A stretch of DNA of 64,000 nucleotides from Carya illinoinensis (taxonomy: Eukaryota; Streptophyta; Magnoliopsida; Fagales; Juglandaceae): assembly GCF_018687715.1 (NCBI RefSeq), contig NC_056759.1, positions 6,239,501-6,303,500 on the forward strand. The letters are read 5' to 3'. The position numbers and the translations under genes were made by a program. This document shows positions 1 through 64,000 of the stretch, in pieces (the first letter of the stretch is position 1; each line of letters starts with the position of its first letter). Under the pieces are notes generated by a model that searched no databases, was not told the DNA's origin, and saw only the letters and a list, made by a program, of their open reading frames with translations.

Positions 1-1002
1 TTAATCTTAATTTTTGTTTTAGCCCTAAGTTTTTTTATTTATGGTTTTTATAATTGTTAGCATTGATTTTTAGTAAATATTAATTCACTAGTTTCTAATT
101 ATATGTTATCATGCTATAGCTTGTTAGAATTGATCATTCTATTTACAGCTCTTATAAGAAAATTTATCACTCAATTTAATTCTTGGTATTGATTATTAAC
201 AATTACTATTTAATTCGTCTTGTACTATAGTTTTTAAATAGAATTTATTATACTAGTGTTATTATACATTAGTATTACATTTTATCAACTCGTTATACTT
301 GTACTATACGAGTGTCTAACTTATTCATCTTTTAGACTTATACTATAGTGCTTAATTAGATGTTATTATAATAGTGTCTAACTTATGTCTAACTTAATTA
401 TATACTAGACTTAGTATTACTTGTTATTATACTAGTGTTATTATACATTAGTATTATACTTGTACTATACTAGTGTCTAACTTATTCCTATTATAGACTT
501 GTACTATAGTGTTTAATTACATGTTATTAACTTCTTATGTTCATTTTTTGCATATACTAAACTATTATTATTACTTAACTTAGCCCATAATTCTCTTGTA
601 TACACCCAGTGTATTTGGTTACGCCTATTGATATTAATAAATTTATACTTATAAAAAAAAATGGTGTCTAACTTAATTATATACTAGCTTTAGTATTACA
701 TGTTATTATATTAGTATTACATGGTAGTAGTACTATGATGTTTATTGTTTACATATACTAAACTATTATTATTCAATTTAGTCAATTTATATAAAAAATA
801 TATAATTAATATATAGAAAAATATGTATATTTTTCACATGTACAATATTGGCGTCGGAGTCAGATTTTCGGATTTTTGCTCAGCCCTACATTTGAGACCT
901 ATGATATCTAAGTATACATGGAAGTTGCCATGTACTTTTGTACATCATTACAAGAGCTGTTGGTGCTAATTATATATGGTCCTGACTCTGTTATTCTACT
1001 AG
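1..1002 (+). other. AT-rich intron of the GATA gene
   Basis: The first exon visible in the window opens with the last base of a split codon behind an AG acceptor at 1001-1002. The left kilobase is therefore intron of a gene that starts outside the window. It holds degenerate short repeats built on words such as TTATACTAGTG and GTCTAACTTA (about 230-720), and no open frame I can support. Confidence 0.7.
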
Positions 1003-4000
1003 GATGAACCGTAAGAATGGACAGTTTGCATCCTTGAAAGAAAGTTCGACTGCTACAAATTGGGATTCTTCTCCCAGTAATCTTCAAGATGGTACTCCTA
1101 GTGCGGAAACTGTGTGAGTTTAAAGTATATTCTGGTTGCTTCTTATTTCAAATTTTGTAATCTCTTTGGTTAGTTAATGGTACTAAGTTGTAAATTTTTC
1201 TTGTTTGCGAACATTTTATTTCCAGTTTACGCAGATGTCAACATTGTGGTGTTAGTGAAAATAATACTCCTGCAATGCGTCGTGGGCCAGCTGGACCAAG
1301 GACTTTATGTAATGCATGTGGTCTAATGTGGGCAAATAAGGTTTTTAATTATATTTTCTTTTTTAAACTTTTTGTGAAGTTGTAGGATTTCAACATGCTT
1401 CCTGTGCATTGAAAATGAGTATATTGGATGGTTGGGCATTTTTAATATCAATGGACTTTGAATTGTTATATGCTTTTCTTAGCAGTTGGTAGTAGGAGTG
1501 GATGTCACATTATGAATGATTGGAGGTACCTTTTTTTTTATTTTTATTTTTTATTTTTATTAAATCTTTGCTCTCTGTGCATGTGCGTGTCTCTGTCTAT
1601 CTCTATTCCTTTATTAGCTTTTTCACCTAAAGCTGTGATAGTTGGTAGCTGCGAGAGTTTATGACGTGGTTATTTTAGGGGAGAGTGTAAACAACTCTCA
1701 ATCTCTGTACCTTAAAACTGCTAGTTAATGTTGCCTTACTGGTTCTTAAGAGATATTTAGAGTTCTTTTTGTAATAAATAATGTTGGATTTGCTGATTTT
1801 ACGTTGCATGTGTACTTAGTGTGAGTCTGTTCTATTGCCTGTTTGATTGGAAATCTCACACTGGAACGGGATATATGTATCGAGTTATTTGACATGTGAA
1901 TGCTATACTTCTACTTTCTATTCTTTTAATTGTTTACACAATTTGTTTGGTACTAAATGTCTGTAGTTTGTTGTCTATGCTTTTTACTCTTCTAGTTGTC
2001 TGCAGTGTGCAATTGTGTGTGGGTGTCATAACAGGCCTCAGGCCTCATAGGCAGTAGATTATTAGAAAAAATAGTATGGATTGTTATTATCTGTGGGGCC
2101 AGTCCAACACACTTATGGTCTCCGGTCTGAGTGCGGTGACACTGTTTAATTATGATATATTCTGTGTTTGACTTCAGCTTGAGCTTTGCCGTTGCTAATA
2201 TTACAGATATATTAATTTTGTCCTCAGTGTGATGTGTTAATTTCCTTACTACTCGAATGCACAGGGAACATTGAGGGATCTCAGTAAGGGGGCAAGGAAT
2301 ATTTCCATGGACCATATGGAACCTGTATGTACTATTAGTAAGAGCTGTGACGTTCTTTCTCCTGGATGCATATCATAATAACAAGGTTTCAGGATTTTCC
2401 TGTGTGTATTCGAGGTTTACTCCTTGGGGGTCGGTTTGAAGGATCCTTCTTGGCAAGGTTCCACATCATTAAAAATAAAAGATTTTCCTCTTCATTATGA
2501 ACTTGAAATTGGCTAGAATATTATATTGTTCCTTTTTCTTTTTCATTTTTTGTGAGGACCCCAAAGTGAATTTCTTCATTTGATTGACGACTTTGGGGGA
2601 GATATTTTCTCTGGATAATGGAAGGAAGCAAGGCATATCAGTGATAAATCAGTGTTGCATGTGCAAGAAGAACAAACAGTGAACAATGGATCACCCTTTT
2701 TTTTTTTTTTTTTTGATAAGTTGAAACAATGGATCACCTTCTATTGCATTGGGAGGTTGCTACGTCATGATGGAAAGGGTAGCGAGGTAGTTGTCAGCAT
2801 GCATTATTGTGGACCTTGTCCTTCTATTGTGGTGTATCTGGATGGAGAGAAACAACATTGCTTCAAAGATTGTGAAAGTTGGTGGAAGAGATCAAGTCAT
2901 CATTTCTTATCACCCGGTAGCTGTGGATAGTAATCCAAAATAGTGCAACTTCTTCTATTTCTAATTTTCAATCATTTCTAGTGCCTTTTCCTTTTGCTGG
3001 TTTGGCGGATCTCTTGTGACTTCCTGTGTACTGGGGTAACACCCCTTTATTTCTTATTCAATAAAATTATCTTGTTTTGGGGGGCTCCTGTGGGAGGGAA
3101 GGGTGGTTGCATAATTATGGTCATATCCATTGAGATAATCTAATATTTATTATGCTAGTCATGTTGCTATTGTTGCCAAGACTGATTCCAAGGCTTGTGA
3201 TGGGATCTTCAGGAAACCCCAGTTGATGTCAAGCCATCAATTACAGATGGAGACTTCTGTGACAACAAGGATGAGCATGTATTCTATCTTCTCACCTGTT
3301 CAAATACTTTGCAAGTGAGTTGAACAAGCTTGGTTCAACCTTCTAAGCCAATTGATGGTGCATGCAGGAAACTCCCGAAGACCTGTTTAAAAAGCCTGAA
3401 AACAAAGGATTCAAAAAGCCTCCTGTTAACCCCGATGAGGAAGTATGGATTTTATTCCACTAATTGTGAAACAAAACTAGTGAAATCATTTTGCCTTTGC
3501 CTTATCTGATATTGGTATTGACATCAATGAAATATTTTAATAAACTGTTAACTGCACCAGTTTGTTTGTACATGGGCACAATGGTATGAAAATTATACTC
3601 TTTTTTTTTATTATTATTAGTATGAAAATTATACTTAAGCAGATAGGTAGGGTAAATGTTATTTCTTTTGTGGATAAGCAGTTTTAGCTGTTGAACTAAT
3701 GTAACGATAGTGTCTGAAAAGTACCTTGAAAATTGTTATTTGAGCACCCAACTATTAGTATTTTGTATGCGTAGCTGGCTGATAAAAGTAGCTATTTTTC
3801 CCACTATTTTTTTTTTATAAGTAAAAAGATATATATTAAAACATAAATAGGGCAAGGCCCGAGTACGCAGGGTGTATACAAAGAGCCTAGCTACAGACTA
3901 AGTGCTGCGAAGGGCAGCGTGAAGTTCAGTAAAGGTAGTGTCATTCAGTACAATAGAGGAGGCCCATAAAACTAGAGTGTGATAGAAGAAATCCCTAAGC

Positions 4001-7000
4001 CCTTCCTGTGAACGCTCCTTATCCTCAAAGCAGCGACTATTCCTTTCGTTCCAGATGCACCACAATACCACATTAGACAAAGTGGCACCATTTTTCTAAA
4101 TGTCTGCAATTTGCCCCTTTCCCCGAACACCTCTCCAACATGCCAACAGATCAATCACCTTACTAGGCATTACCCATACCAAGCCTAATCTTGTAAAGAT
4201 GTCATTCCATAAGACCGTAACTACTTCGCAATGTAGAAGTAGATGATCCGCTGTCTCACTGTTGTGTTTGCACATAAAGCACCAATTTGTTAGGTAGAGG
4301 CCACGTCTTCTTAGTTTGTCGATAGTCAGGATACTTCCATGGGATGCTAGCCAACCGAAGAAGGCAACTTTTAGAGGAGCCTTAGTCCTCCAAATGCACT
4401 TCCAAGGGAATGCAATGGAGGGGTGTGCCGACAGTACCTTGTAGTGGGAACGTACTGAAAATCGCTTGTTCCCCGTTGGCAACCAGAGCAGATGATCTTC
4501 TCCATCAGCTTGTAGAGTTGACACTTGTAATGCGCTGTAAAAATCAGCAATGTCTCCCAACTCCCAATCTTGTGCAGTTCGAGTGAATCTTACTGACCAA
4601 TTGGTGGAATTAGAGAAGTTGTCCATATTGTCAGCAACTATGGCCTCCTTATCGAATGCAATCTTGAAAAGAGAGGGAAAAGTGATATTCAAGGCTACCT
4701 CACCACACCAAGTGTCATGCTAGAAGCTAACTTGGTTGCCTCATCCCATTGCCATTCTGCAATTAGTGAGAAAAGCTTCCCAACCATTGCGTATGAATTA
4801 GAAGCTAACTTGAGCCCCTCTTGCTACATTGGAACACCAACCTCCCCGCAGGCTCCCGTATTTGCCATAGATTATTTCCCTCCAAAGAGCATCTCTTTCC
4901 CTGTGGTATCTCCATAACCATTTACCCAATAGAGCCTTATTAAAGGTTCTCAAGTTGCGGAGCCCCAAACTTCCATTAGCCATAGGTGTGCATACCTTAT
5001 CCCATTTGATCAAATAGAATTTTTTTACTTCCTCCGAGCTACCCCATAAGAAATCACGAAAGGTCTTCTCCAATCTATGTGCCACACCTGCAGGCAAGGG
5101 GAATAGGGAGAGAAAATATGTGGGAAGGTTAGAAAGCATGCTCTTGATAAGAGTGACTCTGCCTCCTTTGGAAGATAGAGTCGCTTCCAACCGCAAGTTT
5201 GCGTTCGATTTTCTCTACAACCCCATCCCATATAGTTTTGGATTTGTGAGGAGCCCCCAGAGGGAGACCAAGATACTTCATAGGCAAGGATGACACCTTA
5301 CAACCCAGAAAACCAGCCAATTCGCTTAGATTATCCACCACACCAACTTGTACGATTTCAGATTTTGCGAGATTGACTTTGAGTCCCGAGACAGCTTCGA
5401 AGCATAACAAAAGAGCCCTTAGAGAGCGAATCTGATCAGGGTCCGACTCGCAAAAAATCAAAGTGTCATCAGCAAAGAGAAGATGGGAAACTGAGAGATT
5501 ACCATGGGTGAAGTCGCTCATTGAGAAGCCCGAGATGAAACCACCCTCCACCATTCCAGTCAACATTCTGCTTAGAACATCCATTATTAAAATGAAGAGA
5601 AGAGGGGATAGAGGGTCGCCTTGCCGCAGACCCCGGGAGCTATTGAAGAAACCCTCGGGGGTGCCATTTACCAGGACAAAAAATCTGACTGTAGTGATAC
5701 AATGTTTTATCCATTGGCACCACTTTTCCCCAAAGCCGTACCTGCCAAGTATGTATAACAAGAAGTCCCAATTTACATGATCGAAGGCTTTTTCCATGTC
5801 TAGCTTGCATAAAATACTTGGGTTGCCAGTTTTGACCCTGCTATCCAAGCATTCGTTAGCAATAAGGACAGAGTCAAGAATTTGCCTCCATTTCACAAAG
5901 GCGTTTTGGGATTTTGATATAATCTTCCCCATAACTATACTCATCCGCCGGGCTAACACTTTGGAAATGATTTTATAGATCCCACCCACCAAGCTGATGG
6001 GGCGAAAGTCCTGCACCTCAACTGACCTTGCCCTTTTTGGAATAAGGGCAATGAAAGAGGCATTGAGACTTTTCTCAAATTTCAAGAAAGAGTGAAATTC
6101 GAGGAATACCTTCATAATGTCCTCTTTGACGATGTCCCAACTAGTTTGAAAGAAAGCCATTGTGAAACCGTCGGGACCTGGGGCCTTGTCTTTATCCATC
6201 CATTTTAGAACAGTGTGCACCTCCTCCGCTTCGAACCGCCTTTCCAACCACGCTGCACTTGGTGCATCGATAGAGTTGAAAGTGAGTCCATCTACCTTGG
6301 GATGCCAAGGGTGTTGCTCTTTAAGAAGCTGTTCATAAAAGTGCACGATGTGTTCTTTGATGGCTATTAGAGATATTCCTCCCTTCGTTGTGTAGGACTT
6401 CGATGGCATTGGTTCTTCAATGAGAGTTGGCAACACGATGGAAAAAATTAGTGCACTTATCCCCTTCTTGCAACCAAAGGGCCCGTGATTTTTGTCTCCA
6501 TGATATCTCCTCCATAAGCGTGATTTTTTCCAATTCAGCTACTACCACCGTCTTTCTTTCCTTTTCGTTCACCGTGAGAGCCCCCGTCACTTCTTTGTCC
6601 TCAAGTCTCTGCAATTCCTGAAAAAGGTTTTCTCTTTGATCATTTAGATTCCCAAAAATTTCCTTGTTCCATATCCTCAGATCATTTTTCAAGTTTTTAA
6701 GTTTCCCAGCTAAGACAAAGTTGGGGAAGCCCGAAATCTGATAGGAGGACCACCAAGATCTGATTTTGTCCAAAAATTCCTCCGTCTTCAGCCACATATT
6801 CTCGAATTTGAAGTATCTCCGCCCCTCGTGAAGACCCCCACAGTCCAGTAGGAGTGGAAAATGATCTGAGCAAAGCTTGGGGAGGCATTTTTGACATAGG
6901 ATGGGAAAGTGTGTCTCCCAGCAGGGGGAGACAATAAATCTGTCCAGGCGAGACCATGCCCTCCCGTTTGACCAAGTGTAGTCGCCCCCCGCTAGGGGAA

Positions 7001-9984
7001 GGTCTACCAAATCCAGCTCAAAAACTAAGGTTGTGAAGTTGAATGACCCCGAAGTAGAGACCCCCGACCGTTCACTCGAGAACCGAGTGGTATTGAAGTC
7101 ACCTCCAATACACCAAGGACCCTCCCACCAGTTGCACAAACCAGTAATCTCGTCCCATAGAAACTTCCTGCTAATGTCATTGTTAGGACCATACACGCCT
7201 GCAAAGCCCCATACAAACCCGTCCTCCAGTGACATAAAAGAACCTGCAACCACGAACTCGCCAATGTATTCATCCACCAAATCAACTACTCTCTTGTCCC
7301 ACATCACTATAATACCCCCTGATGCACCCTTGGAAGGTAAGCTAGTCCATCCCGCATAAACGCAATTCCATAAGTTTCTAATAATTGACCTGTCCACAAA
7401 CTTCAATTTTGTTTCCTGTAAACAAACGATATCAGCCTTCCAATCCCAGATTAAATTCTTCACTCTAAGGCGTTTGTTCGGGTTATTTAAACCCCGAACA
7501 TTCCATGTGAGGATCTTGGGCTTCATGGATCCCCTAGATTCACCCTATCGACAGTCTTCTCCCTACTAGTGCTTCCTTCCCGAGAGCCATAATTTACGGA
7601 GCATGAGAGTCTTTTTAGTTCCCTTTCTCTTTTGGTGGCTGAACTGTTAAAGTGTGACTGCTCTGCTGCGATAGCTATGAAAAGAGCTGTTAGTTGATCC
7701 TCGAAACCGACACAAGAGATCCCTGCACAATGCCGAATATCTTCTACCTTCATCAACACCTAATCTGACTGTGGGTCAGACCACGGCAGTGCTGGAGGAA
7801 GAGAAGAAATGAGGCTAAGGTCGTCCCCTTCATTTCCCATTACCATGATAGGCACTATATGACCTGACCCACAATCACCCTCCTCTTCTTCCTCCTCTTT
7901 AGAGCTTAGAACTTCCTCTTCTTCAACAGTGCAGAGGACCCTTAAAGGGAAAATAGTGGTTTCGGTGAAAGGGTGGCCTGTGCAGATCACTGGAAGGGAG
8001 TGGGCTTCATCCCGTGCGTGCAGGTGGCCTCCCAGGGACACCAGTGGGCCGCTCGGCCCTGTCTGTGATGGACTCAATCCATCGGAGGCCTGGGAAACAA
8101 TGCTTGTGCATTGTTCCTGGACACTTTTCCCACTATTAATCCTAGTAAAGATGCTTGTGCATTGTTGATGGAATTGCTTAGGTCTAATGTCATGTATAAC
8201 CTTAAATTATAAGGAGTAGTGCTATTTGAAGGTCTTTACACCATACATCATCCACATGACATAATTTGATTTGTAGAATTCAAATTTTAAAATTTATATT
8301 CCAAATCAAATTATGCCATATGGATAGTATGTGGTGTAGAGCCCCTTCAAATAGAAATATTCTATTATAAATATTCGTTGAGCCCAGACCCACCCACACA
8401 CACTAATACTATAAAGAATATCTTTTCCTTATGTGTCTTTTAATTATGTTCAAATGACATAGATTTAATTGAATCTGTTTGTATCTAGGTAAGATGGGAG
8501 CATGGATCAGAAGAAGGGAAAGAGTTTTAATTAAGAAACAAATCCGGGGCCGGCCTATTCATTGTGAAGACCTCCCTTCTACTAAACCAAATTTCTGCAA
8601 CAACTGCAAAACTCAAGAATGAAAACTACCACACACGCACGCCTTTTACAACCACACCCTCATGCTTTTGGTTTTTTGAGAAAATTTGGTTTAATTGAAG
8701 GGAGGTCTTGATACATTGTGTGCCCATCCCTTTCATACATTAAGTCAGTTGCTCATAAGAATAATGAAAAAGACCCGATTTCTGATATCCAATGGTGACG
8801 TATCTTGTTAGAACATCTAAGATTCTCTTTTTACTTCGAAATTTTATGGAAAAATGCTTATGTTGGAAAATTTTATTGTAACATCCTAAGGAAGGCCTAG
8901 GTCCTATCTAGAGCCCCGTGAAATTCATTATAAAGGGCAGAACTTCATCTTCCCAATCAATGTAGGATCCTATACACCACCTTCTTGTACTCAATTTGAA
9001 GAATTACATTGTTTAGCCTATAAGAAGACCTCTGGCTTAATCTTCTTTCTCATCTCTTCGGATTTTTTTAAACCCTAATATTTATTTTATTGGTTTCCAT
9101 GGTGACTTTAAATACTATGTGGAACAGGGTTTGCATGGAACTGCTGAAGATCTTTCAGATACTCTTCCCGATGGGATTGTTCATTCCTCAGTCAATGATG
9201 ATGAGCAGGTATAATAGCTGTAGTACTCTCGGCTAATTATAAAATTCTAGTAATTTCTTGATCATAAAAGCATGTCAATGGATTCGTTTGAGTTTAACAA
9301 ATTCCTCTTTTTTTTTTTCTTTTTTTTTTTTTTTTTAACTCTGTTTGGATTTAGAATTAGGTGCGTGTTGGGAAAGAATGGGAATGAAAGTGGTTGGAAG
9401 AGAGTTGGTTAGGGTCTTCACAATGGAATTTGGATACCCTGTACATACACTATATCAAGTGTAAAAAATGCCATTCCCAATCCAATGTTTACATTTGATT
9501 TAATAATTTATCACTATCAGGAAGATGAGACTGAACTCAATTCCGAGCACTTCTGGTGGCAAAGAATAAAAAATGTGGGTCTGGCGGAAAGTTTCACTCT
9601 CCCAAATGTCTTCATTTTCACTGCGATGCACTTCCCATATAATTTTTTTTAACTTCTCTTCCTTTTACTTCTCATCACTTCTCTCAAACCTATGCATATA
9701 TTTTAAGGCTCCATTTCTGCCGTTCTTCAGTTCCATATTTGTCAAGTGCCCAAAATTTATTTAGCTCTCCTTTGCAATTTGCATAGTAATGTACATATTT
9801 TTGTGTTTATGCATATTGATTTGTTAACTCTATAATTTTCAAATGTAATCTGGTGATAATAGTTGTTTGAAGAGAGATTCTGGATGTATATTTTTTCATG
9901 AAGTTCTGGTGTCTGCAGGGTCCTTTGTTTGAGCTTGCTAATCCTTCAGATACAGAAATAGATCTACCCGATAACTTTGATTAG
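1003..9984 (+). CDS. GATA zinc-finger transcription factor, class C (TIFY/ZIM, GATA24/GATA28-like), 3' part
   Basis: Seven exons join in frame: 1003-1113, 1226-1340, 2265-2324, 3213-3278, 3368-3442, 9128-9208 and 9919-9984 (stop TAG 9982-9984). They give about 190 residues. The first exon ([14 protein letters not shown]) is the tail of a CCT domain. The second holds a zinc finger with C-x2-C-x20-C-x2-C spacing (CQHC...[11 protein letters not shown]), and a 20-residue loop is typical of plant class C GATA factors, which also carry TIFY and CCT domains. The later exons encode an acidic tail ending in DLPDNFD, as in GATA24/28 relatives. The TIFY domain and start codon lie left of the window. The product should be a nuclear DNA-binding regulator. 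The fifth intron is swollen by a LINE insertion of 4.3 kb. An extra open stretch at 9521-9574 has a weak donor and is probably not used. Confidence 0.88.
2540..3073 (+). mobile_element. Degenerate LINE 3' fragment in a GATA intron
   Basis: Broken frames on + resemble the C-terminal zinc-binding region of plant LINE reverse transcriptases: CCMCKKN followed by [13 protein letters not shown] text near 2652-2760, then an ERNN/CFKDCE stretch near 2840. A 3' UTR-like sequence ending in AATAAAATTATCTTG follows at 3050-3073. The same modules occur in the LINE at 3809-8124. It has no intact ORF and lies between GATA exons 3 and 4. Confidence 0.6.
2682..2738 (-). mobile_element. 29-bp poly-T insertion with 14-bp target duplication (ultra-short LINE tail)
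   Basis: AACAATGGATCACC occurs at 2682-2695 and again at 2725-2738. Between them lies C, a run of T and GATAAGTTGA. On the minus strand this reads as an ACTTATC-type LINE 3' end followed by poly-A. The structure matches a target-primed insertion that copied almost nothing but the tail. Confidence 0.6.
3898..4692 (-). pseudogene. LINE C-terminal zinc-binding (zf-RVT) region, broken
   Basis: Frames at 4096-4692 and 3898-4080 encode the region after the reverse transcriptase. [20 protein letters not shown] and [18 protein letters not shown] match the plant zf-RVT domain (C-x2-C...H-x4-C spacing). [15 protein letters not shown] follows in another frame. Both pieces are out of frame with the preceding part of ORF2. 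Confidence 0.8.
4798..6436 (-). pseudogene. LINE reverse transcriptase domain, frameshifted
   Basis: The 435-residue frame (5129-6436) contains [18 protein letters not shown], the [13 protein letters not shown] motif and the active-site [10 protein letters not shown], all typical of plant LINE reverse transcriptases. A second frame (4798-5196) continues with [20 protein letters not shown] and DFLWGSSEE. The two overlap out of register, which shows a frameshift near 5129-5196. Function is lost in this copy. Confidence 0.85.
6417..7526 (-). pseudogene. LINE endonuclease (APE/EEP type), broken
   Basis: The open frame of 369 residues begins [16 protein letters not shown], the usual start of plant LINE apurinic-type endonucleases. 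LQETKL carries the catalytic glutamate, and GDFNTTR and CSDHFPLLL carry the other conserved Asp/Asn/His motifs. This domain nicks the target DNA during retrotransposition. The frame runs into the reverse-transcriptase part but is shifted near 6417-6436, so the fused ORF2 protein cannot be made from this copy. Confidence 0.85.
8215..8365. mobile_element. MITE-like inverted repeat
   Basis: Arms of about 56 bp at 8218-8273 and 8302-8357 are imperfect reverse complements; one begins GCTATTTGAAGG and the other ends CCTTCAAATAG. They are separated by about 28 bp. It contains no coding capacity. It lies in the GATA intron between the LINE and exon 6. Confidence 0.7.
8560..8720. mobile_element. Second MITE-like inverted repeat
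   Basis: CATTGTGAAGACCTCCCTTC at 8560-8579 and its near reverse complement GAAGGGAGGTCTTGATACA (from 8698) bound this segment. The arms continue inward through ACCAAATTT/AAATTTGGT, giving arms of about 37-40 bp. The sequence differs from the element at 8215-8365. It is noncoding. Confidence 0.65.
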
Positions 9985-11720
9985 AAGGTACTGGTTCCTA
10001 ATCTTATATTCGATTGCTAAAAATCAGTTTTGTCTTTTTCATAACCAGTTTGGCTTATATCAATTTGATTTATATCATGTTTTCATGCTTGATACAGGTC
10101 AACATTTGATGATGCTTGTAAAGTAGGGGTATTTAGGGATTTCATAGTTGCTATAAATTACAAACAATCGTGGAGGTGAACACCTGGTGCAATGATCATC
10201 TTGTAAATGGAGGATTGCACTGCAGATTTCAGATGACATTAGATTCTTGGCCGATAGTTGATGTTGTTGATACAAGTGGTTAGGAGAAACACTTTTACTT
10301 GTATGTGATTTATTTATTAGGGCTGTTCTGATTGCTTAATATTTTTGTCATTTTTCCATTTTTGTCTCATGTAAAAAGTGTCGATTGATTGTGGTTTTTG
10401 GATTGATCATGAATGGTCACGGTACCTTGATGTGAAGTGTATTTCTTTCTGTCTTCTTACAGAGGGTATACTTGCTCAGGATGAATTCCAATTTGATATT
10501 TGGTTGGCAAAGGATATTTTCTTGTACATCTGTTAAGAGGGAAAACCAATTTAAAAGTTAAAAAGTGAAATCGATGCAAGTTAAACAAGTAGGTAAACAT
10601 GGGATATTTATGCTGTTACATGATAGTTGTAATGTTTTTGCATGATCAGTTTGGTTTGTTCATCATCTCTCATTGTGTGAACTCTTGTTTCCAACCAACC
10701 TTGTCGCTATATGTTTTAAGATATAACTGTTTACTTTTGCCACCACTATCATTGAAAAAAATAGCAGTTTTGTCATTTTGTTGCTAAAATTTACATAGCT
10801 TTCATGTCTATATCTTATATGCTGATATGATTTGAAGACATTTTGATTGCTAAATCATCATTAAACTTCCCTTTTCTCCATATTTTGCTTATGTTACCGG
10901 ATTGGGTTCTTAACCGGATTGAGGGAGCATATGTCAGATTTTGGCTTGGTAGTTGGAAATGTTTCCAGAAGTTTGAAATAGGCTGTTCTTTTACTTCATT
11001 ACCTGGGTTAGTTTTCCCAAATTGCACTTGGTTAATGACTCATAATAGCAACACAAGGATTTTTACTGCTTAGGATCTGTTTGGAAATATGACTGTTGTC
11101 AGACTACTTCATACTACTATTTACAGATCATTTGAGGTGCTATTCAAAATCCATTTCACAGCTTTAAAGTGTAATGACTAATGAGGGACATATCTTGCAG
11201 TCAAACTAGTACTTATGTTTGTTAAATCTCTGCGAAGCATCCACTTTAAAGTAGCATTCGGCCGACAAGGGCTTAGTTTTTCACTGCTAGCATAACCAGG
11301 ATATGGTGTTTTCTGGTGGATAAAGAGTACGGCCGCAGTGTTGTTTACTCCTTTTATTTCCGTTTTAATAATTTGCGTCACACGAGATTACCAAACACAG
11401 AGAGAGAGAGGTGCAGTTGCACAAGTGAATGTTAAAAAGATGAGGGGGCTAATCACTTATAAATAAATAAATAAATAAAGAAGATTATGGGTAAATCAAA
11501 AACTGCCAGAGGCATTTCCAATAGAAAATATACGACTATACAATATATCAACCTTCATTACATTACCCCCAAAGTCCCACAATTAACACCCAATTCCACA
11601 ACACCCCACACCCCCCCCCCCCCCCCCCCCCTTTCTTCCTTCCTTCCTTCCTTTTCATGGCAGCATTTGACATAATCTGTATTATCTACAAGGTTATCTT
11701 GATGCCTCCCATTATGATTC
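9985..11720. other. Intergenic DNA between convergent GATA and UPL genes
   Basis: This stretch holds the 3' UTR of the GATA gene, possibly with a 3' UTR intron (a GTACTGG donor after the stop and a TACAG acceptor near 10098). A C homopolymer lies at about 11609-11631, followed by CCTT tetranucleotide repeats to about 11654. The end of the UPL 3' UTR lies here on the minus strand. I see no convincing additional gene. Confidence 0.6.
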
Positions 11721-11823
11721 TCAACCGAATCCAAACCCCTCATTGCCTTCATGAATTGCAAGTAATAGCCTTTCCTCCAAGTTTTGTTTTGAAGGATATT
11801 CCGGTAGATCCAACTGGTTGAAA
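11721..11823 (-). other. Last UPL exon; catalytic cysteine codon split by the preceding intron
   Basis: The exon at 11938-12044 ends in TG before a GTAATT donor, and the final exon starts with T after a GCAG acceptor. The joined TGT encodes the HECT active-site Cys in the [14 protein letters not shown] motif. Reading straight through the donor instead gives Trp followed by a stop, which could be mistaken for a truncation. The exon ends [10 protein letters not shown] and then TGA at 11721-11723. Confidence 0.93.
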
Positions 11824-14800
11824 CTGCATGAATCAAGAATTTTGAACCAATTAAACAATGCTACTACTCACAATAAACCAAGTACGTAAATAAATTACAT
11901 CAAGACAATTAGGAATATTTTTTTTTTTTTAAATTACCAAGTATGAGCAGAAGGCAAGTGATCCGGGCTGCCATAAGCCTTGTGTATCTGAAACTTTTGT
12001 GAGCCTGAAATTCCTTGAAGTTCACGGAACCCTTCCAAAGGCACCTGGTAAAAAATTGGAAAGATGAGTGGAGTGCTCAAAGCCTCAAAACCATTACCAT
12101 ATTAACTTAAAAGGCAGTGTACCAAACAGGTAAGCTCAAACGTACACATTTTCCCAAATGTATCCACACAAAAATGAGGAGCATACATAAAACGCATCAT
12201 TCGGTACAATCAAGGTACAAGCAAATGAAGTCTGTCCCTATTGTGGATCAATAAGATATGCATTGGATGAGAAGAGAGCTTTATAAGACCAAAAAGTTTT
12301 TATCGGTAAACAAAATTTTTATTGATAAAAAATTTAAGACCAGAAAGATTAGATATACACAGAAATTTGAACCACCTAGGTCATGGGAATAAACGAAATT
12401 AAGAATAAATGATTACATGGTTAAAGGATAACGTTTCTACTTACCCAAAAAAATGACAGTTTCTCAACGTGTATTAGGGACTTCAGATTATATCCCACCG
12501 ATACAAGGATGGGAAATCTTGCCCCGTTTGGATTTAGAAAATATCTCATCTTATCTCATCATTACAACTTTTCCAAATTCCCACACAAAATATAATAAAC
12601 AATTCAACTTTTTCAAATCCGAAAACAATAATAATATTAAAAAATAATATTCTAACAATATTTTATTCAACTTTCATATTTCATCTAAAACCTATCTCAT
12701 CTCTGTATCCAAACCAGGCTAAAAGAGGGATCCCATACCCAGTCCCCTCCACCTGGTTGCGTAGCTCAGTCATTAAACCCAAAAAACAACTGTAAGTAGT
12801 GCAATCAAAGTACACTGCAATCAGTCCAACTTGATGCATAACATTTCTAAATAAGAAAGTACATTGTGACAAAGCTGATACTTTCGTGGACCCAACATTC
12901 AAACTTACAAATAGGATCACTTGATGATTAAACATGAATATGAAGTAACTTGTAGATTTATGCAATTATATGATAACATGTACGGGACCAACTGCTGAAT
13001 AAAACGCCAACACACAAACAGGCTAATCCATGTGTATATTCAGACCAAGATGGTGTGTTCTGAAATAAAGAGTTCTGTTATTTGCATATGAAAATAAATA
13101 GTTATGTTATTTAGAAATCTCCCAGAAACTAAGTTCAAAAAATATTGAGGAAAAATACCTTAGAGGTGCCAGTCACAAACTGCAAAAGACGAGCCTTATC
13201 CTCCTTGCTGAAACCCTGAACAACTTCCCAAAACCACTGAATAACAGGAGATGCAGGACTGTACCCAGAATACTCAGTATTCACCCTCATATCATCCACT
13301 GAAAGACAGGTACAAAAACATTCTGTCAGAGGTGAATTATTTTGTACTTGTTACAGTCTTTTATGGGGGAGAATGACGGAATGCCTCTCTATAAGGAGAC
13401 AAGGTGAATAAACTATTTTGAAGGAAACTTACAATCAATATCAGGAAGCCCACTAATCAGTAATTCAAGTTCCTTGTCATTGAAGATAGAAATTAATTCC
13501 CTGCAAATTAATTCATTGAATCCTTCCAAAAAGGCATTTATTTGAGGACGAATGGCAGTTGTCAACCGGTGCTTAGCAACTAGATCAACATACTGGTGTT
13601 TATTCTCCCCGGTAACCTTAATATTCCGTCCACCAGGAATGAGCTCATAGTCGGTCACCTGCATTAGATCCACGACATGTAAATATAAACACTAACATCT
13701 TTACCCAGAGAAAATGAAGTTCTTAAAGGAGTATGGAAAAATCATTACTTCTGTCCTCTCATACAATATCAGCTTCTCCTCATCAGCATCAATGCTAAAC
13801 GTAAGATCCAGAACATCACTTATATCATTCTGCAAAGGCAAGCAAGAAACAAAGTAAAACAAATTGTCACTTACCAAACATGGAGGGAAACTCTGCACGC
13901 GTGCTCTCTCTCACACACACACACACGGTTGCATGTAGCCTACCTCAAGCATCCATTTAAGGTTTTTAAAGTAATCTGGATCAATGGCTTCAATGTCTTG
14001 ATAAGTAACTTTTACCCCCAATATATGCTTGTAGAATGAACGAGTGAAATGAACATCCAAGAGTTGCCCATCAAGAAGGGCTTTCCCAACCTGAAAAGAT
14101 GAGGAATAAGTAGGAAACATACAAACAATTCTCAATGGGATAAGAGCAACTTTAAAACATTCGTTTTTCACAAGTAATAGAGCAACTTTAAAACATACTT
14201 ACCACTCGCCCAACAAATTTGAAATATGACAGATGTTCTGTTTGATACACAGAGTTAGGGTTTGGCTGAAATGTCGAGTCATTACCCACAGTTGTAAAAA
14301 GTAGTGCCCCCTTATCAAAGATAACCCTGGATAGCAATTGATACCACTCCCTTGTAAGTCCACCTGCATCAATACCTTCCTCTCCTTGAAAGTGAACTGT
14401 CAACCTCCCTTTCAAATCTAGAGTGGATCTCATACGCAGCTGGTTATATGAATCTTCAAGAATGTAAGCTCTTCTTACAGAAATTCTTAAAGGACTGCGA
14501 CGATGGTCATGTTGATGCTTTATTTTTGATCTGAAGTGAGCACGCTTATTGTCAAAGTCAATAAATCTAGGAACCTTTAGCATGAGGGAGAAGGACTTCT
14601 CAAGCAACCCAGGGTTTTGCCTGATGAAAGCATTTAGCAGCTTCCTATGCTTCTCCGAGAACTTCACAAAAGCAAGGTGTTTTTCATCAACTTTCAAAGT
14701 ATTCACCGAGGTTTTCTGCTGGCCAGCATAAGTGGTGGCATCTTCGACCTCTGAAACTAAAGCAATACTAAATTCATCATTAGACCCTGGCTGCATAGGA

Positions 14801-17800
14801 TGTAATTTCTCACACACCACAAAGAAAGATTCTATATATGGCAAGATGTTCTGAGAGCCTGGAGGGAGTGGAGTCACTGCACCAGAGGGTTTAGAGGCTG
14901 ACATTTTAGATGAAGTCAACAAATCAGGTGCCGAGTCTGAATAAGTCTCTATTTTGCTTATGCAAGTGCTCAGATCCAGCCACAGAGGCTCCAAAGCTGC
15001 ATTTATGTCTCGCACCTGAGAAAGAGCGGCTGTATATTCCTTTTCAGGAATAATTTGTAGATCATTCTCTTTCTCACTCATTGAAGCAACAAGAGAGCTT
15101 AATGCCTGCAGAACCCTTAATATTGCAGCTCCACCAGAGGATGTTGTGCTGAGGAGTGCTTCCACAGCTTCACCAAACATGTGTAACTCATCTACAGCAG
15201 ATGAAGTCAAGTTTTGAATGGCCCCAGTAAGCTCAGTAGCAAACAGATGACAATGAGTTGGAGCATTTGCCACCAACTTCTTCATTACCTCCGCCACTAG
15301 AGTATATGCATTGTCTGACAGTCTGGGTGTATCATGTAATTTGTTAAGCCAAATGTACAAGGTCAAAATCACATCCACTCTCAATGAAGAATTCAAACCA
15401 AATGTCTAATGCAGGCTGTCACAATGAATTAATAGAATCTACAGTACGGGCATCAGAGAATTATTTGTTGATTATGCATTGATTGTTGGATGAATAAGCA
15501 AGGAACATGACCACTATAAAAGTCTGGACACAGAATGAGTGATGTGTGAACCAAACAAAATACGTAACAGAAGCTTTCCAACAAAAATGTAATTGCCCAA
15601 ACATATAGATGAATGTATGGAACTGGAAACAGAATGGACAATACTAAAAAATGAATAGAAATCCAACAATCAAGCTTTTGGTATTCAAAGGTATAACAAT
15701 TCATACGATATAATACCACAAAAAATGAAATTTAATAGGCCAAAAGCAGCATCATACCCCTCTCGTGCAAGCAATGAGCATAGAAGTCGGAGTTCTGCTT
15801 GTGGTAGGTTAAGCAATACAGCTTGCGGATCAAATTCCTTGCACACACCAGTGGTGCTGAGCTTGGAGATATCAGTGTCCTTGGACGATGCTGCAACATC
15901 TGAAGAAATTTGACCAGATTCTCTACTTATTCCAACATCTGATGTTACACTTTCTGGACCAGATGGTTGCTCAGATGCAGATGCCCGAGATTTGTCAGAT
16001 ACTGATTTACTTTCAGCATTATTAATGATGACCTCCAATAAGTTAAGAAGCTGAAAAAGAACCAGACGGTAAAGCCTAATGAACACATCTAAATTAACAA
16101 TTGTAAGAAAACCAAATAAAACTTCATGCAAAACATCACCTGTTCAAGATGGGCTATACTCCTCAAATAAAGGGGTTGATTTAAGAGGTTCAAAAGCAAC
16201 GAAATGGATATATATCCTTTCCCATGATCACTCCTATCCATTCCATCATCTTCAACAACCATCACAGCTTTACCCCGTGCCCGATCAGTATTTTGTGTCT
16301 CCAGAACAGCAGGTCGAGGCAACCTAAACTGAAGCAAAATCTTTGCCACTGATGGGTGATTACGAGCCAAATAAGTAAGAGTTTCAAGAATACGCCGAGA
16401 CACCAAGGGAGGAACACCTATAAGAACAAAAAGGTTCATAAGAAGCTAATGGCAAGTTGCATGCTACTGCCACATGTCAAAACCACTAAAAACATTAGAA
16501 ATTTTTTTATTTATTTTTAATGCATAAATCCCTGATACTACAGAAAAGAAGTCTTTTGAACATCAGCAAAAATATATCAAGCATACAAACCAGAAAAAAA
16601 AAAATGAAAATACAAAAGAAATTTAATTTCTTTCATGCTTCTTTCCTGTCTATTTGAATGATAAACAAAGATTTAAACTCTCTCATGGCAAAACTCAAAC
16701 TGGGAAATAAACTTGGATAAAACATCAGATATAACACCCTATTCAACACTGGGTGACCAGGGCAACCTTTGAGGCACCAGGAGCTCTTATCACATATATC
16801 TCCTCAACAGAAAATCCAAGACCATGTTCCACCCATTCTTGAAAACAGCTCGACTCTAGTAATTACAGGAAGGGCAACCAAAACTTGCCCATCAAAGGAG
16901 TAGATTAAATAAGGGGTCTTACCATCAAAAGACTGAGGACGTGAATACATCACATTACTCTGACAAGCATAAAGCCGATAAGAAGGCTCACCAGCACTCA
17001 AGTTGTTAACATGCTTTCTTGTATCAAGCATTAACATGTCCATGAGAATCTTCACCATAGAACTTCTGGTTTCATGATGAGCACATAAATTCAGAAGCAG
17101 CCTCTGCAGCTGACCTTTGTACAGTGGCTGCAATATTTATGTCCATAAATGCATAGTTCATAAAGAATAGACATATAGGACATATCTAAATACCTATAAA
17201 AAAAAAAGGGCATATCTAAATAACCAAGATTATACCTGCACTACACGAAGCAACCTAATCATGGCATGCAGAGCATCTGTATCAACTAAAGGAGCTCCAT
17301 CGGCTTCAACTAGCTTAGCTCCCATTGACCTACGGGCAATGCTTCCCCCGGCTCTTTCCAGGCTGGACCCTATACCATCACCTCTTCTTGGAGTTTCACC
17401 TCTGCGATTCCTAGAGTACATACCAAAAAGGGTGCGACTGTAACGGTGTGCAAATCTTTCACGCAACCTGTTTGCCTCCGTAACAAGAGCTGGCGTCAGA
17501 TTTGCAAGGATAGCATCAGATGAAGTTAAGAGAACCTGATGATAAAACAGACAAAAAATTGAAGAGGCTCATTTCAATTCTACATTTGGTTTTACGAGTA
17601 ATGAATAAAGGACACTCCAAAAACCAATGTACCTCTTCTCGCAAATCTGAAGGAAAAGTTGCAATTATTGAGACCGTGTCCATTTCAACAGGTTGACCTT
17701 CCAGTTCCTGAGATTGATGTAGCCTTTGTGCTTGCTGCTGTGCCAGAACTTCTGCTCGTATGTCAGGGGGAAGGGCTGCAAGAAATTCTGGATCAATATC

Positions 17801-20800
17801 TCCGGAATTTTGTGGTTCAGCATTTGAGGGCGGAGCTGCTTGACCCTGTTGAGCTGAAAGAACCTCAGCACGCAGCTCCTCTGGAAGAGCATCCAGGAAT
17901 GCAGGATCAATTGCTCCAGGACCAGCATCACGGTTGAGTTGCTGCTCTGCTGCCGGACCAGCCTGATCCGCTTCTAGGCTGGAACCTTCTGAAACTTCAG
18001 TCACACTATGAAGGGACACATCTCTTCCATCAACAGGTGTAGAATTCACAAAAGAGACATTTGTCCTTCTAGAGCGAGCTGCCTGTTGATCACCCAAGGG
18101 CATTCTATCTGCAGAAGCTTGCCTTTCTCCACCATCATCATGGCCATCGGCACTTCCAATTTCGACATCAAGGCTTCGAAGGCTCTCACCCAAGGTCGCC
18201 CCACTTCCACTGCTTGCTTGGCTCACAGCTTCAACATCCCGTACAGCTGCATCATTGTGTTCAAACTGCATTTCAACAGATTGCAATTGCGAGCTGGCTG
18301 CATCAGTTCCATGTAGAGGTTCACTTGCGGCAGGCCTCAGATCAGCATTGCCAGAGCTATCAATTTCAACAGTTGAAGGTGGCATGCTACTAGTTTCATT
18401 GTTTTCAAAAGAAAAGTTGGTCCTTGCACCTGCTTCTGTTTCTTGCAACTGGCAAACTTCATCTTTGTTTTTAGGATCCTGTGCCATTGTGTTCTGGTCA
18501 GAAGGCTGCTCAAGGGCTGGTCGTCTCAATTGGGAAACTAGCAGCTCTTCAAGGCCATGTGGCACTAAACCTGCATTTGATCCACCACTTGGCTGGTTAT
18601 CATCCACCCACAAGTTCAAACGGTGTCCATGGCGCCCATCCCTCAGGGAACGGAAAATAGAATCCAAGCGTGACGAGGTGCTCTCCAAGTTCCTATCTGC
18701 AAAGACCATGTCACGTGCATTCTCTGCAGCAATGTGTTCCAGTATCAGAGACCAAGAATGCCAAATATTAAACCTAGAGGAAACAATTAAGCTAAAATAC
18801 AGGTAACAACAGAAACTGTAGTAAGAATTCAATTATTTCAAGGTCTAAAAACCATCCCTAGAAGAAGCTTACCAGATTGCCGAGGAGCAGCTGAGTGCAC
18901 AGATGAAGAAGGTGCCAGTAGAAGAGGATGCCTTGACGGGGTAACACTGTCACCACTTCTGCCCAAAAGACTGTAGATGGATGTAGTACGCCCTTCGCGT
19001 CTAGAACCAAAAACTTCAACTGGCATCACATGGAGAGCTTCATTGGAAAAACTATTGTCTCTACCAAAAGCCTCAATATGGTCTAAAACATTTATTCCAT
19101 TTATGCCCTCCTCCAGCCTCAGTATTACTCCATCCTCATCATCCTCGTCATCCTCTTCTTCCTCCATTATTTCTTCATCAAAATCATCATCATCAATTTC
19201 ATGATCATCTTGATCTGTGTCAGGATGGGGAAGATGGTGGACTTCATCTTCTTCCAGATCATTATGTTCCTCCTCATCCTCATCTTCATCTTCATCCACT
19301 TCATCCCCATCATCCCCAGACATCTCCTCATCATCATCTTCATCAATATTTTCTTGTCCACGACGGATTTCAAATTGTATTCCCACCGTATCAATTCCAT
19401 TTTCAAGACCCCTCACATCATCAGAGGTTTCATGCATATAGTCATCCCCATTAGCAGGACCAAAACCTCCATCAAGATCTTGATCGTGTTCCATGTCATC
19501 TGTAACAGCCTCAGAGCCACCGTAAGGTTGGACAGCATTATACGACCCAATGTTGTCAGCTGGCACAGAATCAGGATTGAACTGAGCTGCAGCTTCCACA
19601 GACTGAGATACATCACCACTATTATCCATTCTTGCAGATTCAGTAAGATCGGGAGTTTTTGTTGAATTATCATCCTTCTCTATGTTGGAATCAGCAGAAT
19701 GGATATATTCCTTTGTTACCAACTCCAGAGCTTTAATTAGACCAGTAACAACTTTAGGTGAGTCAGCATGGTCCAGATCCAAAACTTGAAGAGTTTGAGT
19801 CAATGACCTAACCAGACCAACATCTATGAAAGTGGCAGAAGCTTCTGCTAAAATGTATGAACCAGTAGGTGAACGAGCACCTAGTACATCATTAAGCAGA
19901 TCGACAAAAGCTGGTATATTGTTTCCTGGCGGGCTAAAACCATTGCACGAATTAACAAAGTCATTGAATATATAATTGCTCTCTGTTAGAACTCTCCTTC
20001 TTGCTTCAGTGGAACGGACACAAGATGCCACCAAAAACTGGCTAGCCCTGGTTGCTAGTTTATGCCTCCAGTCACCATCTATTTTCTTGTCCTTTTTTAA
20101 ACTCCGAGAATATGGAAGAAACTTGTGAAGAATGTGATGGAATATTCCACCAGCATACACACCAGCAGGACCTTTTTGTTGAGGACAACGGCAACTACTA
20201 ACTTCAGCATCCTTCCGAAGCAAAATGTGAACAGATGAAGCATACATCAGCATAATCTCCGTCAAAAGCTTTAATATGAATACAATTTTTGCAAGTGACG
20301 CAGAAGCTTCATCCCCATTGGCTTGATTATTCTCTTCAGGCATAGTGGCAACGGCTTTTCCTTTCTCCTTAATAGCTGCAGCATCAATGTCCATGTCAGT
20401 TGACGATGGATCAAGGACATCTGAAACCACATCATCTTTCAGGGGAGGAACAAAAGTACAGACAGAATCTAAAAGAAGCTCAATCACGTTTATAAAGCTC
20501 TGTGGAGATTTTCTATGAACTTTGACACTCTTTAAATTTGTATCATTAAGTTTTCCATGCCCATTCCCAGAAGCAACTGGATTCACATTACTTGAAGCAA
20601 CTTTCCCATCAGCAGTTTGTTGTTTATCTTTCTCCAGTGATTTCTCCTTCTCCTTCTCCTTCTCTTTGTACTTGTCTTTGTCATGATCTTTCAGCAAGAC
20701 AATATAGTGCCTTTCACCGACCATCTCAACTTGGCAAACAGACTGAGCAGCCTGCATAAAGACCACTGGATCCCGTGAAATGACGGAATTTAAATTTGAC

Positions 20801-23800
20801 AGGAAGTTACGTGCAGGGATCCTTCCATTCGTATGTCTATTGGTGGCAGCCACAAAGCTGTGCCTTATCTCAGATTCCATTGCTTGCTGTAGGGTTTGCG
20901 GATCTTCAAGAATATGACGGATGATATTAGCAGCCACATTATCAAACCCAGGAAAGAGGCTAATTGTTGGCAAAGAAAGCAGTAAACTCAGTCCCCCAGC
21001 ATCAAGAAAACTAATAGCAACAGAATGAGTTCTAGTGAGAGTAGAGCACAGTTGGAGAACAGCATGCATTGTCTCAGCGGGAAGCTGGTTCCTGATACAA
21101 CTGCAAGCAATCTCAATAAGTCTCTTCTGCTCATTTATATCAGTATGCTTCGGAACTAATCCCAATGCGGACCGCAACCTGGTTTGCTTATCCTCATCAA
21201 TGGTGAGAGATGTTTGGTGGTTATTAGCAGTGTCCTGCTTCAACTGCTCCACAATTTCAGAGTTCAATTTTTTATTCACCTGCAACAGCCGATCAACAGC
21301 AAGAAAAGCAGTTGTCACCCACATAGGAACCTGGCATTTCTCCATTCCAACTGATCCAGAACACCATTGCAAAAGTAGATCTGCAGCAACTGCAACCAGA
21401 CCATTCATTGTGGCAAGTTCTCGTGACACTTCATCTTCATGAAAAAGTAGAGCAAGAACATGAAAAAGACTAGATACCATGGCAGCATTTTCGCTTTCAG
21501 AAATCAAAGTACAATCCTTCAGCCGATCAACAAGAAAGGAGATGACATTTGACCTATATTGTCCATCATTTTGGGAGCATATCATCATGAGCAGGTCTCG
21601 AACTGGAAAAACAATAGATTCCTTCGTCTGCAGGAGCCGAGTACATGTAGATAACAACTCCTCAACAGGAGGAAGTTGCACCATCTCTTCTTCAAGCTGT
21701 TGAGTATCTTCATTTGTGCTCACTTCCTTTGTGTCTGATGCAGCATTCCCAAGGGACATGGCAAGTGCACGAGCAAGTTCGTCATCTTCTTGAGCATCCT
21801 CTGGATGGGAGAACAACCACTCCATTGCCAATTCCACACTATTTGACCCAACTCGCCTGAGAGCTTCCTCCGCACGAGACCTGGAAAAACCCATCTCTAC
21901 AATTGTTGAAATATCAGTCTCATTAGGAGGAGGTCCAGTTAAGCGAGCACCAGTGTTGCTACTGACGTTTTTCACTTCAATCCCAGAATAGACATGCCTA
22001 ATTATAGAAATTACCAAAGTAATTAAATCATTACTGCAATCAACAAAGTAGGGGTGAGTCCAAACAGGAAGCACTGCCTTCAGCACCATGGACTGGAGAA
22101 CCTTCACAAAAATCTCAGCATCCCGTGGAAAGGGAACATTGCTATTTGTTAGAGGTTGGGCAAGCAAGTGTTTTGTAAACGGGGTTAATATAAAAGATGA
22201 GGTCACCAAGTGGTCCATGAGTTTCCCATAGCTAGATAGAGGACCATAAATCCATGAATTATCAGTAACTCCCTTTTCATCCTGCTTTAAGATCCCATCA
22301 TCAGTTTCCATGGGAGATGCGGGAGTGCGGTTCACAGCAAACAGCAATTGACTGGTAGCTTCAAATGTTGTCAAAACTGATTGAATTACACCATGTCCAT
22401 ACAAGCAATTCAGTAAAACAGGATTACAGGAATCTGGCCTGTCCAGTAGAAAGCCATCAATGAAATCGATAACCTTTCCAAAGTATCGGCACTTTGTTGA
22501 TATGGATGCCTCGGTTCCAGAAGGATTAACATGACCCCCAAAATTCATGTGATCCAGAGCAATAGATGCAACAGTAGAAGCCACTGATTTTGATGAAGGA
22601 GAAACATTCAAAATATCATCCCGTCGACGAGAGGGAAGCAACATTACCTTCCCCAACTCTTGAAACAAATGGGTAATGTGAAAAGAAAGAGACCTCATCA
22701 TGTCGCAGCAAGAAGTATGGTAGGATCTCTGCTTACTAACATCTCCAGCAGCATCTGAAGAAGCAGAATGATGGACTTGATTACCAGCTCCAAATCGCAA
22801 GTTTGAAGAACTATTGGCACGTCTTTGTTGGGAACTAGAGGCACGACCAAGATCACGGTATGTGTTTAAAATGTCAAAAAACTGGGATTCAATACTCCAC
22901 CCCGATGTCCTCCTCCTCAATAATGGATCGAGGAACTGCCTGAAAGAGTTGAATCTTTGGTCTTGAGTTTCATTTGTAACCAATTCAGACTGTTGTGAGT
23001 CAGATGTAGAAGCAGCACCATCATCCTCCACTTCAGGCTTGGCATCTTCAAGAAGAGAAATATGCCACAGAACTTCTCGATGGACCCTCCCAATATCTTC
23101 CAGAACATCCTTGCTACCATGTCCAAATTCTGCAAGCAACGCACTCGCCCAACGGTTGTCTTTTGAGGCAGCAAGAAATAGAAGGAACTCCACAAGAAAA
23201 AGTGCAGAAAAGATTCTATCATCCTGTGGCATATTTGGATCTGGCAAAAAGGTCCCTGAAACGACTACAAATCCAGTCAAAGCTATTTTTAGATGGTCTC
23301 TGAGAGAGGAACAGAAAGCATGTGCCAGTGGAGTAGAGTGATTCTGAGTAAAACCCTTGAAAACCATGGTGCTATGCAAAGCAATAGACATTGCATCAGA
23401 TGACTGTGCAATACTAGGCCGTAAAAGAAGCATCATTAAGGCTTCAATTCCTGACTTCTCCACAAATAGCCGACATGTTTCAGAGTTTTCCATAGTCCTG
23501 TGAACCAGTACCATCAAATGAAAGATGCAAAGTTGAATGAACTGCTCATCGTTGATCCCTCCTGAAGCCGAATCAACTGCACCAACCAAACAGCAATGGC
23601 TTTCGTTGCCTTTGTCTTCAGAATCCATATCCATTGAAGTGCTCTCATTCAATTTCCCAGATGATCCTGAGCAGCTACTGTCCCCAAAAGAAGCAACTTT
23701 GTTAACAATTTCTATGATTGTATCAACACCAGTGCTTCTCAAAGAAGATACATGGCGCAAAAGCTCTTCCACTGCATTTGCCAAAGGAACAATAGCATCA

Positions 23801-26800
23801 TTCATTGGTGTAACATATTTCTTACTGCTGAAAATGTCAACAAGGAACCGTAATGCTGAAGTTTCTTTCACTGCCTCTAAGCCTTTTTCATTAAGACAAA
23901 TGGCACCAAGACCATTAGGAACACATGTAAGAGCCTTTGATGAAGGACGTATACCAGCTGCTATCGATGATAAAAAAGCAGCTGGAAGACCCATTTCAAA
24001 CAAAACAGGAAAACAAGTTGGGTCTTTGTGGATCATCTCGCTCATAACAGTCACTGCTGAGTGATAAATATCACCCCCAAATTTATCTATATTGCCAAAT
24101 ATCAACGTAAGAGTAGCAGGTAAAGAACTATCATGGGAATGTTGGGATCTGGTAGTGTTAGTAGGAGCATATGTAGCAGATCCAAGCGCCTTCAGTGAAA
24201 CCTTAATGAGCCTCTTCTGGGAGTACAGCTGATCATCACCGTTTCTGGAGCTCTCACTAATGATCATCGAGTTTTCAAGAGCCCCAGTCAAACCGATAAC
24301 CCTATTTACTTCTATTTGCAGTCTCTGAGCCAAAAGCTCCACTCCCCCCAACTCTTTAAACAGGGAAACAGCTGAACTACTGTAATCCATGAGCTTTTGT
24401 AGAGTTTTAACAGCATAACAGACCAGATGCATGTGTGTAGGATCAGAATCCTCCAAAAATGGTAGGAACGTAGGAACCATGCCTGACCCCCTAATATTAC
24501 TCCCAGAACTCGAGGATGAAACAACATGAAGCAAATAGAACTGAAGAAGTGCTTCAACAAAGGCAAGAGATGATGGATCATTGGAGACCTTCAGCGATAA
24601 AACAGCCCGCTGGAGCACATTCAGGAGTATCATCCGGTTACCGCCAGCAAAACTGATACTAGATCCACTCAAAATCCGTGCCCGCTCATGAAAAGACATG
24701 TATGCAGCTAATTGAGCTCCCAGGGCAAGCATTGCAAGTGTCCTAATGGTTCCAGAAACAGCTTCCTCAGACCGCACAATCCTGATTAACTCATTCGTAT
24801 ACTCTGGCTCATTAGCAAAAAATGAAACAAGGTCATCATGAGCATCACTAGACTGAACAAGCACAATGAATGCAAGAAGGCAAATCCTGCTGTACAGCCT
24901 GCATATTCTGCGAGAACGGAAGGCATGAGCATATCTAATTCTTGTCAACAATGAAAACCGTAGCTCGGTAGGTACATTATATTGCTCAATGCACTGTTTC
25001 AACAGTGAGAGATCATCCTCCTCCTGTAAATGAAGATCCGGTATATGTATAACTCTCAAGCTAGAAGTATTTTGATTGCTATTTTCCTTGCTTCTTTGAG
25101 CATTAAGCCCGTGCATCTCAAAATAGAGAGTAGAGCCTATCCTGCAGTTAGACTTGTCACAGTCATTTTCTAAATCAGCTGGGAACAAACAAAGCCCTTC
25201 TTCTTGGGTTCTCTCGTTTGCCATTACACATGAATACAAACCCAAACCCTCCTCCTTGCTTCCCCATCCTTGGGCTAGAGACAAGAGAGAGCTGTTTACT
25301 GAGCCACAACCAATCAACTTTCCCCCTCCATGCAACATAGAGGAGTTTATTTTCACTAGTGCAGATAGAGTTTCAAGTGTAGCTATAAGAATCTCTGGGT
25401 CAGTTGATGAAAGCAGGAGCTTGAAATTCTGAAGAGGACAAACAGTATAACATATCAGGCAAGAACTAGTAGCAGATGCTCATATAAGCATAATACCACC
25501 TAAAGCTAACATGCCTTGAAATAAGAGATCCAGGCAATTAGTTTCATACCCAAATCTAGACATTAAACATGACCTGTGACACTAAAATCAACATACCTCT
25601 AAGCCATCAAATGAACTCTTGTTATGGCAATTCTCAAGAATTGTTTGCATCACTCGTAAAATTTGTAGAACTGCCTGCTTGGGAAATAGACTATCACCTT
25701 CTAAAATTTTATCTGATAACAGGAGGTCATTCCTAGAAGAAAGGTATGTCTTGAAGTATGTATCAAAGTGCAGAAACAGCGGTCTCCAATGGTGAAAGTT
25801 ACCCTGAAAAGCAACAAAAAAATAAGCAAATAAAAAAAAAAAAAAAACTATGCACAGCAGTACTAGCAGAAGTAGCATTCTATTACCTTACCATACTCCC
25901 ATTGAAAACCCAAAAGAGGTATTGTTATATCTTGCAATGGACACTGGATCACCTTATCGATAAACAATTTGATTTTTGGAGGCTGCAAGCAATGATAAAG
26001 AGAAAAATTTTTAGCATTTTTTTGGTATACATATTATTTTTCTTTTAGCATGTTAAGGGTAAAATAAAAATAAAATGGACGCAAAGGGCCTATGCAACTT
26101 TATTCAATCCTCATAAGGAACCAATCCATTCTTACATCCATACATAAATATAATATATATATATATTGGATAAATAATCTCATCTAATACAACCCAAGAT
26201 AATCTAGCAGTAGTCACTAGAGTGAAGGACCCAAAACTTCCAATTCCTGACGCCATGCAAGGGATGCACAGTCCAAGTACAGCTAGAAAACCTGCATACA
26301 TCACTGCAATGGCATCATCGGTAAATTCAACACTACAGTAATGCCAATTTTCTGACTTTGTTTTGGTCATATCTAATAGTATGTGCAACAATCTTTTTCT
26401 TTTTTCTTTTTCAATTCAACTCAGCCACCCATGCCAGATTTAAATCACAATCACTCCAAGTGGAGGACAAGAGACCATTTGACCTGACAACCATTGGCAA
26501 AGACTTAAAAGGGAAAAAACCACCATCAATATGAGCTATTTCAGAAAAAAATGTGCCAGGTATACAATTTAACCCCTAGGGGTTGGCTCAAGTGGTAAAG
26601 GCCTTGGGCTTGGGGGTATGCTCCCCCCAGGTCTAAGGTTCAAATCCCCTTGATGCAAACAATCTCTAAGGGTCATCAGACTGGGGGATTTTCCCCTTGA
26701 ATTACCAAAGGTGCACTTGCGGGAAACTCATTGCCAAGGGCCTACACACCCCCGGGATTAGTTGGGACACTGTTCCTAGACACCCGGTCCCAATCCAAAA

Positions 26801-29800
26801 ATAAAAAATAAAAAAAACGTGTTGTCATTATGTTAAAATGACACCAGTTAAGTCTGAACTTACCACATTCCAAAGCTGCACGATCATGAATGGTTCAGAA
26901 GTTCATAAAATTAAAAAATAAAGAAAATAAATAAATCCTTAGCTTTAAAGCTGAACCTACCATTTTTCCCAATCTTGCTTTAAAGCTTTCAACTTGCTTG
27001 CCAACACAAAACTCAGGGGAACCATTGTAGTTTTATAACAGCTAACGCTGATCCACTTTTTGCACAAAGCCCTTAGCTTTTCGCCACATGTTCTCAAATT
27101 TGAAATACCCTCTTGCCTAGCTACACCATCACAGTCAAGTATCAAGGGAAAATGATCTAACCATAATCAGGGAAGCCTCTTCTAAGAATTCTTACTAGGT
27201 TTGGTTGGCCCAGTTATTGGACCACATAAAGCTGCCGCCTTCGAATGGAATACCCATAAGGTCTAGATCAAGTAAAAAATGAACTCATAAAATCCCATTT
27301 GAACGTGGATATAATGGTTAAACCCCATGCTCGAGAACCAAGTAATACTAATCAATGCCTATAAACCTCGAGATTGACCACTTCAAAGGAAAAGGAAAAA
27401 AAGAAACCACAGGATTGTCCAAGTCGTCAATCCAACCAATTCCTTCCAAAGTCATCTCCTCCCACTATCAATATTCGGCCCATAAACATCCATTCAAAGT
27501 TATCTTCAAACATTTTTCAATGTTCATACAATTGGGAGCTAAGAGTAAAATTCAAGGAAAAAAAAAACAATTGTATGAAAATACTTGCATATTCACCTAC
27601 ATATTCCTCACGCTCCTCCACAACCCTGCTATCCCACATAAGCACAATTCCTCCAAAAACCCTATTGACTACTACATAAACTACGCATTATGACCCTTCT
27701 CACGACTAGCAATTTAGTTCTTGGAAGCTCACAATATCTGCCTTCCATTCCTTGAGTTATGAACCTTCAATCTCTTCGCCCTATCATTTAACCCTCTCAC
27801 ATTCCATGACAAGATCTTGGCTTCATTTAAAATTCCTCAAGCCCCTTACCTTTTGCTTTGCCCTTGTTTGAGCTACCTCTTTTGAGATAAGAATTTAGAG
27901 AGCAAATCAAATTATTGATCTCCTGATTCCTTTGTCAATGGGATGATATTATTGAGAAAATGGAAAGGTGAATAGTTGGGCAGAATGCGTCTATATTTGT
28001 CAAAAGGGGCCAGATCGTTCTGATCAAGAACACTCTCTTAACTCAATTTTTTTCCCTCATTCCTGTCTCGATAGGTGTGGCAAAGCGTATTGAGAAGCTC
28101 CAAATGAAATTCCTATAAAGTGGCGTGGAGGGTGAGTATAAATATCATCTATTCAATTGGTCTTCCAATGGTTTGGGGTCATCAAAGACGTGTTTCTATT
28201 TACTCGGTCATTATATGGCAAGCGGTTGTCAGTCCATGCAATGAAGGAAATCTACTTGGAACTGTTTAGCATCTCTTCCTACAAGGAGGCATCAGTTGCT
28301 GAATTCTCTAAGTTACGAATGGTAATCCACATTGTAACATCTCCTTCATCAGATTTGTACAAGATTGGGAAGTGGAATTGGTCAGCTTGCTCCTCAATCT
28401 TCTATATTCACTAAGAATGAGGGTAAGTCATGAGAATGAAATGGGGCGGATCCAGTCCAAAAGAAGGAAGTTTGAGATCATATCATTCTATCATGAATGT
28501 TGATGAAAAGGGCCGGATCCATTCCAAGAGAAGGAAGCTTGAGATCATATCATCATATTATGTCCTACACTCCCCAGCTGTACATTCCTTTCCCCAAAAA
28601 AGTATATGGCAGAACAAGGCTCCCTAAAGAGTGGCATTATTTTGATAAGAATGGCCTAATTATTGAAATGAAATGGGGTTTAGCACTGCAGCTGATTTTG
28701 TTAGTACCGTCCAATCAAATCCAATCTAATGAATTACAAGTTCAATACATCATGTTTAGTAGAAAGATGGATATTCCTTGTTAATTACCAGACAATGGAT
28801 AAGTTGTGGTGGGGGGGGAACAATAGTCCACTTGTTGCTTCAATGTGAAGTGTGTAGGGCTTATGGGCACCAATCTTCCAACTTCTTGGGATAGAATAGG
28901 TGATGCCACTCCAAGTGGTGGAGTTAATGGTTGCTTGAGTAGGTAAACCACACAGACATGAAGAGGATGGAAAATTGGTGCTGAATGTCAAATTTGGAAG
29001 GAACACAATGCCTATAACTTTGAAGATTGCAAAAGAACACTACCATGGTTAAAAGCTTCCATAATTAAGACTTTGTATGAGAGGACTACGGTCCACAACT
29101 ATTTCTGCTTTGCTTCTTTTGTATATATTTTTTTTTTCAATAAACAACATTTTATTAAGCATGAAATAGACAAAGGCACAAGTATACGGGACATATACAA
29201 GAGCATCGCCAATGCATGCTAGTTTAGTGATACAATTAAGTTATGAAAAGATGTGCCATTAAAATCATTACAATTGACCAACGAAGTAAAGTATGGAAAA
29301 ATAAAATTCTAAGCTCATCCATTGACTGCTCTCAATCTTCAAAGATTCTTGCATTCCTCTTCCTCCAAATACACCACCATAGACAAATTGGGACCATCAT
29401 CTTCCACACTATTACAATCTGAAAGTTGCCCCGGATGCCTCGCCAAGAAGCTAGGAACTCTATTACCCTTTTTAGCATCGCCCAAGTTAATCCCATTTTA
29501 CCAAGTGGAATTTAAACTCATCATTCATCCCCCCCCCCCCCCCCCTCTCTCTCCACCCCCAAAAAACAACACGCACACAAGAAATCCCGTTGAAGTTTCT
29601 CCATACGATGAGCCACCTTGGTGGGAAGCAATAAGAGTGACAGATAGTAGGTTGGCAAGTTAGAAAGGGTACTTTTGATTAAAGTGACCCTATCACCTCT
29701 GGTTAGATACATCTTCTTCCAACTAGCCAATTTTCACTCCATTTTTCTAGTACATCATCCCAAATCGATTTATACTAATTCTTGCCACCCTTCCCTTCCT

Positions 29801-30831
29801 TTGACTAGGCATTCCCCTTTAAATACATCCCATGTACTTAGGTTGCACCACTAATGCTTTTTAATAAAATGTGGTATCTTTACTTCATTTCTTTATTGCA
29901 TAGAGAAATTAAAAACTAAATTAAACAAACATATTTGTACATAAATCACAAACTAAACTAAAGCCATCTTTGACAATTGGAAAGAAAAATTTGTGTTTCA
30001 AAATTGCCATATATTTGTACGTAGAAATGCTTTCTGAGATTTTCAAAAGGGTGGATGTTGCCTGCGTGATACCATTGAGAGTAGTGGATTTATTGGCCTG
30101 TTGGAAGGAAATTCAAAGCTGTCCTCAAGTTGGAATTTCAGAACTTTTTTATGCACACTTTAATGCTTTGGTTTTTAGCCATTGTACTTGACGGAAACAA
30201 TGTTCATGGCTTTTCGTCTTTAATTTAGACTGTATTTAGGTGTTCTTCTGTATACTTCTTGTGCACATGGGCTATGCCTATTTCATTCATATCAATATAA
30301 TTTACTTCTTATGTATCCAAAAAAAAAAAAAAAAATCCCAGTCACATGATATTAGAGAGAGAAGAAGAAAGCCTTTCAATCAGAATAAAATTACATCCTA
30401 AAAAAAGAAAAGGCATATGGCAGTAACATTTTATCCATATTTGAAAATTCATAGTACAAAAATAGCCCAATTAGATAAATAGTCAACAGAACCACCAGCC
30501 TAACATTCGATTACTCAATGAAAGGCATACAGAAAAAAAAAAAGTCCATGAAAAATGTTCTAGATAGAAGTTACATGACAGCATAAGACCACCTTGTATC
30601 AAATAGGAACGGTTCAGAATGCATAGGTTAACGAAAACCCTGACAATTCTCATAAAACCCTAATCAAAACCCACAGGCGGAAAGATACACACGCACATAA
30701 ACACAATTTTCAGTATAGGAGGGACGAAAACTCACGGTCTCGGAGTCCAGTTTGACAGAGGGAACGAGGGAGCCCTCGCCGGACAAAAGTTGCCGCAGCC
30801 GCGATGGCAGGCTCGATCTTATGGTCGTCAT
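11721..30831 (-). CDS. UPL2: HECT E3 ubiquitin-protein ligase, UPL1/UPL2 type
   Basis: Sixteen coding exons, on minus: 30831-30736, 25982-25887, 25803-25597, 25428-18873, 18696-17633, 17535-17236, 17127-16923, 16417-16140, 16050-15758, 15322-14203, 14090-13944, 13829-13749, 13658-13433, 13298-13159, 12044-11938 and 11823-11721. They sum to 11,019 nt, 3,672 residues plus stop, close to Arabidopsis UPL1 (about 3,680). The start [19 protein letters not shown] is typical of plant UPL2-labelled proteins. Helical N-terminal DUF908/DUF913-type regions come first. A UBA domain (residues about 1300-1340, [17 protein letters not shown]), a UIM-like [10 protein letters not shown] and a long Asp/Glu tract (about 2160-2230) follow. 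Two ubiquitin-binding repeats lie at about 2585-2625 ([34 protein letters not shown]), then the HECT domain (last about 340 residues). The catalytic Cys is residue 3639. The enzyme forms a ubiquitin thioester and passes ubiquitin to substrates. The junction at 18873/18696 was chosen by phase; other acceptors are possible. Confidence 0.93.
12521..12719. mobile_element. MITE with GTTTGGAT termini in the UPL last introns
   Basis: The left end GCCCCGTTTGGAT and right end ATCCAAACCAGGC are near-perfect inverted repeats around an AT-rich core containing ATCTCATC repeats and TTCAACTTT. It lies in the intron between UPL exons 14 and 15. Other AT-rich copies of the family appear elsewhere in the window. 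Confidence 0.7.
18873..25428 (-). other. 6.5-kb internal exon of the UPL gene
   Basis: An uninterrupted 6,556-nt exon encodes about 2,185 residues, including the armadillo-like N-terminal half, the UBA and UIM region and the acidic tract. It opens after a CTCTTCAG acceptor with [20 protein letters not shown] and ends at a GTAAGC donor after AAPRQS. It is far longer than normal plant exons but consistent with this gene family. Confidence 0.92.
25983..26572 (-). other. UPL intron 1, distal part
   Basis: This AT-rich noncoding sequence lies between UPL coding exon 2 and the SINE. A short TA-rich run lies near 26150-26166. I see no element or gene here that I can support. Confidence 0.5.
26573..26817 (+). 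mobile_element. tRNA-derived SINE
   Basis: A polymerase III A-box-like TGGCTCAAGTGG (26584-26595) and a B-box GGTTCAAATCC (26637-26647) sit about 40 bp apart in a tRNA-like head. A non-tRNA body follows with GGGACACTGTTCCTAGACACC near its end, then an A-rich tail with T interruptions (about 26797-26817). The GTTCC.GGACAC-like 3' text resembles text at the 5' end of the LINE at 8101-8125. No clear target duplication was found. It is inserted in UPL intron 1, opposite to the gene. Confidence 0.75.
26930..27850 (-). mobile_element. Degenerate LINE endonuclease fragment in UPL intron 1
   Basis: Minus-strand translation gives broken matches to the LINE endonuclease: [12 protein letters not shown] with [16 protein letters not shown] at 26957-27145, and a [16 protein letters not shown] start near 27820-27790. 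The order agrees with a minus-strand LINE. Stops and frameshifts are frequent, so this is an old copy. Confidence 0.65.
27890..30334 (+). mobile_element. Degenerate LINE 3' half on +, interrupted by a minus-strand LINE piece
   Basis: Plus-strand fragments follow LINE order. An IIEKMERKL-like stretch lies near 27948, a [18 protein letters not shown] zf-RVT piece near 28560, and [12 protein letters not shown] near 29000. [11 protein letters not shown] piece lies near 30080, then a 3' UTR and a poly-A run at about 30319-30335. A minus-strand LINE tail splits it at about 29128-29880. A direct duplication of about 67 bp lies at 28440-28570. Confidence 0.65.
29128..29880 (-). mobile_element. Nested LINE 3' fragment in opposite orientation
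   Basis: A poly-T run followed by AATAAACAACATTTTATTAAGC at 29128-29160 is the reverse complement of a LINE 3' end. Farther right on minus, the frame at 29521-29730 reads [20 protein letters not shown] with [14 protein letters not shown], matching the region after LINE reverse transcriptase. A C homopolymer at about 29527-29545 interrupts the fragment. Confidence 0.6.
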
Positions 30832-30868
30832 CCCGCCCCGTCCTTGACTACTTTCTAACTCCTACTTT

Positions 30869-31154
30869 TCTGAGAAAGAAGCGAAAACAAATACACAAAA
30901 CATTAAAAACAGAAGCAAAATCTAGGATGGAACTAAACCCTACAAAAATTAAACTTGAATTTGAAAAACCCAATAATATGATTCTAAAATTTACGGATAG
31001 ATCGGATACTTAAAACTATGGATATAGGCATACAAGTATAAACAGACAGATGTGTACATAGAGAGTACAACGGTACCTGAAAGAGGAGAGAGAGGGGCGA
31101 TTGCTGAATACACATCCGAGAATAAGAAAGAGATGGGATTTGAGAGTGAGGGGA

Positions 31155-31192
<38 letters not shown>

Positions 31193-31240
31193 CTAAACCA
31201 AGATTGCGGAAGGTGTGGAGCGTTGGGGTAAGAAGGTCGC
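30869..31240 (-). promoter_or_regulatory. UPL 5' UTR with intron and GA/CT microsatellite
   Basis: Upstream of the ATG at 30831, an acceptor (CTTTCTCAG) lies at 30870-30871. A matching donor (TTTCAG then GTACC) lies at 31077, so a 5' UTR intron of about 206 bp is likely. The upstream UTR exon carries a CT-rich tract on the gene strand ((GA)n at about 31151-31191 on +), a common feature of plant 5' UTRs. The transcription start was not resolved. Confidence 0.55.
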
Positions 31241-32489
31241 TGCCTTTTCAATAAAAAATGTTGCTTTTCTTTGTTTGTATGTTCATGTCCTTGAAGAAGA
31301 AGAAAACGCGAGTATCTAGTGATAGCTGCGAGCCTGCGACACCCCCCTCTCGACGACAGGGTCAGTCTCTTCTGACTATGAATAATGTGGTTTTGTATTC
31401 AAAGCCCATCTCTTTTAACTATTCGTTTTTTTTTTTTTTTAATTTTAATTATAATTTTCTGTTTTTTTTTTCCTTTCAAAAAATGTTATTTTCAAACTAT
31501 ATTTAATTAACATTGATCGCATAGTTAATAAGACAAAGTTTAGCTTAATTTTATTTTAATCAAAAAATTAAGATGTCATTTAAAATTTTAAAATATATTT
31601 AAATCAATTGATATAACTGAAAATAATCAATCTAAAAGAAATAATACAAAGTGCTCCAATTCTTTCATTCTTTATATGTGCTTGCTTTCTCTTTTCTTGA
31701 ATCTCTTATTTAGAAAATTCAAAGGAGACAAATTATTCTTCCAAATGTCATCCAGAGGAGACAAGTTTTTCTCCTTAGATCTGGGCTAGTTATGCAGCCC
31801 AGCCAAGCCCAAGCCCGATAATTGGGCCCGAATAAACACACCACATGAGCCATAACTTATAACCATGGCCCTATTAGGCTTGCAACCCGAGCTGCAATTA
31901 TCATATATGTACCAAACCCGACCCGAATACATCAATTTAAGTTGATAACTCGATCCACACCAACCCATTAAAAATAAAATCGGGTCAAACACGTATGACC
32001 CGACCTAGTATTTGAAAATTTTGAAATTCATTTTCTGAGTCTCTACTTCTTCGAGACCCATCAAAACAAAATGCTTGTTTTATTTTTACCAACTGAATCA
32101 GCTAGCAATGGGGGTTTTTTTTTCCACCAAATGCTTTCCTCGATAAGTCTATGAAGCAACAGTCACGATTCAGCCCAAAAATCAAGTTAGCTCCTGATGC
32201 TGACATGGTAGCAGCTATGGAAGTCTCCAGGTTCACAAACCAAGAGCTCCTTGAAGATCGGGTGGCTCAGGTATGTAGCGCGCACCACAAATCTCTTGCA
32301 ACTGGTGCCCACGTAGACTGCCACATATCCAGCGGTACGTCGAACAGAATGTGATTAGCTGACATGCGGGCCTTGTTGTGCTACCTCCGCCACATTGTGA
32401 GGGGTCTTTTATGCTAACTTTTTCTTTTGGAAAATTTTGCTACATTTTCCTAATCCGACTAACATTTTCTTAAGAAAGTGACAGAAAAA
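31241..32489. other. Intergenic DNA upstream of UPL
   Basis: This stretch contains the UPL promoter region, a GGGCCCGA-rich segment (about 31785-32020), a possible stray exon at 32145-32271, and the first unit of a tandem repeat of about 110 bp (32411-32489) into which the copia element is inserted. No complete gene is visible. Confidence 0.5.
32145..32271 (+). pseudogene. Possible orphan exon, unrecognised product
   Basis: An open stretch reads [20 protein letters not shown], then [19 protein letters not shown], and ends at a good donor (CAG then GTATGTAG). It is preceded by a pyrimidine-rich run. The composition looks coding, but I do not recognise the family and see no continuing exon nearby. 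It may be a captured or stranded gene fragment. Confidence 0.3.
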
Positions 32490-32877
32490 TGTTAGACTTT
32501 TAGTTTTCTTAGAAAACTTTTGTCTTCCCTAAAGTGGTTCACTTCATCTAAGATGATACACTTCATCTATCAAGCATAGGTAATTGTCCTTCATAAATAA
32601 AGTGGTGACCCTTGCTATTTTTTTATGGATGAAATAATGAGGGTAGCCTAAAGGTTGTAGGAGTAATAAATGAGGATCCCTAGTCTTGCCTATATAAAGG
32701 GGCTTGTGTTTTCCATTAGAACCACCCAAAAAGTTCTAAGGCAAAAGACTAGAAGTCCCTTCCCTACAAAATCTCTAGTCTCTTTTGTAGATTTGAAGCT
32801 TTCCAGTTATCAAGCACAAATGGTCGGAGGTAAAAGATCCTATAGATCTTTTTTATTCATTACAACTTTTTCTTACA
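32490..32877 (+). repeat. 5' LTR of the copia element
   Basis: The LTR begins TGTTAGAC and ends CTTACA. It includes a TATATAAAGG promoter-like box near 32690, consistent with U3/R. It is paired with 37877-38264. Confidence 0.92.
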
Positions 32878-32879
32878 TT

Positions 32880-32892
32880 TAGTATCAGAGCG
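32880..32892 (+). other. Primer binding site of the copia element
   Basis: AGTATCAGAGC lies three bases after the 5' LTR. It resembles TGGTATCAGAGC, the usual site complementary to initiator tRNA-Met in plant copia elements, with one change visible. Confidence 0.75.
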
Positions 32893-33479
32893 ATTGCCTT
32901 TCAGCTTTGTGTTTGAATTATTAGTATTTCTTTTGTTCATATAATGGGCTTTTGAAATCTAGTTTTGTTCTTTGCATGATCAATGTTTTTTGTCATAATC
33001 TATATTGTGAGAGAAAATCCAGGTCATGAGTTCAATCTTTTGTGGGCTCAATTTCAAGTTCAATTCATATTATTGGGCCTTTGGGCTAATATACAGTTTT
33101 TTAAGGAGATGTTCAGTTGTATTTCTTTTAATAATGAAGGTAATGCCACAGCATCCTTATTATTTAAAAGAATACATATAAAAAAATATATATATTGAAA
33201 TCTCATTGTAATTAAATCATAGGTTTTAAGGATTTATCCCTACAGGAAAATCTTTAATTTTTGTGATTTAATTAGTATAAGAAAATGATTTTCGGTATTA
33301 ACAGTTAAATTTATCTTCTGCCTACAGGTGTGGATAGTTTTATTTGTTAATATTTGGAATAATTTGTCTTATAAATAAAGATGAGTAAATTTATGCTGTT
33401 ATGCAACCTTTTCCCACAGGAAGGTTAAAATTTACTTGAATTCATAGCATTAAAGTTTTTCTTGGTTTTGCAGCTGTTG

Positions 33480-34981
33480 TACCACAATCCTTAGCTGATG
33501 GTGTTTATTTTATTCCAATACTTGATGGCACTAATTTTTCTGACTGGAAAGATTCGGTTCAATTTACCTTGGGGTATATGGACCTTGACTATGCACTCCG
33601 AGTGGAGCAACCACCTACTGCCACTGATACGGATGCACAGGAAGTTATTGAAAATCGTCAATGGTGGGAGCGATCTAATCGCCTAAGTCTAATGCTCATA
33701 AAGTCTCGCATGAGTAAGAGCATTAGAGGTTCTATTGGTGATTGCGCTACAATTAAGGAATTAATGCAGGCAATTGAGGAACAGTTTATTCGCTCTGACA
33801 AGGCTTTAGCTAGCACTCTTATCAGACAATTCACTACTAAAGCCTTTGACAGTTCTAAGGGTATGCGTGCATACATTACAGAAATGAGAGATATTGTTTC
33901 TCAACTTAAGGGCTTAAAGATAGAGATATCTGAGCCATTCTTGGTCCATTTCATCCTTGACTCATTGCCATCTGAGTATGGACCTTTCAAGATCTCTTAT
34001 AACACACATAAGGAAAACTGGTCAGTTACGGATCTTCTGACCATGTGTGTGCAAGAAGAGGAAAGGATGAAGCATGATCGACCTGAAAGTGCTAATATGG
34101 TCGCAAATGATAAAGTTAAGACCGAGAAGGGCCAAAGTGGACCTCAAAAGAAAAGGAAGCATAATGTGCCATCAAAATCCAATGGATCTAATGGCAAAAA
34201 GGTAACCTGCTTCTTTTGCAAGAAAGAGGGACATGTAAAGAAGAGTTGCATCAAGTATAAAGAGTGGCTTGAAAAGAAAGGTAACTCTATATCTCTTGTG
34301 TGTCATGAATCTTTTTTCATTGATGCTCCTAAAAATTCATGGTGGATTGACTCTGGTTCTTCAATTCATATTGTGAATACATTGCAGGGTTTTCTCATCA
34401 GAAGGAAACCAACAACAAGTGAACTTTGGGTTTTCACCGGAAATAAATGGCGTTCACAAGTTGTTGCAGTTGGAGTTTTTAGAGTGATTCTCAAATCGGG
34501 ACATGTTTTGGATTTAAATAATATTTTTTATATTCCAGAATTTTGTAGAAATTTAATTTCTGTTTCCAAACTTGTTATCAAAGGATATAGTTTCCTTTTT
34601 GAAAATTTTATGACTGTTTTTAAGAATAAAATTCTTGTTGGTTCTGGAACTTTAGTTGATAACCTTTTTAAATTAGATATTCATCCCGATTTTGAAGAGA
34701 ATTATCTATCTCTGCATTCAGTTGGCATTAAGAGAAACCTTTTGAATGAAAAATCTTCTCTACTATGGCATAAGAGATTGGGACACATTTCTATAGAGAG
34801 GATGAGACGGTTAGTAAAAGAAGAGGTCCTACAGGATCTTGATTTTACTGACTTCAAGAATTGTGTGGACTGCATAAAGGGCAAGCAAACCATCAATAAT
34901 TCTAAGGTTCAAGAAGGAGCTCAAGTGTTCTTGAGATTATACACACAGATATATGTGGACCATTTTCTACCCCTTGCCTGA
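33480..34981 (+). pseudogene. Copia gag, protease and start of integrase
   Basis: The frame is open from about 33480 without an early ATG; the first ATG in frame is at 33569. It encodes a UBN2/gag-type domain, a zinc knuckle (CFFCKKEGHVKKSC, C-x2-C-x4-H-x4-C) near residue 210, and the protease motif WWIDSGSSIHI near residue 255. A GAG-pre-integrase segment ending LWHKRLGHISIERM follows. A TTTTGCAG just before the open region looks like an intron acceptor. The frame shifts near 34930, and translation would stop at 34981. Confidence 0.85.
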
Positions 34982-37594
34982 ATGGTCAGAGATATTTTAT
35001 CTCATTTATTGACGACTATTCTAGGTATATGTATCTTTATCTTCTGAATGAGAAGGCTCAAGCACTAGATGTTTTCAAAACCTATAAAGCAGAAGTAGAG
35101 AATCAAAGTGAAAAGAAAATCAAGATCGTAAGATCTGATAGAGGAGGGGAATATTATGGTAGGTACACAGAACATGGATAAATTAAGGGTCCATTTGCAA
35201 ATTTCCTTCAAGAAGAATGCATTGTTGCCCAATATTCAATGCCTGGTACACCATCACAAAATGGTGTTGCAGAAAGAAGGAATCGTACGCTAATGGATAT
35301 GGTAAGAAGCATGATTAGTAAATCTAATATGCAACTTTCCTTGTGGAGTGAAGCTCTTAAAACTGCAGTGTATATATTGAATAGGGTTCCATCCAAATCT
35401 ATCTCTAAGACATCTTTCGAGTTGTGGAAAGGGTGGAAACCTAGTTTAAATCATATACACATATGGGGTTGTCCTGCTGAAGTTAGGATTTATAATCCTA
35501 ACATAAAGAAGTTAGATCCAAGGACAACTAGCGGTTTCTTTATTGGGTATTCAAATAACTCCAAAGGATATAGATTTTATTGTCCCAATAATAGCCCTCG
35601 AATTGTTGAATCTAAAAATGTAAAATTTCTTGAAGATGTTGAACTTAGTGGGAGTGTGAATCCTCAAGAGGTCACTTTTGAGGAAACACCTGAACATGCT
35701 ACTTTGCCTTCTTTTGGAGAAAGAATGGTTGTCTTAAGGCAAAATAGATCGCAAGATCATGTAATGACACCAATTTAAGTACAGCATGTTCCCGTACATG
35801 AGCTTCAATCTGAAGTTATTCCACATTTACAGTCTGAGCCAATTGAGTCATCTCCAAATGATGAAGTAATGGCTCTAAGAAGATCCTCAAGAATACGTAG
35901 GCCTGCTATTCCAGATGATTACATTGTATACCTAACTGAGTCTGATTTTAACATTGGACTTCCGGAAAACCCAATTACGTTTTCACAAGTCATGAGTGGA
36001 GATAAATCTACATTTTGGTTGGATGCCATGAAAAATGAGTTAGAATCCATTTATAAGAACCAAGTCTGGGATCTCGTCGAATTACCAGAAGGGGCGGCAA
36101 CAATTGGCTGCAAATGGGTTTTTAAAACCAAACGAGATTCTTCTGGTAATGTCGAACAATATAAGGCTAGACTTGTCGCTAAAGGATTCACTCAGAGAGA
36201 AGGCATTTGGTAATGTCGAACGATATAAGGCTAGACTTGTTGCTAAAGGATTCACTCAGAAAGAAGGCATTGATTATCATGAAACCTTCTCTCCGGTCTC
36301 TAAGAAGGATTCGTTGAGGATAATCATGGCTTTAGTAGCTCATTTTGATTTAAAGTTACATCAAATGGATGTGAAAATGGCTTTTCTTAATGGGGATCTT
36401 GATGAAGTGGTATACATGAAACAACCTGAAGGTTTCAGTAACGACAGTCAGAAAGTATGTAAATTGAAGAAGTCTCTTTATGGACTAAAACAAGCTTCCC
36501 GTCAATAGTATTTAAAGTTTCACAAGATTATTATCTCATACGGTTTTATTGAGAATCTTGTTGATCAATGTATATACTTTAAAGTCAATGGGAGCAAATA
36601 CATTTTCTTAGTCCTATATGTAGATGATATTCTTCTTGCAAGCAATGATTTGGGATTGTTACATGAGACTAAACAATTTATCTCCCAAAACTTTGAAATG
36701 AAGGATATGGGTGAAACCTCTTATGTCATTGGCATAGAGATTCACAGAGACAGGAAACAAAGAGTCTTAAGACTGTCTCAAAAAGGCCTACATTGAAAAA
36801 GTTTTACAGAGATTCGGTATGAAAGATTGTAAAGCCTCTGTAGTTCCCATAATCAAGGTGATAAATTTCATAAAGGACAATCACTCGAAAATGCATTGGA
36901 ACAAGAGCAGATGAAAAGTGTACCTTATGCATCTGCAGTGGGTAGCTTGATGTATGCTCAAGTTTGTACCCGTCCAGACATATGTCTAGCAGTTGGATTA
37001 TTGGGTCGCTATCAAAGTAACACAGGACTTCAATATTGGATAGCTGCAAAGAAGGTGATGCGGTATTTGCAAGGAATCAATAATTACATGCTAACCTACA
37101 GGCATACAGAAAATTTACAAGTGGTTGACTATTCAGATTCGGATTTTGCCGGTTGTGTAGACACCAGAAAGTCTACTTTTGGATATATCTTTCTTCTTGC
37201 TGAAGGAGCTATATCTTGGAAGAGTACGAAGCAATCTATAGTTGCTACGTCTACTATGAAGGCATAATTTATTGCGTGCTATGAAGCAACGACACAAGCC
37301 ATATGGTTGAAGAATTTTATTTCTGGTCTTAAAATTGTCGATTCCATTCAAAGACCAATAAAGATTATTTGTGATAATACCGCTGCAATGTTCTTCTCAA
37401 AAAACAATAAGAGCGGAAGCAGAAGCAAGCATATTGACATAAAGTATTTAAGTGTGAGAGAGAGCATCAAATATAATGTGGTGTATATTGAGCATACCAG
37501 TACAGATTTGATGTTAGCTGATCCAATGACCAAAGGTTTACCGGTAAAACAGTTTCAGGGTCATGTGGATCGTATGGGTCTAACTAAAGTGTAA
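34935..37594 (+). pseudogene. Copia integrase, reverse transcriptase and RNase H, interrupted
   Basis: Integrase motifs (SFIDDYSRYMYLY, SDRGGEY, PGTPSQNGVAERRNRT) are broken by a stop near 35178. A stop at 35776-35778 precedes the reverse transcriptase. A 64-bp tandem duplication at 36145-36272 shifts the frame. A stop follows KQASRQ at 36506-36508. The active-site YVDDILL is at about 36622, and a frameshift follows near 36790. The RNase H segment (36896-37594) has one TAA at 37265-37267 and ends at 37594. Confidence 0.88.
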
Positions 37595-37865
37595 TTTCTC
37601 ATGTTACTATATAGAATAAAGTTGAATTCAGTTTTAGTTTTGCACATAAAGTAACGAATTCGTCATATCCATTGGGTGATTAAGTTGGACCCGAATGACT
37701 TTTAATAGTTGTTCATAAAGTATTTTTAGGGACACTATGTATTGTGACACATGGAAGGGAAATGTTCATTATAAAGAGCAATACCGCCATGGTTCGTATA
37801 TAAGATACCTTAACAGAATTAAGAGCATTATTTTGGCCATTTCGATTTTACCTATTAAGTGAATC

Positions 37866-37876
37866 AAGTGGGAGAA
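37866..37876 (+). other. Polypurine tract of the copia element
   Basis: AAGTGGGAGAA lies directly before the 3' LTR, the standard place for second-strand priming. Confidence 0.8.
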
Positions 37877-38264
37877 TGTTAGACTTTTGGTTTTCCTAGA
37901 AAACCTTTGTCTTCCCTAAAGTGGTTCACTTCATATAAGATGATACACTTCATCTATCAAGCATAGGTAATTGCCATTCATAAAAAAAGTGGTGATCCTT
38001 GCTATTTTTTGATGGATGAAATAATGAGGGTAGCCTAAAGGTTGTAGGAGTAATAAATGAGGGTCCCTAGTCTTGCCTATATAAAGGGGCTTGTGTTTTC
38101 CATTAGAACCACCCAAAAAGTTCTAAGGCAAAAGACTAGAAGTCTCTTCCCTACAAAATCTCTAGTCTCTTTTGTAGATTTGAAGCTTTCCAGTTATCAA
38201 GCACAAATGGCCGGAGGTAAAAAATCCTATAGATCTTTTTTATTCATTACAACTTTTTCTTACA
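37877..38264 (+). repeat. 3' LTR of the copia element
   Basis: It has the same length and ends as the 5' LTR, with about a dozen single-base differences. It is followed by AAAAA, matching the left flank. Confidence 0.92.
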
Positions 38265-38429
38265 AAAAATGCCCCTTTCCTGTTATTTGTTACTTGTGGG
38301 TTTCGATGCTAATTTTTCTTTTTTGAAAGTTTTGCTGCATTTTTCAAGTCCGGCTCACATTTTCTTTAAAAAAAAAAAAACTCATTTCATGGTACTTGTT
38401 GCTTGTGGGTTTTGATGCTAATTTTTTTT

Positions 38430-39030
38430 CTTTTTGACAAGTTAGAGGGATGAAAGAATCCATGACCTTCGCTTAGTTCTCTTCCTCCTTCAACCTCGGT
38501 AGTCGGTCAATTTAACACAAAAACCTAACCCATCTATGCTTGGTTTGATTGGTGAACTGATGATTAGTAATCCGTCATATATCAGTTTGGGTCGGATTGG
38601 GCCACTTGAGCAGCTTAAGGTATCAGGTCATTTGCATAGGCCTAGGCCCTATGACCGACGACTTGAGATCCTAACAAACTCCTAACGGCTAATGAATCTA
38701 GATAACTCTCCATAGATAAGATAACCCTCAAGTAACGAAAGGGAAATTTAAATAATGAGCCCCCAATCTGATTTCGAACGAAGGATGAGGTCGTTATAAG
38801 GCCAATAGGGAGCACCTATTACCACTCTATATATATCCATGATCCATCAACCAACACACTGGGAGCTACGCAAACAATGTTCTTATATTCGACTTTTGAT
38901 ACCAAGTTATTCTCCTAACTTATGTATTGGAGACGTCCCTATGCCTTGGAGCCTCTTCACTCCTTGTTGTAGGTTGCGAGTGACCAGGAGTGCAAACACG
39001 TCAAGAACATCATCGTTCATCGAACTATTG
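38430..39030 (+). mobile_element. Probable LTR fragment of a gypsy-type retrotransposon
   Basis: A segment with CTCTATATATATCC (TATA-like, about 38825), then a TTCTCCTAACTTATGTATTGGAGACG stretch and a GTTGCGAGTGACC end resembles plant gypsy LTRs carrying a leader of this style. No matching second LTR or coding region is seen, so it may be a solo LTR or remnant. The boundaries are approximate. Confidence 0.4.
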
Positions 39031-41555
39031 GTAAAAATAATACATAAACAGTTATTTTATGATTATTTTACAATTTTAATATAAATAAAGGATAATTGTG
39101 TAAAATTAAAATATGCAAATTAATAAAATTTTAACATTTTTTGTGAGGTATAACTATTATGTTGATTAAATGTAAAATATTATAAATGTATCATTATTTG
39201 ATGGGTAAAATAATATTGCATTAGTCTTAATGGTTAGTCGATCATATTTCTTTGGTATTTTCAAGTTATAGCAAACTCAATGCAAAGTCTTTCATTCTAG
39301 TGGTGTTTTTTTTTTTTTTCCTTTTTTTTTGTTAGGCTTTTAACCTCTATTCCTTATGCTAATGTTTATTTTAAAATTCATTAAGCAACTAAACCCACTT
39401 GACACGTGTTTACCTCAATATTGTGCATTATTATTAAATTTTTATGCCTCGTCTATTTTGCATTGCACTCGAATGCGTGTCATATGCAATTCCTTTATTT
39501 ATGATTTAAATCCTTCCACGTAAATTTATTCAATAATTTATGAAATTTTGCCTAAATTTAAATTGGTTCGACTGTGCTTCTGGATAGCCTTTTATTCAAC
39601 ATTTTTTTTTTCAATTCTTTTTCAAAATTTTATAAAAATTTTAATTGAAACTAATTTACTATTATTTATAAATTACCCCACTATTATTTACATATTTTTA
39701 AAATTAAACGATGGCTTAAAAGAACTAGACCCGGACCCGGTTGATTTTGGAATCGGATGCTAGCTTTGCTACGAAAGAAAGTTGTAGTTTCCCAATTCAC
39801 AAAGTGCAAATGTCGCTCTAACAACGGCAACAATAGAGTTGATGCCCGATGTGGATTCCGAGATCACCATCAACCATCGACAGCAGGCCGAAAATTTGGA
39901 ATCTATGTGAAAGAGAGAGAAGGAAGAGGACAGATGGGTCCGAAACCCGAGAAAGATCAACGTTGGACTCTTCCAAGTGCAAACTCTGCGGCCTTTGAGG
40001 GAGGGAGAGAGAAATAGATTATTACAGTGCATCTTTTAGACCCGACTCCGAGAGCTTAACAATGCAGGTAGAATAAAACACAGAAAGAATAAATAAATAA
40101 ATAAATTATCTTACGCCACCTTATTTTATCTTATTTGATTATTATAATTTTTTTAAACTCTTATATAAAAATACAATAAACAATTCAATATTTCAAATTT
40201 TAAAATAAAAAATATATTAAAAATAATACTTTAATAATATTTTATTTTATTTTTACCTCATCTAATTTGTATAACTAAACAAAACCTTAAAAGGAAAAAT
40301 TCTGAATGAAGTCTTACGCCATACATCTTCAGTTAAGGGTTATTTGGAAAAAATATCCGTCCCAAAATTCTTATATCATCATATCTCCTTCTCAAACATC
40401 ACTTAAACATAAATACTTTTAAAGTAAACATTACAACATTTTCAAACTAATTACAACTTTCTTAAACTTTCAAACAAAAAATAAAAATAATTCAACATTT
40501 TCAAATCATCAAACAAAAATAATATTAAAAAATAATATTTTAACTTTATAATATTTTTAATTCAACTTTTACTATCTCATTTTTTAAAAAATAATTCCAT
40601 AACTTAAATTATCTCATTATTATTTATAAATTATTTTATTACTATTTATAAAATTCTCATCTCATTTTACTCCCTAAGCTTGCCTTCCTTGTATTTTTGC
40701 CATTTAACCTTAATATTTAAATGTGTTTAAAGACAAAAATCTCAAATCACAAGGTGGAAGTGTGTTGTAAGTCTTCCTTGTAACTTTTGTTTTGTTATAA
40801 GTAACTTGCACGCACATACATACATATTTATGTGAAAGATTCTAATCGTCATCCTTACGCAACATATAATTTTTTTCCCTTATCAAATATGTAATTTATA
40901 AATAATGAGTAAAAGAACTCAATTAGTTTATAAAGAATATATTAAAAAAACTAAAAATAAATATAGTGTGTCATGTAAAGATAATGAGTAGCAAAACCTC
41001 TCTCTCTCTATATATATATTTCAAAAGTATAAGCTTACAACATATATTTTTGTTTTTATAAGTGAACGTGGAGATCTAAAATAAATTGCGCCTTATATAT
41101 TTTAAATCTCCACGTTTACCTTCCTTTTGCATCTTACCGAATTCATCATTCGCCTAATACACTCTTGACGTCTTGTCGCTTGAATCGAGTTAAAGAAATT
41201 TGCGGGATAGAGCCAGCTAGTTGTGTTGCATTGTATCCTGCAAAATCTTTGGAATCAATAGTATCTCCAACATTTGCCGTAGCCTTTATGCCTTTTCTGA
41301 TGCAGCAAGTTATTTAACCAAGGAAAAAAGGGAATGAAGAAAGAAGAATCGTCCCATAAACTTACACCATAATCCAGGTGACACCAAATAACTACAATCA
41401 TCTAGGGTGGTAGCCAATTCATGATCAATCTCTGAAATTCACTGAGTTCCTACATGTAACAAAGAAACACCCACTTTCTTGCCACCATTTCCCTCAACTA
41501 CCAACAAAGGACTGTAAAATTCTCCTTATTAAACAGACAACTGACCATGGGTATC
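39031..41555. other. AT-rich intergenic DNA with MITE-like copies
   Basis: It contains two AT-rich copies of the ATCTCATC/TTCAACTTT family (about 40095-40290 and 40320-40690), a CATCTTCATAC-type MITE copy (about 40835-40995) and a hairpin at 41062-41119. A short open frame on both strands around 39757-40032 has no recognisable product. The TFIIA-S 3' UTR probably lies at the right end. Confidence 0.55.
41062..41119. repeat. Inverted repeat hairpin
   Basis: Arms of 22 nt, 41062-41083 and 41098-41119 (core AACGTGGAGAT / ATCTCCACGTT), pair with about two mismatches across a 14-nt loop. It lies downstream of the TFIIA-S stop codon. Confidence 0.7.
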
Positions 41556-44500
41556 TCATTGCGTGAGCAGTTTCGAATCACACGCCACAATTTTCACTCG
41601 GCCAATATTCTCCTGGCATTCCTCATTCTTAAACAAAGCATCCTGCAATATGAAGGTCCAAACATTGTCGCAAAATCTGTAGGTGTGCAGATGTCCCTGT
41701 AGTGGATATAAGGAAACAACAATGAGACTTGTTTTACACATCCACTAAGGAAAAAAATGAAAGAAGGTTCACTATACTCAGATTGATGGTCTCCTGCCAG
41801 CTGAAGAAGCAAATACAACACATGCATACGAAAAATTAATGGATCTGTGAGGTAGCATGGAGTGATTACTGATTCAAGTAGTTGAATGAAATGAAAACTT
41901 GAGAAGAAACCAATAAGCGAGTGCCGTTTAATATTAAAACGATCCATAACAGATTAACCAGTCTTACTTCAACATGACACCAGAAATTTTTAAAACTTAC
42001 AATACCCATATCATAAGATGCATTTCATAAAGTAGCATGCTTAGCATTTCAAATACTAGTCTCACAATTCCAAGCAGTGGGTGGGCCGCCAACCACCATA
42101 TTAGCGTTGACTCGATACAGCAGTTAAGGTAACAACTGTGTTCTATTCCAACATTCAGATAATCACTTTCATATTTAGCACAACAGGACAGATCAGATTC
42201 CTCTACTGTTAGGAACAACTCTTTAAGAGGTTTACACTTCAACAACTGTGTAATAATTTAATTATAAAAAAACCGTGTAATAGAAACCTCAAAGAAAATA
42301 CACAAAGAAGCCATTAACTTTTAGCTAGTTTTGTTTTCAGATGCTATACCAAACCTATAGAAGAGATTTATAGATATTAATGAAACTATAATGAGATTTT
42401 GTAATAGATTAAGAAATTTAATTGCATCATGCCATCAACTCCTTTTTTATTAAATAGAACAACTACATCACATGGATGCATCTAGAATGGATTCTAATAA
42501 GTACCAAATCCCACCAGACTACCGCTACTTCTTCAGATAATGTATATTAGATAGTCAGTAGATGCATGTTCTAGTCCAAAAAACCTATCAGATACTTCTT
42601 ACTAGACCCTCCCACAGGGTACACTCAAGCGTTAGAGTACTACAATTTAAGCCTGAAATATGAACACATTTCTATTTAAAATTCAGAATATGGGTTTACG
42701 AGGGACGAGAACTTCAATCATGGGATAGAGAATGGGTCCTAACTCTATTACTTTAGGGATGAACGGATGAGCAAATTATTTCAATTGACAACTACAAAAA
42801 CAAAACTTAACCACCATTTTCCGATATCATTGCCCAGGTGAAAGAAATGGAAGCAAAGCAATGTGAATACAGAAGCGCTTCGGAACAGCCAACCTGTTTA
42901 TAGGAGATAAACAGCCCGCTAATAACCATCAGACACGTAAGAAAGTAGGGATATTGCACAACAAACAAACACACAGTTGATTAAAACTGAAAAGAGAAAA
43001 AGACGTCCCCACCATCTACCCTCGAACCCGTACCCCTTTGGGCCTTCCCCATCGAAACCCCTTCCCTTTTCCCACTTCACAGCTCCATGAACGATGGCAT
43101 AGAAAGGTGTGGTTGCCAAGAAAAATGAGAAATGCAAATTGCATTCTTCTGAATATTCAATACGCACGGTTGTCATTGGCTTTTGGAAGCTTCTAGTCTT
43201 GGCTTGATTTTGGGTGCTGAGAAAAACGAGTAACAAAGTAGTGCTTGTAAAGTGCTTTGTTTGCTCATCTCATAAACAATGACAATCCTCCAAGATTGTA
43301 ATTTTGACCGTCTCCCATTTCTTTTCGTATTTCTCAACTACCAAACAGAAAATAAATATTTAAATATTTTCATTTACAGTGGTTATTGATTACTGTTGAA
43401 GCATAGCGCTTTGAGGCATGCACAGATCTTGTTGAGACTGAGGTGGTATTTTAATCCATTGTTCACATTTGGGCAAAGAGAAGTGGGTGCCTATGGAATT
43501 AGAAGGAGAAACTGGGGTGAGCATCCTAAGAACTTAAGAGTTAGCTTGCAATTTGCCCATTGTTTAGCTTATCTCACTTTGGTTTGGATGAGGAAGAGGA
43601 CACCGGAGGCCTGTGAGTTTTTCTTTGGGGGTCGATCTCCATCAGTGGCAGCTGGAGGCCTCGAGCTCCATCCTACACCTGGCTTGAGGGGTTGAGTTGT
43701 CGTCGGGGATGAGTGTGGGGTCGAGATCTCAGTTACAAGTTGGGATGGAGTGAAAGATGAATACTGTGATGGAGGCACGGGAGGGTTGGGTTGTGATGAG
43801 TTAATCAGGTATAGGCAAGTCTACAATATGAAAAATAGAAAGCCGACGTGGAGGCCCATGCTATTGGGGGGCTGTTTATTGAATAACAACAGCTCGACCG
43901 GCTTCCAGGTTTTCTCATGTGCATAATATAGATACCATATAAGACCAGCATGAATAACGGCAAACAAGCGAAAAAAATAAAAAGCATGAACAACGGCATT
44001 TTTCCACTATAAAAATAGCAAAGAGCCTTGAAAGGCTACGACTGCAAAATGCTAATCAGGTGGAAATTTAGCGTCTTTCCCCGGTGTGTGTGTTGCAGTA
44101 AGTTCAACGCATAAACAATTATAAGCACCAAACCACGCATTAACTAGACGAACATCCAAAGCAGACACTGGTTTTAGTGTAATAAAAGAAGAATAGGAAC
44201 CGAACAAAAAACACCAATAAAAAAATTAACTATAAAAAAGTAAGAAACAAAAAACCTGTTGGTCGCCTTTACAATTGACAAACCCAAAGTCGACAATAAT
44301 ATTAACTTCATTTGAAAAAAATAATAATCTGAGAGGGAGAAAAGCCCACCTTAATACTGACTTTGCTTTTCACTTGAGTTTCCAAAGCTTCAGTCATAGA
44401 CTAAAATGATAATACGTTAAAAAAAGGGTCGATAAAGATTAAACGCCTCTCCCAAACACTAAATCCAAATTCGAGACGGTTAGCAAAGAGAACCCAGGCC

Positions 44501-44638
44501 TAGCTGTACCTTGTCGAACTGGACAAGAACTTGTATGGCCAGGTTTGGATTGAGAGCACCACTCTGGACCATCTCGTCCAAAGTCTCGGTCAGGCACATC
44601 CCGATCGTCGACCTCCGGTACAGTTCGAACGTAGCCAT
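41556..44638 (-). CDS. TFIIA-S: Transcription initiation factor IIA small (gamma) subunit
   Basis: Three coding exons on minus (44638-44510, 44400-44350, 41696-41556) give exactly 106 residues, the usual length in plants. The N-terminus MATFELYRRSTIGMCLTETL is the helical-bundle domain. SMTEALETQVKSKVSIK and GHLHTYRFCDNVWTFILQDA form the beta-barrel part, and the protein ends in KIVACDSKLLTQ. With the large TFIIA subunit it stabilises TBP on the TATA box in the RNA polymerase II preinitiation complex. Intron 2 is long (2.65 kb) and AT-rich. A 5' UTR intron is likely: a GTTTTCTCC donor near 44762 and a GTGTGCAG acceptor just before TGACGGAGAATGG. All exon junctions keep phase, and no defect is visible. 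Confidence 0.97.
41697..44349 (-). other. Intron 2 of TFIIA-S
   Basis: A 2.65-kb intron. It contains small open frames (for example 42919-43236 on minus and 43396-43695 on plus) that match no family I know and have no splice or start context. I see no transposon termini in it. Confidence 0.6.
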
Positions 44639-44989
44639 TCTCCGTCACTGCACACGATCTGAACAGTCACACACTTCAAAAATTGAGAATTTAAATACAT
44701 ACAGAAATCGAAGCATTTTGAATCGAAAAAAGAAAACACGACTATGAATAATGGAGAAAACCTAGCCGACTGTAGAGGTCAAAAGAGAGAGAGATTAGCA
44801 ATCAAAGAAATGATAAAACGTAACAAATGGGAAAATTGATGGAGGAATCGAAGGTTACGAGAGGATCGGATGACGAGGATTTGGAGGAGCTTTTCGTCTG
44901 AAGCTCTCTCTCGTTAAACGTTTGCTCCCGCAGGAATTTGGTGGGAGTGATTTGGGGCGTTTTATACCCTAGCTTTTGTAGCTTGGGGG

Positions 44990-44997
44990 TATATATA
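44990..44997 (-). promoter_or_regulatory. TATA box of TFIIA-S
   Basis: On the minus strand the sequence reads GGCTATATATACCCCC. It lies about 350 bp upstream of the start codon, which leaves room for the predicted intron-bearing 5' UTR. A second, weaker GGGTATAAAACG lies at about 44956-44967. The hAT element starts only about 57 bp farther upstream. Confidence 0.6.
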
Positions 44998-45266
44998 GCC
45001 GCGAGAGATCTGGAAAAACGAAATGACGAACATACCCACAAAATTTATTCTAAGTAGGACTGTTCATACGGGCCGGATCCGGAACCCGGATAACCGGGAT
45101 TCTGGTTATGGGTTTCGGCCCGGATTTTATCCGGGTTGGAACCCGCATTGGACAGACCGGATTTATTCGGTCCGGACCCGGGTTTCAAACCCGGGTTCCG
45201 TATTAGTAACCCGGTGTAACCGGGTTTGTATAAATTGGAAAGAAAAAAAACCTAACCCGTCTTCTC

Positions 45267-45269
<3 letters not shown>

Positions 45270-45336
<67 letters not shown>
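45270..45336 (+). repeat. (CT)n microsatellite inside the hAT element
   Basis: More than 30 consecutive CT units, followed by an imperfect CTCTCTCT segment near 45353-45363. Confidence 0.95.
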
Positions 45337-45340
<4 letters not shown>

Positions 45341-45954
45341 CGAAACCCACCCCTCTCTCTCTCGTTCATCTGTGTGAAGTGTTCTATCTCACACCGAAAC
45401 CCAGGTCCCTCGGTTCCTCTGCAGTTTGATTGTTTCCGAGTTTGTGGGTTTCGTCTCAGTTGATGATGGCTTAAGCGCGAGGGTTTCGTCTCAGTTGATG
45501 ATGGGTTTCGTCTCATATTTTGAACACCTCAGCCACCACAAGTGCAAAAGGGGGTTACCGAACCTATGCTTGATTTTTTTTTTTTAATCTTTTTTTTGTT
45601 TACTTCAAGTGTTGTTCAATCTCTACCTCTAAATGGAGCTTTTGGGATTTGTTTGTTTTGTTCTCCGTTTTGTTTTGGTTTAGAACCTGTCAGATGGGGT
45701 TTTTATGGGTGTGCTAATTTTGTTCTGTTTTGTGTAGATCTGGTGAACTGGGTCTCTTTTTTGTGTACATTTTGGTGCCATATTTTGATAAGGAGAAAAT
45801 GTTTGCTTGAAATTAGTTTTGTCTCGAATTGATTTCTGGTGTTATATATGGTTTAGTGAATTTTGTTCTGATTGACCTTTACAACACTGCACAGTAGTCT
45901 CAAACAATAACATGCACCATCCCCAACTACCGTATTTACAAAAACATGATTGTT

Positions 45955-46440
45955 TGAACAAGAATTTGAGAGGAGCTGATTTGCAGGAACCCTCGAGTCC
46001 TCGACATCTTTCATTCAGAACAAGGACCAAAGTCAGTGATAAAACAGGGTGGACTCATAATTTTCTATATCCTAGCGATGGTAGTAGAGGTTTTTGGTGG
46101 TGTGAAATCCAACAGCCTTACAGTTATCACAGATGCAGCCCACTTGCTCTCTGATGTTGGAGGGTTCTCTTTTTACTGTATGGACTTCAAGTTTGGTGGC
46201 AACATCACAGTGCAATATTCATCTCGAGATTTTTGGTGCACTACTATCAGCTAGCGTAGCTCATATGGCTGATCTCTAGGATTTTTAATTTATGAAGTCA
46301 TTGACAGAATACTTTACAAAAATGTAAAGATGAATAGAACACCCATGTTTACAATTGCAGTATTAGGATTTATTATCTTCTGTCTGATGTTTGCAGGGCT
46401 TGGTTACAATCACTACCACCAAAAAATTATGCTTTTAAAG
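45955..46440 (+). pseudogene. Captured fragment of a cation-efflux (MTP1/ZAT-type) gene
   Basis: The frame at 46036-46254 reads FYILAMVVEVFGGVKSNSL followed by TDAAHLLSDVGGF. This matches transmembrane helices 1-2 of plant vacuolar zinc transporters, including the HD/DD metal-site motif TDAAHLLSD. Further matches lie in other frames: an EIFGALLS-like piece near 46225, IYEVIDRIL near 46290 and a helix ending GLGYNHYHQ near 46400. Frameshifts and stops show it is not functional as a transporter. The upstream stretch 45600-45870 may be the captured gene's 5' UTR or its intron. Confidence 0.75.
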
Positions 46441-46632
46441 CCTAAAAAAAAACGGGTTCAATCCGGAACCAAGAATCCGGGTTTTACCAAACCCGGGTTC
46501 ATCCGGGTTCCGGCCCAAATCTGACCCGGATTAACCCGGTCCGGGTTCCGGCCCGGATTTCAAATCCGGGTTCCGGTTTGGGTATACCCGGGTTCCCGGG
46601 TCGGAACCCGGATGAACAACCCTAATTCTAAG

Positions 46633-47732
46633 GCCTAAAATCTTGTGATTAATAATAAAATATTTTGAGTTATTATTTTTATGTAATCTTTAAAAGTAAG
46701 AAAACAAATTTTAATCAAATATTTATAAATTAAAAGAGGATTATAAAATCTTTTTAAATTAATTTTGTAGAGCGAATCGGTATGAAAGAAAACGAAATAA
46801 GATGGTTCTAAAAAAAATAAATTATTTTTTATATTTTATTTGAAAATTTAAAAAAATTAAAATGATTAGATAATTATTAAATAAAAAATTTAAAAAGTTA
46901 AAAATTAAAAATATTTGTATTTAAATAATATTTAGATATTGAGATAAGATATACGAGAAGAAATAATTTAAAAGGTTTATAAAACTAAACCATGTCTTAA
47001 TGATACAATCGGCCCAAAATTGTCTATAAATCTTTTACATCCACGCTGTTTCACGAGAGTTATAATTAATTAGGGCTCGTTTTGATGTTAAGATGATAAA
47101 AATTTTTATGAATAGTAATAAAATAATTTGTAAATAGTAATAAAATAGTTTAAGTTAAAATATTTTATAGAGTTTTAAAAAATTAGAGATAAAATATAAT
47201 TTTTTCATATAATTTTTACTTTAAAAATTGAAAATGTTGAATTATTTTTTATATTTTATTTTGAAGTTTAAAAAAATTATAATAATTAGATAAAAAAATA
47301 AAGATTTATCTTGGAATGAATGCTATTTTAGTATTTAGTATTTAGTTTTTATTTTAATATTTAATCTATAAAAAAATTTTAAAGTGCGATACGTCAGCTA
47401 ATATGACTGAATTTACGAACAGTGATATTGTTTTAAATTAAAAAAAAAATTAGTCCAATTCAAAACAAATAAAGAACAGTGATATTGTCTGATTAGGGTG
47501 GTTGGTCCAGCCCGAACCACTGGGCTAGATCCGCTAGATTCTTTCCAGCGAGGCCCACCGATTTTTATTCCACTGGCTCGAGAACGAATACGTGGGTCGG
47601 GTCTAAAGCTGACACGTAGAGGAAGAAGCTGCACGTACGTGTAGCCCTTGAGAAAGAAGGCAGTCAATACACGGTTTTAATTAGCTCTTCACCCCAATCC
47701 GTCACAGATTCGTTAGGGAGAAAGCGAGAGCG
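46633..47732. other. AT-rich intergenic DNA
   Basis: It includes AT-rich copies of the same MITE-like family seen elsewhere (about 46770-46995 and 47070-47300) and the putative promoter of the 94-aa gene (47400-47732). No gene is visible. Confidence 0.5.
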
Positions 47733-48365
47733 ATGGAAGAGATCAGGTCTTCGCCACCGCCGGCGGCAGCCTCGGATAAGAGAAAACCACAATCGTCAGC
47801 AGCAATGTCAATAGTGAAGAAGGACTGCTTGTGGTTCGCAACTTCGATGCAAGAGGGTTTTAGATATGTCAAAGCCTCCTTCACAGGCCTGGTACTCATT
47901 TCGCTCTCCCCCTCTTAATTGTTTCTTCTGCTGATCTGCTCCCTTACCAGTTTCCTACATGTTTACCCACACGCATGATGGTATTCTCAATAGTTTGAAG
48001 TTGTGATCATGATAGGCAGGGAAAATTGATTCACACGAATATTAATTTCGATCGGCAACAATAATATTTGCAAAGACCTTATAATTATACCCAAAGTACA
48101 AAAGCAGCAAAAAAAAAAAAAAAAACAAAGATTTCAGATAATTAAGAGCTGCTGGATGTATACTTATACGTACGTGTGTGGGTGTGTTGTGGGTCTATCC
48201 GTTGTTTTGAATCTTTTGATATGTGAAAATGGGAAAAAGGCGAAGAAGATGACGGCAAGGAACGAGAGAGAAGCGAGCGAAGCAGACCTAAAGGCTGCCA
48301 AGATGCAGGTCGAAGCTACTGATGCTGCCGAGGAAACAAAGAAGAGGCTTGAAAAAACTATGTAA
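47733..48365 (+). CDS. Small uncharacterised plant protein, 94 aa
   Basis: Two exons, 47733-47891 and 48240-48365, join in phase 0 to 94 residues. The N-terminal third is low-complexity (SSPPPAAASDKRKPQ). A conserved-looking segment MSIVKKDCLWFATSMQEGFR follows, then an Ala/Lys/Glu-rich helix (ARNEREASEADLKAAKMQVE) likely to form a coiled coil. I recall similar short plant proteins of unknown function, but I cannot name a role. No signal peptide or obvious membrane helix is seen. The acceptor before GCGAAGAAG lacks a strong pyrimidine tract, so exon 2 could begin slightly elsewhere. The gene converges with the lyase gene, about 470 bp from its stop. Confidence 0.75.
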
Positions 48366-48837
48366 TTAATGTATTGTGCATAACTCTATTTTGTATCCAA
48401 ATGCTAAGTTAAATGTACTTTTTGAAGGCTTAATACTCTTGTTCATATGAAATGTATAGCCACCGACGGAGGCCATACATATATATATATATGCATGTGT
48501 GCAAATGTTAATTTACCTATTGACTTTTGTTACGTATAAGTAAAGTTGCATACTAATTCAAATTTTTTTATATTCAAAATTTAAATTAGTACTATTTTCA
48601 ATTAAATTTACTTTTTAACCAATCATATACGGTTGTATCTGCAACTAGATTTTTCTAATTTTTATAAATAAATTTACAAACTGACGTAGTTTAATGTGAT
48701 ACTTCATACTATAAAGCACTCACTCGAATATTAAAGATGTGCATCCATATAACGTACACGCCAATAAACGACTGATACAAATCCAGGTTCTTTAACTTGT
48801 TGGAATACTAATACTATTTAAGATCATGAATAGCTAG
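48366..48837. other. Short convergent intergenic region
   Basis: It holds the 3' UTRs of the 94-aa gene and the rhamnogalacturonan lyase. A short TA repeat lies near 48479-48492. Nothing else is recognised. Confidence 0.6.
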
Positions 48838-50396
48838 CTAGGAAGGTGGGCCTTCAAAACGAATGTAGTCATACATAATCCCTTGAAGAGGGCCGGTGAC
48901 CGATGTTTGTGTAAGGAAAATGGTATTGTCCCCAATCAGGAGCAAAGCTCCTGGTACTTCAACGTTGTACAGCCTATACAGTCCATGGATTCCATGCCTG
49001 GCAATTGTGTTGTCATGCCCAATTACTCCAGTTGTAAACGTGGGAGGATTTGCTTCAGGAGGATCGTTTACCCGAACCTTTTTCAAGGGAAATGGAAAAT
49101 AAAATTAAGGCATAACATATTGGATTATTTAATGAATAAATCAATCAATTATGCATGTATATGCTCATCATGATTAACGCTGCTTAAGGTCCAAACCTGT
49201 AATTCAGAGTCATTCACTGTTGCAAGTGCTAATCGCAGTTTATAGACTCCAATTGTATCTACTCGGTGAAGTTGGAACTTGATTTGCCATGTGGTTCCTT
49301 GATATGTGTCATCATCTACTTTCCTAACATACTCCAACAAAAATTGACAAATGATAATTTGCAGTTCTAAAGTGTGTAAGTGTCGCACACTCCTTTTTAA
49401 AAAAATAGATAAGTATGAGATCAATTCACATTAAAAAAAATGGATAAGTATGAGACCTTACACCGCTTTAATCAAATTTAGCCTGTAGTGTATATTACCC
49501 GACCATACGTGCGGGGGGTGGGGTTTTCACACCCTCCCCCACATCCCGGGGGCGGGGTGCGAGGCAGAATTTTCATTCCGCCTCGCCTCATGTTCATTTA
49601 AAATGTGGATTACATTTTACTAAGTTTAAAAGTTATTTCTAGGTCCAAAAGTGATTAAAAATATATTTTTAGATCTAAATTGTAAATTTAAATTTGTAAA
49701 TATGACTATAATTTAAAAATTATGATATTTTTAAATTTGCTAGTGCATATTTTGTTTAAGTTGTAGTATAGTAGTTTTTAAACTATATAGTTTTTAAATT
49801 TTCTAGTGCATATTTTGTGAATAAGTCTAACAAATTGTAATATACTTATTTATATATACATAATTTGTAAAAATATAAATATATATATATATTTATATAT
49901 ATAAATATTTATTTTTTTATATATAATATATATAAGGTGGGGTGGGGAGGAGTGCGAGATGCGGGGCCTCGCTGCCCACCACCAGTGTATACATGTGAAG
50001 AACTGTTCGTACCTGGTAACCTGAGCAAAAAACCAGTCTTTTCTATAATCATTAACGCCCACTCTGTAAACCAAATCTCCATTTGGATATAGATCTGCAT
50101 ATCTTTCCCACAATCCATATTGTCTAAACCTGTAAAAATGATGAAATATTTTAGTATGAAAAATAATATATATTTTTTCTAAAATGAAAGACAAGTATAT
50201 ATAAGAAAACGAAAAATAGCTGTATATATATAATATACCTGTCGGGATGATTCACATAAAGCTTATTGATATACTTTGGATTAGGATCGGGGATGTAGAA
50301 TTCAGCAGCAGAGCAATTTGGAATCCCTATTTCCCACATTGTAGGACCATCTCTTGGTGGCTTAAATATTAGGTCTCCCAAGTTAATATCACAACC

Positions 50397-50435
<39 letters not shown>

Positions 50436-53400
50436 CTCACATTTATTTATTTATTTTATACAAATACTCTTGCTAAATAATTAAACAAATTTGTAATTAG
50501 AAAAGTTTTCCAAAAATAAGAATCGGACCTTCAGTTATGGTAATGACAACATCACGCCTATAGTCACCAATAATTCCAGGAATCCATGCATAAAGATTGT
50601 AATCGCCACTTCGTATGTGATTAATAGAGAAATGGCCACGTGCATCTGCCACGGTCCAAAATTGGTAACCCTAGTGGGACATAGTCATTTTTTAAAATAA
50701 TGTTAGATACAATACTAACACATACAAGTACTACTCCATTTGAATAAAAATTGAGCCCTCCATTTAAAAATGAATTGCTATGTGCGAGTAAATTTGTCTA
50801 CTTTCTTCAAAGACTGTACAAATCATTTCACTAAATTTTATTATATATCTTTAATAATACCAATTGGTATAATACATTTATAATGTCTTAAAACTTGAAG
50901 AAGACAAATCTTAAATAAAGAACAACCTTTTTCACAAAATAAATGATGTTATAATATCCGTTGTTATATATACATAGTAATAATGATTACATTAATACGA
51001 TGAATTAAATTAAATACCTTGCATTCTGTTTGCCAGGATCCAAGCTCTCCAGGTGGTGCCAAGCCAACGTAAGCCAAGTTTGCGGGAATGCACTCGTCAC
51101 TTGCATGCCTGCGCAAAGCATGCACCCAACTACATTAATCTTTGGTCCTTTCTAAGGTGTGTTTTTTTTTTTTTTCAATCATTCTATGTGAATATAAAAA
51201 AAACTTATATTTACAAATTTTGATAGATATTTATTTTGTAAAAGAATTTAATTTTAAACTTTTTTAAAATTAAATAAAAAATAGTAATTATAGACAAACT
51301 TTTTTTATATGAAAGTATTTTTATAAATATGTTATTAATTATTTTATATCTTGAATACCAATTTTGAGTGATTGTTTAAAATTTCTGAAAAAATATTAAT
51401 CATTAACATGACGATGATCTCTTTTGATTTTACTAACCGAGATTATTGGAAATATATAGATCATGAGTCCGAAAACAATATAATTGTGTAATTATTATGA
51501 TATAATCGCGGCCGCCAGGACTCGACACAATCATTAATATTGACATGAGTTGAAGGCGATTAAGGAACATATATACCTGTCTCGAATATGCAATCTACCA
51601 CTGACCCTGCCCCTTTGATCAGATGATGGAAAATCCTCGGAAGCTGGAAAATGGTAGGGCCAGCTTTCAACTTCAATCTTCATCTGATCAAAATAAAATG
51701 ATTTCACTTTAAATTAATTAGTGCTGTTAACTAGAAAATGTTTAGAGGGTAAAATGAGATGAGAATTTTATGAGTAATAAGATAGTTTATAAATAATAGT
51801 GAGATAATTTGAGTTGAGTATTTTTTGAGTTTTGAAAAATACAAGAGAAAAAGTTAAATAAAAAATATTCTAAATTTTTAATATTGTAAGAATATAGTTT
51901 TATAATATTATTTTTGTTTCGAGATTTGAAAAAGTTGAAATTATTTTTTATTTAAAAGTTTAAAAAAGTTATAATAATTAGTTTGAAAATTTTGTATTTA
52001 AATTATGTTAATCTGGAAATAAGATTAGATAAGATCAAATGAAATCAGATGAAAATTTTGTATCTCTCCCCAAACTTGCCCTAAGGTTATATATGTTGGC
52101 AGAGGCGGATTAGGATCATGATAACACAGTTTTTCTTTTTCCACAAATGTAAAACTATATGTAATAGAGTTCTTGCTAAAACTCAAAATATACATTATTT
52201 TTCTTAAAAATTAACATGTTGGCTTAAAAAAACTATAAAAGGCAAAAAATATATATATATTTTTAAATTCATAACATTGTGTATGATCTCTAGGTTGATA
52301 ACTTCTTTTATTTTGATTGACATTTACAATTTCTTTTTGTATTGCTATCATATATAATAACAATCTCTATATATCCTATGTTATGAATTACTCACTCGTT
52401 TTTTAGCATCTTCCCAAAGGGAAAATGGGTCATGACTTGCATGATCATCTCTCGACTTAGAATTAAGGTACATGAAGATGGGGCCAAAAACTTTCTTCCA
52501 TGGCTCGTTGGGCTTCAGTTTGAGCACAAGATCCTCTCCTCCATAATGAGCACTGAGAAACATCTGTTGTAACCATCTTTATTAGCTAGGTTTAACATTA
52601 ATTATAGCAAAATCACATTCACAACAATTGAAAAATAATACACATGATACAGTCATTTTCACAATCTTTTACATAAACTATGTCTTAAATTATGAGTATT
52701 TTTGTGCAATTAGTTTTAACTAAGGTTGCATATATACAAATATTGCTACTATACTGTCCCAGTTATACTGTTCACTTTATCTTATTGACATGGGCATGTG
52801 ATTTATTAAACAATTAAAAAAAAATATTTAAAATAAAATAGCGAAAATATGAAGATTGAAACTCTAAATTTCCTCTATTAATCTTTTTATGATTGTATTT
52901 TTAATTTTTTTTTTAAAATAAATCACATGTCAATAGGACAAAATGAAAGATATAATTGAGACAACATAGTATTAACAAAATTTCTCATATATATATATTT
53001 GCACACACATTAGTACTCCAAGTGGAAAACTCTACTCGTCATCTTCATACCACACACCACATAATTTTTTAATTTTTTAATTTTTTTCTTATTAAATATG
53101 TGGTGTATGGATAATGAATAGAAAAATTCAATCAGTTTATAAAGAGTAAAATAAAAAAAAATGAAAAAAAAAAAGCACAGCATATAATGTAGTATGAAGA
53201 TGATGAATAAAAAAATTCTTCCACGTGACTACTCTCAAAATTAAGCCATTTTTTTTTAATACAAGAGAGCGGGAGATTTCAAATACAGTTTTTTTATTTG
53301 AAGAATCAGTATGCCATCATTGACCTTTCAGCTCTCGACAAATATTAAGCTTTTTGAACATGAAATATATATGCAACAAATTAATATTACTTACAGCAAG

Positions 53401-55132
53401 GTTGAAGGGCCCCACATGGGAAGTCAAGTTCTGTTTGATGGGTCCACCCGATCGAAACTCACTACTAGGTGTGATTTGCCAGAATCCCACGGGCGGGTCG
53501 GTGCAGATCCATCCATGGACCTTAAGATCTTTGTTCTCACATGAATACTGGTACTTGTCATCCACCTAAAACCATAATATATATATTCAACAAATTATTC
53601 CTATACACTATAACCTAATAATTAAGCAATTTCAATAATTTTTGTCTCTCAATTTAAAGAAAAAAAATTGTATTACTAGTTGCAAAGAAACTGCGAGAAT
53701 TGTCTATCTAGACTTGTACAAATCATAATTAGTCCTTAAAAGAATTCATCATGTGTACCTCTCCCTTGAACTCCGGCTCCACAGGATCAACGAGCAAGAC
53801 TGCTTCTGGTGTAGCCAGAGGTTCACCTCTTTCTGGTAACCGATCGTCCGGAAGAGGCATGAATCTTTGTCTGTTGTCCGCTATTGCCATGTAGTGAAAC
53901 CTATATATAATTACATATTTTAAGAAACCAATATATATCGATGAGCATCGATCATGAGGTTCAACATATAATTAATTAATTAATTCATGTTAATTACATG
54001 TGTACGCACTTGTCTTTTCTGAGTTTGAAGACAATCCTGGTCTGTGGGAGGTTGAAAGGAGGCCATTCCTTTAAGTGATCGTAGATGGCGTAGGTATAGA
54101 AGCCCGGGGAATTACGTAGCATTATAAACCTGCAGATGAGCAAACATCATGCATGCATGTATACCTTTAATTAATTGCATGCTAGCCGTGGCATATCGGT
54201 CATGGCATGCATGCATGTAGTACGTACCTTTTGTCTATATTTAAGGGGACGAACTTTCCCTGAAGCGAGGGATCCCATAACCTTTTGAATGAGATCTCTA
54301 CTTGTTCTTTCTTTTCTACTACAACCCTAAAACTTGTTCCTTTGATCCTGCATACATATATGGTAATATCATTTCTTGATGACCAGTTAACGAGAAAAGA
54401 ATAATTAATTGGAGTACTTCAACTGCATTTATCTGCATACATGAAGAAATAATACCCATAGGACAAATTGATGACAGAAAAAAAAAAAAAGGCAAGGTGG
54501 TGCATATTTCTGGAAAAAAAATAAAGGCTTTTTTCATCGTTGCAGGTACATACACATCGAATGTACCCGTTGTTCCTGTACTTCCGGTTTCACTCCAGAC
54601 AAGGTCCCAGTACCTACATAATATTTCATCCAAAATATGTAACATATCATATGTAGCTATATTTGTAAAGCACGATTAACAACCCCTCCTTTTCCTTAAA
54701 AGAAGGAAGAAAAACAAAAGAAGACCCAAAACAGAAAAATTTAGAGAGCAATTTTAATAACGAGATTACGTACCCTCTATTGACCTCCTCGTCGAGAACT
54801 TCAAGCAAATTGTCGATGCCATTATATTTAATCCCAGTCACAATTCCATCTGGATTTGATAATGTTACTTGGAGTATACCGTTATCCATCGTCACCTGTA
54901 CAACATGCAAGAGTGAAGAGTCTGATGATGATCATTACCTAAACTTATAATTAAAATGTAATATTAATTACTTATAAGTTAGCATGCATATATGCAGATT
55001 GGTTGGGAAGTTGAGGAGCAAAATGAGTTTAGAAGTCCTTAATTGTGCATAAAATGGGAACTTATTTACCATCTATATATATACATGACTTACAAGGCTG
55101 TCCTTAATATGCAATTGCACCCCCGCAGGCAT
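48838..55132 (-). CDS. Rhamnogalacturonan lyase (polysaccharide lyase family 4)
   Basis: Fifteen exons on minus: 55132-55094, 54895-54774, 54613-54554, 54347-54228, 54129-54010, 53900-53759, 53565-53395, 52563-52396, 51683-51577, 51108-51018, 50670-50529, 50395-50239, 50129-50013, 49323-49197 and 49077-48838. They sum to 1,923 nt (640 residues plus stop), normal for plant members. The enzyme cleaves rhamnogalacturonan I of pectin by beta-elimination. The N-terminal catalytic beta-sandwich begins [13 protein letters not shown] and [21 protein letters not shown] fibronectin-III-like middle follows ([20 protein letters not shown], about residue 395), and then a C-terminal carbohydrate-binding-like domain (FEIGIPN-type start read as [20 protein letters not shown], ending [11 protein letters not shown]). 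An in-frame TAG upstream supports this start. No signal peptide is apparent, which is unexpected for a wall enzyme; an unseen upstream exon is possible. Confidence 0.93.
49495..49983. mobile_element. Probable transposon in a lyase intron (8-bp duplication)
   Basis: AGTGTATA occurs at 49487-49494 and 49984-49991. The segment between has G/C-rich ends (GTGCGGGGGGTGGGG at the left, GGGGTGGGGAGGAGTGCGAG at the right) around an AT-rich core. Those ends are not a good inverted pair, so the class is uncertain; an 8-bp duplication suggests hAT. It lies in the intron between lyase exons 13 and 14. Confidence 0.45.
50400..50432. repeat. (TA)n microsatellite in a lyase intron
   Basis: A run of about 14 TA units immediately upstream (on the gene strand) of the exon that starts at 50395. 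It lies close to the splice acceptor. Confidence 0.9.
51735..52085. mobile_element. AT-rich MITE-like element in a lyase intron
   Basis: The segment has the same pattern as other copies in the window: GAGATGAGAATTTTATGAGTAATAAG, then TTTGAGTTGAG, an AT core, and a right end GATCAAATGAAATCAGATGAAAA followed by CCCAAACTTGCCCT. Termini are only approximate. It is noncoding. Confidence 0.5.
53025..53225. mobile_element. MITE-like element with CATCTTCATAC termini
   Basis: The left end reads CTCGTCATCTTCATACCACA and the right end GTATGAAGATGATGAATAAA, imperfect inverted copies around an A/T-rich core. A related copy lies at about 40835-40995. It is inside a lyase intron. Confidence 0.6.
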
Positions 55133-56449
55133 GGGGATGAAGCCCTTGGTTGTCTATCTCGGCGGTCTATTTTCCTTCTTTTCGCAGAACAAAAGATCAA
55201 GTTCTGAATTTTGGGATGCAGCTTGATCCGAATCAAGAAGGCTAGGATTGAACTCGATCTTTCAAGGAGCTAATAATATTATGAAGCTGGCAGTTTTTGC
55301 AAAAAAAGATGGAATCATGTGTTGATCAGGAGAAAATCTCTAGTATTCCGTGCATCGATGATCATGATCGATGATGATATATATATTGCGCCCTCCTCAG
55401 TCTGGAAATATTTGAAATTTAAAGCTAGCTAGCTAGGTAACTAGCTAGCTTACGTACTGGGGGATAATTGGGTAGGGTTTGCTTGAACTTTAGAGGAAGA
55501 TATTCATTCTTTAACATTTTCTTTCTTGATTTCTTTACTCGGTTGCCACTGACGTCATAGACGTGCAGGAGTCGCTAGCCTTGTCTAAAAAAGCTAATGT
55601 ACTGAAAATCATGCGTAGCGTGCGATCATGATGAGATTCTAATTATAAATACACAAGACAATGCTAGCTAGGTTACTGTCGAATGTGTAAGTGTGTACAC
55701 CAGTACAAATCAAATTTTTTTATTTTTTAAAAATATTTTTAAATATCATTAACAATTAAGGAAAAAATAAAAAAATATAAATTCACTAATTAATAATCAC
55801 CTCCTTAACTATTTTTAAAAAAATAAATAACGAATATTTGTGGCTTTTTTTATTTTTTTTTTATTTTTTATAGAGCTGGTTAGACTTGTAAATTAAATAT
55901 TGCTCGTGATCACTAATTGAAACTGCTACATATAGATATAGATGCATATATATATATTTGTTGATCACGGGATGCAATATATAATATATGATGATATTGG
56001 GGCGCGGGCCATGCACCATGCATGGTCGTTAGGTACGTATGTAATCTCAAGTCTGGTAACGGGTCGAAAGAGAGAGAGCTAGAGAAGGTGCCAAGTCATG
56101 ATAAGCGTGCTCACTTTTAAGCTATTAATAAAGCGTAGCACCATATCGAAACGAAGTGACATAATCATGTAAGATTTAATAAATGATTTCTATAAAGATC
56201 AATTTCGTACATGGATCTTTATAAAAAAGTAGATGCTGTCTTGAAAAAATATAAAAAATATATTATTTTTTAGCAGATCCGGCCACCATTTTATAAAGAG
56301 AATTTACTGAGCTTGTTTATTTATAAATTGTACCTAGCATTATTTATTGAGAAATATAAACGGTTTGTATAAATTTTAAATAGATAAACCTCGCGCAGAC
56401 GTCTCTGTAAGAAAGTGGACTGTATTTTGAAAAAGTAAAAAAAAAATAT
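55133..56449. other. Intergenic DNA upstream of the lyase gene
   Basis: It holds the lyase promoter and possible 5' UTR (rich in GCTAGCTAGC and ATCGATGATC short palindromes near 55350-55460) and further AT-rich DNA. No gene is visible. The CACTA element starts at its right edge. Confidence 0.55.
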
Positions 56450-56457
56450 CACTACAA

Positions 56458-59400
56458 AGGATACGTCCTGTTGCAGCTCTTGAATCCTTCGGAAATCACC
56501 CCATATTTCGCAGCTGATGGACTGTACCAACAATCGTGGCTTCGTCGCATGTTGGACGCCATATAATCGTTGCAACTGCTGGAACTCAGCTAATGTTGTG
56601 AATCGTTGGCAAAGCAGATGTTTTCCATCGTTTTTTACTGATGGGAAAAACAGAGAAAAGCCGATGCAACTGCTGTGGAGATTTCCGATTGTAATCGTTG
56701 CAGCTAAGTGTTTGGGTCGATTTACAACGTCGCAGTACCGCTACGATGCCGCTGCAATTTATGGGGTGCATCCTCGACTGAAATTTAAATCGCTGTAACT
56801 TCTAACGTTACGTCGGCAGCCCATCCACCACAAATACTCTGTTTTTCGCTGATGCTGTCCTTTCTCAACAAAGTTGAAAACTAACGGGATATTGTTCTTA
56901 AGTCGCCGGCAGAACCCAGCAGTTTGCGTCTTTGGAAAATCGCTGCCATGCCTTCCTTCTCAACGGAAAGAGCTCTGACGCATCAAGTTGGCTATTTTGC
57001 CCCCCTGTCTATTACCCAGCTAGCGTCCATATATTGCCGCTGTCCTACTTAAAAGATCTTTTTCGTCCCAGCTGTTGCAATCAATTTATTTGACTGGATA
57101 TTAGAGGATTTTCCAGCAGGTATTAGTTTTTGTTGCATCGATTTATTTTACAAGATACGTGAATACGACGGAAACCATATTTTAAAACTATTGGACGTTG
57201 TTTTGCCCCTATTTTTGTGTACTACATTTCTCCCCACAGACTACAATATTGCATATTAACAGGCATTTACACGCTTTTGTAAGCTGCTACTTTAATTAAT
57301 GCATAGATCATAATATTGTCAGTAGAGCATTTTACAAGATAATATTAGTCATTAATTTGGTAACATACTAAGTAGATCATATATATATACCAATATTATC
57401 ATAAATATAAAATAAAAATCTGAAATGTGTGTTCTCCATAAGGGTTGAGAGAATTCACAGGTTACCAAATTTATCATTGCCAATAGAAGTCAATAACTGT
57501 TACTGGAAAAAGTGCTTAGTCAAATGAAGATCACAACAATCTTATATATTTTATATATCCATATATATATATATAATTTTATATATCCATATATATATAA
57601 TTATATTTATTCATCTGTTTTTTTTCATTAATAAACAAGCAGATATATAGATTCCATGCTAATTGCTACAATAGACCACCTAAACCCCCCTGTTAAGTCA
57701 TTCACTATGAAATTGCTATGTGGGTCTTGTAGCTCATGCAATAAATAGTCTAAAAACTGGAATTTCTTGAATTGTCTAGTGTCATATATGAAATCTGTAA
57801 CCCCTTGCATAACAATTGAGCAATTGAAGAAACTAATGAACTTTCTCAATTCAACACATCTTGCAACCCAAACAAAATATTGCCATCCAAAATCCACAGC
57901 TTCATTGATCATCAAACTCTAAATAAAGTGCCATTTTGGTGGAATACATAAATGGCCTGTGTTTCCAGAACATTTTTCTTACTTCCTTCCAACTGCCCAG
58001 CCCCTACTAACTAGTCCAATCCCCACAAAGTACCACATGTATTTAAACACTTTCACAAATCCATTTATATACACTGGTGCATTCGGATAATTCACACATA
58101 GAAAGAGAGGAGAGACTGATTTCTTACAATAGATATATTGTAATTGAATGGTACTCAATTAACCTTCTGGTCCATGCCCTCTGAACTGTCATGGAGCACT
58201 GCAGCATAGCCCTACACATCATTGGGTGGAGTGGTAAGAACTGCTTAAGTTGGTCATATATAGCAGTACCGCAAAAATTCCCTAGCTGGCCGCCCATTAA
58301 TACTGTAATTATTTCACATTACCTCCAACCACCTGCATTCCATAACCCATTTAACATCAATGGAGGTATAAATGCAGTGTAAAGATATAGTTAACTTAAT
58401 TGTTAATGGTATGCAAAAATCACTTTTTCGACATAATTAACATGATTGCTTACATATTCATGTACTTGCCTAGTTGCAGTCGCTTCTGTCACTCACTTCC
58501 CATATATAACTACAGCAGTTATACGTCGCTATTATGATCCCCTTATAATACTAGCAATGTCAATTAACCCAGTGTAAGTTCTCTCGAGATCAATTATTTG
58601 TATAATGATCAAATCTGAGCATTATATATCAACCTAATTAAGTGTCCTATTTCTAGTTACTGAAGTTGGTCATGAAATCACAATAAACTTCTTGTCAAAC
58701 CCTGAATATATTACCTGGATTTCGACTTCCTATCCAGCCACTGCAATAATAAACCCCAACCTAATTAGCTGTCATTCCAAGATCTCACTAAACCCAGCTA
58801 TGATACAAATGTTCCTCTATTGGCATCTATGGTGTATGTTGTGTTCCTTTTAACTTAACACCTTTACATGAATAGACAATACTCATCCAACTATTACTTA
58901 CAGTCATAAGTTGCTAGAAATCTGAGGTCTTTATGATCTTTAGTAGCCTTATAATTCAAATCATTTATAAGGGTATCATATACTATAAACCACTCAGTTT
59001 CAACCTACAAGATGAGAAAATGAATGAACACCATAGTTTAGGGCCATTTTGCTATCACTTTTTGAAGTAATAATCCCATTACTTCCTCCAACCTCTATCT
59101 CTAATCTGTGTAGACCACCCCGTATATTCATTTGGTATTAAAATTTGTCGATGATTCAAGTGCTGCCCCATATCTGTAGAAGCCAACATGCATCAGTCTT
59201 CTACACTATTGCACTAAGCATATATGAATGCAATAAAGGATTGCTAAACGGGAATGGCATGGTTATGACTAAATTAATATAACATGTTGATCTCTTTGGC
59301 ATTCTCAACTTTTTCTTAAACTACAATGCATAACCAAAATGACAGCCAAAGTTTTTCCAAATTTGAGAAAAATTCTGTACACAGGCCCATCAAAGCACAT

Positions 59401-60208
59401 CTAAAACCTATGCTCCCTCTATTTTTTTTTATGAGTATCCTATGCTCTCTTTATTTATCATAATATATTGATGAAACTTTTTCAATAGCATGAATCAACA
59501 AACCAACTCATAATCATCACTACAACACAGTCATCCCAACAGAAACATTAACTTTTGTAATTTTCCCCACCTTTCAGGGCAGTGATGTAACATATTTCCA
59601 GACATCTGCAACCATTTTCAAAACACTTGAACATTTCATTTTGGGATTTGCTGGAGATGTCGTCCCCCCATATTGCTGTCCAGTTGCCACAGCCCAAAGG
59701 CAACCAATTCCATCACTGCCCTCTATGTTGTACCTGCATACCAACATCCCTGTCAATGTGAGTGTAATAATAGAGAGAGTGTGATTGGGTGAATTCACGA
59801 GTTCCTGTGAAAAATATATATACTTACATTTTGAATTTTTTACTAATTCAGCTTTGAGTATGTAACCCATTGAACTTCTCCCCTAATATCCTAACTTACT
59901 AGCTTAAAACTGACATCTGCTCTGTTCATTAACCATGTCATATATGGCCAGCTAGAGAAATATTTGAACCTCCCCCAGCCATCCCACTGCATTTTGGCTT
60001 CCAAAAATATACTCCAGTTCGAACCCAAGGCATAGATAGACAGCAGTTTGCTACATATATATAGTTATATATTTATATGTATTCCCCCAGCCACCCTCTC
60101 CTCCTTTCCCAAAAAGCATGCAGTAGGCATGCACACAAATGACCCACAAAAAATGCACCCAAAATCTGTCAAAAAATTGCTAAAAGGTGTTTTCATGCAG
60201 CTCAGGGG
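56458..60208. other. Internal noncoding part of the CACTA element
   Basis: Between the left terminus and the stop of the transposon gene I see AT-rich DNA and small open frames (57628-57915 on minus; 59574-59735 on minus behind a good TATGCAG acceptor) that I cannot assign. A TA-rich stretch lies at 57540-57610. Confidence 0.5.
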
Positions 60209-63200
60209 TCACTGCCTCCCCCAAAGTGTATCTCCCTCGCGCGACTGAAATGAAGCCATGAAACTCCTCAACAGAGCATCAGTTTCAGTTTGACGCTCCA
60301 CAACCACTCGCATTTCTTCCCTTACACGGTCTAGTTGACTCTTGTAGTCCTCTGCATCTTTCTTATGTTTTTCCACTAACAGGGCATACTCTTTAGCTTG
60401 TAACATGTCCTTTTCTCTTGTAGACTCTGGTATCACCATCTCTCCGAGGCCTCGTGCATATCCTGGCCTATGCCCAAGTACCTCCCTAAAGACAGCCTTA
60501 GCTGCCTCATCAGTACGATTCTCAGGGGCTAAGTCATCCATCTTTCCAGCCATCTCCTTCTGCACATAGTGTAAAATCAGTTACTCATCATGTTTCTGTT
60601 ATGAAACCATGGTACAGATTTTCACCATTATTTTAACTATGCCTTTTAGTCTATCTGGCATGAAAGATTTGAGATGGCTTACATAAATATCTTCACTGGC
60701 ATCTGTGACAAATCTATCATTCTTCTTTGACCAACGGACTGCTTTGTAGAAGTCCACTAAGTTTGCTCCTTCGGATCGCTATTTGTTAATAAAACATCCA
60801 ATTTTGTTACATGGTTCAACAACCATAAGGAATAAAGGCCTTAAGACATATAGTACATAACAAATTCTGCAGTGAATAAATTAGTGTACAGCCACAGTTA
60901 CAATATCATTTTCCCATTGACTAGATGTGCTTTGGATTTTTCATCAATTTTACAACACTTTGTCTTACCCTATGATTCAAATGTAATGCATATATCCATT
61001 GCAAGTTAATAATCTAGTGGCAAGTCTAACGTCTTCGATCATGTTTTTAACTATCACCTGCAACCATTTGTCCATGAAAATTCATAACAATACCATAACT
61101 GGTTGCACAGCTAATATAGACATAGCATCAACTCTTGTGGAAAACAGTGCTTTATTTTATCACCGTACATGCATCTGACAACAACCCCTTTGATCTCTCC
61201 CCCCCACATTGCGCATACCTGGAGGTACATAACCCCTAACCTAGCTTGTATATGGCCTTATATTTTTGCATGCCACCGTAATACACAAATATGCTAATCT
61301 CACATTTGTCCTATTTCTGATAAATCTAATCTCATCATTATATGGCTGTCTCTGGAAATTGCACATAAGTATGGCAAATCTTTGACCACATAATCCAGTT
61401 AGATTTTAAAACAGAATTTTTTAACATGCAAAAATCTGTTGGTTTACAATTACTGCAGCAACTTACAATTACTACCTCCAATCACTGATCGTAACAGAAG
61501 GCTGTGTGTTTAAAAATTTTCCACATGAAATTGTGATTTGCAGCTTAAGATTACCATAATCAGCTTGAATAAATTAGAAGCAAACCAACCCAAGCCCTAT
61601 ACCTTTTCCTCTAGGATCCTCACAAACGATTTCCGCCCTGCAGTGTGATTAATCTTCAGCTTCATACGATTCTCCTTATTTATGTTTGAGATTTTCTGCC
61701 ATCATGCAAGTAAACAGGTTATTTTTCTGCCAACTATATGGACCTTTGTCAAGACTTTTCTATATTGTATATACAAAATGGTAGCCCAATAAGCAACAGC
61801 TTTAACATACCTTGAAGTGATCACTTCCCCATCGGCCACATAGCTTAACCCATACCAAGGGCTCGACCAAGCTTGTCCCACCAGCCAATGCCTCCTCATG
61901 GCTCGCATATGCCAAATACTTCTTGTGAAGCTCATGGTGGAATGCGTTAAATCTCTTACGCAGCTGCTTCCAAACTGCCAACCGATGGTTCTTAAGTTCC
62001 CAATCTAATTCAAAGTCACCCTACACAAAAAATAAACTATGGTCATCTAACCCATAGTTAAGTGGCCTTCCTTATACCAAGGCACCTACAGCTGTGTATA
62101 TTGTCTTACCCTGACCCTGTCAATCAACTCATCCTTAACGGACTTGGGTACGTCCGTCCATCTTGCAAAGCTCATGTCCGCATGATGTTTTAAAATCCAC
62201 GTTACTCGTGTTGTAAAGAATGAGGCATTCTCACAGCAAGGTGCTGTCTCCCCATCATTTATTCTCAAAGGTATTTTCCCGTGCCTCCTTAATTTATCGA
62301 ACTCGGTACACTTAGCGGGCCCACGTCCACGTTTCTGTTGTCCAACATTTGTTACGGGAACTGCAGCTTCGTCCTCTGTCATTAAAATGTGAAAATAATG
62401 CAGCAATTATTTACTGACAACAATATAAAATTACCCAAAACAGCAGGCTGTAATATATTGTATTGCAGGTCACTTGATTCTAAAGGTACATGAATAACAC
62501 AACTAATGCCTTACCAATATTGTCTCTAGTAGAAATGGCTCCTGTTATCGGATTGGTTCTGGGGTTATTAATTTCATGTATCGGTGGCTGTGTTGACTCA
62601 TCATAGTCCTCTCCTTGACCCTCTCGCTGACTCCATCGCCAAATATTGTCTCTATTAGTGTCTGCTGTCGGTATTGGATTGGCGTAGACAGGATATCTTT
62701 CTATGGAGGGTGGCTGTGTTGACTCATCATGCATTTCCCCATTAACCTCTCGCATTATCCATCGCCAAATAGGGTCTCTATTAGTGTCCACTGTTGGTAT
62801 TGGATTGCCATTGACAGTATTTCTGAATACGGATGGTGGCTGTGTTGACTCATCATAGCTCTCGCCTTGACCCTCTCGCTGACTCCATCGCCATATATTG
62901 TCCCTATTAGTGTCATGAGTCGATATTGGATCAGCATTGACAGTATTTCCTTCTTTGGAGGGTGGTTGTGTTGAGTCATCAAATCTCTCGTCTTGATCCT
63001 CTAGCTGACTCCATCTCGAAATACACCCTCTATTAGTGTCCGCTGTTGGTATTGGGTTGTCGTTTGCATGAATTCTTTCATGTAATTGTGGCTGTGTTGA
63101 CTCATCAGAGCTCTCGCCTTGACCCTCTTGCTGACTCCATCGGCAAATAAGTGGAGGCCGTGGTCGGCCTCTTGAAAAAGGTCTACCTCGTCTTTTAAAT

Positions 63201-63241
63201 TGTCGAACTCCTCTACCCCTTGCTCTCCCACTTTGTTCCAT
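60209..63241 (-). CDS. Transposase_24-like (plant En/Spm-associated) protein, 580 aa
   Basis: Six exons on minus (63241-62515, 62375-62110, 62020-61811, 61695-61603, 60778-60683, 60559-60209) join in frame to 580 residues with no internal stop. The N-terminus is Arg/Gly-rich (MEQSGRARGRGVRQFKRRGR), followed by about five copies of a 42-residue repeat with IWRWSQREGQGE and DESTQPP. The conserved part starts KRGRGPAKCTEFDKLRRHGK and includes INDGETAPCCENASFFTTRV and WELKNHRLAVWKQLRKRF. It also has HKKYLAYASHEEALAGGTSL and NKENRMKLKINHTAGRKSFV. The C-terminus is a Lys/Glu-rich coiled coil. In this family the protein is thought to bind transposon ends, like TNPA. Intactness suggests recent activity. 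The exon at 59574-59735 could be an alternative 3' end. Confidence 0.85.
62530..63160 (-). repeat. 126-bp tandem repeat in the CACTA protein gene
   Basis: The phrase GGCTGTGTTGACTCATCA (with variants) recurs near 62586, 62712, 62838, 62964 and 63090, an exact 126-bp period. It corresponds to 42 residues per unit (DESTQPP... NPIPTADTNR...WRWSQ). The units have diverged mainly by substitutions, and the length is preserved in frame. Confidence 0.9.
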
Positions 63242-64000
63242 CTACTTATCCAACTTGATCTGAAAATCATTGATTGTCAATCAATGAAGTAAATCTCCTA
63301 CAAGCCTAAAGGGTTATATTACTGAACCTCCCCCTTTAGGTGATTGAGTCAGTTCATGTATCAAAATAGATCATGCAATAAATATAAATTAATTCCAGGT
63401 CAAATTCTGTCAAACATTGCCAAAGCAACACCATGCAGCTTGCAATCAACCTACAGGTATAATAGTAGAGCAATATCAATAGAGTTTAGATTCTTAAGTT
63501 CCATTTACAAGAAGTCCTAACCAGTGCTTCCCTGTCTTAATACTATTTCTTAAGACAACTCAAGTAACAACTTACGGCTGTTTATGTTAGCTCATTTATT
63601 CCGTAATAACCCATATCAACCTATGCAGCAGAATAAGTTACTATTATCAAGTTGGCCTTATAGTCTTAATAGCTTCCCTCTATAGGCAAATTTACAGCAT
63701 GTTATTTCAAAGTTTGAAGTTAGGCATGCAATATATGGTCCTACATCTGCACTTCCTCACTTACCATGCAGCTGAATAATCTCAACCTAACATAAGGAAA
63801 GTAGATTACCTCCTTGAATATTTTGTACTGGACCAATGCTGCTGTTGGTTAGGTAGCAACTTACCTGGTAGGTAATCCAAGGGTTGCCAAAATGAATCTG
63901 TCTTCTTGAAGTGATCGGATGGTTACTGGGCATGCAGCATGACCTGCCCAATATGATTCAGGCATCAACACTAGCTTCTGATATGGATCAAGATATTATA
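63242..64000. other. Upstream region of the CACTA protein gene
   Basis: AT-rich sequence upstream of the predicted start at 63241, on the minus strand. No further exon could be supported. Confidence 0.4.

Follow-up and report, generated by a model that had tools for sequence, protein, structure and literature searches.

The interval 45055-46624 is very probably a non-autonomous DNA transposon of the hAT superfamily (Pack-hAT type), and its interior holds a fragment of a copy of the zinc-transporter gene MTPB. The element is 1,570 bp long, its coordinates are exact, and it is flanked by an exact 8-bp target-site duplication, ATTCTAAG. The exact duplication and inverted ends that had been proposed for this unit in the original prediction were confirmed, and the 18-bp ends TAGGACTGTTCATACGGG and TAGGGTTGTTCATCCGGG were identical at 15 of 18 positions. 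The features of the element and its left flank are listed in Table 1; positions refer to the window, that is, the whole 64-kb stretch of DNA that was analysed.

Table 1. Features of the element and the adjoining TFIIA gamma gene, in window positions.
Feature	Position	Strand	Basis
TFIIA gamma subunit gene, first coding stretch	44513..44638	-	PF02268, E 2.4e-19
TATAAAA, putative TATA box of the TFIIA gamma gene	44960..44966	-	motif only
Left target-site duplication ATTCTAAG	45047..45054	.	exact repeat
Left terminal inverted repeat TAGGACTGTTCATACGGG	45055..45072	+	sequence, end-pattern scan
Left subterminal region, rich in CCGGGTT/AACCCGG	45073..45230	.	motif counts
Filler: (CT)n tract at ~45270-45336, then UTR-like and T-rich intron-like sequence (from reading)	45231..45893	+	no Pfam match above cut-off
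Decayed MTPB fragment	45894..46419	+	frame-aware alignment; equals residues 43-213 of Juglans MTPB (P0007)
Net 8-nt loss relative to intact MTPB codons	46164..46166	+	same out-of-frame reading follows in P0001 and P0003
Right subterminal region, rich in CCGGGTT/AACCCGG, including the inward TIR-like stretch 46490-46513	46453..46606	.	motif counts
Right terminal inverted repeat TAGGGTTGTTCATCCGGG (reverse complement of the right end)	46607..46624	-	sequence, end-pattern scan
Right target-site duplication ATTCTAAG	46625..46632	.	exact repeat

A hAT element is marked by ends of the TAGGG type, a target-site duplication of 8 bp and subterminal motifs in clusters, and hAT terminal inverted repeats start with T/CA..G. 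The element shows an 8-bp target-site duplication, short terminal inverted repeats (TAGGRYTGTTCATNCGGG, 15/18) and subterminal repeats at both ends; its membership in hAT is based on the ends and the duplication only. The sequence ATTCTAAG, which was also found at 29306 and 34899 outside the element, fits the hAT target-site consensus nTnnnnAn as well. A degenerate end pattern, a consensus built from the element's own two ends, matched the window twice at up to 3 mismatches, at the two element ends, and none of 100 shuffles gave at least two matches. All 16 occurrences of CCGGGTT/AACCCGG in the 64-kb window lay inside the element, within the terminal 180 bp of each side. Shorter motifs were enriched in the element but not exclusive to it: 20 of the 24 window occurrences of CCGGGT/ACCCGG were inside, as were 24 of 43 for CCCGG/CCGGG and 13 of 22 for CCGGAT/ATCCGG. 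Subterminal repeats of Hermes are bound by the BED domain of its transposase, according to a report on that system (PMC10368747), and by analogy the CCGGGTT/AACCCGG clusters here may be transposase binding sites.

The six-frame Pfam scan of the whole element revealed no transposase domain, in agreement with what had been predicted. Cation_efflux was the sole match above the cut-off; Atrophin-1 and DUF3915 stayed below it and fell in reverse-strand frames of the presumed (CT)n tract. The element therefore has the composition of a Pack-TYPE transposon, with host gene sequence inside (the MTPB fragment) and no transposase domain. Assignment to a Helitron or a MULE was rejected, since the 8-bp duplication and the TAGGG ends fit hAT; MULEs form a superfamily distinct from hAT and have a target-site duplication of about 9 bp.

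The cargo was delimited by frame-aware alignment with MTPB of Juglans microcarpa x regia (P0007). In this alignment, 108 of 164 aligned residues were identical with all three forward frames in use, and the score was 398, versus 31 to 37 in 10 of 10 shuffles. Four frame breaks were located, near 46002, 46165, 46259 and 46281. The alignments with two other MTPBs, P0009 and P0010, started only at 45992 and 45995, respectively, so the first ~100 bp of the fragment (45894-45991) are less sure and the secure core is 46015-46419. The Cation_efflux match (PF01545, E 6.2e-7, above the cut-off) was obtained with a single-frame translation of 45955-46452 in which stops were written as X, and the best solved-structure match of this stretch was an SLC30A4 chain (E 2.6e-8), one of the SLC30 zinc transporters. 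A profile search with a small alignment (A1), in which 7992 candidates were scored, gave 3573 hits, and the best 120 of them held metal tolerance protein B of many plants, including intact MTPB of Juglans, Quercus and other plants. Among the 122 proteins fetched, P0007 was the best intact tblastn match to the element (124 bits), next to an unnamed protein, P0015, with 123 bits. The closest named relatives of the fragment were from Carya and Juglans, so the host is probably a member of the Fagales, although such relatives do not prove it.

Within the zinc-transporter group, MTPB forms a branch next to MTP1/ZAT. The original prediction had described a hAT-type element with a transduplicated piece of an MTP/ZAT gene, readable as MTP1/ZAT in several frames. 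The non-autonomous hAT-type element holding MTP sequence, the three forward frames and the Cation_efflux match all bear this out, whereas the gene is refined to MTPB on the strength of the best intact match. The fragment derives from a gene for plant metal tolerance protein B, an SLC30-like member of the CDF family, and corresponds to residues 43-213 of Juglans MTPB. Unlike the intact protein, it is frame-broken, lacks the rest of the protein and is no working gene. A functional MTP gene was rejected as a candidate: the sequence has four frame breaks, reaches no further than the position corresponding to residue 213 out of 397, and does not offer the intact frame with transmembrane and C-terminal domains of a functional CDF transporter. 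In the 5' filler (45231-45893), only P0001 aligned before 46000 among the best 25 proteins listed, and the filler from 45763 onward was also present in P0001.

What is new here, as read from the sequences, is a frame break, a net 8-nt loss, common to the element, P0001 and Carya LOC122292736. P0001 is a 168-aa unnamed protein on an 840-bp contig, and P0003 is the protein of Carya illinoinensis LOC122292736; in both, the 8-nt loss was deduced from the reading frames of the proteins. After the break near 46165, the frame reads FYCMDFKFGGNITVQYSSR. The out-of-frame signature F.FGGNIT was found in 2 of the 122 fetched proteins, P0001 and P0003, and the other 120 were without it; the pattern for the in-frame reading was matched by 96 of the 122. 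Over a 58-residue stretch spanning the break, P0003 and the window agreed at 48 residues. The tail of P0003 aligned to residues 207-253 of P0007 (47 columns, 64% identity), beyond the end of the element's MTPB part at 213; as P0003 is a predicted gene product, some sequence may have been passed over in it as an intron. LOC122292736 itself is annotated as a 123-aa gene model with a Cation_efflux domain and, given the frame break that it has in common with the element, is probably an MTPB pseudogene.

Because the break is common to P0003 of Carya, which runs past the MTPB end of the element, the break probably predates the window copy, and that copy probably had a longer source. This source would have been either a pseudogene already or an earlier capture from which sequence was lost afterwards. 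We lean towards a longer MTPB copy, with the 8-nt loss already in it, as the origin of the piece, and not a functional gene at the time of capture.

Under a variant that is compatible with this main reading, an older and longer Pack-hAT would have taken up MTPB (with or before the 8-nt loss) when the window's plant and Carya had not yet separated. All three sequences, namely the window copy, P0001 and LOC122292736, would be descendants of that captured copy, and the window copy would have lost its 3' part. The frame break common to the three sequences is consistent with such a descent, as is the DNA that P0001 shares upstream of the MTPB part from 45763. However, the extra MTP sequence at the Carya locus fits a longer pseudogene equally, so we regard an older capture as possible but tentative. 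More tentative still is the wider proposal that a Pack-hAT lineage has carried the MTPB pseudogene fragment since before the split of the window's plant from pecan (Carya). In that case, the frame break would be a heritable tag, and the cargo would have been copied and annotated as a 'gene', LOC122292736, in another genome.

P0001 was compared with window positions 45763-46251 in one frame, including the part upstream of the MTPB fragment, and 146 of 163 residues were equal. Six of the 17 differences fell in one divergent block near the start of P0001. Among the remaining 11, six fit a G-to-A change in the window and five do not. The six compatible changes were four window stops at P0001 tryptophans and the residues at 46120 and 46228. 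At 46120, the window has threonine where P0001, P0003 and intact MTPBs have alanine (111 of 122 proteins with alanine, none with threonine), which indicates that the window state is derived there. At 46228, both P0003 and P0001 have glycine, but this residue may sit at a predicted splice junction. These G-to-A-like changes may reflect a methylated, silenced past of the element, which is probably an old insertion and silent.

The possibility of a multi-copy family, raised in the original prediction, was borne out in part. P0001 is a second sequence in which both the frame break and the DNA upstream of the MTPB part recur, and it may be either a further copy or the orthologous locus of another plant. 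The end-pattern scan and blastn detected no further copy with these ends elsewhere in the 64-kb window; blastn gave two short weak matches between the element and the rest of the window (E 0.084 and 0.29). The end pattern had no match in viral_contigs and matched nine stretches in genome_contigs, all titled as bacteria. Since ~30 exact matches are expected by chance with 17 specified bases in 257 billion bases on two strands, these nine are meaningless. In viral_contigs, P0001 gave one pattern match and no relative, and an interior 27-mer of the element gave none.

The structure of the right arm bears on how the cargo was acquired. In the tandem-insertion model stated for Pack-TYPE elements in PMC8903248, two separate small hAT elements would have flanked an MTPB pseudogene and later become mobile as one unit. 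Of the 24 positions of the inward TIR-like stretch 46490-46513, 17 agree with the right end, and 46497-46516 pairs with 46598-46617 at 95%, as a remnant of an inner end might. However, two other places in the same orientation, 45178 and 46553, reach 16/24 against the right end as well, so that 17/24 barely exceeds the level set by the subterminal repeats. Moreover, no internal end within 3 mismatches was found in the element, and the left arm contained no outward end of at least 16/24. We consider two flanking insertions unlikely.

The preferred reading is a single Pack-hAT unit with decayed MTPB cargo. The left duplication lies 80 bp beyond the TATAAAA motif and 408 bp beyond the TFIIA-gamma start codon, which is on the opposite strand. 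A hAT transposase from another element would have cut and pasted the whole unit into the TFIIA-gamma promoter region. The cargo would have been passive during mobilisation, and the MTPB fragment would yield no working transporter. Given these distances, we suggest that an effect on the host, if there is any, is likelier on the TFIIA-gamma promoter than on the MTPB gene. The idea that small RNAs from the fragment act on the functional parent gene, put forward in the original prediction, was unsupported and is very improbable. The fragment is identical to the best intact MTPB found at only 108 of 164 residues, and with about one third of the aligned residues differing, near-perfect 21-nt matches are probably few.

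How often chance alone would yield such ends was estimated by scanning the window for an exact 8-bp duplication with at least 15 of 18 matching positions in the ends, at a spacing of 200-5000 bp. The scan gave 27 rows, 26 of which lay in one AT-repeat tract (49879-50433); the remaining one was the element. The AT-rich repeat adjoining the element is reminiscent of repeats of the walnut family. In 30 shuffles with letters permuted inside 200-bp blocks, five comparable structures appeared in total, one of which passed the low-complexity filter. Ends plus duplication are therefore expected about once in 30 windows (once in six if unfiltered), and by themselves are only moderately improbable. The case for an element is firm because the CCGGGTT/AACCCGG subterminal pattern adds to them. 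An MTPB pseudogene in place beside unrelated repeats, which the five shuffled structures (one not of low complexity) would allow, is exceedingly unlikely in view of the confinement of all 16 CCGGGTT/AACCCGG motifs to the two ends of the element and of an end sequence and a duplication length that are both hAT-like.

Several other features were observed in the window. A 2213-aa open frame at 18838-25479 (-) contains DUF908, DUF913 and UBA domains, as do plant UPL1/UPL2 ubiquitin ligases; the domain scan of the open frame 14191-15405 gave no HECT match. Remains of a Copia-type LTR retrotransposon lie at 33440-37594 (+), with gag, GAG-pre-integrase, Pol_BBD and SH3 in separate open frames (scanned to 35778). 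In a LINE-type element at 5129-7544 (-), the endonuclease/exonuclease domain and the reverse transcriptase domain lie in different frames. Open frames at 62086-63241 (-) contain a DELIDRVR stretch and repeats of the motif RWSQREGQGE..DESTQPP; they had no Pfam match at E 0.001 and resemble plant CACTA-type transposon proteins.

Capture of gene sequence by a hAT element, which the original prediction presented as less commonly described, is not a novelty. It was described for grapevine Hatvine-6 in 2008 (PMC2528002) and for maize and rice Pack-hAT elements in 2022 (PMC8903248). The former reports a hAT family with a variable interior that often corresponds to genic sequence of the host, intronic as well as exonic; the latter is a survey that gives 8-nt target-site duplications for Pack-hAT elements and proposes a capture mechanism. 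The term 'Pack-hAT' is in print (PMC8903248, PMC8277862). A hAT element with MTPB cargo is thus a fairly ordinary example of gene-fragment capture of a kind already known. Our literature search, whose coverage left out most subscription papers, found no report of hAT capture of MTPB and no Pack-TYPE work on Juglans.

The element adds a well-bounded example of hAT gene-fragment capture. The frame break that it has in common with other sequences suggests that old pseudogene debris can be what is captured as a 'gene', and such debris may carry a gene annotation elsewhere. The site, 80 bp past a putative TATA box of TFIIA-gamma, makes a regulatory effect open to testing. Compared with known systems, the element resembles Pack-MULEs and gene-capturing CACTA transposons in having gene fragments between terminal repeats. 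It differs from CACTA in superfamily and ends, and the CACTA target-site duplication is given as 5 nt in PMC8903248. Like Hatvine-6, it is a hAT element with an interior derived from a host gene; however, Hatvine-6 elements are described as sharing transposase coding sequence (PMC2528002), and none is recognisable here. It is also like the Pack-hAT elements of PMC8903248, which are non-autonomous, with hAT-type ends, an 8-nt target-site duplication and captured coding DNA inside. The present element differs from those in its degraded cargo, which contains four frame breaks, including one in common with a Carya gene model.
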